The position numbers and the translations under genes are program-made. DNA of 64,000 nucleotides from Onthophagus taurus (lineage: Eukaryota; Arthropoda; Insecta; Coleoptera; Scarabaeidae). The notes beneath the pieces are model-generated. The model was not told the DNA's origin. It worked only from the letters and a program-made list of their open reading frames with translations, and ran no database searches. Positions 1 through 64,000 of this stretch are shown one piece after another. Location of the stretch: contig NC_091967.1 of assembly GCF_036711975.1 (NCBI RefSeq), forward strand, positions 7,254,001 through 7,318,000, given 5' to 3'. Position 1 is the stretch's first letter, and each line of letters starts with the position of its first letter.

Positions 1-372
1 GTTTTCAATACGAGTTCAACTATGTAGCACTTAAGATTAGGTATAATGAAAAAAGTATCTTTTTCTTGGGTATAGAGAGAACTCTATACTATGTATGAAA
101 GTTTTGGCAATAGAGTTTGTTTCCAAGTAATTTGAGCCATTTAGAAACTAATCATCTTTTTTGCCAGGAAGTTAATGAATATGTTATCATGTAAGTACCT
201 TTGAATTGCGACAAAAAAACTATTTTCCTTAATCCCTAACGCACAACGGAGAGCGCCCCCAACTTTAATTCGTGTTTATTTAAGATGCTAATCAACATTA
301 ATGATCTGTTTTATGTCATAGAGTTAATTTATGACCCATATCTTTTATTATCTTTAACGAAAATATCACCTT
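1..372. other. No gene recognised
   Basis: This AT-rich stretch has no open frame or splice structure that I can link to a known family. It directly precedes the LINE reverse-transcriptase relic that starts near 373, and may belong to the same decayed element, but I see no motif that shows this. Confidence 0.4.
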
Positions 373-700
373 GTGAGTTCCCAAGAAATCATTAACATGG
401 CCATGGCACACCATATCAGCACTGGTGTACTACAAAGAGATGCGTTTTCTGCCATACTATTCGACCTAGTAGTAGAAGCATCACTAAGAAACGGCACCAG
501 TACAGGTTACATAAGTATTAAAAGCACACATACACTCGTATGCATACTAGAATAGAGTGGCTAGGACATATATTATGATGTGTATTGTGCGTACTGACTA
601 AATCAACGGGTAGGAGAATGAGACTTACAAAGAGAGGGAGTTATCAGGAAACAACGGATTGGCAAAAATTAACTGAGCATACCAAAACCTACAATAGGTT
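373..700 (+). pseudogene. Relic of a LINE reverse transcriptase
   Basis: The short frame contains GVLQRDAFSAILFDLVVEAS, which resembles the fingers/palm segment of non-LTR reverse transcriptases (usual form G-x-x-Q-G-D-x-x-S-x-x-L-F-x-L-x-x-E). A second piece about 70 bases downstream reads RIEWLGHIL, the RxxWLGH motif seen in the C-terminal part of such polyproteins. The catalytic YxDD box and everything between are missing. Stops break the frame at about 553 and again afterwards. It is a deleted, inactive fragment of a retrotransposon of the CR1/RTE-like kind; the clade is uncertain. Confidence 0.45.
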
Positions 701-2959
701 TTAGCACCAATAAAAGAATAAAGAAAATTCTTGTAAAGTGAAAAAATGGTGCTACATCGATTCTAAGACCGGATATCTGTTGCAATTTGATTTATGCACT
801 AGAAAAAAAAAGTTATAGACCAGAAATAGGGTTGAGTGAGTGTATAATACTACGTTTTTTTGTTTACTCTGTACTCTTGTATAATCTGAGAGAAGTATAA
901 TATAATAAAGAAAACACTAAAAATGACAGAGTTTTATTTGTAATTAATAGTTATCTTTCACCAACAAGTGCCGCGATCAAGAAAAGTTAGGAACTACCGA
1001 TTCGCCATAAGGTCTGTTTTCGTACATCGAATAATCTCTCTTCATAATCGTTATTCCCCAGCCGTAATGCGGAAACGTGCAATCGAGGACGAATCGTCCG
1101 GATTGGACAAAGGAAGTTCTGCATTTACGACTCAACTTCATAAATACCGCTTATACGTATGGGAGAACGTGGTAAAAAATAAAAATAATGTCGTTATTAA
1201 TCAATACGAGGATCGTCTTTTTAGCTCTTTCAATATTAAATCAAAAATGAATTTTTTATTCGAGATCAATTTCGATTCAAGTACTCGGATCGTATATTTG
1301 AAGTACTGAAATCGGTTATGGTTGAAGTAATGTAAAGTCGACGTTTTCTCCTTGCTTGGTCGCCCGGGTAGTAGCAAGCACACACAAAGAGATTCGCTCA
1401 TGGAAGGTCGCGAGGTAGTGGAGAGGAAGCAAGTGGGCAAGCAGGCAACGAGAGGAGTAAAGAGACCGAGAGGAACAACGAAGAAGAAGAAGACAAGGAA
1501 GAAGAGGGCAGAGACGGAGGGCTACGAGTACGAACGGGTACGTTGAATTGAAATTTATATATTGAAGTCGATCCCCACGCGGCCTTGACAACGAGACGTT
1601 CCACAAATAAAAACTCTGATTGTATCTATCCCCCTCAAGGTTTCTGGTTGAGCGATACGGACAGGGGCGGCTTCGATATATAATTGTAGCTACAAGAGTT
1701 CCAAAAAAATCCAACATGTAATTTTAACGATACATTTAATTTTTGTTTAGGGTTAAAATAAAACTAAAATTAATTATAAACATCATCGTATAATTGATGA
1801 TTTTTTAGAGTATATTATAATGTGTGCTAAAGCCGGTACTGATTTCATAGTAACTTGGGGTTGCGCACTGGTGATGCCATCGTCGTTTCAGTGCTGCCGT
1901 CTTCGCCTCCGCTAACGACCACGTTGACAAACGCCATAGGATAGACACAGAAGCTACGTCACCGTATGCAGATCAGGGCGGCGCTCTGTGACGACAACGG
2001 CTCTTCGTAATTATTTCGAGCATTTGTTTTCTCCCCCTTCCGCTCATCTCGACGTTTTTCCTTTTGTTTCCGTCTCGCATTTGGAGGACATTAAACCGTC
2101 CCACGGAAAGGGTTCATCCTCACACCCACATCCGACTCACTAAATTCACCGAATAAATCCTAATCCCACAAAAACGTCCGATTAAAGAGACCTGAATAAT
2201 TCAACTTTAAAAGCGTTCACTTTTTTCACTTCGTTTTTATTCCGTTTGAAGATAATTAAAGGAAGAGTTCCAATATTTGTTCCCCCGGGGCTTCGGGGAC
2301 TATCGATTGCCCGGGCTTGAGCCAATAAAATTGAAATTAATGAGTAATGAAAGCAACCGTCTCTGTCGGCGGTTGCCTGTTGTTCCCTTGTTCTGTTTAA
2401 TTAAAGGTCGCAGCGTGAGGTGTATTGGACAAAGTGGACTCTCATTGGTCAAAAAGTCTAATATTGTTATTCGATTACACGGAACCATGAAGGCAGAGAA
2501 ACACTAATAAATTTCAAATTAATCCCAACAATCATTTCAAATAGTAATATTACGTTCTAGTTAACTAACTAATTAAAGTTAACTAATTAGTTATAAAATA
2601 CTTCACTCTCTGTAAACTTTTTGCAAAATCTAGGTCTATAAAACCTTCTGCTAAATTTAATGAGTACTTAATTCTGATGGTTTTGATCTCGGGTATTCAA
2701 AAATGGCGAAATTGTGCAAGCTCGAGTCTCACTCGGGATAAATTTTTCGTTATTATTTTCACTGATGTAATATTTCTAAATATTTCCAACGTCTTTTTAT
2801 TGAGAATGGTATCGTATATAAACTCGACGATGTAATGTATTGATCTTCAAACGTATTGATTACAAGTAAAGCAGAACTTAATTCGTAAAATTAGTTGATT
2901 ACAGAAAATTTTGAAAAGAGACAAATTTGAAAACTCTCCAAACGCCAAAACGGCCACCT
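701..2959. other. Intergenic; GC-richer islands without a recognised gene
   Basis: Open frames at 968-1309 and around 1316-1717 carry no recognisable domain, and several begin with non-ATG codons. A CpG-containing island at about 1850-2110 and a short GC-rich palindromic stretch near 2280-2320 (cccccggggcttcggggac) stand out from the AT-rich background. They could be a promoter or a decayed element. No family assignment is possible by eye. Confidence 0.35.
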
Positions 2960-3571
2960 TTTACTTAGCTACACCATTGAACAGGATTTTTAAATCTGCA
3001 TCCAACCGTTAAAGCGGCATAACTGCAAATCGCCACAATATTGGTTTAAAGTTTGCGCAAATACCTATTTCATTAAGACGTGATGATTTTACGTTTCCTG
3101 GGAAATCAAGTAAATGTCATTTATGCCGTTTTGGCTTGGCTGCGTCAATATTTGTTGAAGTAAGCCAAGTCAGATATATTTGCTACCATAGAACAGTCAA
3201 ATCAACCGTCAATTTCTTCTTTGGTAATATCAACCCCAATATCTTCACTTCCTAATAATCCTCAAATTCCCGGGTTGGGGCATAGGACCTCGACAAATAC
3301 ACTACATCGTGTTCGGTTTTGAGCTATCTATTTCACTTTCAGCCATGATCTTCCTGTTGCCTTTATCTTTTTCATAATGGATCTCCACCACGTTATCCTG
3401 GGCCTTCCCCTCCCCCTTGTGCCTTGTAAGTTTCATTTCCTCTGACGAATTTCTTGACTGACTTGGATTTGCTTTGAAAGGTTCACTCAGCATGAACCAG
3501 CATATTGTGGCATTATCAGAGCAATCTCAGCTTTTCTAGTAGTTCTTGTCAGTTTTTTAGCCCCTGAACTG
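2960..3571 (-). repeat. LINE 3'-end fragment, tandem copy 1
   Basis: On the minus strand this stretch encodes the C-terminal tail typical of arthropod non-LTR reverse transcriptases: a R-x-T-W-R-R-S-I-M-K-like block, then ATGRSWLKVK, a stop, IAQNRTR, and an F-V-E-x-L-C-P-N-P-G-I end. The pattern 'GRPRxTWRR…WxxxxxLAQDRxRWRxFVxALC' is known from mobile-element endonuclease/reverse transcriptases. The stop after WLKVK shows it is dead. It is followed directly by a second near-identical copy in the same orientation. Confidence 0.65.
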
Positions 3572-4166
3572 TTTACTTAGCTACACCATTGAACAGGATT
3601 TTTAAATCTGCATCCAACCGTTAAAGCGGCATAACTGCAAATCGCCACAATATTGGTTTAAAGTTTGCCCAAATACCTATTTCATTAAGACGTGATGATT
3701 TTACGTTTCCTGGGAAATCAAGTAAATGTCGTTTATGCCGTTTTGGCTTGGCAGCGTCAATATTTGTTGAAGTAAGCCAAGTCAGAAATATTTGCTACCA
3801 TAGAACAGTCAAATCAACCGTCAATTTCTTCTTTGGTAATATCAACCTCAATATCCTCAAATTCCCGGGTTGGGGCATAGGACCTCGACAAATACACTAC
3901 ATCGTGTTCGGTTTTGAGCTATCTATTTCACTTTCAGCCATGATCTTCCTGTTGCCTTTATCTCTTTCATAATGGATCTCCGCCACGTTATCCTAGGCTT
4001 TCCTCTCCCTCTTCTGCCTTGTAAGTTTTATTTCCTCTGACGAATTTCGTGACTGACTTGGATTTGCTTTGAAAGGTTCACTCAGCATGAACCAGAATAT
4101 TGTGGCATTATCAGAGCAATCTCAGCTTTTCTAGTAATTCTTGTCAGTTTTTTAGCCCCTGAACTG
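3572..4166 (-). repeat. LINE 3'-end fragment, tandem copy 2
   Basis: This is a near-identical direct repeat of 2960-3571, head to tail with no spacer. Both copies start with tttacttagctacaccattg and end with tttagcccctgaactg. Copy 2 lacks about 18 bases that copy 1 has near 3240 and carries scattered substitutions. The same stop codon interrupts the reverse-transcriptase tail in both copies. The duplication therefore happened after the element had died, which points to unequal exchange or replication slippage rather than two insertions. Confidence 0.7.
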
Positions 4167-5185
4167 CGCTAAAAGGTTGAACCTTCCCCAGTCGGAACGT
4201 TTCTATTTGTAATTCCACGTGTTAGTGTAATTTTTTTAATTATGGCATGTGGTACACAAGTTATAAGTCCAAGGGAAATGCCACATCTCCTACAATTACA
4301 TATAAAGCTTCAGTGTTCCAGTATTTGACATAACAGCATTTTGTACTGTCACTATTCCTTATGTGCTACTTGAGTGGACTAACAATTAAGGGCGAAAACC
4401 ATGAGTATTCAGAGCTTCTTTTCACAACTTGGCCATTCAAAGAGACAACTTTATCATCGAGTCTAAAACTGATTTTTCTCATGGTTTATTATTTATCGTG
4501 AGATATCATGATGTGCTTCAATCAAAAGATACTACAGGTATGTTTAATAATAAGAAATTTGGTGGTATTAAAATTTTGCGAATGCTAAAAGGCTAAAACG
4601 AGAATCTTTCGATGGCGAAAGATTCTGTTGTGAAATTCAGCACACGTGCGAAGAATACGATTTTTTCGGCGTGCGTTTTATGAAAGGGACCGGCTCCTCG
4701 ACTCGACATATACCGAATTTCTCCGCGACGATCGACAATAACAGGGCATTGTGAGCCACTCCTCGGCAACAATCTCTCCCCGTACCCTACCTACCTCTAC
4801 CTTCAATCGTATGCAAATAGGACCCGATTCTTATTGGACGAAATTTGCATATTAAATGCCCGCCGTACGCGTCGCCCGGTACCTGTATTCATGTCAAGGA
4901 ATTTGCTCTTTATTCGTTACCAATTCTGCGCCAGCCCCTCAATCGTTGATTAATTATTCTCTCACTTATATCTCTCATTTAATACTGAACCACATTTACT
5001 TTTATAGCTCCATAATTGGCTCGTACAATGTATTTACTATAATTACTTTTAATTACAAGGGTTTCGTTTCGAATTAGAAGGGTTTCTTTAAGAAGTTACA
5101 ACGTATTAAAGTTGACTCTTAATGAACTAAACGTTAAAAATAATAACATACTTCCAAACACTATTTGTGGGAGTCTAGTTTTTCT
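4167..5185. other. Intergenic with a GC-richer island near 4600-4900
   Basis: No coding exon is recognised. The 4600-4900 segment is richer in CpG and contains two octamer-like sites in opposite orientation with a CCAAT-type site between them (listed separately). The open frame at 4856-5077 starts in this island but shows no recognisable domain. Confidence 0.35.
4811..4850. promoter_or_regulatory. Inverted pair of octamer motifs around a CCAAT-type box
   Basis: ATGCAAAT at 4811-4818 and its reverse complement ATTTGCAT at 4843-4850 face each other, with ATTGG (reverse CCAAT) between them near 4833. Octamers are bound by POU-homeodomain factors, so the arrangement could be a promoter or enhancer. 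No gene start is assigned here, so the role is inference. Confidence 0.3.
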
Positions 5186-5280
5186 TGTTGTTCAGTGGTG
5201 GATTGTTGTATATGTTTATTGAACTAAAAGGAGAACTAACACTAGACCTAGAACTAGAAACATTCGGGTTTAGCCGTCAT
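5186..5280. repeat. Dispersed palindromic repeat family, copy 1 (half unit)
   Basis: This copy contains the family core: a run of gaactaacactagacctaga followed by aactagaaacattcgggttt and agccgtc. It carries only one arm; other copies have both arms as an inverted repeat. The upstream tgtatatgtttattgaacta segment is also shared with other copies. Confidence 0.65.
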
Positions 5281-6965
5281 TATAAACCTTATTAAGTCTC
5301 AAACTAACATTACAAAGCACGAATGGAATAATGATTCATGACGTCACAAATGGGCCGTTGAGCTGTGTATTTGTTGCTTTGATGTAGCAGACCTCTTCGA
5401 TTCTACCGTTTTAGATTTCTTACAATACCTATCGATTGTTTTACCATTGATTCTACCAATATTAGACTGTTATAGGTAGGCAAAGCTACAAAGTGTATAA
5501 AAAAAGATAATGTATTTATACAAAATAGAGATTCATCGAATTTTGTATTTATTTATCCTTTTGGTAGGAAACAATGAATAGGATAAAACATTTTGCAACG
5601 TTACCACATTACAAAGTGACTACAGAATCGAATATTCCGTAATCCTCTCAATAATAATAATATTAGCCAGTGAATGATGTATAACATCTAATAATCCGGA
5701 TCGTGAATTATATAAGGATATAAAATGAACGTGAAATATTAATCCGAAAATCGATACGATATCCATGCAAAATAGCCCGAGGAAAAAGGTACAAAACATG
5801 GTACACAAACATGGTATCGTAATTGCGGATTTATATCGGCTTAAAAAGAATCTTTGAACATTAATAAATATAAAAGTTATTCCATCCCAAACTAACTTAA
5901 TAATTCGAGTATATCCTCAATAATATCGAGTATACCCCTAATTTAATTCAAAATTGTTCTAAGCAAACATATATTATAAATCTTGAAGTCGTATATTTTG
6001 TGCTTCAAATCGAGACAAAACAAAGTGGATTATCATTTGAGCTCATTCAGAAATTATCGCAATTCTCACCCCTCGCTATTATGTTTGCCGATCGTCGCTC
6101 CCTTGCAAAAACTCGAAATACCATCGGACCCCACACCCCTTCGTTGTTTACGTAACGGGATAACTTGTTTTCATCGTGCGAATTCTCCACTCTCAATAAA
6201 TCCTTCAATGTATCCCCCGAAAATGTTTACATACGAGCTCACGCGTTCATCCTCAAATGGTAATGGTAATTAAACCATCACCATTGATTTCTAAAAGCAT
6301 ATCTCTTATTATTGTGGTGTTAATCTTAGCATTGGAGTAACTATTTTGGAAACATTTTTAATGTATTCTTTATCGATTCCTCCTTATGTTAGACCTAAAA
6401 AGGCAACCGTTTGTATAACAGGAAAATGTATGGATTTTAGTACTGTAATAAATTCTTCAAATAAAACCTCGGTTTGTCAATAGTTGACACTCCTTTTTAT
6501 TCATTGTAACGTCGCGCCATCTATGTTTCAAAAGATTATAAGTATAACATTTTTATTATACACCACCTCAAATTTATAATTAAATCATTATATAATATTA
6601 ATTAATATGATTATTATTATAAAATATAAATTAACTCAAATCAAGTTATAAAATAGAGATGTAAATACAGTAATCTTAAACCGGTTCATCAACCTACCCA
6701 TAGATGGACCCCTCTTTCAACTGTCAACCTTTTTAGTACTCTTAAAAATAGAATCCTGTAACCGTACCAATGAAATTTAATCAATATATTTAGGTCAGTC
6801 AGAATTAATACTTATAAATAAGCGAATTATACGTGAGTGTGTGGCGTAAATATCTCTCCAACGAGTGAGTTAGTGAGTGCAGTTCGAATTTTATGCGGGA
6901 CACCACAAGAACTGCCTGTAGGATGACGAATCGTAAAAGCCCTGAATTTTAGTTGTTGTGTTATC
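5281..6965. other. Intergenic; no gene recognised
   Basis: The stretch is AT-rich and its ORFs are short without recognisable domains. The last ~130 bases before 6966 would be the 5' leader of the coding exon that begins there. I see no TATA box I would trust. Confidence 0.35.
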
Positions 6966-7294
6966 ATGTCTGTGGTTAACAAAGATCGCCCGGATGTAAT
7001 CGACATCTTGGATGAGTGCGTTATCGTCGAAGAATCCCTCTCCGGGTCGGATGTTAACGAGAATGGAATTGAAACGGTGGAAATTGTGGAAAATAATGAT
7101 ATGCCATCGAACGTAACGATCGAGCCGCGAGATGGCGCTGACGAAGAAATCGCAGCGGGAGGTTTTAAAGAACCTACTCGAAGCGAAGAGGAAATCCCTC
7201 TTCGGAAATTTTCCTTGGAAATTATTAATAAGCGAAGGAAGAAATCAAGGGGAAGCATACTCGCATTTGCTCTTATTAAAAAAAGTATTAAATG
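6966..7294 (+). CDS. Acidic N-terminal coding exon; possible alternative first exon of the THAP-MYND gene
   Basis: The frame starts with ATG and runs 109 codons, then meets a consensus donor (ATG|GTAAGT) at 7294/7295 in phase 2. The product begins MSVVNKDRPDVIDILDE, is rich in Asp/Glu for 80 residues, then turns basic (NKRRKKSRG). No domain is recognised. The THAP exon at 8695-9080 also ends in phase 2, so both could join the same acceptor at 11369/11370 in frame (TG+T here, GA+T from the THAP exon). It may thus be an alternative 5' exon giving a THAP-less isoform, or the start of a separate gene whose other exons I cannot see. The upstream acidic region offers no clue to function. Confidence 0.45.
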
Positions 7295-8430
7295 GTAAGT
7301 AATGTAAACGCCGGTAATGTAGGAAACTTTATATGTAAATATTTGCTTAACGAAGGAATATAAACAAAAGCATCGCGCGGTATGTGTTTGTTTTTGTTCT
7401 TTAAAAACATGCGCACATGGTATCAACATTAATTGTTTCATATACAATAACATTTCGTAATTTTTTATTGACGTTAGGCGTGGTTTTAGTACATTTGGAG
7501 TGGAGTATGTCTTTCTGGCGGCTAGCCAAGTCTCTTTTTTAGCTGGAAGGAGTTCAAGGTTTTGAACCGTCTGAGTCAATATCATTGTGTTCGTTTATGG
7601 TCGTATGAGTCTTTTTCCCCACTTATCGCAACTACACAATAACCTTCTTATAACTTTATTTTATTATTACAAAATAAAACAAATAATTCAATTACAAGAC
7701 TTATTTTTAGATATACCGAAAACGTTAAATATCTTGCGGAAATGGGGTGAGAACGTGATACGATGTAGACGTTGATTATTAAGCGGTTTGCCCATCCCTA
7801 GTAACAACTACCAATGGGAAGGGGCGGGCATCCGAGATAACGTCCCGTAACGAGGGCTGCTGACTCATAAGTCCCGCAGTCTGGGGCCACATCCCCGATC
7901 AATAACTGGGACCATACCACGTGATCCACACCCTAAGCAATTGCTCCTCTGGAGGGCCGTCCGCCGATCCAACCCCTCATGGACCCCTCACGTTCATCCT
8001 CTAATTGCGAAGCGTGGGAGGGCGTAACTCCTGAGGGTTTATTGTCGATGATGACGAGGGTGACTCTTTTTTTCGTATTGGAGGGGATGATTTTAATATA
8101 ATAATCAAAGAAGATAATTTTAACACTAGGTATTAGTGTGGAATCTCTTCCAAGAAGTCATGGAGATACATGTGTCTCCATGAGATTAATTACAAGCGCG
8201 ACGGCACTTCACATACAAATTATACATGTACCAAAGTGTTGCCTGCTTAAGACTTATTTTGATAGTTAATTATTGATGTTTTTAACATTTATTGATAGCC
8301 TTTTAAATTTGTATGGAGTGTATTGTAAATAATAAAGTATTATTAATGGAATAGTATTTGTAGTTTGTTAATTAAAGAAAGAGAAAGTGGATTTTGGTTA
8401 AAAGGGGGATCGATCTGGACGTCGGAGGAA
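7295..8430. other. Non-coding stretch with a GC-richer block
   Basis: Bases 7780-8060 are clearly GC-richer than the surroundings and read like the 5' end of a non-LTR retrotransposon or another repeat, but I cannot place it in a family. The rest is AT-rich and holds no supported exon. Confidence 0.3.
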
Positions 8431-8694
8431 ACGTTCATGACGTCACCGGTGCTCAGTAGATCGTTTTGGTGGGGCGGACCGTCGCTCGGAACGCGAGGTC
8501 GCAACGTCGCACTCGCTCTTGCAACGTACAGAGCGGCGCGCGCGTCCTCCTAGACCGGAAGTGGTTCCTCGTCGGTGTATTTAAAGAAGAGAGTGTATAT
8601 AGCCGTACCACGGCGTCTATATTTAGTACGAAGGGAAGCCTTCGGGAGGAGAACCTGGTTATCGACCCAAATATGCTAGTACAGTGTTGAGAAG
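8431..8694 (+). promoter_or_regulatory. Putative promoter of the THAP-MYND gene
   Basis: The region just upstream of the THAP start codon is CpG-rich against an AT-rich background. It holds a perfect CRE (TGACGTCA, 8438-8445) and an ETS/GABP-type site (ACCGGAAGTG, about 8553-8562). Both are common in housekeeping promoters. The transcription start is not determined. Confidence 0.4.
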
Positions 8695-11600
8695 ATGCCC
8701 CAGTGTGCCGTAGTTAGTTGTAGCAACACGCACCGGAAGACGAAAGGTGGTTCGGTGCGGTACCATAGGTTCCCTGGGGACGTCGGGACGCGTGCGCGCT
8801 GGGTGAGAGCCTGCGGGAGGCACGTGCAGAACTGCGCCACCGCACGTATCTGTAGTAGACACTTTAGCGAAAATAGCTACGAAAGGGACGTACAACACGA
8901 ACTACTTGGATTGCCCGCGAGGTGCCGTCTTCGGAGAGGCGCCGTTCCCGATATAAATCTTCCCCAAGAAGTCCTTCAAGAGGATGATCACCAAGATAGT
9001 GCAATCGCCGTTCTTTTAGCGGTTGGCTTAGTACCCACTGGAAAAGTGGTAGAAAAGAAGAACGGGGGATTACCATTGGAGTAAGTTATTAAGTGATTGT
9101 AACAATTTGTTTTGTTTCGCTATCGAGCACACTTTCGATTCATCCTCGTTTCGTTTCCCCACCGCCTCGACGACAACGACAACTTTGGATCTCTGACCTA
9201 CTTCTCGACGATTTCGCGTCCCGTATCAGTCTTCAAATTCTCTGTCGCAATCTCTACACGTTCGGGTAGCCCTACGTTTTCATTTTGAAGGTCAGTTTCG
9301 ATTTCGTTTCTACGGTGTGTTCCATCCACGGTATCAGTATTACGCCTCTCCTCCGGTAGAATGTAGGACGTGTAAACATTGTGACTGGCCGAAAATAGCT
9401 TCAAGTACGGAGGTAGAAGCGTACTTTGCGCCGGTTTCCCGTCGTTGAAGTCCAACGCGCGTTCTCCGAAATCTGTGTCACGCACGCTGGCACGAAGGCC
9501 GTACCCTTATCATGGTGTATCGTTGCAATCACCTTGAGTGAGTATTTATTGCTTAATAGCTTGTTTGGCTTTGTGATCGCAAGACGCCACAGCGTATCAT
9601 GTAAGTCTACTTACAAACACCTTTTAATTATTAATTACGACTATATTAATTTAAATTTTATTATAACCTCGTTGCTCAAATTTATTGAACCATAAAGGTT
9701 TCTTAATTGTTAATATGTCGGAGTTGGGTTTCGCTGAACTCCTATAATCGTAAACGGTTTCTGTTCATCGCTTAAAGTAAACAAACTTATTTTCAAGTTA
9801 ACTGATAGTCATACCGAGAAAACAGTCGATTCCGAGACCTTGATGTCACCTACCTACGTATGAGCTTCATCAATGTGATCTATTTTTTTGCAGTTGCTCG
9901 TCTTGATACAAAGTTCAGCCAACTAATCGATCGTATTTTCTAATCTTTAATCCGGAACTATATTAATAAGGGGAAAGGAGTGTCCGTTATAGCCAAAACT
10001 CTGTTATTTAAAAAAAAATTATGTGCACTTTAAACAAATGTTTGAATGAATAATTTTAATGCACGCAAATTCCACAACGTTGCGTTCTTTATTAGTTAGT
10101 TCAATAAAAATATACAATAATCTAGCGCTAAATCTAGATTTAGTGTTACTTCTAGTTTTATTTCAATGAAAAATTTAACGATAAATAACAACTAAAACAC
10201 CCTAATACTAGACCTAGTAGTAGAAACATTCTGGTTTAGCCGCGCGTCTCTTAAGATGGCTCAACAAGACACGAATCGCTCAAGCCATCCTGCATCTGGA
10301 CCACGAGGAAGACAACTTTTCATCGAAAATTATCATGAGCGATGAGGCCCATTTCCATCTCAATGGATATGTGAATAAGCAAAATTCTCTCTTCTGGGGT
10401 ACCGAAAATCCACGTATAACACACGAAGAGCCACTACACCCGCTGAAAGTTAATGCTGGAGGCATCATCGGGCCTTATTTTTTCGAAAACGCCGCGGGCC
10501 AAACGACTACTGTGGACGGCAAGCGTTACACAGCCATGCTCAACGACTTTCTCCTTCCTCAATTGGATGAATTGGGACTAGAGAATATGTGGTTCTAACA
10601 GGATGTAGCAACGACGCATACTGCACGAGCCACAACCGAAATTGCATTTCCGCGTCGCTTTATCTCTCGTTTTGACGATTTGCACCAGCCGACAAGGTGG
10701 TCCGATTTAACCGTTCCAGAGTTCTTCTTTGTGGGGTTTTTCGAAGTTATGAGTCTAAGTTAACAAACTTCAGACTGTTGAAGCTCTTAAACAGAATATC
10801 CGTCAAGAATGGGAGAACTTATCGCCGAAAGTTCTGTCGAGAGTGATGGAATATGTTATAAATCGGGTCAGTATGGTCATCAATTCTGGCGGCGACCACT
10901 TGGTTCATATCATTTTCTCAACTTAATGAAAAAAAAATTAAGACATCAAATAAATTATGTTTATCCAAAAGTAGAATCAAAGAACAACTTTTGTGCCACC
11001 TTGTATAACAATCTAGCGCTGAATATGTATTAAAACTAGAACTATCACTAACACTAGAGCCTACACTAGATCTAGAACAAGAATCATTCTAAAGACGGAT
11101 AAACCCAAATGTTTCTAGTTCTAGATGTAGTGTTAGTTCTAGTTTTGCACTATCACTAGAACTAACACAAGACCTAGAACTAGAATCATTCGGGTTTAGC
11201 CGTCTTGAGAGACGTGCGAATAACAACTAAAACTAGAAGTACCGTCCTTGTTTTATATATCGTATAGACAACTCGGAGAATACACCGAATTTATCTATGA
11301 ACATGGAATATAGCAACTTTTTAATAACTTTTAATTTTATTAACTCGATATTTCTTTTCATTATTTCAGTTTAAATAAAATGCATGTTATGGAAGATGTT
11401 CACGAAGGTTGCAATACGCAACAACCATCCTCGCCTGGTCACGCGGATCAAAGACAAGATATGATAAACGATATGTGCAAAAAAGAACTCGAAGAAAATC
11501 CACCCGAATCTGAAAACTTAAACATAACAGAAATTAAAAGAGAAGATATTCCAAACGAAATCAAAATGGAGATAGTCGATAATCACACGCCGCCGAATGA

Positions 11601-13249
11601 AATGAATGGTGATTCGGGAACTCACCACATCCACGAAGATAGCAGTAACGATAACGATAGTGGAACTGATATTTCTTTAAAAAGAAAATTGGAGGCTGAG
11701 GCTAACGAGTCTGCTATGAAACGATTGCATGTTGAGGTGCAAAGAAGTTTTTCTGTTAGAGATAAGTTCCTGAAGAAGTGTATGGATAATATTGGCGGGA
11801 ATAGTTTTGAACAAATTCAAGCGTCTACCGAGCAAATTGTAGCTGAAATAAGAACTTTGGGAGAGCTGGCCAAACAAAAAGAGAAGGAATGGAATAATAT
11901 ATTGCATTTCAAAAAGTTAAAAGAAGAATTATTGTTGCGTTTAGAACGTCAAAAACAATTACTTTTATTAAATTTGGGAGATTTTGACGATGAAAGTTTC
12001 GAAAATTCTTCTGAAAGATACACAAATGATCCTCAAAGAAGTCGAAACGGGAACCACAAATCAAAACATTTCAACGGGAGATCATCTTATAATAACAGTA
12101 TTGATATTGGAAACGCTCACGATTATAGACAACGGATTCAGCGACCTGTTGTCGATGTAAAATCTTTAATAGCCGATTATAGACAAAAACATCCCGAAAC
12201 TGTTCCGCGGAGAGGACGGAGAATACGCACTAACATCCCACAGAGTATTCTTAAAACAACCGGTAACGTTCTTAACGTTTCAAATATAGCATTGGGTTCT
12301 GGAGCACAAGTTTTACACAACACATCATCAACGAGCGATATCAATTTATCGCATTCGGAATCCGACGTAAACAGCGATTTAACTTCATTTAAAGATATGC
12401 TCGTGGAATTTGCAAAATTATCGCAAAGTGAAAAACAAGATATTTTATGTAATAATAGCGGAAAACCACCACCACCTTACCCGGAAGTTACTGTACATCC
12501 TGTTCCTACTACGTCTACAAATTCGAATTCTTTACTTCATGGAATATTAACCAAGGTAATAACACTAAATGTTAATTAAATTTATTAACGAGTTATATTC
12601 GCAGAATCAACCGACTAAATCAGAAACTAAAAGTACATTTAGCCCAACCCTTGCCAGACTTCTCACGGCACCAGAAAAATCGAGTCCACAAACAAGTGGA
12701 AATCACAACGTTGTGGTTTCAACCCAAGGAAATGTTGCGTCTATTTCTGATATTTTATCGCACAGCAAAGTAAGTAAATACATAATTATAAACAGTTTAA
12801 AATTATAAATAACGATTTAATTTTTAGGCCAGAAATGAAATAACAATAACTCCAGTTATGGGAAAATATGATGGAGTTGCAAAAAATAAAAATCATCTTG
12901 TAAGATTATTTTTTAAACGCTTTATTTTTATCAAATAATTTTTTTTTGTTATTTAATAGGATGAAGATGAACAAGAAGATAGCGTGGATAGATTAGTAAT
13001 TGATGAAGGTGGTGAAATGGTCGATGGTAGATCTAAAGATAATAATTCAGAAGATGGGGATGTCCCACAATGTCAAGGTTGCAACCAAAGACAGGCGCAG
13101 TTTGTTTGTGCAGGATGCGCAAATCAATGGTATTGCAGCAGGGATTGCCAGGTATATTAAAAAAAAATAATCCATAAGATTTTTTGTTTGATTTGATAAT
13201 TTTTTAGGTTGCAGCATGGGATGAACACTCTGAAGTGTGTTCAGGTTGA
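8695..13249 (+). CDS. THAP zinc finger-coiled coil-MYND zinc finger protein, six coding exons
   Basis: Coding exons are 8695-9080, 11370-12555, 12605-12769, 12828-12899, 12960-13151 and 13208-13249 (TGA); all junctions are GT-AG and keep frame. Exon 1 encodes a complete THAP domain: Cys4, Cys9, the WVRACGR tryptophan, the CSRHF Cys-x2-His pair and the AVPDI form of the AVPxIF motif, about residues 1-84. Exon 2 adds an acidic stretch, a predicted coiled coil (about FSVRDKFLKK to LERQKQLLLL) and a basic RRGRRIRT patch. The last two exons encode a MYND finger (CQGC, CAGC, YCSRDCQ, then WDEHSEVC). THAP domains bind DNA and MYND fingers bind proline-rich partners, so a nuclear transcription regulator is likely. 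No SAND domain is present, so it is not DEAF1. I do not recognise a named orthologue. Confidence 0.85.
9081..10099. other. THAP-MYND intron 1, first part; no exon recognised
   Basis: The intron starts with GTAAGT at 9081. A low-AT block at about 9110-9520 is open on both strands but shows no domain. Nothing else is identified before the palindromic repeat that begins near 10100. Confidence 0.4.
10100..10252. repeat. Dispersed palindromic repeat family, copy 2
   Basis: It contains the family signatures caataatctagcgctaaat, gtgttacttctagttttatt, and ctagacctagtagtagaaac followed by attctggtttagccgcgcgtc. It ends right next to the mariner relic, and copy 3 lies directly on the other side of that relic. 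Confidence 0.65.
10253..11007 (+). pseudogene. Mariner-like transposase relic
   Basis: The frame at 10335-10598 contains MSDEAHFHLNGYVNKQN, then WGTENPRITHEEPLHP, GGIIGPYFFEN and an LDELGLENMWF end, the DDE-core segment of a widespread insect mariner-type transposase. The first catalytic Asp (MSDEAHF) is present. The motif that should follow as FQQDGATCHTA is replaced by a stop and QDVATTHTARAT. Later parts continue in other frames up to a tail resembling 'CRxRxGGHL…'. The stops and shifts make it non-functional. It lies in intron 1 of the THAP-MYND gene on the same strand. Confidence 0.75.
11008..11240. repeat. Dispersed palindromic repeat family, copy 3 (nearly full inverted repeat)
   Basis: The copy opens with caatctagcgctgaatatg and has arms in both orientations: ctagttctagatgtagtgtt against gaactaacacaagacctaga, plus attcgggtttagccgtcttg followed by agagacgtgcg. 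Such foldback structure is typical of MITE-like elements. It flanks the mariner relic on its 3' side and ends about 130 bases before exon 2 of the THAP-MYND gene. Confidence 0.7.
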
Positions 13250-14346
13250 AACGAGATCCTACAAAAGAGAGCAAAAACTATGAATCAGAAAACATATGAA
13301 TATATTAAATTTATATGGTGATATTTATTTTTCTATACCGTGTGGAACGAGGAAAGTACCAAAGATAGCCAAATGGAGAAATCTGAAATTAAACGATTTC
13401 CATTTTTTAAATATTATTTAGATTCTAGAACTAATTTTTATATCCTATTATTTTTTTTTATTATTTTTCATGTACATTCTTGTAATGCTATGTAACTCCT
13501 AATAAGATATAATTGGTATTAACGGTCCCATTTTACTCTATTTTACTTGAGGGTCATAATAGGGTTATGTAAGTTTTCTTTTTTGCCTAGTCAATTAAGT
13601 TAGTTACCACAAATGAATAATTTTTTAAGTGTTAGCGTATTTTGATGATAGTTATCATTCATATAAGTGCCATAATTTAATTAGGTACTTTTATTATTAT
13701 TAATTTGGTAAGAGTTTTACTTATTCGTCTGTGCCCCCAATGTTTTCTATGTTACTATTTAAGCTGATGAGTTTTTTCTAAATGTAAGATATTGTTCTGT
13801 GATATAATTATTTATGAATAAAAAACGTATATTCAGTATGTGTTGAGTATTTATTTGAGTTGAAAAATGATATTTCATATTGACGTGTAACCAAAGTTTA
13901 ACGTTGCCAACCTTTAAAAATAAAAAGAAACTAGTAATTATTTAATATAAAATTTAAATTAATTTATTAATCTCTTTTTTATTTAATGTACATAACTTTT
14001 TGTATAATACTATATAACTTTAATCATTTTGTACAAATAAATAATATAACCTTGATTGAAATAAAAAAGACTGCTTGGTTATGTTAAACGAGTAAAATAT
14101 TAAAATCTTACTAATCTTAGATTATAAAATTTAATCAAGTTAATTTATATATGAAATTTGATGTAAATTACATAAATTAAATAATAAAATTGATTATTTT
14201 TTCTTTTAATGCAATAAAAATCTGTTTTACCGACCGTCATGTTTGACAGTTAAACAAATATTGGTTATGTCTATTTAATTAATTTTTGTATATGTTTATA
14301 AATCATCGAATTTTTCTCTGCAATTTTTTTTCGATATTTCTTTACA
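13250..14346. other. 3' UTR of the THAP-MYND gene and spacer to INO80E
   Basis: A canonical AATAAA at 13817-13822 lies about 570 bases after the stop codon and is a good candidate poly(A) signal. The remaining ~520 bases are very AT-rich and would contain the 5' leader of the next gene. Confidence 0.5.
13817..13822 (+). terminator. Candidate poly(A) signal AATAAA of the THAP-MYND gene
   Basis: This is the first canonical hexamer in a plausible position after the stop at 13249. A GT-rich stretch (gtatgtgttgag) follows about 20 bases later, as expected for a downstream element. Confidence 0.45.
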
Positions 14347-15326
14347 ATGTTGGACGGTTGGTATTGTCGTTCTATTGCGAACGAAGCGGCCGCAGCCGAA
14401 GAAGAAGAAAGAGCTCAGGAAGAATCTAAACATAAAGCCCAGTACAAGTTTTTAAAAGGAAAACTTAAACATCTCTTATATGTAAATTTTCATAATTAAT
14501 GAGGTAATAACGAATCATATTTAAACGTTATTTTATAGGAAAACGAATGCTTTCAACACGCTTTACGTACCGCACAAAAAAAGCTTTTAACCGTAAGTAG
14601 AGATAGAAATTTTTTATTAGATCGACTATTACTGTACGAGAAAACTGAAGAAACTTCTACTGAATCTGACGATTCTGATTCATCGGAAGACGAACCTGTT
14701 AAAGTTGAACCAGTTAGGAAGTAAGTTTAAGTGATTTTTTTTGTGTGAGGAAATATAATGTTGTATTTTTAGACGCCGATTTGAAAGTGCTGTTTCACAT
14801 AGTAATGGTTCTTATGTAAATTCTGGTAGAAATGTACCCCCTGTAAAGAGGAAACGACCAAATCCACCTACCAGGCAACCGAAAGCTTCAGCATCATCAA
14901 GTCATCATTCTTCAACAATGGTAATTATACTAAAATAAAAATTTTCCCAAAATTAAGATTTTTTGATAGCAATTACAAATTCCTACAAGTGCTAATAGCA
15001 CAAGTAGTAGCAGTACACTGTTAGATGGTCATATGACACCTGAAGAGGTCGAGAGACACCTACAATCAAGGCAGAGTTATTTAGAATTGGAAAGAGCTCC
15101 TCCAACTGTTCCAACGGAAATGTTTAGTAATGAACCATCGCTTGACAGGTAACTACTAAATCTAACTGTTTATATTTAATCCCTTTTTGGTTGAAGTAAA
15201 GACTTCTAACTACTTATAAACAAAAGTATTACCTTTAATTTTAGTGAATCGAATGACCTCGGCGATCTGGAGACCTCACCCAGCAACATAGGGGAAGAGT
15301 TAAGCATTGACATGATTCAAGAATGA
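14347..15326 (+). CDS. INO80E: INO80 chromatin-remodelling complex subunit E
   Basis: Coding exons are 14347-14481, 14539-14720, 14773-14920, 14970-15148 and 15245-15326; all junctions are GT-AG and in frame. The diagnostic INO80E block spans exons 1-2: KYKFLK-type [16 protein letters not shown], then [17 protein letters not shown] and [16 protein letters not shown]. An acidic Ser/Asp tract follows, then a basic [13 protein letters not shown] region and a short acidic C terminus ending ELSIDMIQE, which resembles the vertebrate end. The protein is a small nuclear subunit of the INO80 ATP-dependent nucleosome remodeller, without enzymatic activity of its own. The N-terminal 30 residues (alanine/glutamate rich) are not conserved. 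It converges with FBXW7, whose 3' end is 1.3 kb away. Confidence 0.88.
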
Positions 15327-16642
15327 TTAATTTAAGGAATTAAAAGTTTTTTCTAATGAGAATTGGTTTTTATTTATTTCACTTTACCTGTTATGAATTA
15401 ATGCTGAAAAGATATTGAAACAAAGATATTAAAGCGGGTTTCTGTTTTTTTTTTCTGTTTTATTTAAAATATTATGTTGTGATGTCTTAATTGCGGCACT
15501 ATTACATATACACGGTTCTATTAATAATTATATACACAGTATATTGAGCTATGACAAGACTCTTATTGAGCAGCGACCACAGGTTTATTTCTTTTTCATT
15601 TTATTTTTTGTTAAATCTCACCGGTAGGTAAATAATTAAATAAAAAATAAACAAAAAAAAGTGTTCTTAAAATTAATTAAAATGATATTAATGTTTTCTT
15701 ATCTTTGTCAGCAAATTTACGTGGTATTACAACTTAAATTGTACAACATGTAGAAACTTAACGTACATCAGTCTTTCTGGTGCTGCTTATCAATCTTATT
15801 ATACACGTGTTTCAGAAAAAAAAATGATTAAATAACTCAATCTATTTATTTTTTTAAACACTTGTATATTTTATAGATAGGAACAGAGATTCGTTTTTTT
15901 ATTACTTGGCCAACGGGACGCTTCTCAGTTTGTATTTTAGTTAAGAACCTGCAAACTAGCAGAGTGAATGTGTTTCAATGGGAAAACTCAGGTACTAATG
16001 AGGAAAAGATTAAAAAATAATTACAAAAAAGTTTTTGCAACATTCGATATCAATAAGATTTTGATTAAAAATGCTTTTTGCTTAAATTTGAACTTAAACT
16101 TTACAATTGATATAATAGAAAAAATTGCATTTAGATGATTTGAGTATTAACCCTTTAATAAACTCAATAAAACATTTTTAGTAAATGAATTTAAATATTT
16201 AGAATTTTTTTATAAAAAATACGTCTATTAAAGGGCTACAAATTCATCTTATAATTTAAAAACAAAAAGGAATTAATATTATTAAGCCTCCCGCTATAAA
16301 TTATTAAAAAACAAAATTGCAAAAAAAAACAATTTCACATCAAAAAGAAACAAGCACCAGACCGCTTATTCATTTTAAAGTTTTTTTTAAGAAAAAAATA
16401 ATTGGATTCTGCAAACCACTTTTAAAGTTAATTCCCCCCACAACATCAAGATATCCAATAATAAAGTAAGATGGCACACAAAACAAAAGTCAATGAAAAT
16501 TAACTCTAAAAATGGTAGCTTTTTTCTCTCTACACAACTTTGTTTCAACGAAATCTTCTTTTTCACTCTTCATTCGCATCTTTTTCACCTCCTCCACAAT
16601 CGCACGTACACGCACATTTGTTTAAGTCAATAAAATATTAAT
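15327..16642. other. Convergent 3' UTR region of INO80E (+) and FBXW7 (-)
   Basis: The two stop codons face each other across about 1.3 kb of very AT-rich sequence with several AATAAA/TTTATT hexamers. No exon or repeat is recognised. The two transcripts may overlap at their 3' ends, but I cannot tell which hexamers are used. Confidence 0.45.
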
Positions 16643-19600
16643 TTATCTAGGTATGTTCGGATTAAGCATTGGATCCAAATCGAAATCCAACACTAACAAT
16701 TTGGTCTCTTCAGTTCCATTACGACTTCCAACGGCGCACACCAACTTAGTATCGTTAGCTCTTATCCGCCAAACAACGCCGCCTGAACCACCGCTATCCA
16801 AAGCGACCAAATTTCTAATAAATTCACCTGTTCTAACATCCCATAACTTTACAGTTCCATCATCGGAAGATGTTATTACGAAACGATTGTTGAATTGTAG
16901 GCAAGTTACGGCTGAATGATGTTTAAATGGTCCTTTAAAAAAATAAATACATAAAATGGTGGTATATAATAATAACTAAATTACAGTCAAACTTTGATAT
17001 AACGGATTAATACGGGGAATAACAACTAAAAGTGCCGTATGTATTTTAATGTAAGTACTAGTTCAATGAAAAATATACATAACTATCTAGCACTAAATAA
17101 CAAGTAAAACTACAACTAACACTAGACCTAGAATTAGAAAGTTTCGGGTTTAGCTGTGCGTCTGAAGACGGGTTTAGCATTATAACTAATATAGACTGAC
17201 TTTAATCAATGATTTAAATCAAAAATAAAACTGTACTTTATTACAAAATTTAATTTAATTTAACAAGTTTTCCTGCCTTTTAACACCTAACTTGTTTCAT
17301 AAAGTAGAGTGAACAAGCCCAAATATTGAAAATATTCTCTCAACAGAAGCTAATGAACAAATTGCACATAAATATTGTTTTAATAAGGCAGTACCTTCTA
17401 TGTCTAGTGTTAGTTCTACTTTTAATTGTTATTCAATGCTAAATTGTTGTATATCTTTATTCAACTAAAAGTAGAACTAACATTAGACTTAGAACTAGAA
17501 ACATTCAGGTTTAGCTGTTTTAAGAGAAGTACAGCTAAACGCGAATGTTTCTAGTTCTAGGTCCAGTGTTAGTTCTAGTGCTAGTGTTAGCTCTAGTTTT
17601 AGTTTTGCTGTATTTTAATTTACCTGATAAAGTTTGAAGACATTGTCCCGTGACGATATCCCAAACTTTTACCGTTGAATCCGCATTTCCTGAAACTAAA
17701 ATATTATTTCGTAGTTCCATTCCCGACGTAAGTGATTGATGCCCCATCAAAGTATGTCGACAAGCTCCAGTTTCAACCTCCCAAACTCGAATACTTGTAT
17801 CTAATGATCCACTAACCACATGAACTCCATCAAACTGAAATTAGAGTTACATTAAAAATCTTTCCCAAAACATTTCTTTAACCACAAAAGAAAATTATAT
17901 TATTCTCATAAAAACTTTGGTATCATTTTTTAAAGGAATCACGTTCAAAAATTATGATAATTTTTAACAGACTCAACTAATAAATCAGACCTTTTACTAA
18001 ATAATCATAGAATTGTTTTAAAAATAAATTTTATTCTAAATTTTTTTGCTACCTGTAAAGAATAAACTCTGTTGGTGTGACCCTGTAAAGTATGGAGACA
18101 CTCTTCGCGTTCTGGATCCCACACTTTCACCATAAAATCATATGCACCCGACACAACCAATTTTCCGTCATATTGCACACAACGGACAGCCGCCATATGA
18201 CCAATTAAATGATGTAAACACTCCCCAGTTACGATATCCCACACTCGCAAAGTAGCATCGCGGGAACCACTTACTACTCTAAAAATAAAATTTTCAATTT
18301 CAAATATGTTTTGAGTAAGTTAATAACTTACTTTTTATCGTGGAGGTGCATACATCTAACAGTGGAGGTGTGCCCATACAAAGTATGTTTACATATCCCA
18401 GTATCAGCATCCCAAACTTTTAAAGTTCGGTCCGTACTACCACTAATAACTATTGATCCAGACATTTGCGACGACCACACACCTCCAGTATGACCTACTA
18501 ACGTACGAAGACACTAAAAAAATTAAATAAAATTTTTAATATTAAACTAAAGAAATTCGAACGAATCAATTACTTTTCCCGTTACAGCATTCCAAACTTT
18601 CAACGTATTATCATCCGAACCACTAACGATTTTATTCCCACTAAATTGCAAACAGGTGATTACATGATCGTCATGGCCTTTTAATAATTTTGGGGGTCGA
18701 ATTGATTTTGATCTCCAATTTAATTCGATTGCATATTGACGCATATACGCTAACTACAAAAATATATCTTAATAAAATTAATTCTTTTGGGGTCTATTTA
18801 TCAATTACGAAGTATATGTTAGTATTGTCGATATTGCAATAAATAAAAAATTAAAATATTGCATAGAATCAGGTTTATATTAATTATTCAGGGTCGCTAA
18901 TATGTATGGAAACGGTCAGTTATCTCCTAAAGTAAGATAGCTAGAGAAAAATGTTGAGATACAAAAGTTTTAGTGTTATTTAAAATCTATTACAATAAAT
19001 ATATAAAATATCATCAAAAGACCTTTTAAAGGACATAATAATAATAAGGAATAAAGAATTTTATCAGTAAGTATAAAGTCTTTTGATGTTTTATATATAC
19101 AGGATGATTTATTAGCTCATCATCAAACTTTGACTTATGATAGCTAATCCAATTACCAAAAAAAAATGTTAATGAACATATGTCCTATTTCAGTTATTTA
19201 CGAAATTATAACACATTAAAGTTTTAATTTTTATATCATAATTAACTGCAACTTTTTTTTTTAAACATAAATATTACAAATATTGTTCAAAATAGCGTCC
19301 TTCTGCTAGAATACATGCTTCACAATGACGAATTAAAGATGTTGGACCATTATTACCAATCCACTTGTTTGGAAAATATTGGTTTAACCACTCAACAACT
19401 ACTCTTCCGCGATGAGGTGGGGCATCATCATGCTGGTGCTACATATTTAGAACTACAGTAAGAGATATATCTTCAAGTAAATCAAAAAGTGTATTGTTCA
19501 AAAAAATCTGTAATTTCTAGTGTTCAAACGTCCATCAAGTACATGCAAACCTAGTAAATTGTTGCTAAATATTCCACTCCAAACGTTGATGCTGAAACGT

Positions 19601-22086
19601 TGTTGAAATTTCCTTGGTCTAATCACATTCGGATTTTGTAATGGCCAGATATGTTCATTATGGTAATTATTTATACCATCTCGTGTAAAACATGATTCAT
19701 CTGTCCAGAGAACATTTGAAATGAAGTCATTATTGTTGCTGCAATAACCATTCACAAAATGCTAACCGTTGCTGATTATCTCCTGGCTGTAGAACATTCT
19801 GTTTACGATACGGATGACGGACTTCGCGGTTCAACACGCGTCTTGCAAAATTTTGACGCTTCTTCGTCCTCCTACGTTAACTACATGCGGTCGAATAGCT
19901 TTTGCTGGAGCAGGATTACCTGTTTCTCGAAGTCTTCTGAAAGAATCGCTAAAAACTGCATAATATGGCAAATGACGTAGTGGAAATCTTTCCTGATATT
20001 CTCGTACTGATTGTCGAGCATTTCCATTGCAAAAATACACAAAAATTATATCAGCATACTCTTCAGTGCGATAAGCGTGCATTTTGAGTTTCTTCTTGTA
20101 TGTAATAATTAAACTTTACATATTACAATGACAGCTTTGTTTTTGTTGAATGTTTGATTTTACTGACTATTAATAAATTCGCATCATAGACCTTAATTTA
20201 ACCGTTTTCCAGATATTGAGCTTTTAAATTTATTTATCTAATTAGTGACGTAATTTATTTTTGTGGGCAAATTATTTAAACTATTTTTGTATTTTTGACA
20301 TGTGTTATGATGTCGCTACGTTGCTATGGAGATGAGAAACTTTCAAAGTTACCTTGATGAATTATGAACAAAATCGACGAAAATATTTTTGTGTAATTTA
20401 TAACAATGATTTTCAAACTTCAATATCGCGAAAACGGTTAACTTTAGGTTTATGATATATTATTACATGAATTTTGTTTAGAATTTCGAGTTGACTCAAA
20501 ATATGTAATACTATACAGGTGTTCCATTAAAGAAAACCCAACTTGGTTTCGTCATAACTTTTTGACTGACCTGGTATACTTAATTTGTCTTTATTGTAAT
20601 AGATTTTAAAAAACACTAAAACTTTAGCTATCTTACTTTAGGAGATAACCAACCGTTTCAGAATACATATCAGCGACACTCTATATTGATAAATAGACCT
20701 TGGTTGATTAATTATTTTTACCTTCCACATTGACATTTGACTATTATTTGATTTTGGTGAGCCCCTTTTAGTTGCGCAATTAAAAATACCAGCCTCTTTA
20801 CACTTCTCCTTCCATAATAAGTTATCTTCCGCTAAAAATCTCCAACTTCGACATGTTTGCGCCGCCCTAATTAAATCGCGCGGTTCCAAAAACGATAAAA
20901 CCGTTAACGCTAATTCGCGCGGTAACAATGATATAAAATCCCGTTGAAACTGAGGTTCTATCACTTGCATCATATGACGTACTTGAGTCGGTTCGCATCT
21001 TGCTATTAATTCGTTTATTGCTAATAGTCTTTCTGCATTCGACCAACGCTAGAAATGAAATAACGTATTCTTTTAAAGAAATTATTGTTTTTTTTATTAA
21101 TTTTACTTGAAATTGCATTAACCATTCAGACATTTCTGGTGGTGGATTGTCTTTAGTTGGTATAACAGCTCTTTTAAGTTTATCATTAGGTGTCATGTGA
21201 CTGGAACTACAAATTTCATCATTAGGAGGTGTAGTTTCGCCATCTTCAATGGTCTCATTTGGGGAGGTGCAAAAAAGTTTTTGATGATCATCATCGGGTA
21301 AAAGTTTTTTACAAGGGAAACCATTTTGAATATCCAATTTTCTTTTCCTCTAAAACAAAAAAAAAAATTTTTTTGAAATTTTTTTTTTATAATCTTTATT
21401 AATAATAATTTAAATGTATTATTTATCAGAGAGAAGATTAGCTAAAACATCATTTTTGAGTTATTTTATTAATAACTTAATCAATTTTAATAATATGTCA
21501 TCATTTTTCTTTGCTAAATTTAATGAAAATAAAATAAATCTTACCCAACACCTAGGATTCGAATCTGTAGAACAATATTTATGATTAGAACTAGACGGTA
21601 TTGTAGTGCAACTATTATCAGACACAGTTTCAGTAATAAATTGGGATTCGTCTTCATCCTTAACAATAATTACTTCTTCTAATAAACCATAAGGGGCAGG
21701 AACTTCAATAATATCATCTAGGCAATCCTCCCACCTCTCTTCTTTTTCCTCTTGGTCATCTTCACATTCCTCCAGATTCACTTCACTTAAAAATGTTGAT
21801 TTATCAGTTCTATCCTCTTCTAAAGGATTATGTTCTGTCACCTCATCTTGTAATATTAATGAATTATGTGATGTACCTTCAAAAACGTATTATTAATAAC
21901 CAAAAAAAATAATTGAAACAAATTCTTTTGATTACCTGGTAAACTATCAGTACATAAACTCTCTAAACACACAGTTTCCGTTGGACTAGGGCTTGTATCA
22001 GCTTTGGGGATGTCTTGATCACCATCAAAAGAACTAGTAGATTCGTTCAAGTTATTTCTGGCTTTTGATAGACATTGTTTTTCCAT
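16643..22086 (-). CDS. FBXW7/ago: F-box/WD40 repeat protein FBXW7 (Archipelago), SCF ubiquitin-ligase substrate receptor
   Basis: Coding exons in transcript order are 22086-21936, 21876-21545, 21349-21107, 21048-20722, 18753-18574, 18513-18332, 18278-18053, 17834-17624 and 16932-16643. They sum to 2142 nt (713 residues), close to human FBXW7alpha. An acidic N-terminal region carries a basic RKRKLD patch; the dimerisation helix ([14 protein letters not shown]) starts near residue 243. The F-box (about 278-324, [16 protein letters not shown]) is followed by eight WD40 repeats. The three arginines that bind phosphodegrons are kept: [15 protein letters not shown] and SRDATLRVW. In other animals it targets cyclin E, Myc and Notch for degradation. 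An acceptor at 22096/22095 just before the ATG implies an upstream non-coding exon. Intron 18754-20721 holds a transposon. Confidence 0.95.
17020..17182. repeat. Dispersed palindromic repeat family, copy 4
   Basis: It carries ataacaactaaaagtgccgt, atgtattttaatgtaagtac, actaacactagacctagaat, tagaaagtttcgggtttagc, and a short inverted end (tgcgtctgaagacgggtttagc). It lies in the last FBXW7 intron (16933-17623). Confidence 0.65.
17398..17616. repeat. Dispersed palindromic repeat family, copy 5 (inverted repeat next to a splice site)
   Basis: Arms in both orientations are present: actaacattagacttagaac plus tagaaacattcaggtttagc against gctaaacgcgaatgtttcta plus gttctaggtccagtgttagt. The copy is in the last FBXW7 intron, and its end lies fewer than 10 bases from the exon 17624-17834, on its donor side in transcript orientation. 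Confidence 0.7.
18791..20699. mobile_element. TIR element in an FBXW7 intron, with a likely TTGG target duplication
   Basis: The ends are inverted repeats. Both begin GGTCTATTTATCAAT. Further in both share TCGCT-ATATGTAT, GAAACGGT, GTTATCTCCTAAAGTAAGAT followed by AGCTA, and then AAGTTTTAGTGTT and TTTAAAATCTATTACAATAA. The left arm holds an extra ~65 bases between the terminal 15-mer and the rest. TTGG flanks both ends (18787-18790 and 20700-20703). Transposase remnants on the minus strand (19260-20082) and a separate acaggatgatttatt/acaggtgttccatt pair inside suggest a nested insertion. The element has no effect on the flanking coding junctions. Confidence 0.6.
19260..20082 (-). pseudogene. 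Degenerate DUF4817-type Tc1/mariner transposase
   Basis: On the minus strand, 20082-19831 encodes the N-terminal helix-turn-helix: [20 protein letters not shown], then [13 protein letters not shown] and [10 protein letters not shown] shifted frame at 19755-19498 encodes [19 protein letters not shown], then [20 protein letters not shown], matching the first catalytic Asp region. A third piece near 19443-19270 reads [20 protein letters not shown], then [12 protein letters not shown], the second Asp region. The three pieces are in different frames, so the gene is dead. This family is common in insect genomes. Confidence 0.8.
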
Positions 22087-23415
22087 TCTAAGTACCTATT
22101 AAAGAAATGAAAACCCAAAGCACATGTTCAGCAATTAATAAAGATTAATTATATAACCTATAAATAAAACAATTTTAAACAAAAAGGTCCTTTATGAATT
22201 TACGATAATCCAAATATCTTGGTACTTAAAACGATTCGTTTTGAAAAAAGAAAATATAAAACTACGTGCGGTTGGAGAAATTTGGCCAAGCCCGTAAAAC
22301 GATAAAAACGACCCCGAGACCAAAGTTTTTCCACTAAATTAATGTTTTGTTATGTACAATGGATGCTATAGTATTAAGGTTTAAAAAATTAAAGTTTAAA
22401 GATTACGGACAAATGTGTTATTTAAGAAATATACCTTCTTATCAGACCACAGTGACGGCCATTCTTCTAATACTGCGTTTTATTGCTTACATTGGAACGA
22501 AATTTTAAGGTGAAGAAGAATCACAGATGTGCTCAACGTTAAATTCCCCTAGAAACACATTGTGGAAATATTATTGTTAATTTCACTTTTTTATTTATGT
22601 AATGTTTGCTTGATTAATGTACAAAGTCGATTATTATTATTATTATTGCTATATTTGTATATTAGTTGTTTGTATTATTAAATATTAATTTAAATTAATC
22701 ATAAATGGGGCAAAAAAATCCCTAAGATAATTATGAAGTTCGTTGTGTTTCCATCAAAACAAACGTGAATATAGGTGGTTTTAGTAACCTAGAATATTTA
22801 TATCTGACAGGTTTGGTTGTATATAATTAAGGTTATTTTATTGTTATTCTTATCTTATGATAAGTTATGATATTAATCTAATTATTGATTTTAAAATGAT
22901 ATTGTATTTGTAAATTCTTTAATACATTTATAACTCATTAAATAGAAGTGTATAATTTAAATGGGATAAAACAGAGAAAATTTAGAAGAAGACTTCATAC
23001 AATAACGGATATGTTTTCCCCCCAATTATTATTTAGATTGATTGTCTTTATAGTATTTTTTACTTGATTTTTTACCATGTTTACAGCAACACTAATATGA
23101 GTAATATGGCATACTGGTATACTTCAAAATAAATTTGTGAATATATTGGGAAGAGATTGTAGCAATACATAGCTGTGAGTCTGTAGTTTCTTCAGTGGTA
23201 TCTTCACTGCAACTGAAGATTAAGAGTGGATTAGGGTAAAATTCAAGAATCATCATGTCGCTTAAAAATCAATTATTTTTTAATCGACGGAAAATCACTA
23301 ATGTAAGTGGTTACAAATAAAAAAAAAGTACAGAAAAGTGTAAAACTTACCGAAAAATCACTTTAAAGTTTCGACGTGACGTCACTTTTTGTGACGTCAT
23401 CGACCGTGATAACCA
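22087..23415. other. FBXW7 5' region; possible non-coding first exon
   Basis: An acceptor at 22096/22095 implies an upstream leader exon. On the minus strand a consensus-like donor AGAAG|GTATAT near 22435 would end such an exon, which could cover about 22435-22555. The remainder up to 23415 is AT-rich and has no recognisable coding exon. Isoform-specific FBXW7 first exons, known in mammals, could also lie here. Confidence 0.3.
23377..23399. promoter_or_regulatory. Two perfect CRE sites
   Basis: TGACGTCA occurs at 23377-23384 and again at 23392-23399, start to start 15 bases. Perfect palindromic CREs bind bZIP factors of the CREB/ATF group. They lie between the divergent FBXW7 and PGM2-like genes but right beside a hairpin repeat, so they may be part of a mobile element. 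Confidence 0.35.
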
Positions 23416-23573
23416 TATACACTGTGTAATTAATTATCCTACCCGACGTCATCATTGCAAGTATGCAACCAAATACGCAAATCGCGTATTGTAATACCAA
23501 AACTGTGATATTGGTTGCATACTTGCAATGATGATGTCGGGTACGATAATTTTATTAATTAACACACTGTACA
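23416..23573. repeat. Hairpin (MITE-like) inverted repeat
   Basis: The left arm (23416-23471) contains acccgacgtcatcattgcaa followed by gtatgcaaccaa; the right arm (23511-23573) is its near-perfect reverse complement (ttggttgcatacttgcaatg followed by atgatgtcgggt). The arms extend through attaattaat-like ends to acactgtg/cacacagt-like ends. The loop is about 39 bases. It has no coding capacity. Confidence 0.75.
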
Positions 23574-23802
23574 TATTTTCGTAGCACATTTGGTTAAAAC
23601 GCATATTTTTGGGTGAAATACGGTTGTTTCTTGGGTTTTCGACGCACAACGACTAAAATATCGTTGTTTACCATCTATAAACTAAAGATAACCAAAAATC
23701 TATACCTGATGCCCCACCCCCCTCTTTAAACGTTAAATTCGGTTCTACCTAACTTACTAATTTATTTCAGAATTTTCTATAAAAATTCCACTTTGAGTTA
23801 GG

Positions 23803-23870
23803 TTTGAAGACGCACGGCTAAACCCGAATGATTCAAGTTCTAGGTCTAGTGTTAGTTCTAGTATTAACAC
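23803..23870. repeat. Dispersed palindromic repeat family, copy 6 (half unit)
   Basis: It reads gaagacgcacggctaaaccc, then gaatgattcaagttctaggt and ctagtgttagttctagt, one arm of the family. It lies about 260 bases upstream of the PGM2-like start codon. Confidence 0.65.
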
Positions 23871-24126
23871 AAAGTCTATTAACACACAGTCTATCTAACG
23901 ACAGGTAGTCAGTCGTTATGCATCGAAAGCCTTAGAAAAACAAAGATGTTTCATCCGATAAACAAAAATTAATATGTAAATGTCATCTATGTCAATATTG
24001 CTTTACTATACTCAAAAATGACTCAAAATTTTGATTAAATACGTCAAAATTTTGATTAATTTCGTCAAAATTTTTCGTTTTTGTCCATAATTTTAAAAAT
24101 CAAAAAAAAAATAATAAAATATAAAA

Positions 24127-27006
24127 ATGAGAGATAAATCTGAGAGATATGTGGATGATTGTAAGAAAAAAGAAGAAAGTATACATGAAAATGAAAATCC
24201 GGAACCATCAGTTGCACCTAAACCACAACCCATTAGAGTAAAAATGACATCGGGGGACCCAGTATTAGATGCTCATATACGGGAATGGTTAGCATGGGAC
24301 AAAAATAAAACAACCCTTGAGCAAATAAAACATTTAGTACGACATAACGAGTTTAACCAACTTCGTTTAATGTTTATGAATCGATTACAATACTCGATAT
24401 ACGGTTTTAAAGGACATATGGAAGCTGGGTATAACGCAATGAATGATATCTTTGTTGTGCAATGTGGTCAAGGTTTATTAAGATACCTGGAAACGAACGA
24501 ATGGAAAAAATTAAAATCAGCTGGAATTGTAATTGGGCACGATGCGCGTCACAATAGTAAAAGGTTTGCTGAACTGATAGCAACGATTTTTGTTCAAAAA
24601 AATTATCCCGTTAAATTGTTCAATGTGGTAGTTCCTCGTATTCTGGTTGTTAAAGCTATTATTAAATACAGTTCAGCAGCCGGTGTTATGGTTGGACTCA
24701 GTACAGGTTCAAGCAATGAAAACGGACTACAAGTAATATCATCAATATCATGATAATATCAGTAACCTGTTATTTTGTTTCAATTCAGATTTTTGATTCG
24801 TTTGGGGTACAATTCGTGCATCCCATTGAATCAGAACTTGAAGATTGTATAAGAAATAGCTTGGAACCGCAATCATTATCTTGGGAAACGACGATATTGA
24901 GCAATTCGGAGTTAAGAACGAATCCGCTGGCGGATGTTTTAAAAGAGTATTTGGACTCGATTTCTGAATATGCCATGCACGATTATAGAGAGATTAATAA
25001 AAAATCTTTATTAAAATTCACTTATACAGCTTTGCATGGGGTTGGTTTTATTTATATGGCTCGTGCTTTGGACATTCTTCACGTTCATTTGGTTCCAGTT
25101 GAAACGGAAAAATATCCACTCCCTGACTTTAGTAGTAGTAGGTAATATAAGAATAAATAAAAAAAAATACTGTTTTCACACAAAAGAAAATATAGTTATA
25201 GATAGATTGTAGAATGTATGGTGCCATACATTTTTTACCTCAAGGTCTTTAATAAGACAATCAGTTGAACTTATAAGTATTAAATATTTTGTTTTTTTTT
25301 TGTTAGTTTTTCAATTATATTTTTAATAAATATTATTAAAACTATCTTATCCAATTTTATTACAAATATGACATTACTCGCAAAAGAAAAGTAAAACTGT
25401 TGATGTTACCTCTGCTCTCCCCTGCTATATGAACATTATTTTCCTTCAATCGAGAATAGTACTAAATTATTATTTAACATTGTTAAAAATTTTGTGTAAA
25501 AAACAATAATATTAACAAGTTTTCACAGCAATATTAAGTTTACGTTATTAGAAAGGTAGTGTTAAACTGGTTGCAAATTTTTTTATAACACCCTCAAGCA
25601 GAAAAAATAGACTCAACAACCTTTCCATACCTATTAATTAATATATTATCTCGGCATGGTACACAGATTGGGATCTAAAGTTGCACTCCATCGAAATAGC
25701 AGAAATTTGCTTTGAGTTCCCAAACAGAAATAATTTACATTTCGAGTTTTTCTAATAACTAGATTTTATTAGTCCTTTGAGTTCAATTCGCAGAATGTAT
25801 TTAAATCTTATATGTTTAAAAAATTTTATTTTTTTAGTGTACCGGACTTCAGAGGTGAAATAAGACTACACAGAGCTGTTCAAGTTGCTAAAGAGCAACA
25901 CAGCGATTATATTATTGCCAATAATTCAGATTGTTCTCGTGTGGTTATCGCCGAGAGAAGACCAAAGTTAGATTTTTTTATATAATTTTATAAAATATCA
26001 ACCGTTTTGTTTTAGTACCAATGAATATAAATTTTTTAACGCCGATGAAATAGCTTTGTTGTTAGCTTGGTGGAATTATCATATTTATCAAGATAATGTC
26101 CATACGCAACGGGAAGCATCAAATTTATTCATGGTCGGAAATATTTTTAATACAAAATTGATTAAACATATGGCTAGAATTGATGGATTTTATTTTATGG
26201 AAACGTTTGGTGGAAAATGGCTAGGTTAATAATAATATTAATTTTGATTAAGTTTTGAATTTATATTTTATTAGGACATACTGTAAAACAATTAATGGAT
26301 CAAGAGAGACCCGTAATTTTTGCATACGATGGTTATGGTTATATTGTAAATCCTTTATCATTTACGAATGATGGTCTTGGAGCCGGAGCGCAATTGGCAA
26401 CTTTGGTAAATTACTTAAATCATCATCACATAACTTTGGAAGACCATTTAGAGGATATGTATAAACAATATGGTTATTACACGAGTTTAAAGTTTTATTT
26501 TACTACTGAAAGTGTGGAAGAAACTAACGAGATATATAATCGAATGAGATATCATAAAGATGTTCAAGAGGTAAATTATGAATTAATATTTTATTATTAT
26601 TGCAGAAAAAAAATTTTTTAGTATCCTAAATCAATGGGAAATGGAAAATATGTAATAAGATTTATTCGGGATTTAGCAAACAAATTAGATACAGCGGAAG
26701 AAAATAAAAGAACCACTCTACCTGAAGATCCCAACGTGGAATTATTAAGTTTTAAATTTGATAACAACACAGAAACTACTTTGTATAATTACAAATTAAC
26801 CCCACTATATTTAAAACTTCACACATCGATATGGGGACCAGGAAACACTCCAGAGTAATTTAGTTAAAAATGTATACTTTTTAATGATATAAATTAATTG
26901 TAGAGAACAAGAACAATTAAGAACAAATTTAAACGATACAACCAATGTATTCATCAACGAGTTTTTGGAGACTTTAAAACATCAATTATCCAAAAATATG
27001 GGGTAA
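24127..27006 (+). CDS. PGM2-like phosphoglucomutase paralogue with degraded active-site loops (probable pseudoenzyme)
   Basis: Coding exons are 24127-24732, 24789-25141, 25838-25966, 26016-26224, 26275-26570, 26622-26854 and 26904-27006. They sum to 1929 nt (642 residues), with every junction GT-AG and in frame. The fold-level sequence follows PGM2 throughout, for example HDARHNSKRFAELIA and AGAQLATLVNYL. The active-site loops do not. The serine loop [11 protein letters not shown] is GLSTGSSNENG (Ser kept; His, Asn, Pro and Lys lost). The metal loop DPDADR is NSDCSR. The sugar loop EEAIGY is DGYGY. The phosphate loop RTSGTEPK is [21 protein letters not shown] is YSIYGFKGHMEAG. Catalysis is therefore unlikely; the clean frame argues against a simple pseudogene. 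The N-terminal 40 residues are a charged extension. The intact paralogue lies at 41298-43577. Confidence 0.85.
25142..25837. other. Intron 2 of the PGM2-like gene
   Basis: This is the largest intron of the gene (696 bases), phase 2, at the same position as intron 2 of the canonical PGM2 gene. It is AT-rich, and I see no repeat or exon in it. Confidence 0.6.
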
Positions 27007-28018
27007 TAATAATAATAATAATGATTTAAAAATGACATTATCTTTAACTTATAGGAAATGAGATTACCAAATAACGACAAAAGGAAAAATAAGAAAAACA
27101 CGTGTCGGTGGAGTAATAAAAAAATTAAATTATCCCGATTAGTGGCTGGAGTTCATTTAGTTACACCAGTTAGCTAATTGCGCAAAATGCATCCGCAATT
27201 AGTTTATTAAAAAGGCAACTGAAAAAATAAAAAACATCAGGATGCCGCTAATAATCTAATTTGCGCTAATTTCGTTCCCCCATTAACGAATTTTACTCGA
27301 TGGAATATTATAAATCAGCTATTTATCGATCAACAAAAAAAAATGTAAAGAAACGACAAATAAAAAATCAAATGAGATCTTTTTGACATAATTTTTTATT
27401 AACTTTGATAAATAGATGCAAATATATACAGCAAAGCGAAAAGTGTTTAACAAACTCTCAAAAAGATAATTTTCAACAATAACTAGTTGAGCAAACTGGA
27501 TATGTATTTATTTATTTTTCTTTAATTGCTTATTTATTTATCCTAACCCTTTTTACTTTTTTAGTTTATTTCTCTTGTTAGTTAATAATAAATAGTAATA
27601 ATTCTAATCGACATTAGTTTTTAGAATTATATCAAGCCTTAAATTTCGTTTTATTATCACTAATACAATAGTTAATTATATCACATTAGAGTGGGGAGGA
27701 GATTTTAACTATCAAATCATTTTAATCAAGAACAACTTTGCTTATTAACACTAAAAATTTTAAAAACAATCCACTCCTTATTCACAATTTTTTGTTCCTT
27801 TCATTAATTTATAACCATAACAAAATAATAATAATAAAAATCTTTATACTAAAACGTATAACTTGTTATATAAAATTCGATAAAGCTTCGAAAACGCGGT
27901 GTTTGAAGACATTTTTTGATATGTTACATGAGTTCGCTTAATTTTTAGTGTGTATTTTTGGTCGATTTTTTTATTTTTAATTTAAGAAATAAAAAACTTT
28001 ACGTTTATGTAATAATTG
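27007..28018. other. Convergent spacer between the PGM2-like gene and the Fuseless-like gene
   Basis: A canonical AATAAA at 27115-27120 about 110 bases past the PGM2-like stop is a likely poly(A) signal. The rest is AT-rich and should include the 3' UTR of the minus-strand Fuseless-like gene. The open frame at 27738-27941 has no recognisable domain. Confidence 0.45.
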
Positions 28019-31000
28019 TCACACGACGTGGTTATTAGGCTGTTTTTCGTGAACCATATGATTAATATCTGCAATATTATTATCGATATCCTGTTTTCGT
28101 TTCGCCAAAATGTCCAATTGCAATCGTTTGGCGATTTTTTTCGCGCGTTCTTGTTGGAAAATTAATCGTAAATAATAACAAGGGAAAATCACGCATTTCC
28201 CGGCCGGTTCTTCGGCATCGATGTAAACACCACGAACCAAGAGCGAATTTGAACATCCCAATAAAACCAACAAAATCAAACAAATCCAATGGGTTATCCA
28301 ACAACTTATTTCTTGATTATCTAAAAAGTAAATCGATGGAGAAAAAGTTTATTTTAAAATTTTTGATATTAACCTGGCAAAAAGTATAAGTTTAACAAAG
28401 TCCAAATTCCTCTCCAAACATTAACAGTTCCAAATAACGAAAATAACAAGAAAATATCAGCGGCGATTAAACGTAATCCTCCTTGGAGTCGGTCGCAAAC
28501 CCATCTCATTACCGGCTGAAGAAGAAACGCCAATCCAACGGCTAAATAACCAATCACCTAAAAACATTGAAACATAAATTCATAAAAAGCTAAAAAATCC
28601 CACATGTCAAGTTCATCGGTCAAAATAGACCGGATTAAATGAAATTAGGTCTGAATTGTATTCTTTGTAAAGAACCGCGGGCTTTAAAAAAGCAAACAAA
28701 ATAGACGGAGTGCAGGAAATGGCCCATTATCAACTGTGTCAAGTGCTAACGGCTACGTAAGACGTATTCTTAGAGTGAATACTATCAATTTAAAATCGGT
28801 AATAAAATTACATCAGCAATTTTTTTTTAATACTAACCAAACTACACCAAGCTGATAATGAAGCACTTTCGGGAAACAAAAAGTCGTCTAAAAGAACCCA
28901 AGCACCTCTCCACACGAACACTACAAGAGTTCCAACAACGAGAACCGAAAAGATACAATCCAAGACGTATAACGTTGTTTTTTCGGCCATCTAAAACAAA
29001 TATATAGTATTAATAAGGTTTTTTCAATTTGAATTGTTGGAAAACAAGTTATATAATAAAAAAAATTGTACATTACTAAATGTAAGTTTCATTGACAATG
29101 AGAAGGAGTTTATTTCCGCTATTTATTGTGTAGTAATTATTTATAAGTATATACAGTCATATTAGAGGAAATAATTTATACCTCTTGAACATAACAGGTT
29201 AATCTTACATCATTTTACATCGTCTCATATTTCCTAATTATTATACAGAATCTAAAAATAATAGTACTTTTTATTAATATTTGTGTTGACTTATTTTAAA
29301 CAGATCTGGTGAATCCCATGTTCATAACCGATTTATTCAAACAAACTAATATTTTGTGTAATGGATGATATGTTTTAATTTGATTTTGTCATACAACAAA
29401 CTTGTAAATAAAGATTTTTCAAACGATTTCCCCTTTATTATCGCATTTTGTTATAATTTAACTAGAAAAACATTGCTTAAAACTTAAAACCACACAATTA
29501 GATACACAATTTTTCTTTTTACCCCATAGATGGCACTCATAGCCAACATCAAAATAAGTCTTGAAATCAAAATAACCAAACAAATCATCATTTTGATAAC
29601 TTAAACAGTTATTTAAAAGCTACAAATATTAGTTTGAGAATGCGCATGAAAATTTATTATAAATAAAATGATTTAATTTTAATATAAATTATTTTTAACC
29701 CGTTCGTCGTTGCTTAGTTACGCGTTGGTTGCCGTTAGTTACCCTTAACCGCCATCTTTATCACAAGGACGAATAGGAATTATAGTTGTGGTGACGCTTA
29801 ACTTGGCGGGAAAATGAACTTATTTAAAATCGGTTAACTTTGTGAATTCCGAATATTTTGTGAGATAATTCGAGTTTGAATGAATTTTCAAAGAAATTTT
29901 TAGGAAATGCCATTATTGAGATATAAAATAATTCTGGTAGTCGTAAAAGAACACTAAATAAGCAAAAAATTTAATAATTTTCAATTTTTAATCATAACTT
30001 CATTGTCCGTAGTAAATAATTAGAGAATTATATGTCTGTGGTAAGTATATCAAACTGGGGTAAGCATAACGCCAAATCTAGCAATGGATGTTCTGCTTGG
30101 TCTATCTCCTTTGCATTTGCATATAGAGAAAGTGTGCAATCAATGGCGTCAGATTTGACGGAATCACTACCAGTGATTAATGCTCGATACCAGATTGTGC
30201 TGCCTGAACGACAATCCTGGATCGAAAAGGAAAATTCTCTGGTTCAGGCAGATATTTGCCCCCCCAGAGATATTTGCCTACCCAGTAGTAAAAAAAACTT
30301 TAAACATACTGAGTTGTGATAATAGAGATTCTCTGATCTGGGTCTCAGGTCACTCTGGGGTTGCTAGCAATGAAGCGGCAGATGAGTTAGCACGAAAAGG
30401 CAGCGCTAAAGCGTTTGTGGGGACAGAGCCATCAGTTGGTTATCATTTGCGTTGGCCAAACATAGGATTGAACTGTGGACTGAAGGGAGACTTCGCCTAG
30501 TGTGGACCATTTCTTCTCGAATGAGACACGCTAAGTTCTTTATTAATATCGGAGACGGTTGAGCATGTTTTATCTCTGCTGTTAATCGTATCAAATTCTC
30601 GATTTTTTGGGTCGCAGTTTATCTCTCCAAAGGATCTGAATGACTTTTCACCGAGCAAGGGACTAATGTTCGTTCAGACTGTTAAGAGCATTGGACTGCA
30701 CGGTAAAATTTGATAATGTTATCTATCGGGGTGCAATAAATCATTGAGGTCTCGGTGCAAGGTTGGTTGGTCCGCCTACTCGATATACAATAATTTATGT
30801 AAAGAATTTGATGTGGAAATAAAAAGAATGTTAAAAATGTTCAAATATAAGGCAACTTTACAATGTAACTACAAGTTCAAGGACTTGTGGTAAAATTAAT
30901 ATTAATAATTTCTATTTTTTAGACCATTAAATAATAATGACTTATATAATTATTTTAAATTTAAATAGAAATTGTTTCATTACTAATATTCCTTATAATG

Positions 31001-31747
31001 CTACGTAACCAAATAGCAATTTATTGCAGGTAAGAAAAAGATTGAAATTGACTCGCGATTTTCCATTTAAATTTTCAAAATTACTAAATGACCAAATCTT
31101 AGAGGCAATTTGCTTTGTTGTAACAATTTCATATAATCATCCAATTTTATTCCCATTAATAACACGCAATGCCAAAAAAAAACGAAAAATGTCATTAAAA
31201 TTATTACCTTGATTCTAAACATAGTCATAACAACGAAATATTCCTCAACGTGATCTGTGGCTATGGCAAAAGGAGGTGCAGAAACATTTCTTAACGTTCT
31301 CAAAACGGCCAAAGCTATAATTCCAATTACAAATGGTACTACGACCACTGTTAAATCTTTAGGATCGGTGTATTGATCTAAAAGGTTCCATGGTCCTTTC
31401 CACCCGTTAACACACACAAAAGCGAAAGCAACGGTGTAAGCTCGCGACACAACATAGTAAATGATCCGATTCTTATCCGGGTGGAAACGTTTGGTAAAGA
31501 AGCCCTGCGCGATATCGAAGAATAAGTGTCCACAAATCCCGATTATAGTCGAAATAAGCGCACTTAAAAGTTTATCATCCGGATAAACGTAAATATTCAT
31601 TAATTCCCAAACGCTACGCCAATACCCGACTACTAAAGGTGCTACCACGACGGCAGAAAATATTGAATCCATTACGCTTAGTAATAGGTGATAAGCCGTT
31701 CCACCAATTTTGAAATTTTCGGCTATTCCTGCGGTGCTTCCACGCAT
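28019..31747 (-). CDS. fusl-like: Fuseless-like multi-pass membrane protein (N-terminal module 1 plus shared C-terminal half)
   Basis: Coding exons in transcript order are 31747-31208, 28990-28838, 28557-28374 and 28320-28019, 1179 nt or 392 residues, all in frame. Exon 1 supplies the first hydrophobic segments, with the family's aromatic pattern (VVGYWRSVWELMNIY, CVNGWKGPWNLLDQY) and LRNVSAPPFA. The downstream exons repeat the pattern: TLVVFVWRGAWVLLD and VNVWRGIWTLLNLYFLPG, then a last membrane segment (WICLILLVLLGCSNSLLV) and a charged coiled tail. About eight membrane segments fit Drosophila Fuseless, which acts in presynaptic membranes in calcium channel organisation. The 2.2 kb intron holds a LINE relic. 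Two further N-terminal modules lie upstream on the same strand. Confidence 0.85.
30032..30730 (+). pseudogene. LINE RNase H and C-terminal relic inside the Fuseless-like intron
   Basis: The plus strand encodes LIWVSGHSGVASNEAADELA followed by RKGSA, the RNase H C-terminal motif of Jockey-like non-LTR retrotransposons. Further pieces are RMRHAKFFI, then VEHVL and RFFGSQFISPKDLNDFSPSK, then GLMFVQTVKSIGL, which match the conserved tail of such elements. Frameshifts and stops separate them. It lies antisense in intron 1 of the Fuseless-like gene. Confidence 0.75.
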
Positions 31748-32876
31748 TTTTATTATTTAGTTTTTTGTATACAGTGTTCGATTTCTTTATCTGTCACCTT
31801 CGCGTTCTAACTACTTTTTTGATAGCTTTAAAAATTTATAACCTAATTTAACCGAAACCATGAACATTTCTGGCATTCTTTTTTGGCACGTTATCAAACT
31901 GAATACTGATGATAAAATGAATGGATGTACGAATGAATAACATCGGTGTTGCCCTAATAGAAATTGTTTGGGTTGTAGTAGGGGACCCCCACGTGATAAT
32001 GGGGCCAAAAAGAGACACACGCAGAAATGACGTTTGTTAAATAAATTGCGAACTGATGGATTCTTTCTTTGAATGATTAAATTCACTTATTTGACTTGTA
32101 AAAATTAATGTGTGTCAAAAATATATCTCAAAGTTTATTTTGAGTGATTGAAAATTTTCAAAGTAATTCGATAATATCTCCATTTGAACACCTTAAAATC
32201 TAAATATATGTATATTAACATTTTATTTCAAATATAATTTAAAAAAATTAATTTTGTATTAAAAATATCAAATATTTAATAAAGCTAACTTCATTTCCAT
32301 ATTGAACATTATTTCCAATTATATATTATTTTCTTCATTTGATTTGATTTTGTTAATCATTTTTGATTTCAAATTTGAAAAATTAATGTTTACATGTAAA
32401 TATTTATTAGATAAAATTAATTTATATACATAAAAATTTATTTTCAATGAAAAGATCGGCAACCCAATTTACACTGAATCGATATGTTATCGGCAACTTT
32501 AAATGCATGTCTTGATTAATTTCAAATTTGACCAAAAAGAATATTTATATAAATATTTATTAATTAAAATTAATTTTTGTTTATAAAAATTAATTTTTAA
32601 TGAAAAGATCGGCAACTCAATTTACACCAACTTAATATGTCGTCGGCAACTTTAAATATAATTTTTAATTAATTTTAAATTTCTCCAAAAAGAATTTATT
32701 TATTTATTTGCACCTCTCCCCTTCTTTATTTGTAATCAAAATGTTTTAATTATAAAATTTTTTTCATTAATAATTATTATTTTCAAAACGGTGTAACGTT
32801 GGTGGTCTACCTTAATTTTAATTTTATTGTTTGTCCTTTTAATTTATTTAATTTTCTAATATGCAAAACAACTTAC
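31748..32876. other. Spacer between Fuseless-like N-terminal modules 1 and 2
   Basis: I searched this stretch on the minus strand for the family's WRGxW and LRN motifs and found none, so no C-terminal-half exons for module 2 are visible here. Bases 32100-32850 are very AT-rich. The two short similar stretches near 32453 and 32600 (aatgaaaagatcggcaac) form a small local direct repeat. Confidence 0.5.
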
Positions 32877-33458
32877 GTTAGTTCTAAATCGTGTGGGAAT
32901 ATCATAAGGGGCAGTACTATTATCCAAAATAATCACGAAAGGTGCCGCCAAACAATTTCTTAAAGATTTCATCGTTATTAAACAAAATAAGGATAATCCA
33001 AAAACGATAATTGTACCATAAAGACCATCTTTGACCGTCCATTGAAGAATACAAATAACGGAGTAAAAATAAACATAGACTCTCCGAATTATTGAATACT
33101 TAACATTTTTCTTCAACTTGTCTTTATCGAAACCGATAAAACGTTTAATAATTTCGGCGTATTGCATTATAAAGACGTGAAGCAAAACGGCATTAAAAAA
33201 CGTTGCGTATTTTGGGAGATAATCGACGTAGAGATCCATTAAGGTCCAAACGCATCGCCAAAACGATACTACCAAGAAACAAATTATGATTACCGATATT
33301 AAACAATCAATAGCGTGTAATTTCTTTTTGATTTTCTTTACTTTACGCAACTCTTCTTTCTTCGGATTAATTCGATTCGAAGTCGATATTTTTTCTCTTA
33401 CAATCGTTGTATTATTATTTTTTATTAAATCCAACGATTCGATGTCACCCATTTCCAT
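32877..33458 (-). CDS. Fuseless-like N-terminal module 2 (single coding exon, open at the 3' splice donor)
   Basis: The exon starts with ATG at 33458 and runs 194 codons to a consensus donor AAC|GTAAGT at 32877/32876, phase 0. It encodes a charged cytoplasmic N terminus, then the family's hydrophobic segments (VSFWRCVWTLMDLYV; VYFYSVICILQW), MKSLRNCLAAPFVIILD, and ends IPTRFRTN. It aligns with module 1 from end to end, including the donor position. No downstream exons for it exist before module 1, so it probably splices to the shared exons at 28990-28019. A truncated tandem duplicate is the alternative. Confidence 0.7.
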
Positions 33459-34381
33459 TATAATTATTTTTTGTTTTCACTTTTTGAATGTACTCGTGAG
33501 ACTGATGTATAATTCTAAACATAGTTTCAGTCAGTGGCGCTACATTTTCTAAATTATTTGAAGTTATTAGCACATTGGCGACACGAATCTCCACCTTGAA
33601 CCGCCGTCGTTTTAGTATTGTTATTAACAATTATTTTCTACGACAAACATTCATATGAAGAGAGATGTTTATTTGATTTTTTAGAAAGAAATATTAAAAG
33701 ATAATAATATAATTGTATAATAATTAATAATTGTTTAACAATGAAATAATATCAATTAAATTTAAATTTAAAAATGTATCTTATAGGCAGCCCAATATAC
33801 AATGTCATAATTTTTTTTTAATAAATACATAAATTTAATTAATTAATTATCAGTTTTAATAAACCATTTTAAATAGTAACTAAAGTTTATTTTTGTGATG
33901 TTAATAATTGTTGCTAAAACTTGGATTTTTATGTTTTTAACTTCAAAAAATGAGTGAATTCGAATTTATATAAGCAACCAAACACACATTGCTTTATAAA
34001 CAATTTTACTGTCAAAAATTTAATGAGATTTTTTCAGTTTTATTAAATAATTTCTTTATCATTAAACTATAAATGATCTTTCAAGTCACCGTTGTGAATT
34101 AGATCAAAGATAGAGATTTTTAAAAACTTCCAAATGATTTTTAGGAATTCCTGGATCCCCTAAGGATCCCTAAAGATGAGCAGATGGAAAAATATTATTC
34201 CCAAAATAACCACTTGTTTAAGTTCTTATTATTAATATTGTAAATTTAAATTACTTAGCGCATTGACTCTACTGACGTGTATTTACTAAAATAATTAACA
34301 ATTTTAGCCGATACAAAACATATCTCATTGAAAATTTAAATACAAGCAGAATACTTACTTACTTTTTTTCTAATAACTTAC
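33459..34381. other. Spacer between Fuseless-like N-terminal modules 2 and 3
   Basis: The stretch is AT-rich. It probably holds the 5' leader of module 2 and perhaps its promoter. I found no Fuseless-like C-terminal exons in it. A small block near 34150-34180 (ggaattcctggatcccctaa, then ggatccctaa) is GC-richer but unassigned. Confidence 0.45.
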
Positions 34382-35002
34382 CGTTATTCTATATCTTGTT
34401 GGAAAATTAAAAGAAGCATCGCTACTATCCAAAACTAAAACGAAGGGTGGTGCTATCGTATTTCTGACAGATCTCAATAATCCCAAACAAAAAACGGAAG
34501 ACATTAATATAAAAGCGCTCAAACAAATCTTGTGATGTTTATCTTCTGTTAAAAAATCGAAAAAGTGCCAAACTCCGCGCCATTGCATCACGCAAATCAG
34601 CGCGTAAAAATAGGCGTGAATTCGTCGCAAAACAATGTATCGGAAATGTTTTTTGATAGCGACTCTATCTCTGTCAACAAAATCTTGTATAAATTGCCGA
34701 ATTAGTAATAAACAAATATGTAGAACGGCCGCTAAAACGAAGGATTGAGCCCAGGGAAATAAGTGCCAATAAATTTCTAAAATTTCCCAAGTTCCTCGCC
34801 AAAAACCGACCACTAATGGTGCAATTATCGTTATTGAGATTAATGTATCGATGGTTTTCACAATTTTGTTCACTTTTTTGCGTTTTTCTTCTACCGTTTC
34901 TACATGTTGAATTTTACGAAGATCGAAAGTTTTGATTATTTTCACTTTATTCGTTTGAAGTGTAAAACATTCTTCTTCTTCGTTCTGTTTCTTTTTCACC
35001 AT
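34382..35002 (-). CDS. Fuseless-like N-terminal module 3 (single coding exon, open at the 3' splice donor)
   Basis: The exon starts with ATG at 35002 and runs 207 codons to the donor ACG|GTAAGT at 34382/34381, phase 0. After a charged N terminus come hydrophobic segments with APLVVGFWRGTWEILEIYW, AYFYALICVMQWRGVWHFFD and LLRSVRNTIAPPFVLVLD. The exon ends FPTRYRIT, exactly where modules 1 and 2 end. It is the furthest upstream of the three. Like module 2, it lacks its own downstream exons, so it may be an alternative first exon of the Fuseless-like gene. Confidence 0.7.
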
Positions 35003-37410
35003 GTTGTGTTATAACTATAAAAGATGACGCCAAAATGAAGGTGCAATGAGAAAACTGGAAAAAAAAGGAGTTATATAAATGGAATTAAAAAAAAGGGATT
35101 AGGTTTTAATTCAAAGTAATTTAGATAATAATGGAATACTTGAGAATAAAGAATAGGAACAATTTGTTTAATTATATTTGTTTTTAAACAAATAAATCTA
35201 AAATTTTATCTTAAATTACGACAATTAAAGACTTAAATCTTTGTAACTTGGCGGTCATTAAATTCTTTACAACCCATCGATTAAACTTAAATCTTTACCT
35301 TAAACTTTATCATGATTTCTATTTATAGAATTTTTTTTATAAATTTATTTATGAATTTATGTTAACATATAACAATAATTTTAAATATTCACAAAAAAAT
35401 TTTCTTTTATTGAAAAAATGTTTTGTTCAGAATAAAGGTATTTAACATATTTTGTTGAAACATACCTTAAAAAATACTTTAACTGTAGATAGTTGTGTTT
35501 GGTGGTGAAGGATTTGCAAAAATCGATTTGTTGCATGTGAAGTGTTGCCAACTTAAAGAATATGGATTAGATTACGTTCAGCTTTCTTATATTTTTGAAT
35601 AATGATTGACAAATTACGAAAACTATGTTATCTTTGCCTTGTTTAATTTTATAATCGGTTATTTTCTACATCAAGCGGTACACAGTTTGTTTACGGAGAT
35701 ACTCAATTATTGATGTTTTTAAACAAAAAATGTTAAAAAAATGCGTTACCAAGGTTACCAAGTTACTACTAATTTGCGTTTGATTAAAAATTAAAAATTT
35801 GTTCTTTTAAATTATTGAATATGTTCCATAATTTTGCCGCGTACTGTATAACATATGTACAATGTGCAAGAAAAGTAATGTCTCAAATGTCAGTGTCAAT
35901 GAATACATACAACAATGTACAATTTAGAAAGGACATCTTTGGAAATGTCACTTGATAGATAAACAAGTTCAATCTTCTTCAAGCACTTCTTTTGTGTAGC
36001 TATGTTTTCTTTGAATCTTTCTTTAATTAAACTTACATTTTGAAAGCTCATCACACAAATAAGTTATTATCATTTTTCATCAGCTTTATTTTTAGGTTCG
36101 GATATCTTTAGCCTTCCAATACAAAATACAAAGTTAAGACCTTAATATGCTTTAAAATTATTGATACAAGAAAGTATTCTAGGAAATAAAACTTTTTTCC
36201 ATTAAAAATTGTTTTTTTTATTATTTATACTTAAATATATATGTAGAAGTGTTTTACATATTAAACACTTTATAAATCTACTTCAATGCATAAAATCTAA
36301 TCTAATATAAAATAAATTATAAATTGAATACTCAGACATTTTAAAAACAATTTCGTTTAATAAGTAAAAGCGTTAATTGCTGTGAATCCTGTGCACGTGG
36401 CTTAAATTTTAAAGTAATTTGTGTTAAGCAGGTTAAAAAGAAGATGCGAGGAGTAAAAACTTAGTATAAAAGTTTATTATCATTAAATATTTTCAAATAC
36501 AATATGTAAATATTATAATTTAAAAAACTTAACTTTCTTATTAGTTTCATCTATTTTAGGTTATAAGATTAAAAGTTTAATATTTTTTTGACAATTTTAA
36601 CGCATTAATCTACAAGACAGTTTATTATCATAAAAAGTTTATCAAGTTTTTGCTTCTTCCAAAAATATTTTTAATTAGTAATAAATATTTCACTTCACGT
36701 TCTAAGGCAATATTCGTTATTCTTTAAAATGTAACAACTTCTTTTAACATGTATTTAATGTCCTCAACGGAGACAATTTAAAGTTATCTTCATCAATTCA
36801 TCCATACTTAAATGTCCAAAGTGAGTGGGAGTACTCATAGAGAAAATGCATACATAGAAAAACCACAAAGCAACGATAGAAAGACATAAAAGGTAAATTT
36901 CATCAAATACAACGAGATACAATAAAATAAGTATAGAGGAGATCGAAATTACAAACAGTTTCAATTTTACCCAACCTTCATATCATAAACTTTTTTAAAT
37001 ATACTTACTTTATTTATTAAATAGTTTCAGATTATTATTACTTGATCAAATTCGTTTTTGTTTACCAAGCAAGTTATTTAGGATAGTTAATCTTCAAATG
37101 AAAACTTTGAAGCTATTTAGAAGATTACCTTTCTATATAACTCACCCTGTATAATATAGACCAAAAATATATTATTAACAGAAAACAACCTCATAAAAAA
37201 TAATACTAAAATAATACTATTAAAAGATCGATTAATAATCTTATTCGAATAATTTTGATAAAATTCTTTTGAGAGTTTATTAGTCACCTTTTTAATACTT
37301 CTAAAATCCCTCTTATTTTAATCTTAATCAATCCGAATCCGTTGTGATTCCTACAGTTGTTACTGACGAAGCAGAATTAACACACTAAAAGAAAAAATAT
37401 CCTTTATATT
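35003..37410. other. Intergenic between Fuseless-like module 3 and the STARD10-like gene
   Basis: The stretch is very AT-rich. A hydrophobic open frame on the minus strand (36964-36764) begins with TTG and has no recognisable family. I support no gene here. It should include the STARD10-like 3' UTR at its right end. Confidence 0.4.
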
Positions 37411-40400
37411 TTATTTCATTAATTTTTCTTTTTCAATGCTTACATCTTCTAGACTAACTCTTTGAGATAACATAATCTGTTCGGGATAAATCCACGGTTT
37501 AAACATCGGATTTGATTGATTCATTTTCCACACTTCGTATCCTTGAGCGGCTTTAAAAAGTTGTTTGACGATTTTAGGGGCGAACTTTTGCGTTATTTTG
37601 TTCACCAACCACGATGGTAATTTTCCGCGTGGATCCGTTTGCGTCACGTAACCCAAAAGACACGAATTATTCTCCTGTCTTCGTAATAAAAATCCGGTGA
37701 GAATCGAAATACCACGAACAAATCCTTTTTTCGATGGATACGATTTGTGCTCGACAGAATGGTTGAAAATGTATTTTTCAGTACCTAAGTCTAACCAGGA
37801 ACGTTGTAAAACGAAATCGCGGTTTTTTACAGGGGGAGGACAAGACACTAAAATACAGAAAAATAATTTAATTAATTAAAAATAATTCTATTTAATAATA
37901 ACTTACGTGCGTAATATCCTACATCGTTGTTTGGATTGAGGTAGCCGATATCTATTGAGACAATCATGTGCTCGTCCCATTCTTTCCTATATTCAGGATC
38001 GTGTAAAACATCGAACATTGTTTCTGGTGTTATATTTTGGAAGACTGCTTGTAATTTTACCATTTTGAAATTTGAATTTGGCCTTGATTGTGTCCATACC
38101 TAAAAATATTAAAACCAATATTGGATATAATTTGGAAAAGAATATATTATTTATTAAATCAAAAATTCCTACATCTCAAGAGATTAATCTAAGAGAATAT
38201 AATAATTGAGACTTCCTAGGTACTACTATGTAGATTCATAAAATCGAACGTCGGCAATGAAATGAGCTTCTTTATTGCTATATGTTGTCTCATGTAGCTG
38301 ATTCGAAAACAATGTGACACATAACTTCCCCAAAAACTTGTTTCTATACATACATTCTTAGCTATATCACCAATTACTTGATAGAGGTAACAACAATAAT
38401 TGTTTTACAAAATTTGTTACTTTCTCTTCGGATGATATTAAAGTGGTAAACAACTATTAACAGTACATATGGAGAATTATCCAATTTTTTTCCTAATGTA
38501 TTATAAAAGTTTACAGTTGGATTTTTATAAATTAATTTGTGATTAATATTAATGTAATCGCTGCTGCCATCTCTTATCACAAATACAATGATTTTGACGT
38601 TTTATAGCTGTCAAAGTGACATTTCAGAATCAATTCGTAAAACTATCAAAAACCTCAATTTATCAAACAATTAAAATTAATAATAAATTTATAATACTTC
38701 TTAATTATAAAATAATTTATTTAATACATAATATTTCAGTCCTAATTTTGTTTGTAAATTGATTCATAATTTTTAAACATAAAAATAGATTTTAACCAAA
38801 AAGACAGGATCTAATTGTACACGTATTTTGAAGAGGGGAAAGTTCACCAGGTGCGAGTTTTTGTACATCAGTCTGCGAACTGTGTTTATAAGAAGAGGAA
38901 CGACCGTTAAAATAGCCGTGTTTAAAACCAAATTTAAAATAAAATTTGAAGCAATTTCAATAACGAAATATATTTAAATATACATTGGTCTAACTTTCAA
39001 ATAAAAATACTTGAGGATTACCTTTAGATTGAAACTTAAGCTTTAAAAGGAGAAATTTATATATCAAACAAGTTAGTCATCGCAAGTGCAATAACGGAGT
39101 GGAAGTTGCTGACGTAAGTATAACAGTTTTACGACAATTTAGAGATCATAAATAATGCTGACGTTCTTTAACGATCTTTTTAAATCATATGTTATAAAAT
39201 TTGAGAAGAAAACAATATTTTAAAAAGTGTAAAATAATGTTTATGTACATACCAAGGTTACGAATGTTTATCGTAACTGGTGCTTCAATCCAGACTAACA
39301 ACGATAAATTCACAACTATAAACTCTAAAAATTACTTTTTCAATTTTTTTATTTAAATTTTATGTAATGAAATGTTTACCGATTATTGAGGTTATGTTAA
39401 GTGTCAAAATATTTTCATAATACTGGTTGACATGAGTTTTGGTGGAAAATCAGTGTTACCATACCAAAATTGCAATACCAACTGTACTTTTGACAGTTAA
39501 TTAAAATCTTAAAAAATAAATTAAATATATTTCTAGTAATTTTTATGGCTCAATAACTATGCTTTATTGATTGCGTATGGACGATCTGGACAATCTTTTC
39601 ATTTTTGCATCAATGTCTTGTGAATAACTTAACTTATTACATAAAATAATCCAGCTATCAACAAAATCTTTTTTTTTGTAGTCCAAAACCGGGTTGGGGT
39701 CTAATGAAGGCCGTTTTCGCTGTCTCTTTGGCCAGCTTGTCCGCCTTATCATTGCCCTCAATGTTTCTGTGACCTAGAACCCACCATAGAGTAACATTAT
39801 TGCCCCTAGCGAGTTCTCTCAGGTTGCTGGTACACTCTCTGATCAGTGCAGAGGGTGCAGAGTCACACGTGTAGGCGTAAATTGCCTTTAAGGCCCGACT
39901 GTCTGTTAAAATGTTTATGGATGCACTTTTCTGTCCTTTTTCTAGGTTCAAAACGGTGCAGAAATTTATAGCAAAAACTTTTGCTTGAAAAATAATATAA
40001 TAAAAATATAAAATAATAATAATATAATATACATATATAATATTATATGCAATGGCTCCTCTTTTAAATTGAGGCTCACCCTTCATCCAATCATCCCTGC
40101 TTCTAAATATGACCTTATACGGCTAAATTGTAAGCTTAGAAGTAGTTCTTGTGGAAATGTCAACCAATTTGTTTAGGCCCCATCATTTATTGTCACCATA
40201 ATGCTTTCATATTATTCATAAAGTGCAAGCCAGCACTTCCTACACTGGGTTGAGGTTAATCTCTTGCATTTAGTTTGTAATATAACAATAATAAAGGAGA
40301 CTTAAATAGAGTTGTTATTGTAGTACACATTAAATCTCATTGACTGTCATTTTATTGAAGCTTTTATGCTCAAAAAATAATTAATCGGGTTCCACAACAA

Positions 40401-40961
40401 AATGTGAAGAAGTAAAAATGATAACACGATTAAAATAATATTATTGACACTTTTTTCTAAGATCCAAATAAAAACTATCTAAAACAAACAACCCATTGAC
40501 CTAAATCCATGTATGTATTAAAACCTTAATTAAATTCCAGATAACACTGAATTGATCTAATAAAATGGAGATTGGGGACTTTTCCTCCATGACGTCAGTC
40601 CATAATCAGTAAGTATGTACCAAATTAAAGTAAAAAAATAAAAACTTTAACCAAATAGGAAAAAACCTTGAAATAATTACTCCAATCGTTTCAATCAGTT
40701 TAAAATGTTTGTCGGTAAGTCACTAGAAAGTTATTTTTAAGTAGTGATTAACGTTGTACGTTTTTTAAAACCGTTTATAATTTAACGAAGTTATATTATT
40801 ATTACAAAACGAAATTATAATTAATATGGTAAATTTTCTTCACTTACTTTGGTGTTATCGCCTTTATCGTAATCCAATTTCCAATCGGCATGGTCATCAA
40901 TAAGATTCCTCAGGTTTATAAAGTCGCTATCTTCGGCGATTTTCACCCTACCTACCTCCAT
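37411..40961 (-). CDS. STARD10-like: START-domain lipid-binding protein, STARD10-like
   Basis: Coding exons in transcript order are 40961-40848, 38099-37907 and 37847-37411, 744 nt or 247 residues, all in frame. The START domain fills almost the whole protein. Matches to STARD10/PCTP include the DVLHDPEYRKEWDEHMI helix, NNDVGYYA, the PPPVKNRDFVLQRSWLDLG strand, YVTQTDPRGKLPSWLVNK, and the C-terminal helix FAPKIVKQLFKAAQGY followed by FKPWIYPEQ. The family binds phosphatidylcholine and phosphatidylethanolamine in a hydrophobic pocket and moves them between membranes. The protein is shorter than human STARD10 at the C terminus. Its start codon lies 336 bases from that of PGM2 on the opposite strand. 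The first intron (2.7 kb) holds a LINE relic. Confidence 0.9.
38100..40847. other. Intron 1 of the STARD10-like gene
   Basis: This is a 2.75 kb intron in phase 0. Apart from the LINE RNase H relic at 39560-40090 it is AT-rich, and I recognise nothing else in it. The minus-strand open frame at 38374-38580 has no domain. Confidence 0.55.
39560..40090 (-). pseudogene. LINE RNase H relic in the STARD10-like intron
   Basis: The minus strand encodes SINILTDSRALKAIYAYTCD, then SALIRECTSNLRELARGNNV and TLWWVLGHRNIEGNDKADKL followed by AKETAK. These are the DSRAAL-like, W(V)PGHxGxxGNExAD and AK motifs of the RNase H domain in non-LTR retrotransposon polyproteins. Flanking sequence is out of frame or lost. 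It lies in the same orientation as the host gene. Confidence 0.8.
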
Positions 40962-41297
40962 CCCATCAGGTAACGTTTTATTGTGTTTTTTTTTGATGAG
41001 GTTACGACGTCGCTGACGTTGACGTCGAAATTGCGAAAATCGATAAAATAACCACGACGTTGTCGGTCGACAATATTAACATCTTCTATTCACCTCCCCT
41101 CGAAAAAAACGTTTATCAACCGAGCGATAACAGTCGTGAAAACGAACGTTGCGCGTTCCGTTTTTACACAGCGCCGAAAAACTACACGTATTCGCTTAAT
41201 TTTTAGTTCACCGAATGCGCTCAACGGCGATAAACCAATAAGTCGACGGTTAATTTCAACAATTCAAACTAAACATTTATATACTGAAGCGAGTTCG
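40962..41297. promoter_or_regulatory. Shared divergent promoter region of STARD10-like and PGM2
   Basis: Only 336 bases separate the two start codons, and the segment is richer in CpG than its flanks (gttacgacgtcgctgacgtt; ccacgacgttgtcggtcgac). A compact head-to-head layout like this usually means a bidirectional promoter. A PGM2 reading frame stays open upstream of its ATG back to about 41052. Confidence 0.5.
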
Positions 41298-43577
41298 ATG
41301 GCGAATAAAGCTCCCGTTGTTTCTGGTGATAGTCTTCTCGATGGGAGGATTGAGGAATGGTTAAATTGGGATAGAAATGATGTGACAAAAAAAGAAATTG
41401 AAACGTTAATTGCAAATCAAGATTTTGATAAGTTGAAAAAAGTACTTTTAAAGAGGTTAAAGTTTGGAACTGCTGGGTTAAGAGGACGAATGGGCGCCGG
41501 ATTTGGTTGTATGAATGATTTGGTTATTGTGCAAACTGCACAAGGGGTTATAAAATATTTGGAAGCATTAGATATTGATCATTTACAAAAAAATGGTATT
41601 GTTGTTGGATATGATGGAAGACATAATAGTAAAAGGTGGGTTATTTTAATGATTTTTTTTAATACATACTTTATTGAATTTAGAAATGTTTTGAAATTGA
41701 TAAGATATAGTTATTGAGAAAACCCGTGCTGAAGTTTTTTTTTGCATTGAAAACAGCTGTAAAGATAAGAAAGTGATCTCATTTAAGTGTACAAATGGGA
41801 TTGATTTTATTAATTCTAACTGAATGAAGGATTTTTATTTTTAGATTTGCAGAATTAACAGCAGCAGTATTTCTCTCAAAGGGTTACCCGGTTTATCTCT
41901 TCAGCGATTTAGTACCAACCCCATTTGTACCATTTACTGTTACAAAGTACAACAGTATAATGGGAGTTATGGTGACGGCATCTCATAACCCAAAAGATGA
42001 TAATGGATATAAAGTTTATGCCGCAAATGGGTGCCAAATTATTTCCCCCGCGGATAAAGAAATCCAACAATTCATCATGGATAATTTAGAACCATTGGAG
42101 GAATCTTGGGATACATCGATTGTGGCTGATCATGAGAAAAAAATTGATCCCCTACCAGAAGTTTTAGATAGTTATCTAGAGATGATTTCTCAAAACATTC
42201 CTGATAGTTACAAAGAAATTAATAAAAATTGTAAAATATCATTCGTTTACACTCCAATGCATGGTGTTGGGCAAGCTTACATGGAACAAGTGATGAAAGT
42301 AATTGGGTTAAAAATAATTGCGGTGGAAGAACAGAAAAAACCAGACCCCGAGTTCCCCACAGTCAAGTAACAAAACATTTTTTACGTCTCATTTATCTCA
42401 AATTTATTTCAATTTTTTTTAGGTTACCAAATCCAGAAGAAGGTAAAAATGCTCTCAATTTAGCTGTTGCAACTGCCAATAAAAACAATGTTACTATTAT
42501 CTTGGCTAACGATCCAGATGCGGATCGAATGGCTTGTGCAGAAAAAAATAAAAAGTAAATTTTAACGTTTTTATCCATCAAAAACTAAAAGATTTGTTTG
42601 TAGTTCTGGCGAATGGAAAATTTTTACCGGAAACGAATTAGGAGCTCTTTTAGGTTGGTGGGCACTTCAAAATCTAAAAGCTTCCAACGCATCGTCTTCA
42701 TTTAGAGATATTTTTATGATAGCTAGTACGGTTAGTTCGAAGATTCTTAAAACGATGGCTCTTTATGAAGGTTTCAATTTTATTGAGACATTAACCGGAT
42801 TTAAATGGATGGGAAATAAAGCGTGGTCGTTAAGAAAAGCCGGTCAACAAACAATATTCGCTTTTGAAGAGGCCATTGGGTACATGTGGACTGATAGAAT
42901 TTTGGATAAAGACGGTATTCAAGCTGCAGCACAAATGGCTACATTGGCAGCTTATTTAAAATCGAAAGATATGACAATTAATGATCAATTGGAAGCGATT
43001 TTTAAACAATATGGGTATCATCTATCTTTAAATTCTTATTATATATGTTCAGATCCCGAAATTATTGCAAGAATTTTTTATCGATTAAGGAATTATAATA
43101 GGGAGTATAGGGGGTGTTGTAATCCAGCTCCACCCCTTTTACCACTGGTAAAATCATTAATATAATTTTTAACTTAATAAAAAAATATATTTTTTAGTAT
43201 CCTCGAAGCGTTGGAAATGGAAAATACCCAATAATTAATGTAAGAGATTTAACAAATGGGTATGATAATTCTAGGGAAAATAATAAGGCTATTTTGCCGA
43301 TTCAAAGAGATTGTCAAATGATAACGTTTCATTTTGAAAATGGGCTCGTAGCTACGTTAAGAACGAGTGGGACCGAACCAAAATTGAAATATTACACTGA
43401 AATGATTGCAAAACCTGGTCAAGGGTAATTAATACAATTTTGGAATGCGATTATGATTAATTTTTTATTTTAAGGAATCGCGAAGAAATTGAGGAATTAT
43501 TAAAAAATATGGTTCAAGAAATGAACGAGGAATTTCTTGAGCCTGATAAAAACGAACTTCAACTACCCCCTCCATAA
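41298..43577 (+). CDS. PGM2: Phosphoglucomutase-2 (phosphopentomutase/phosphoglucomutase)
   Basis: Coding exons are 41298-41635, 41845-42366, 42423-42554, 42604-43147, 43198-43424 and 43475-43577, 1866 nt or 621 residues. All motifs of the alpha-D-phosphohexomutase superfamily are intact: [13 protein letters not shown], the catalytic serine loop [16 protein letters not shown], the metal loop NDPDADR, the sugar loop FEEAIGYM and the phosphate loop [15 protein letters not shown]2 interconverts ribose-1- and ribose-5-phosphate (and deoxyribose forms) and, less well, glucose phosphates, linking nucleoside salvage to glycolysis in the cytosol. The start at 41298 is the first ATG of the frame. The donor at 43147 leaves an unusual [15 protein letters not shown] segment before YPRSVGN, so that exon end is less certain. 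AATAAA at 43766-43771 is a candidate poly(A) signal. Confidence 0.92.
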
Positions 43578-44880
43578 AAAAATCTTAGCAAAAAGCAGCT
43601 AATTTATTTAATATTTTTGTTGATTCAATGTTGTTAGTTCAATTTTTTAAACTAATAATATATATAAACTGTTATTTTTTATCTTTCACAATCTTGTAGA
43701 TAGTATTTGCAGTATTTCACAAACTGTGATTAGGTTACCAAAAAAATTTTGTTTTTTTTATTATAAATAAATCTATCCATGTTTTAGTAATGATCTATTT
43801 TATTTACATTAAATTTATAAGCATCGCCTTAATATATGGTTCATTAAAATAAACTCAAAAATAATCGTCCATATTCTTTATTATAATTATCATTAAAGTA
43901 CTTATTTCAGATTATCTTAACACGAATGAGAAATAACTAAACTGTACACCAAAAAGAAAATTAAGCGCACATTTAAAAAGAAAACATCATTACATCCAAG
44001 TGCGCTGTCTTATCCCTTTTTTCTTCTAAGATAAAATCAAGATACATAACTTTTTATGCAGAATGTGATTTTGGGTATTTTACAGACACCAATAAATCGG
44101 TCTAAAATATGTACAAGTAGAGAATCGAACGATAATAGTATGTAATTAAATATATACAGCTAACTTGAATAAATATGCGTTTAAATAAACCTTTCTATAC
44201 ATTTCAATAGAAAGGTAACATACTGTAATATGTTCATAACGCATCAATTTCTACGTTAGCTGTACATTCACATCGAACTTCTAAGAAGAACTTGCGTACT
44301 ATTAACACGTCGAGCCGTTTTAAGCGTTTTATTATTTATTATTTCTTTTAATCTTTGACGGTAGCAGTCTTGCGTTAACTCCTTACGATCTTAATAAATG
44401 TATCCTTTTATTGAAAATTTATTGAACTTAAAACGATTAAACCTAAGTACAAAACGTAGTAATTAACCCAACAAATTTTTATATTTTTAATAGGATTAAA
44501 ACGAAACAAAAATTACAAACGAAAGAAAACAATAATGATGACTCTTAATAATAAAGATACTGAGTAACTCTGTAAAACAGAAACGTAATTTATTGGTTCG
44601 TAGTGGAAGATATAATCAAAAAAAAAATACATTTATATTTTTTTTCATTATTTTAAATTAGAAATTACAAACAAAAAATTAATTCAAGGGATTGAAGAAT
44701 CGAGTTTATTATTATTTTTTTATTATTTAATAAAATTGAATTTTTCAATGAGAATTGTAACAAAAAATCAGCAATTTGTTTTTGAAATCGGAAAAACTCA
44801 ATTTTATTCTAGTCAATTTTTGTTTATTGTTTTACTTTAATAACCATTTCCACTTTCAATCGCTTTTACATACAGCATTC
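43578..44880. other. Convergent spacer between PGM2 (+) and Mrj (-)
   Basis: The stretch holds the PGM2 3' UTR with AATAAA at 43766-43771, and on the other strand the Mrj 3' UTR; TTTATT at 44823-44828 would be an AATAAA signal 53 bases past the Mrj stop. No exon or repeat is recognised. Confidence 0.45.
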
Positions 44881-47614
44881 TTAGTTGTAAGTTATACTTT
44901 GAGGGACTCCGTTCACAGTCTTTGATTTTAGGACATCATTTTCATAGGACATCACTGTTTCTTTTCCATTCTCAAACACTCTATAAAAAAAATTAAATTT
45001 TTATTAAAAAGTGTAACTACTAAACTAGAATCTAGAAAATCGTTGTGTGTGCATTGTTTGAAACATTACCTTTTAGTAGTAATCTTCTTTCCATTAACAA
45101 ATCTAGTTGAGGTTGACGTCCTCTTAACATTAGCATTTGTTGGTCCTCCATTGGTAAACGTCGTGTTCATGCTGCTGATTGACGTAAAACCGCCGGGAGT
45201 GGCACCAAAAAACTCGTCCATTAGGTTGCCTCCTAAACTAAACCCAAACGGGGTGAAAATGTGCGAGGTGAGCGCCGTCGAGTGTGGATGGTGGTGGTGA
45301 TGGTGATGGTGGTGATGGTTGCGTCTGTTGCGTCGGTCACGATCCACTATAAAACATAACATCAATTTGTTTTAATTTCTATTTAATTTTAATGAGGATA
45401 AGGTATTTAAAATTGTACAGGTGTTGAAATCAGTGATTTGTGCAGTATTTAAACCGAAAAATGTATCATTAATCAAAGTCATAATAATCATTAATAATTA
45501 AAGACAGATATTTTTATAATCTTATTGCCATGGATGGCTGAACCAGAAAGATAGAGTAAGGAGTTAGTAAGGCAAGTAGATTATTGGGGCAGATCGGGGG
45601 GAATGAATATTTGGAAAAGATTTGTTGAGTGAAAATATGGGGGTGGAAAGAATACAAGATGATGGAAGAGATCCTGGAGAGATATTGGTAGTGGGTCCTG
45701 AGGTTGAGCAGGGAGAGTCCGATATATCTAATGAAAGAAGAGTTGAAGCTGGAGAAGATAAAGTACGAGGATGGGCTGGAGCAGAGGAGAGTCTTTAAGA
45801 TTTTGGGAGAGTCAACAAGATGATGGAAGAGATCCAGGAGAGATATTGGTAGTGGGATCTTGGGATTGAGCAGAGACATTTCGAGATATATGATGAGAGA
45901 AGAGTTGAATCTGGAGAAGATAAGAGTGGAAGCAGGGAGAAGGGCGATAAAGTACGAGGATGGGCTGGAGCAGAGGTGAGTCTAAGATTCTGGAAGAGAC
46001 AACAAGATGATGATGGAAGAGGTCCAGGAGAGATATTGGTAGTAGGTCCTGAGGTTGAGCAGGCAGACTCCGAAATATCTGACAACAAGATGATGGAAGA
46101 GAACCAGAAGAGATATTGGTAGTGGTTCCTGTGGTTGAGCAGGGAGGCTCCAAGATATATAGTGAGAGAAGAGCTGAAGCTGGAGAAGATGAGAGTGGAA
46201 GCAGGTAGAAGGCCGATAAAGTACGAGGATGGGCTGGAGCAAAGAGTCTTTAAGATTTTGGAAGAGTGCTGGAGGTAGGTTAAGACTGGAAGGAGAGAGT
46301 GTTGGAAGAAGGTTAAGACTGGGATGGGGGAGTATGAACAATAAGAAAAAAGAGAATATTATACCAGAGTAGGTAATAATTTCTTTGTGTCCACACTCAT
46401 TCATATTAGATTATCCAACTTTAATTATTAATAAAAATCAATTTTTAGATATAGGAATTTATTATTGCTACCCTGTAGAAGTTTAAAACTCACCACTGAA
46501 GAGATCCGCGAAAGGTGTGCCTCCGAAAAATTCCCTAAAGACCTCGTCTGGGTCTCGGAACGAGAAGAAACCAAAGCCCATATCGAAATCATCATCGTGA
46601 CGACTTCTAGATCTTGGTCCGCCGCCGTTTATTAAACCGTCCTTGCCATATTGGTCGTAAACCCTTCGTTTCTTTTCTGAAAAAAAAAGAAAAAGAGGTT
46701 CAATAAGTTGGATAAATACCAAACAATTTTTTTTTTAAGAAATTTGGTAACAAAAAAGCCAAGCTGTTTATGTCCTGTGATAAATTATCCAACCTAACCT
46801 AAATTCCAATAATTGATTCGAGAAAGACCACGAAAATAAAAATAAAAAGATTTGTTATTAAGTTAAAATATTTTTTTTTAATCGTTATGTGGTGTTAAAA
46901 CAAGAAGAGCGTCAAAATATTGTTAATAGCACAAAATAAGAAAAATAAAATAAACGTTATTAGAACGAATCTTTCGAAAAATCGTTTGATTTATGTTAAC
47001 ACATTGCTTCGTTCTTGGTTAGTTAATTGTTTTAAAAATTCCTATTGAAAATAAAATAAAATAAAAAAAAAAAAATCAAAACCACGAAAGGTTTCTACTA
47101 CCAAAGAAACGATGGAAGGGCGTGTGCGAATCGAAATAACTCCTGAAGGACCTCGATGATTTCGGATTGTTCCTTTGAGCAGTCGATCTCGTGTCATAGA
47201 TTTTTCTCTTCGTGTCTAACGGAATAAATACACACGAAATCTAAATTTCACCGATTCCAAGTCGTTGATTACAAATAAAATTTTTAACTTTACCACGAAA
47301 GTAAGTAATCATTACATTTTATTTGTTTTTTTTATAATATTAACTTGAAAATCATTTTTTCTACTTAAATGACTCACCGTCTGATAAAACTTCGTAAGCT
47401 TCTGAAATCTCTTTGAATCGTCTGTTAGCTTCATCCATATTCTCCGGGTTCTTATCCGGATGCCATTTAAGCGCCAATTTACGGTATCTAAACAGATAAA
47501 AAAATTATTACAACATATTTTTAAATAAATGAATAATGAATTTACTTACGCTTTTTTAATATCTGCAGTGGTAGCACCACGCGGGACTTCCAGAACCCTG
47601 TAATAGTCCACCAT
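44881..47614 (-). CDS. mrj: DnaJ homologue subfamily B member 6-like co-chaperone (Mrj)
   Basis: Coding exons in transcript order are 47614-47550, 47487-47378, 46676-46494, 45346-45070 and 44980-44881, 735 nt or 244 residues, all in frame. The J domain (about 1-70) opens [20 protein letters not shown] and carries the HPD triad in [34 protein letters not shown] ends it. A Gly/Phe-rich part ([20 protein letters not shown]) follows, then a run of ten histidines and a Ser/Thr-rich region ([28 protein letters not shown]), the anti-aggregation part in DNAJB6. The protein stimulates Hsp70 ATPase and suppresses aggregation of polyglutamine proteins. An acceptor at 47670/47669 marks a non-coding leader exon boundary. 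The third intron carries a tandem repeat. Confidence 0.93.
45640..46330. repeat. Minisatellite-like tandem repeat in a Mrj intron
   Basis: The purine-rich unit starts gatggaagagatccaggaga followed by gatattggtagtgggtcctg and aggttgagcagg. It recurs at about 45661, 45822, 46013 and 46091, with linked blocks gaagagttgaagctggagaa and gataaagtacgaggatgggc followed by tggagcagag. Unit spacing is roughly 160-190 bases, with a shortened last unit. The purines are strongly strand-biased (A/G on +). Several overlapping minus-strand ORFs result from the repeat and are not genes. Confidence 0.8.
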
Positions 47615-47669
47615 CGTGGCGCTTGTATTATTGTTGCGCCCCAGTGTTGTGTATTAATGTAGTAACAAG

Positions 47670-49539
47670 CTGAAACAGCACAAAATCAAAATTAGACTTT
47701 TGATACAACTTTCAAATTTACACTTCAAAATCGTAATATTCATAAAGAAATTTGTTTATAAACTCACTTTTTGCTACTTGCTATATTTAGCCATCGTTAC
47801 AAATCAACTTTTAGACCGTTTTGAGTGGCGATTTTGACGTGAAAAAGACCGAAAATGACGGTTCCTTTCAAGCCCTTATAGCATGGCTTACTATTTTTTT
47901 TATCAAATCTTATCAATAAAATCGGATAAGACGAGATATCACTTCGTTTTAAAAAAATAGAGTGGGTTGATGAAACATTTTAGATTAGAAGTATTATAAA
48001 AGTGGTACAGAAAAATCTCGAACAGTTGATGTAACAGCAGCATCATAAAAACTGCGTATAACAATTCAACTGTGTATTTTCTTATCTACTAAAACATAAT
48101 TGTTTAAAATGAATCAAAACTTACGTCAAGTTCTTTGAATTTTATTACTACACTTAATAATAAACAAACTCAACTCTCTTTTTTTAGTGTAAATAACATA
48201 AAATCAATAACCTCTTTGATTAATTAAGATGCAAAGTACAATCTTTCAAACTCACGTAACGCGTTAAAATGCATGAAACGAATCAACGAATATCCGCACT
48301 TATACTTAGGCATTTGAACAGTTTCTATTTTCAGGTTGTACAAAACGTACGCAAACGGAATAAGTGAATTCTCTCTCTTCTCGTTCATGTCCCGAGATAG
48401 TTTTCAAACCTCAAAGAAACCAAATATGTGTATTTTAAACCCAACCAAATAAGAACGTTTATAAAAGAAGAAATAATCTCCGACTTTCTAACGTCGTCGT
48501 TTGAAAACAATACCTAAGCAGTAAACAAGCCGTTCCCTTCTTGCATATATGATAAGTCCCGAGTGTTATTATATCTTAGGTGTTAATGCAAGCGAGTGAA
48601 AAACTTTCACGTTACACAAACGAAACCTAAAAAGATTTATTTAAAAAAAAAAAAGAGCAATTGCCTCGTAAACATTTTTTAAAAGCAAATAAATTTTCTA
48701 ACACGCGCACGCTCTCAATTCGAAGTTTTCTTCTAGTTGAGAAAGAAAAAACGGTGAAATTGGTTTTCTTAACCGACAGTAGCAAAGAGGTAGGGTCATG
48801 TTAATTGAAGAAAGCCGTAGAAAACTGGTTGTCAAGCTGTGTAAATATACCTAGATATACACACAGACAATTGACTATGAGTGTTAAATGTAACTTAAAT
48901 CACCTTTTATAAATTCGAAGATTCTTTAAATGCAAATGGGTTCTTAATGGTGGATAGAAACGAGTGAAAGTGGATTAACTTTATTAATAAGAGAGATTAA
49001 CGGAATTTAAATGCCTACATTAAGAAGTTAATTTATAAGAAATGTAGATTTTACTTTCAATTTTATTTTATTATTACTATATAAAGTGTGTACGGTAGAA
49101 ATTTAATTTAATTTTAACACTACATAAATTCAAAAAGAATCAGTTTCAGAAAGATAACACCACTTCAAGTTGCGGCATGAATACTATGGATTTCTTCTAT
49201 TACTTGGCGTTCATGGTATGCATCAAATTAAGAATTGCAGATAATAATGCAATGTTCTACAATTTACTACTAAAAGAGAATGTGCTGTTCTTGTTATGTG
49301 TGCCGATATTGTGTTGGTATATTTTCCAAAAAATGTGTGCTGGCTGTTGTAGATACCATCTGAAAGTGATGAATTAAACCAACATGACGCAACAATCAAT
49401 GTCAGAGGTTATCACCATGGATCAAAAGAGTTCGTTGACCTAGGTGTACTTCTTACTTGAGCACTAATCTTCACAGTGGTCAAATACGTGTATTAAATAC
49501 ATCAATTTATTGTTTCGGAGAAATTGTTTGCAGCATATA
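47670..49539. other. Upstream region of Mrj; no coding exon recognised
   Basis: The part next to 47670 is the intron behind the Mrj leader exon. Candidate promoter segments with more CpG are near 47815-47870 and 48270-48550, but I see no decisive element. The open frame at 49177-49377 has hydrophobic residues but no recognised family. Confidence 0.35.
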
Positions 49540-50110
49540 ATACTTTTCTAGCAATGTCTAACATCTGCAAACAATAACAAAGATGATCTAGTCATTAACC
49601 AGTCATTAAACAGTATCTAGTATTTTACTAGCAACATCTAGCATTTTGCTACAGTATTTAGCGTTTTGTCAGCAATATCTAGTTGTATCCAAACAGTATC
49701 TAACCTTCCAATAGCAGTGTCTATTATTCTAGAAGTAATTAGTCTTTCATTTGCAGCTACCAAACCCAGTGTCCTAGCAGCAGTATCTAGTTTTTAGGTA
49801 TCAATATCTAATCATCTGCAAACAGTATCTAATTTGTCGTTAGCAGTATATAGACATAATCTTCTGCAAACTATGTCTGGTATTCTATAAAGAAGATCTC
49901 ACTTTCCATTAGCTATATCTGGTCTTCTGCAAGCAATATCAAATCTTCCATTATAAGTACCTAAACTAGCTTTTTAGCAATCAATAACGGTATATAGACT
50001 CCCATCAGATATATGCAGTTTTCTCTCAACTGTATTGGGCTTCTAGAAAGAAAATCTAGTCATATATTAGCAACCTCTAATCTTTTATAAGTAATACCTC
50101 ATCTTCTATT
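49540..50110. repeat. Degenerate tandem repeat built on an (a)gcagtatctagt-like unit
   Basis: Words such as aacagtatctagtattttac, agcaacatctagcattttgc, agcaatatctagttgtatcc, aacagtatctaaccttccaa and aacagtatctaatttgtcgt follow each other about every 26-30 bases for over 500 bases, often joined by tcttctgcaa. The unit is degenerate, so this is an old tandem array. No coding function. Confidence 0.65.
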
Positions 50111-53100
50111 GCTTAAACCTTCGGACTCCACTGGTCTCATGGCCTTAAATCACTATGATAAGAAGGATATCTAATAATTCGTCAAGCTGGCCAGACGGCT
50201 TGACGAATGCTTTCATTCAACCGCTCCTAAGAGTACTAACGACAACAGAGATGCACGACTGGTGCGGGGATCAACGACTTAACGTCATCTCCGAAGGACG
50301 GAATCAATCTCAATGCACTATCATAATCACTTCTCTTTGTGTTTGTAGAAAAAAAGGTTTAAAAAATGTGTGAAGTGATTATTTTAAATATATTGGTCAT
50401 TATTGTGGGTGGATCATTACCGTTGACACTTAAAAGAATTAAATATTTTCATAAAAACACAACATTTTTCAATAGATCATATTTTAATTTTCTCTTCCCA
50501 CATTCATAAACTCATCTCCAAAACGCACACCTCCCGCCGCTCAATACCGAATAGAGTATGACTCACGAAAGCGTGGGACACCCGTTTACCTTTGTACAAA
50601 TCCTTTTCTCTCTCCACCAACATCAACAACTTACAACGACGGCCGCAGGTGCCGTTTGAACCGTAACATAAAATTTCGCGAAGATTCCGAAAACCTACAC
50701 AAACCTCATTTCGATTTCTGCCCGAAAAAAAAAACTAAATAATGACGCATATCGCCAGACGACAAAGCACAAGAAAATCCACCAAGAAATCTGAGTCAAC
50801 ACTTCTTTCCGTATTAAGTAAATTTTTTTTTGTACGTTTTCAAAATTTTTCTCTTTGTAATATATTTCTAGGAAGAAGATCGCATTGTCTAAGTTTATTG
50901 ACATGATTTAACTTTCAGTATGTAAGTGTATTTTTAATTTAAATAGTTGCAATGTCGGTGGTCGGGTTTCTTACGTAAATAAATTTACGATATCTAGGAA
51001 ATAATCGTCAATGAATCGTAAAACAAAAAAATGTCGATGTCTTAACACATTCACGTTGTGTTAGTCATTTTGTTGTGCTTTCGAAATTGCTTTTATAAGC
51101 TTGACTATCGTAATTACTCGACACGCAAGTCGATCTGGATGTTGTTACGGTAAATAGAATAAGAAGAATGCGTTTTGCAATAATTTGAATTGATAATCTT
51201 GCTCAAGAATAATTAATAATCATAACTCAACAAAGAAATATTTTTAATCATATAATATCCTGCTTGCATTTTCTTCTTCACCTAAAGCGTACTAAGTGAA
51301 ATGTTTTATTAAAAATGCTATACAAAGAAGACCAGAGACCAAGCGCTCTTAAGTACCTACAACGAAGAACCAAGATTACACAGGTTGTCGTTCAGTTCAA
51401 GGTCAACTTGCAGCGAAAGCAAGAGCTCTTTTCAAGAGTCTCTCACTACTAGCAGCAATGTAATAGGAGGAAACTCTTACGTTACGAGGCCGTCAAAATA
51501 TCCGTTATTGCGCCGGCCAGCCGGCCGCAGTGCGACATCGTCTGTTATTATCCGTACAAGAAGAAAACCGAAAGTGTCTCCGGAATTTGCATGTTTCTTT
51601 TTTCTTTTTTTTTACGCAATACCTTGACCCGACATTTTTTATCTAATTGTGTACGAATGAATAACAGACCGGTCTCAGCTCTCCAAATTACGTAATCGGT
51701 TTTGAATGGTTGATGTCGGATTGGGAAAATGGCAAAACGTGCGAAATCTCGATATGTGTCTTACATAAGAATGAATATTATATTAATAAGTGGGTTGGAA
51801 TTCTTTTTTCTTTTCGTTCTGTTTTAATTGAGTTAAAAAGATAGAAACATGTAGAATTACATCTTTTCAATCTGTATCATTAAAATTTCTCAGTTATAAG
51901 CAGAAAGGTTCAAACCAAGTTGCTACATACTTTATACGATAGATGTCTACCACATATACATGCAGACTCATGAGTCGGATTTCAGACCATTGACACTTTC
52001 ACTGGAATCAACTGAAACTGAATCAAGCTCCTCTAACGAATCTAACTCAAATCTGTTACACCTCCTTGAATATAACCACGTCTAGGGTTATGGCAACGAA
52101 ACTGAATAGCTCCAACTCCCCAGAAGGACTTCTTAGAGTTCATGCTCATTTCTAAGAATCTAATGACAATCATTCCACTGATGGAGGTAACCTTTCAAGT
52201 GGTTAAGTAGACTACTACATAGTCTAGACTAGCACATAGATCAAAAAATGAGAGTCCATTAATTACCTTTAAGGGAATGGTTTACTGATGATAGTCAGTA
52301 TCAGTTCATCATCTTGTAGAACATTTAACGAAATTTTTGGATCCATGATTTCCTTAGAACCAGATCGAACGGTTGATGCTTCTACAGATGCAGTAACACG
52401 AGATATTAAAAATCGCAAATTTAACAAAAGAATCAAACCAACCTCAATTCTTGGTCAGGAAAAAAATCTATTAAGTCATAATAATATAATTAAAAACCAT
52501 TAATACTTTCCACTCAAAACGGAATTATGTGTTATTCTTTTGAATGACAAAAAATGTTTTCGATTTTGTAGTACATAGCTCAAAGATACTATTATCTTTG
52601 GCGTTAAACCTAACGAGCCAGCTTATTTTAGAGCCAATGAATAATAATTCGGAATGAGTTAAACGCATGAATCGACCAAACATCTTTATCTGAGGTGATC
52701 GTTAAAGTTTTTGATACTTTTCCAAAAACTATTTTGGCCAATTTCTTTCTCCCATTTCTTTCTATCCAATTCTTCTCCAATTATACAATTAAATTCAATT
52801 AAACGTTTCCATTTCAATAAATTATTCGTTTTACTTAAAATCAATACAACCGAATGCTCACGTGACCTCGTGTTAACCACTCGGAGAACAGTGTACGCAA
52901 GAGGGCACCGATCTTGTTGTCATTGTCCAACAATCTCCATGCAAACTGTTTCCGTGCTGTTATCGACCTCAACCGTGGGGCTGTGCGCGCTGTTATCATG
53001 TTACGCTGTTACTTAGCGAATTAGAGCGAAAACACCATCTGGCGGTTTGTTAACCGATTACGTACAACATACAACAATTTTCTTGTAGCTCGTTTTTCCG

Positions 53101-54790
53101 TCTATAATCTAAAGAACTTTTGAGTCACGACGCCGACGTACACACAGCTGATTTTCTAGGAAGATTATTATTATCTTTCACCTCGAGAACGGTTTCATTC
53201 AGATTTCCTTTCGATTTATACTCGAGAACGTAATCCACCGTGTCACTATTATAATTAGAATTAAATATAGTAACGTGATCCCGTAGGCGTCACGGATTTA
53301 ATGCAACGTTTTAACGTATTTTGTTTCTTATTGATTTGTGAAATTCTTCCTTGAAACTGATTGTAACAGATAACTTCCTGTCAATATGATTCATAACAGA
53401 AAAGTCACGGTTAATCGGAAATTTACTTAAATATTTCACAACAGTGAGTAAATTTTGTATACTTGTTGATAAAATTATCGAAATGATAAATGAAAAATTG
53501 ATGATGTGAAGTAGAGTAACAATTTCATTGATAAAAAGTAGTTGGTTGTAATTAAGTATGAAGAATCCGATAGCAGCCGGAGGCAACCTTTGCAATTCTA
53601 TGCCACTCCCAAGAGAGTAGTTCTGTCAAGTTGATTTATAATCATTCCAATGAGTGACCACTTTATACATGTCCCGTTAATTAAATTAAGTTTAAAGTAT
53701 TTAAGTTCGTAGGGGTGACCTAAAACAATTCAAAAATACAATGGATTATTACGTCGAAAATAATATAGATAAAAAAAACCGTTTGCAAATAAAACCGGAA
53801 TAAACTCCTGACAAAACTTTAATAATCAAGTTAAATATCCTCACACGTGCGTCAATTCGGCAACAACTACGTAAAGTACAGTCAACTATTTTGGCAAGTT
53901 AGTCCTCCCTGCAAAAGTTCAAAATAACCGGCAGAGTAGTTTGGCACAACCTGTATGACGTCGACAAAGTGTGGAGAACTTGGTACCCAATTGTGTCATA
54001 CTTTCCGTAATGTAATCTAATTTTATCTAATTTAAAAGTTCTTGTTTCGCTATTATTTTATGTGTTGTAGAACAAAGTTAATCTCGATAATGGAACACTC
54101 AGACGTAAACTAATCAAAATATCGGAGAAGGTTAAACGAAGAGGATGAGTATATTGAAAGAAAAAAAATGCAGACGCTTAATAAGGTTAAATCACGCGAT
54201 GTCCTTATAAGCAATTTTAAAATAAATTGCACCGGATGGCGGTACTTCTATATTGAAACAATTATTGTTTGTAATAAGCTCGCAGTTTAAACGTTCATTA
54301 TTGAGTATAACGAACACACACCCTTCGAACAACCAGACGGTCAGCTATTTTTATGATTATACTAAAACAGATTTCTTTGAAAACAAGTCAAAAGAAAGTG
54401 GCAATTATCAAAAATAAAAATATTTTTTCAGCGCTTAAAATTGAAGTAACCATGACAACTATCTCCTAGATAGTTTATCAGGATACTAAAAAAAACAATT
54501 TCGATAATTATAATTTAAATATTTGTAACTAGGATGATAACACGGTTGATAAAATATACAAAGAATCCATTTTTTCTATACTTTAACACCTACTTACTAT
54601 ACAGTAGTCCATAAATCGAAATCGCATAAATTGAAGTATTGAATTATATGGTATTATTTTATTAGTGATACGAAATGAATACACTATTGTTTATATAGTA
54701 AAAACAAAGATTGTTATATTTAGTTCTCAGCTGCATTGTCGCAAAATATAGAAAATTAATAAATTTGGAGCTGATTTGCAGTTTAAACAT
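50111..54790. other. Intergenic; no gene recognised
   Basis: ORFs in this stretch are short and show no known domain. GC-richer pockets lie near 50500-50700, 51370-51560 and 52860-53040. They may be regulatory or untranslated exons of a gene outside the window. No repeat family is identified. Confidence 0.3.
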
Positions 54791-55170
54791 ACATCTAGTA
54801 TAAAAAGTCTGTAATTTTGCGCTTTTTTGATTCATTTTGAAGTGTCTGTTGCAAAAGTTTCTGTGGTGTTAAGGCATTATAGATCTCATGATGTGCCTTT
54901 AAACTTCGTTGCGTTATAGGATCCTTTTCTATCAACATATTTGCTTTGAGAGTTAACATAACTGGAAAATCGTTTTCGTTATTTTCATTCATGATTATCA
55001 TCAATTACTAAATTTTCCAGCTCCTCCTGTGTCAATTTAGAATCATTTGACCCAAGTAGCTTTTCAATATCTGACAGTTGAATGTCACTAAAACCATCTT
55101 TCGGTAACGATCGCCCTAAAGCTATTGTAGCTTGAATGTCGTTCTGCAAATTCTCATCAACACTTGCCTA
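54791..55170 (-). pseudogene. Probable pogo/Tigger-like transposase C-terminal relic
   Basis: On the minus strand a piece near 55168-55015 reads VDENLQNDIQATIALGRSLP, then FSDIQLSDIEKLLGS and LTQEELENLVIDD. A second piece in another frame (55004-54795) ends LQQTLQNESKKRKITDFLY. The order acidic LTxEEL block, then a charged helix ending in a KITDFF-like tail, fits the C terminus of pogo/Tigger (jerky-like) transposases. The DDE core is not visible. The frame change shows it is dead. The family assignment rests on this pattern alone. Confidence 0.4.
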
Positions 55171-55195
55171 TTGGACGGGTTTTGCCGTGCTAGGT

Positions 55196-55362
55196 AGCGC
55201 TTAAACTAGAACTAATACTAGAACGAGAATCATTTGGGTTTAGCCGTCTTGAAAGACGTGCGGCTAAATCCGAATGTTTGTAGGTCTGGTGTTAGTTCTA
55301 GTTTTAATTGTTATTTAGCGTTAGATTGTGGTATATTTTTATTGAACGAAAAGTAGAACTCA
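55196..55362. repeat. Dispersed palindromic repeat family, copy 7 (full inverted repeat)
   Basis: Both arms are clear: ttaaactagaactaatacta, then catttgggtttagccgtctt, gaaagacgtgcggctaaatc, then cgaatgtttgtaggtctggt and gttagttctagttttaattg. The centre is the small palindrome gtcttgaaagac. The tail ttgtggtatatttttattga is also found in copies 1 and 5. It lies next to the pogo/Tigger-like relic. Confidence 0.75.
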
Positions 55363-57109
55363 GAGTTATCATAAGGACGTCACCTTTCCAAGCAAAACTT
55401 TTCCTTTGCAAAACTACCCAATGCCTGTGCTATTAAGCTATGTTGCATTTTATGTGGGACAGTGCAAGTGCATAGTAGTTTCGTAACTATGGTTACTGCA
55501 TTCATATATTGCGAGTTATATGAAATTCCTGGTATATGTATATAAATAAGAGAAAAGGCGAATACTTACAAATTTTCTAATATGTAAACATACAATAATA
55601 ACCACCATACCGCATTTGAAAACAAGATCAATAAACACCAGGTTCAAAGCTAACGAAAAACTGAGCAAAACACGTGTTTAAATTTACAATGAACAATGCA
55701 GTTGTTTTCTGTAACCTAAAAATATAAATAAGTCGAGTAGGCCTAGAATCGAACCCATTATGGGTTATTAAACTATCAAGGTTGCTTTCAACACCTCTTA
55801 CAATTTAATACTACTACTTACAATTAATATTTTTTTATACCAACAAATATCACCCTACGCTCTTTTCTTATTATTTTTATATTTTTAATTTTTTTCTCGA
55901 AACCACCACAACCTTGGGCGCTATTTATAGCACACGCGTCGAATAAAAACCGTTATCGATTCAAAAAAACAGACCACTCAATCCAAAATTAAATAAAAAT
56001 TGAGCTAAATTAAACGTTATAAAAAGAAGATAATCAGCCATTTTTATTAACTGATTTTTTGAGGTTATCTTTTTACATAGCAACCACTTACCCTTGTCGT
56101 TGTTGTTTTCTTATTAAATCTTGTAACGAATGTTTCAATTATCTAAACTATACTAAAACGAGAGCACATTTTGCGAATAAGAATGCACAAAACGACATAA
56201 AAACGGTCAGGTTTATTGTTGTATTCGACCGCGGTGAATCTATTCTACCGACCGGATGTTCTGTGTGCACATACCACGACTGCGCACGATCGACTAAACG
56301 TATTGAATAAACTCGAAGGCTAACATTGACGCACAGAGGGCGTTATTGGAATGGACGGCGAGGTGGTGGGAGAAGAGGGTTATCGCGTTTCGCAAGCGGA
56401 TTGGTCCGTTTTGAAAGCCGCTAACTTCAAACTGTTTGTTTGAAATTTTTACGCGCGCTTCATTTACAAACAATAATCGCTTCGTGATGATGAAGACACT
56501 TCCTGTTTGCATTTTTAAGTTATTTAAATTACGCTTTGTCGATCTAACTAACGTAAGATTATTATCTTTTATTTTGGCGCGTTTAATTAATTTTTTAAAT
56601 ACCATCATTTCTAATTTTGCTTTCTAAGAAGAAATCAGAATCATAAACTTCGACATCCGCTTTCCCAAGATCCCAATAATCGAGTGCACTTAATAGCTGC
56701 GGTATAGAACTTACGGGAATATGGAACCGACATTTCGAAAGTAATTATCGATTCGTAAAGGATGATGAGAGTGGACGCCGAAACAAAAGCCAATTGGCGC
56801 GCCCCTCGGCCAGGTTAATTAGTTGATTTCTCTTCGTCGCGTTTCTGTCACACACCGGATGATCACCGTGAACATGTATACGAGGAAATTTCTTTTCTTT
56901 TCATGGGGCTCTTAAACATTGCAGTGTCGTTGCACAAATTATCGGCTCATTGTTAGGTTAAAACACTTACACGGCAATAAGCTAAGTGCTTTTAAACCAC
57001 TTTCTATCTATTTGCAATGAATGAGCCAGCGACCATTAATTTTACCATTACTTTAAATTAAATTAACAGAAAGTAGACGGTATACTCTTACAATCTTCTA
57101 GGGCTTGTA
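55363..57109. other. Intergenic; no gene recognised
   Basis: No supported exon. Bases 56200-56460 and 56650-56870 are richer in CpG than the background and could be regulatory. The minus-strand open frame at 56608-56294 shows no known domain. Confidence 0.3.
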
Positions 57110-57394
57110 GATGGGACTGAGTAGACAATATTTTGCGACCATTTTTACAAGTAATAGGTATGGATGTAGTTGTTGTTCATGCAGAACATTCATGCATTCA
57201 GTATAGCCTCTTCCAATTCGGGAATGCGGCATCTCCTTGGAGCATCACATTCATTCCTGCAGGCGGGGAAGGTACCTCCTTCTGGAAGCAATTGTGGCGA
57301 AAAGGGTATGCGACGAGTAGCTCTTCCATTACCTCGAGCTTCGCTTGTTGGATATCTCAAGCTAATCTCTATCAATCTGCTTGATGGAATATAG
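57110..57394 (-). pseudogene. DUF4817-type transposase N-terminal relic
   Basis: The minus strand reads EISLRYPTSEARGNG, then RRIPFSPQLLPEGGTFPACR, then NECDAPRRCRIPELEEAILN followed by a stop, and NVLHEQQLHPYLL in another frame. The block 'RRxRTPELEExILNAV…VWRVLxExxLHPYHLQ' is the second helix-turn-helix of the same transposase family that is found inside the FBXW7 intron. Stops and frame changes show decay. Confidence 0.6.
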
Positions 57395-60300
57395 TGCTCC
57401 GTCGAATTGCTACAAAAAAACTATACAGTGAATGTTGTGTTATTTCGAACTACCAACCTAACAAAACCGATTTTCCTAATTTAAAAATGACTCTTACAAG
57501 TGCTTTTGGCACATTCAAGCAATATAACGTTAATAAACGTTCTTAATGAATTTCAAAAGTGGCAGGACTTTAAAGTACCGATGGCAATTGAAGGGTTAAA
57601 ATTATTCTCTCTTATATACGACAAGCCTAATAGTGTCATAGTGACCGCCACCTTTGGGAGATAAACTATGACAATATTAATGCATTTTTGGGTTATAAAC
57701 TGTAAACTTTTCAGGGCATTGACAAAAAAGCTTCTTACTACAAGTTGTAGATTACTGCCATGATATTATTATTGACTGTGTTTTTAATGTACAGTCCAAC
57801 TAGGTACTAGAAGTTGCATCGATGATAGTAAATGAGAGGCCTAAAATGTGAAACTTTCTCATTACTCAATAAATTGTACTAGGTATCTGAAAATAATATC
57901 TTTTAACGAATTAAATGCGGTTGCTGGGTTTAAAGATTCAACACCGATTGTTAGCAATGTAATCTCTGATAATAAATTTATATTATAATAATAATTTATT
58001 ATTACTATCATTAATAATTTTCTATGTGTATTTATAAAACCAACATAAATCATGACTCATTTTGGAAAGGAACACATTTTTAATAAACTTTTGAAATGAA
58101 TAAGAGATACATAAACACACCTGGTTATTACGTTATGGTGGTTGGGTTCAAAACCCGCATACGGTCTTACTCTATCCGCCTATGTAACGATACCTATATG
58201 AAAACGACGAGGGGAATGAAAAAGAGACTCTCTGTTGCAACGTTTCAGAGTTGCATAAAGCGCATAATTTGCGGCGCGACGGTTAGAAACCGGGAAAGTA
58301 CGTTTTTTTAATAATTGACCGCGACGTCTCTGTATGTAAGAATAAGAAAATTGCAACATTATAAGCCGCAATTATAAACGATTATAATCGTTTTGAATGT
58401 ATTATTGTCTTGAATGTCGCGACCGCGGTGGGAAAGGCTTTTGTTAGGTTTCCAAAAGGTAAAATCATCATCGTCGACGGAAAGAGACGTATGAGGTTGC
58501 GGTGTTGGCCAGTTGGCAAAGGAAAAAGTTCTCCTGGGTTCGTTGCTTCTGGTTCCCGAGCGCTATTTTTACTAACGCCACCGTCCAAGGTCATTATCAG
58601 AATTTTACGGGTTTATATCGTTGATAGAGTTCTTGGAATAAATTCGATATGTATTTTTTGTTAATAAACAAGGCTATGACTTTGGGACATGGCGTTTTAG
58701 TTTTATATAAAAATAGATACATAATGTGAATTATAGATAAATATTTTTGGAGATACCTAGGTGTAGCTATCGTTTAAAATAAACTCATACACAATTCATT
58801 TGTCATGAATATTTTGGAATATATTTTTGAAAATCAATTTGTTTTGGACGAGTACGAAACTATTTAATCTTCTAAACCAAACAGTGTTGATTCCAGAATA
58901 TTCTGTTTCTATCTCTATCGATTTGTTCTAATAACAGTGCGATGGAACCAGGATTTTTCGAAATGGTCTGATATGTTATCTCATATGCAGAAAATGAAAT
59001 CCATAAAACTACACTTAATGTATGAATTGGATGCTTACAATTCACATCATAGTGAAGGTACATTTTCAGCATCACCAGGACAATGAAAAGTTTTTAGGTC
59101 GAATTTTCCAGCAGCGTGGTCAAATGAATTCGAAAACACAATACAATCTAATCTAGATAAATAATATAACCTAACCTAACTCTTCAATCCCAACATAACA
59201 TTTAACATCAATACTTTTACATTTAACTTAAACCGTTTAATTTTATTTCTATACTTGAAAATTACTTTATTCAATTTCCAAACCACACCATGTTATAATA
59301 AAATATTACTCGAAAAACGGCGTGTAAATCCATTTCGATTCGCTCCACAAAACATTGAGAATATGTCCGTTAATTTTCCGCACGTTTCCTGCTCTTTCAA
59401 GTCCATTTCGATTCGTTTCGTAAACGATTTCCGTTTTAATCCGACAAGTTATTCGAATTAACAAATTTGATTTTTTTAATAACCCAAATTGATATCTTAT
59501 TTTGCAAAAAAATTAAAATTTAAAATGAATTTTAATCCTCTGGGATGGATGATGAAATTAACGATATACGATGAAAGTAGGTTTCTTTCCGTTCGAGTGA
59601 AAAGTACTCGTTAAAATGGTGATTTTACGAGTGGTAATTTGTAATTTGCAAAATCGAAACATCAATTAAACGAGTAAATTAGAAAAATTAACGTAACTGT
59701 TTTAATGTATTTTATAAATCCTAAAAAGGATATTTCAATTAATTAAGTTTGATGGTGGAAATTAAATTTTTTGAAAGAAATCTTATGAAGTTAAAATATA
59801 AAGTTGTATTGCCAACGTACTTTTTTAAGGCTGAGGAATGCGACTACATACCACAATGGATAACACGTAACCGTGTTATCGTTGCAGTACGTCAACATAG
59901 TTAGGTTAAGAATTTATTAAGTTGATTACCACCGCAATAACAAACATAATAATAACAAAAATAAAGTTTATATATTCTTAAAAAAAATTTTTTTTCGTTT
60001 TTATTTCTTTATTGCTTAAGGCAAAGAATGTTTCGTATATGGAAAGAGAAATCTCTTTCAATCTGCTGGTTGTTAATTAGAGGCAACCGATAGAAGGCAC
60101 GGCTCGATTTAAAAGAAACCCATTGATAGAAATCGTTAAAGGTAGATAAGCCGTGAGAGATTGGGATCGGTTTAACGAAGACGTTTTAGTAGACCGAGCA
60201 GACCTAAATACTATCGCGAATATAATAGTGCGATATCTCGTCGGCATTTTACGCCCGAGACAGTTTATAACGGAACTTAAGTGTGTTTGGCTCTTGGCCA

Positions 60301-63300
60301 CCGTGCGTTATTTTTAGTACCGGTCTTGCCGAATTTAGAATGGCGATCTTCTCATACTTGTGCGCGTTCCTAAACATACACACTTCTTGCGTAACTTTTA
60401 CCTAAAGAAAAAAAGCCAATTTTTATTCAGGTTTTCCAGTATTATGCATTAAGTTAAATCCGGCGCACAAAAATTATCTTCGAGGTTTAACCTCAACTCA
60501 TGAAACAACAAAAGAAAATTTAACTTGGCAACAATGTTGCAGTTATTTTATCGGAATTATCGGAATTTTATCAATTCAAAGATACTATTAGGGATGGTAA
60601 AATATGCGATGAGGTTACAACAAACCATGATAAGCAATTAAAAAATTCAAGACACTGAACTATGAGATCAATGACAAGATGTATGCAGAACAATTTTAAG
60701 TGTTTTCGAGATATTCGATATCAAAGATTTATTATTAACGAAATATACTTTTACATTTGCTTTTTGTTACAGCGATATGAAGTGAAAATCACCTTTAAAA
60801 GCAGCTTCCTTTCTTATATATGGGGCGTCTTATATTTCTGTAACTCACTTTGTAAGATGTTAGATCAGTACAGTTTAGTATTGAACGAACAAAGCAACGA
60901 GATAATAATCATCTAATGTATACAGTTGACAATACGAAATCAAAGATAGTGTCCTGGTAACTTTGTCATAGATTGAGATCAATTTTAAGATCCATCCTGT
61001 TCATCTTGTATATCTTGCCAATCATGAAATTGACGTCATGTATACAGATGGCTTGTTTACAGACTGTCATTTTTCAAGGTTCAAAATATAAAAGGTTGGC
61101 ACCTTTTGTAGATACACTTAATTCATGCCCGGTTTATATTATTCTAGTCCAGTAGTCCAGCGAGTCAATCCAGTCCAGTGCGTGTTCACTGTTTAACGTA
61201 ACCAGCACTGGATTGGTCGTCTACATTGTTTCAGTGACGCTAGAATGGGCGAACTGGAGTGAAAAAGTAGACCATGTCCCGTCTAGTGACTGAATTGCTC
61301 ACTGGAATAAGTATAGGTACTCCAGTACATTGTTCTAGTATTGCAACAAACAAACTGATTTATATATAGTTTGATCTTCATCAATAAAACAGACTAACGT
61401 TAAGAGTTGCGTCTTATTACCAATATCAGTTAACAAATATGCACGAAACGTCAACTTCTAATTCAATCAAATTTAATGAGTCTCACAAATCTACGTGGTT
61501 CTTCTTCTATTTCTTTCAAGATTCTTCGACTTCGCCCGTTCTAAAAAATGATAACAATAAAATTCATATATAAAAATTCCTTATCCTACCTTTTTTATAT
61601 GTATTTGGATTATTCGATATTGGATTATTTAGAAAGTAAGAAAACATCTTTAACAATATCTCCCTGTTTTATTAACGTTCAATAAACATTTTATATTTTC
61701 ATTACCCATAAAACTTGGGTAATTCAAAATCCAACACGTCCATTAAAACATAATTGCTCACCATTTTATCTTCAAACATTATAGGTTGCTTTAATTCACA
61801 TTGATTTCGGTCGTAAATCCCTCAATTCTGTCAATTTAATAGAAAGCTTCGATTTTTCTTCTTATAAACTGGTACGGCTTGTAAATAAATAAATAATCCA
61901 CAGTCTACACAAGTCTACACAATACCTGTACAGGTATAAATCGTGGCATTTTCTCAGACATTTAAAACCTCTTCCTATATCGGAGCGCCGCTAGAGTTCC
62001 GAAAATCTGGGTCAAGTGTACACCCTAAATGGCGATAATGGCCTCGTATGTCTCGTCTCCCTAACGAGTATGTTGTGTGCGGTCGATTCAATCGTCTCTT
62101 TGCGAAAACCGTTACGTTTTACTGAGGTCGTGGAATAATTATTTACAGGTCACAAAATGATAAGAAATTTTCGAAAATAACCATAAAACATATTCGAATA
62201 AAGTATCCACATAAATAGTAAGATTTTGCATGGATAACACGGAAAACGCGTGTATACAATCTAATGGACCGTCAAAAAGTCGTCGAAACACGATTTACCA
62301 ATAATTCATGCAATTAACTCTTAACGCATACGCTTACAGAGAAAGGTAAATTTATTACAAACACGACCCAGCATTTACTTCTACGTATCTTCTGCACACG
62401 ACCGTGAGTCTTCAACTTTTCATGATGATGAGTTTAACGGCCGAAAAAAGTATACGGAAAGTTGTTCCAACGATTCTCGTGCGTATACTTTTACCAAAAA
62501 TGACAGGTTATTTTTTTTTCTTATCTTTCATTATATCCAAGTTAATAAGTGGAATTAGTAACTAACCCAAAAGCCGCCGCAGAAGACACGATGTGGAGAG
62601 ACTTTCTCCCGTTCGCTTCGTGTCATTAAATGTAAGAAGAAAACTTTTATAAGGACTCCATTTTTGGGTCGTCGTTTGTAATTTATGACCAATTGCCGTC
62701 TTGCTATTTCAAAACGGACGGTTATCATCTCTCGGTAATTCGCTATTTCGCTGCGTTCTTAGCCTCCAGGCAACACGAGATAAACCATTATTATTACCGG
62801 TACGTGTAATGACTCGACAGCACCGTTTATGTTAATATATTAGGTATATCTCTTTGATACAAGATTCTACAATAATCTTAACAATTTCTTATTTAATAAC
62901 GAATACCAGATTAGTTTTTTTATGATGTATGGCACTCATGGTGACCTTTTGAGTACAAAATAAAATCGACAAACGAGAAGTAACCAAGACGTTGAATGGA
63001 GTTCGTAGAGATCTAAAGCATACAGTTATACGTGTATGAAGATAAGATCTGGTAATTATGCGAAACTCGCGCGATTAGAACGCGAAAGGGGCATACGTTT
63101 ATAAAGCAGCGAGTTAAACACAACAGCTCTACTCTCGGAGCGGTAAATCGCAATTTATTAAAGCGAAAAGCCGCGTCGCCGAAACGAAACGAAACTGCTT
63201 GGACACGACGTGCGCTTTTTACCGTTACTCGCGCCGTGCCCAAAGCCATACGATAATACAAAAGAGGTCGCAAGGCGGTCTTTTAAAAGCTTTTACGTAC

Positions 63301-64000
63301 CCAACTCGCCCGATGGTCAAAATAATAAACGCTACGTGAATTGGTTTTAAAACGGAGCTTATCGATTTACCAAAATAAACATAATGCCAAGTTAAGCTTA
63401 TTTTAGTACCCAAAGAACTTGAATTATGATTTTTCTCTGGCAAAATTATGATAATTAATGTACTTACGTTACGAGTTGGCTTCCTTAATCCATTTTTGAT
63501 CCTTTTTTCTCAATTTTGACGAAAAGTAAACATATTTTTTTATTTGACGTTTGATAAAGTGAGGTTAAGAAAATGATTATTCTTTATTGAAATCATTGTT
63601 CGATTATTAATTATTAATTTTCATTAAAACTCTAGCACGTGTCATTTATCAATTTCTTTTTAGAATTTAAATATAAAATAATGTAAGATTTTGATTTTTA
63701 ATAAATTTTTCTTTTTACCTATTTGTTACACCACCACCTATCATTCATTTTTGTAATTACTTATCCAACAACTTAAATTAATAAAATAAATAGTTTATTA
63801 TTTATTAGATAATATCAATTTAAATCACAATTGACAATATCAAATCTTTTAAATATTTTTTGAATAAAATAAATCATAATTTTTGAAATAATTATCAGTC
63901 TTCGTAAAGTGTTATAGCACCATCTATCATTAATTCTCTAAATTATTTCTCTACCAATCCAAATTAATATTTTTTAAATCAACAATAAACTTATTTATTT
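57395..64000. other. Intergenic; no gene recognised
   Basis: This 6.6 kb stretch has no exon I can support. GC-richer blocks open on both strands lie at 58380-58600, 60070-60310 and 63040-63280; the last has TATAAA near 63100. Bases 61140-61330 hold repeated ccagt words (tccagtagtccagcgag, tccagtccagtg). These could be leader exons or control elements of a gene beyond the window. Confidence 0.3.

Follow-up and report, generated by a model that had tools for sequence, protein, structure and literature searches.

A gene that keeps the architecture of a phosphohexomutase after losing the loops that define this family raises the question of whether it is a dying copy of an enzyme, an enzyme with changed chemistry or a protein maintained for another task. 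Such a gene, here called PAR, lies at positions 24127-27006 (plus strand) of a 64,000-nucleotide stretch of the genome of the scarab beetle Onthophagus taurus, referred to as the window (C2:7254001-7318000 in the coordinate system also used for its relatives D1, D2 and D3). The neighbouring PGM2 gene is located 14.3 kb downstream. The answer favored here, with a probability of about 0.82, is that PAR is a maintained pseudoenzyme, in which the phosphohexomutase fold is kept and the phosphoserine mechanism is very probably lost, and that it is one of four such genes. The initial annotation of the locus had proposed a kept fold, a decayed active site and retention for a non-catalytic job. This proposal is supported by the codon substitution ratio (omega), the uninterrupted frame, the preserved core and a profile alignment of 586 columns; the membership of PAR in a four-gene family had been overlooked.

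Structure of the gene and its neighborhood

PAR is an intact paralogue of PGM2. Its seven exons splice into 1929 nt, a single frame of 642 codons plus the stop, and GT...AG boundaries are present at 6 of 6 introns, as had been described initially. The alignment with PGM2 runs from end to end, with 222 of 605 positions identical (36.7%), and the full-length relationship first noticed between the two genes is thus confirmed. Exon 1 (24127..24732) encodes an N-terminal extension, loop 0 (YSIYGFKG) and the eroded serine loop (LSTGSSNENG) of domain I. Exon 2 (24789..25141), which encodes domain II, is preceded by a phase-0 intron common to D1-D3 and not found in PGM2. The metal loop, eroded to NSDCSR, is located in exon 3 (25838..25966). 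Exon 4 (26016..26224) reads GG-KW where PGM2-type proteins have TGFKW, and is followed by a phase-1 intron, again common to D1-D3 and not PGM2. In exon 5 (26275..26570) the sugar loop is eroded to DGYGY and DKDG has become TNDG, exon 6 (26622..26854) carries YNYKLTPL in place of the phosphate loop RTSGTEPK, and exon 7 (26904..27006) includes the stop codon. All exons are on the plus strand. An AATAAA on the same strand, 109 bases past the stop (27115..27120), is a possible polyadenylation signal of PAR, a motif of little weight in AT-rich DNA.

Four of the PAR introns coincide with PGM2 introns in position and phase, within 3 alignment columns. PAR must therefore be a duplicate made at the DNA level, and an origin as a retrocopy is ruled out. 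Two introns of PAR are absent from PGM2, and one PGM2 intron is absent from PAR.

PGM2 itself (41298..43578, plus strand) is an intact, parent-type enzyme of 621 amino acids with canonical catalytic loops. It is encoded by six exons (41298-41635, 41845-42366, 42423-42554, 42604-43147, 43198-43424 and 43475-43578). In the region upstream of its start (40705-41297), splicing from a donor that follows ATGTTTGTCG (40705-40714) to an acceptor just ahead of 41125 would add, in frame, 61 residues to the N-terminus. This putative extension is Arg-rich and acid-poor and resembles a mitochondrial presequence, and a mitochondrial PGM2 isoform is therefore possible.

The window contains several other features. 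An inverted repeat with 41-nt arms, 95% complementary and separated by a 38-nt spacer, is located upstream of PAR at 23432-23551. F-box and WD40 open reading frames lie head to head with PAR at 16643-21889 on the minus strand, with the F-box match in 20638-21045 and the WD40 match in 17535-17837; they presumably belong to an Fbw7/archipelago-like gene. Between PAR and PGM2, tandem frames of the Fuseless family (PF15993) occupy 28019-35008 on the minus strand (31067-31753, 32856-33473 and 34370-35005), with a C-terminal piece of the same family at 28019-28345. A THAP-domain frame (PF05485) is found at 8680-9081 on the plus strand. A transposase-like frame at 10224-10598 on the same strand, which has no Pfam match at E 0.001, is one that we take to be Tc1/mariner-like.

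Fold of the protein

At an E-value threshold of 0.001, the Pfam PGM_PMM domains I (4e-17) and II (1e-11) are recognized in PAR and domain III is not. Domains I and II match all four paralogues and domain III matches three of the four; in PGM2, domains I to III are found at the same threshold, together with a sub-threshold domain IV. When a profile of the four paralogues was compared with the enzymes by hhalign, a probability of 100 over 586 columns was obtained. By this full-length homology PAR and D1-D3 are assigned to the PGM2-type alpha-D-phosphohexomutases. Structure prediction, which had been suggested as a check, gave a divided result: the model of PAR exon 1 adopts PGM domain I if it is given enzyme homologues, and the single-sequence model fails to form this domain (pLDDT 36.9).

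Erosion of the catalytic loops of PAR

The reaction of the phosphoserine mutases requires the serine loop, the metal ligands, the glutamate of the sugar loop and the phosphate loop. Arg62 and Lys433 of the present alignment are taken by us to be the catalytic acid Arg and base Lys of PGM1 and PGM5 (PGM1 numbering). The acid and base residues were named for PGM5/PGM1 in an excerpt of PMC7761743. The loops of PGM2 and PGM2L1 and their roles, TASH, DPDADR, FAFEE and the SGT-type phosphate loop, are given in an excerpt of PMC5570346.

In PAR the metal loop has changed from DPDADR to NSDCSR with the loss of two of the three metal Asp residues, all three of which are present in 92 of 92 homologues. 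The phosphate loop RTSGTEPK is replaced by YNYKLTPL; its register moves by one residue between alignments, and the motif is missing in every one. The serine loop reads GLSTGS against TASHNP, with the Ser aligned and HNPK lost, while Ser and His are found in 92 of 92 homologues. These three losses are as first reported. The loss of both sugar-loop Glu holds in that neither remains, but in the change from EEAIGY to (gap)DGYGY only one was deleted, and the other has become Asp. Further losses had been overlooked: loop 0 has changed from FGTAGLRG to YSIYGFKG with Arg62 replaced by Lys, TP has become RI, the Phe of TGFK is deleted with its Lys retained, and Lys433 in the DKDG stretch is replaced by Asn. 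Arg62 and Lys433 are each present in 92 of 92 homologues. The residues retained by PAR are the Ser, one metal Asp, the Arg following the metal loop and the Lys of TGFK.

A tblastn search of plasmid records supplied ten bacterial phospho-sugar mutases (10 of 94 records) for comparison of the loops, and against this set PGM2 is canonical. In three alignments PAR keeps 33/72, 32/72 and 31/67 of the near-invariant positions. The last of these refers to columns with a conservation of 95% or more across PGM2 and 92 homologous loci. When each of the 92 homologues was left out in turn, the worst of them, a partial match on a viral contig (L092), kept 58/69 and the next 65/69; with the ten plasmid loci alone, PAR keeps 33/72 and the worst other sequence 72/79. 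The loss is heavier in the loops, where 12 of 38 conserved positions are kept against 21 of 34 elsewhere (p 0.017; 82 motif-picked homologues). The corresponding counts for the full homologue set are 12/36 and 19/31. By its sequence, PAR is a pseudoenzyme in the usual sense of an enzyme homologue without key catalytic residues (31/67, against 58/69 in the worst homologue).

Maintenance of the gene

In the comparison of PAR with PGM2, saturation has been reached at synonymous sites (pS 0.708; shuffled codons give 0.694) but not at nonsynonymous ones (pN 0.421; shuffled codons give 0.720). Neutral simulations starting from PGM2 and run to the same identity (n=200) accumulated a mean of 34.7 stops, with a minimum of 23, over a mean of 865 events, or about one stop per 25 substitutions. 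The 642 codons of PAR contain no stop or frameshift. Of the hydrophobic core columns, 108/124 are kept in PAR, while the maximum in the simulations was 104. In a branch codon model custom-written for this analysis, omega = 1 was rejected on the PAR branch (2dlnL 30.4, p 3.4e-8; 601 codons), which is the outcome of the dN/dS check proposed in the initial annotation. It was rejected again without the loops and gap flanks (2dlnL 31.4; 455 codons) and in a four-ratio model in which some branch lengths were at the upper bound (12.4). Values of dS among PGM2, PAR and D1-D3 are saturated or nearly so; omega on the deep branches is rough, and only the rejection of 1 is firm. Because stops are absent, the core columns are kept and omega = 1 is rejected, PAR is a maintained protein-coding gene.

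The strong divergence of PAR (36.7% identity to PGM2) and its terminal branch, the longest in two trees (2.73 and 1.7), would agree with a pseudogene, dead for a short time or still dying, in which stops have yet to appear. Such a state is highly improbable. All six splice-site pairs are intact along with the 642-codon frame, omega = 1 is rejected on the PAR branch, and the neutral rate of about one stop per 25 substitutions means that any neutral period was short.

A tandem trio of relatives

A search of the window's own genome (290.8 Mb) with PF02878 and PAR revealed three more paralogues, which form a tandem array on the minus strand 6.6 Mb from PAR on the same contig (C2:13838053-13853046). 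D1 (C2:13838053-13840682; locus L115), D2 (C2:13846581-13850601) and D3 (C2:13850809-13853046; locus L116) have intact frames of 669, 649 and 692 codons, respectively, each assembled from four exons at GT-AG boundaries. Sequence identity is 60-63% within the trio, 40-43% in comparison with PGM2 and 31-34% in comparison with PAR. Relatives that share altered loops, which the initial annotation had proposed to look for as orthologues in beetles and other insects, therefore exist, but all three are paralogues within the same genome and none is an orthologue from elsewhere.

The serine loop of the trio has changed from TASHNPK to SGG[AV]CPK, and the catalytic Ser is Gly in all three. The metal loop is DPDGCR, in which two of the three Asp are retained and the third is replaced by Cys. 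TGFK has become PGFR or PGFG, and Arg of loop 0 is replaced by Lys, as in PAR. The phosphate loops read RANSGDTK in D1, RMNPKEAK in D2 and RTNPKEAK in D3, against R-x-SGTEPK. The Glu-Glu of the sugar loop is kept in D1 (EEAYGY) and is Asp-Asp in D2 and Glu-Asp in D3; Lys433 is retained in D1 and D3. Of 67 conserved positions, D1 keeps 42, D2 39 and D3 42. Among the three genes omega is 0.245 at pairwise dS of 0.9-1.3, and omega = 1 is rejected (2dlnL 270).

Catalysis by the four proteins through the phosphoserine mechanism of the family appears very unlikely from these replacements, because D1-D3 lack the phosphorylatable Ser and PAR lacks most of the other loops. Loss of all activity in the four proteins is what we infer rather than observe, since PAR still has the Ser, a metal Asp, the Arg and the TGFK Lys, D1 and D3 have Lys433, and D1 has both sugar Glu. 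These residues bear on the proposal that PAR and D1-D3 are still enzymes with a changed chemistry or substrate, for instance in a phosphatase, an isomerase or a turnover of sugar bisphosphates that bypasses phosphoserine. The two remaining metal Asp, the acidic sugar loops (EEAYGY in D1), the basic residues of the phosphate loops, Lys433 in D1 and D3 and the omega of 0.245 would fit such a role for the trio, as would the Ser, the single Asp and the TGFK Lys of PAR. The proposal is nevertheless decidedly unlikely: in D1-D3 the phosphoserine has become Gly, a metal Asp has become Cys and the loop-0 Arg has become Lys, PAR has lost two metal Asp, the loop-0 Arg, Lys433, the two sugar Glu and the phosphate loop, and no alternative catalytic motif was recognized by eye in the replaced loops.

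New cysteines are found in or beside the cleft loops of D1-D3 (N161C, D321C and Y578C in PGM2 numbering), each identical in the three genes. Loop positions are identical in all three in 36/59 cases against 273/570 elsewhere, a difference that is not significant (p 0.057). It is conceivable, though rather unlikely, that after a single loss of phosphoglucomutase chemistry a new and conserved cleft arose in this lineage (SGG[AV]CPK..NGIK; DPDGCR). The cleft of D1-D3 might then be a new site for a ligand, a metal or redox chemistry that evolved from an inactive mutase, and PAR would be a further derived specialist for protein contacts.

Two insertions occur outside these loops. D3 contains a 44-residue, mostly Glu-rich insert past the KYLET segment of domain I, which is not present in PGM2, PAR, D1 or D2. 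In D1 and D3 a Cys-rich CxC...CxCNP insert precedes the YPRS/YPRT segment; the stretch of PGM2 that aligns with it is a shorter GCCNPAPP (43100-43147), and the insert is missing from PAR.

Origin and order of events

PAR and D1-D3 are united in a clade that excludes PGM2, with support of 100/99, or 100/95 after removal of the loop columns. Rejection of a constraint that joins PAR to PGM2 is borderline (AU p 0.053 and 0.047), in tests whose groups were named after the first tree had been inspected and in which long branches are involved. In trees without any PGM1, PGM2 and the four genes cluster together to the exclusion of bacterial outgroups of the PGM2 type (100/100). The four share a phase-0 intron between NGxx and xF and a phase-1 intron after KWL, GWI or RWI, both absent from PGM2, and one PGM2 intron is absent from all of them. 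With 82 homologues, 18 of 72 near-invariant positions, including loop-0 Arg62, are altered in all four. A common origin of PAR and D1-D3 apart from PGM2 is well supported, if not beyond doubt.

The simplest reading is a single duplication, an early catalytic loss and a subsequent expansion. Catalysis would have been lost from an old PGM2 duplicate in the common ancestor of PAR and D1-D3. That this ancestor was already non-catalytic is suggested by the change of the loop-0 Arg to Lys and of 17 other near-invariant positions in all four genes. The lineage would then have expanded by duplication to four members, of which D1-D3 may carry a common, altered, non-catalytic cleft. PAR would have diverged furthest, and its cleft is probably no longer a site for sugar phosphates.

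Comparison with known systems and possible function

It is already known that pseudoenzymes arise from duplicated sugar enzymes, including PGM5, which is close to phosphoglucomutase 1. PAR and D1-D3 resemble PGM2 (phosphopentomutase) and PGM2L1 (glucose-1,6-bisphosphate synthase) in their end-to-end architecture (586 hhalign columns), but the TASH, DPDADR, FAFEE and SGT-type loops described in the excerpt of PMC5570346 are replaced, except for the Glu-Glu of D1. PGM5 (aciculin), the vertebrate inactive paralogue of PGM1, is likewise an inactive phosphoglucomutase relative with a kept fold (PMC7761743, in excerpt). It lies near PGM1, and the herring protein retains metal and substrate binding according to that excerpt, whereas in the present trees PAR and D1-D3 cluster with PGM2, and their loops are far more eroded. 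The metal loop and substrate residues are kept in PGM5; PAR is without two metal Asp, both sugar Glu and the phosphate loop, and D1-D3 are without one metal Asp.

Excerpts of PMC11836677 describe 28 non-canonical paralogues of carbohydrate enzymes in Drosophila, 18 of them known or predicted to be inactive; nearly all of the 28 are restricted to the testis. For these testis-specific "-like" proteins, non-catalytic contact roles were proposed. Tktl, Pykl1, Tppl, Hexl and others in this group are duplicated enzymes that have lost active-site residues, several of them in tandem, as is the case for PAR and D1-D3 (PMC11836677, in excerpt); no Pgm or phosphopentomutase is named in the searched portions of its main text. 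In the largest group of Drosophila S-LAPs, catalysis was inferred to have been lost before the group expanded, with purifying selection acting on it (excerpt of PMC3078892), and S-LAPs are a structural part of the paracrystalline material of sperm mitochondria (excerpt of PMC6388916). The S-LAPs are like PAR and D1-D3 in an apparent loss followed by expansion and in purifying selection, and unlike them in fold and parent enzyme.

With the Drosophila carbohydrate pseudoenzymes and the S-LAPs as the closest working model, the most likely role of PAR would be that of a tissue-restricted, non-catalytic protein acting via protein contacts, whether in a structural or scaffolding capacity or by binding and modulating PGM2. 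By the same analogy, a role of PAR and D1-D3 in the male germline (testis or sperm) is the leading guess on tissue, and a tentative one. The four proteins might instead be non-catalytic sensors or sinks, with a cleft that would still accept a sugar phosphate or bisphosphate and, once occupied, control a partner such as PGM2. They would be pseudoenzymes under this proposal too, and the difference lies only in the mechanism. Its precedent is herring PGM5, which binds glucose-1-phosphate without activity (excerpt of PMC7761743), and D1-D3 hold DPD, a mostly acidic sugar loop and Arg or Lys in the phosphate loop. Both the sugar and the phosphate loops of PAR are lost, which makes the proposal somewhat doubtful for the four proteins together and a far better fit to D1-D3, for which a sugar-phosphate-binding, non-catalytic role like that of herring PGM5 may be regarded as a serious rival.

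Pseudoenzymes account for 8% of the enzyme-like genes of Drosophila (excerpt of PMC12869072). Those of the GH28 family in herbivorous beetles have strong effects on digestion (excerpt of PMC6549527), so pseudoenzymes can matter in beetles. Inactive paralogues of sugar-metabolism enzymes have been described from flies and vertebrates, and for most of them no function has been assigned. A pseudoenzyme family derived from PGM2 was not found in a search of open-licence PMC papers, and the newest part would be the putatively rebuilt, cysteine-bearing cleft of D1-D3. For annotators and metabolic modelers, homology alone is insufficient to count PAR and D1-D3 as phosphoglucomutases. A four-gene family derived from PGM2, in which the loss apparently came before the expansion and three members share an apparently rebuilt cleft, offers a compact system for testing the order of these events.
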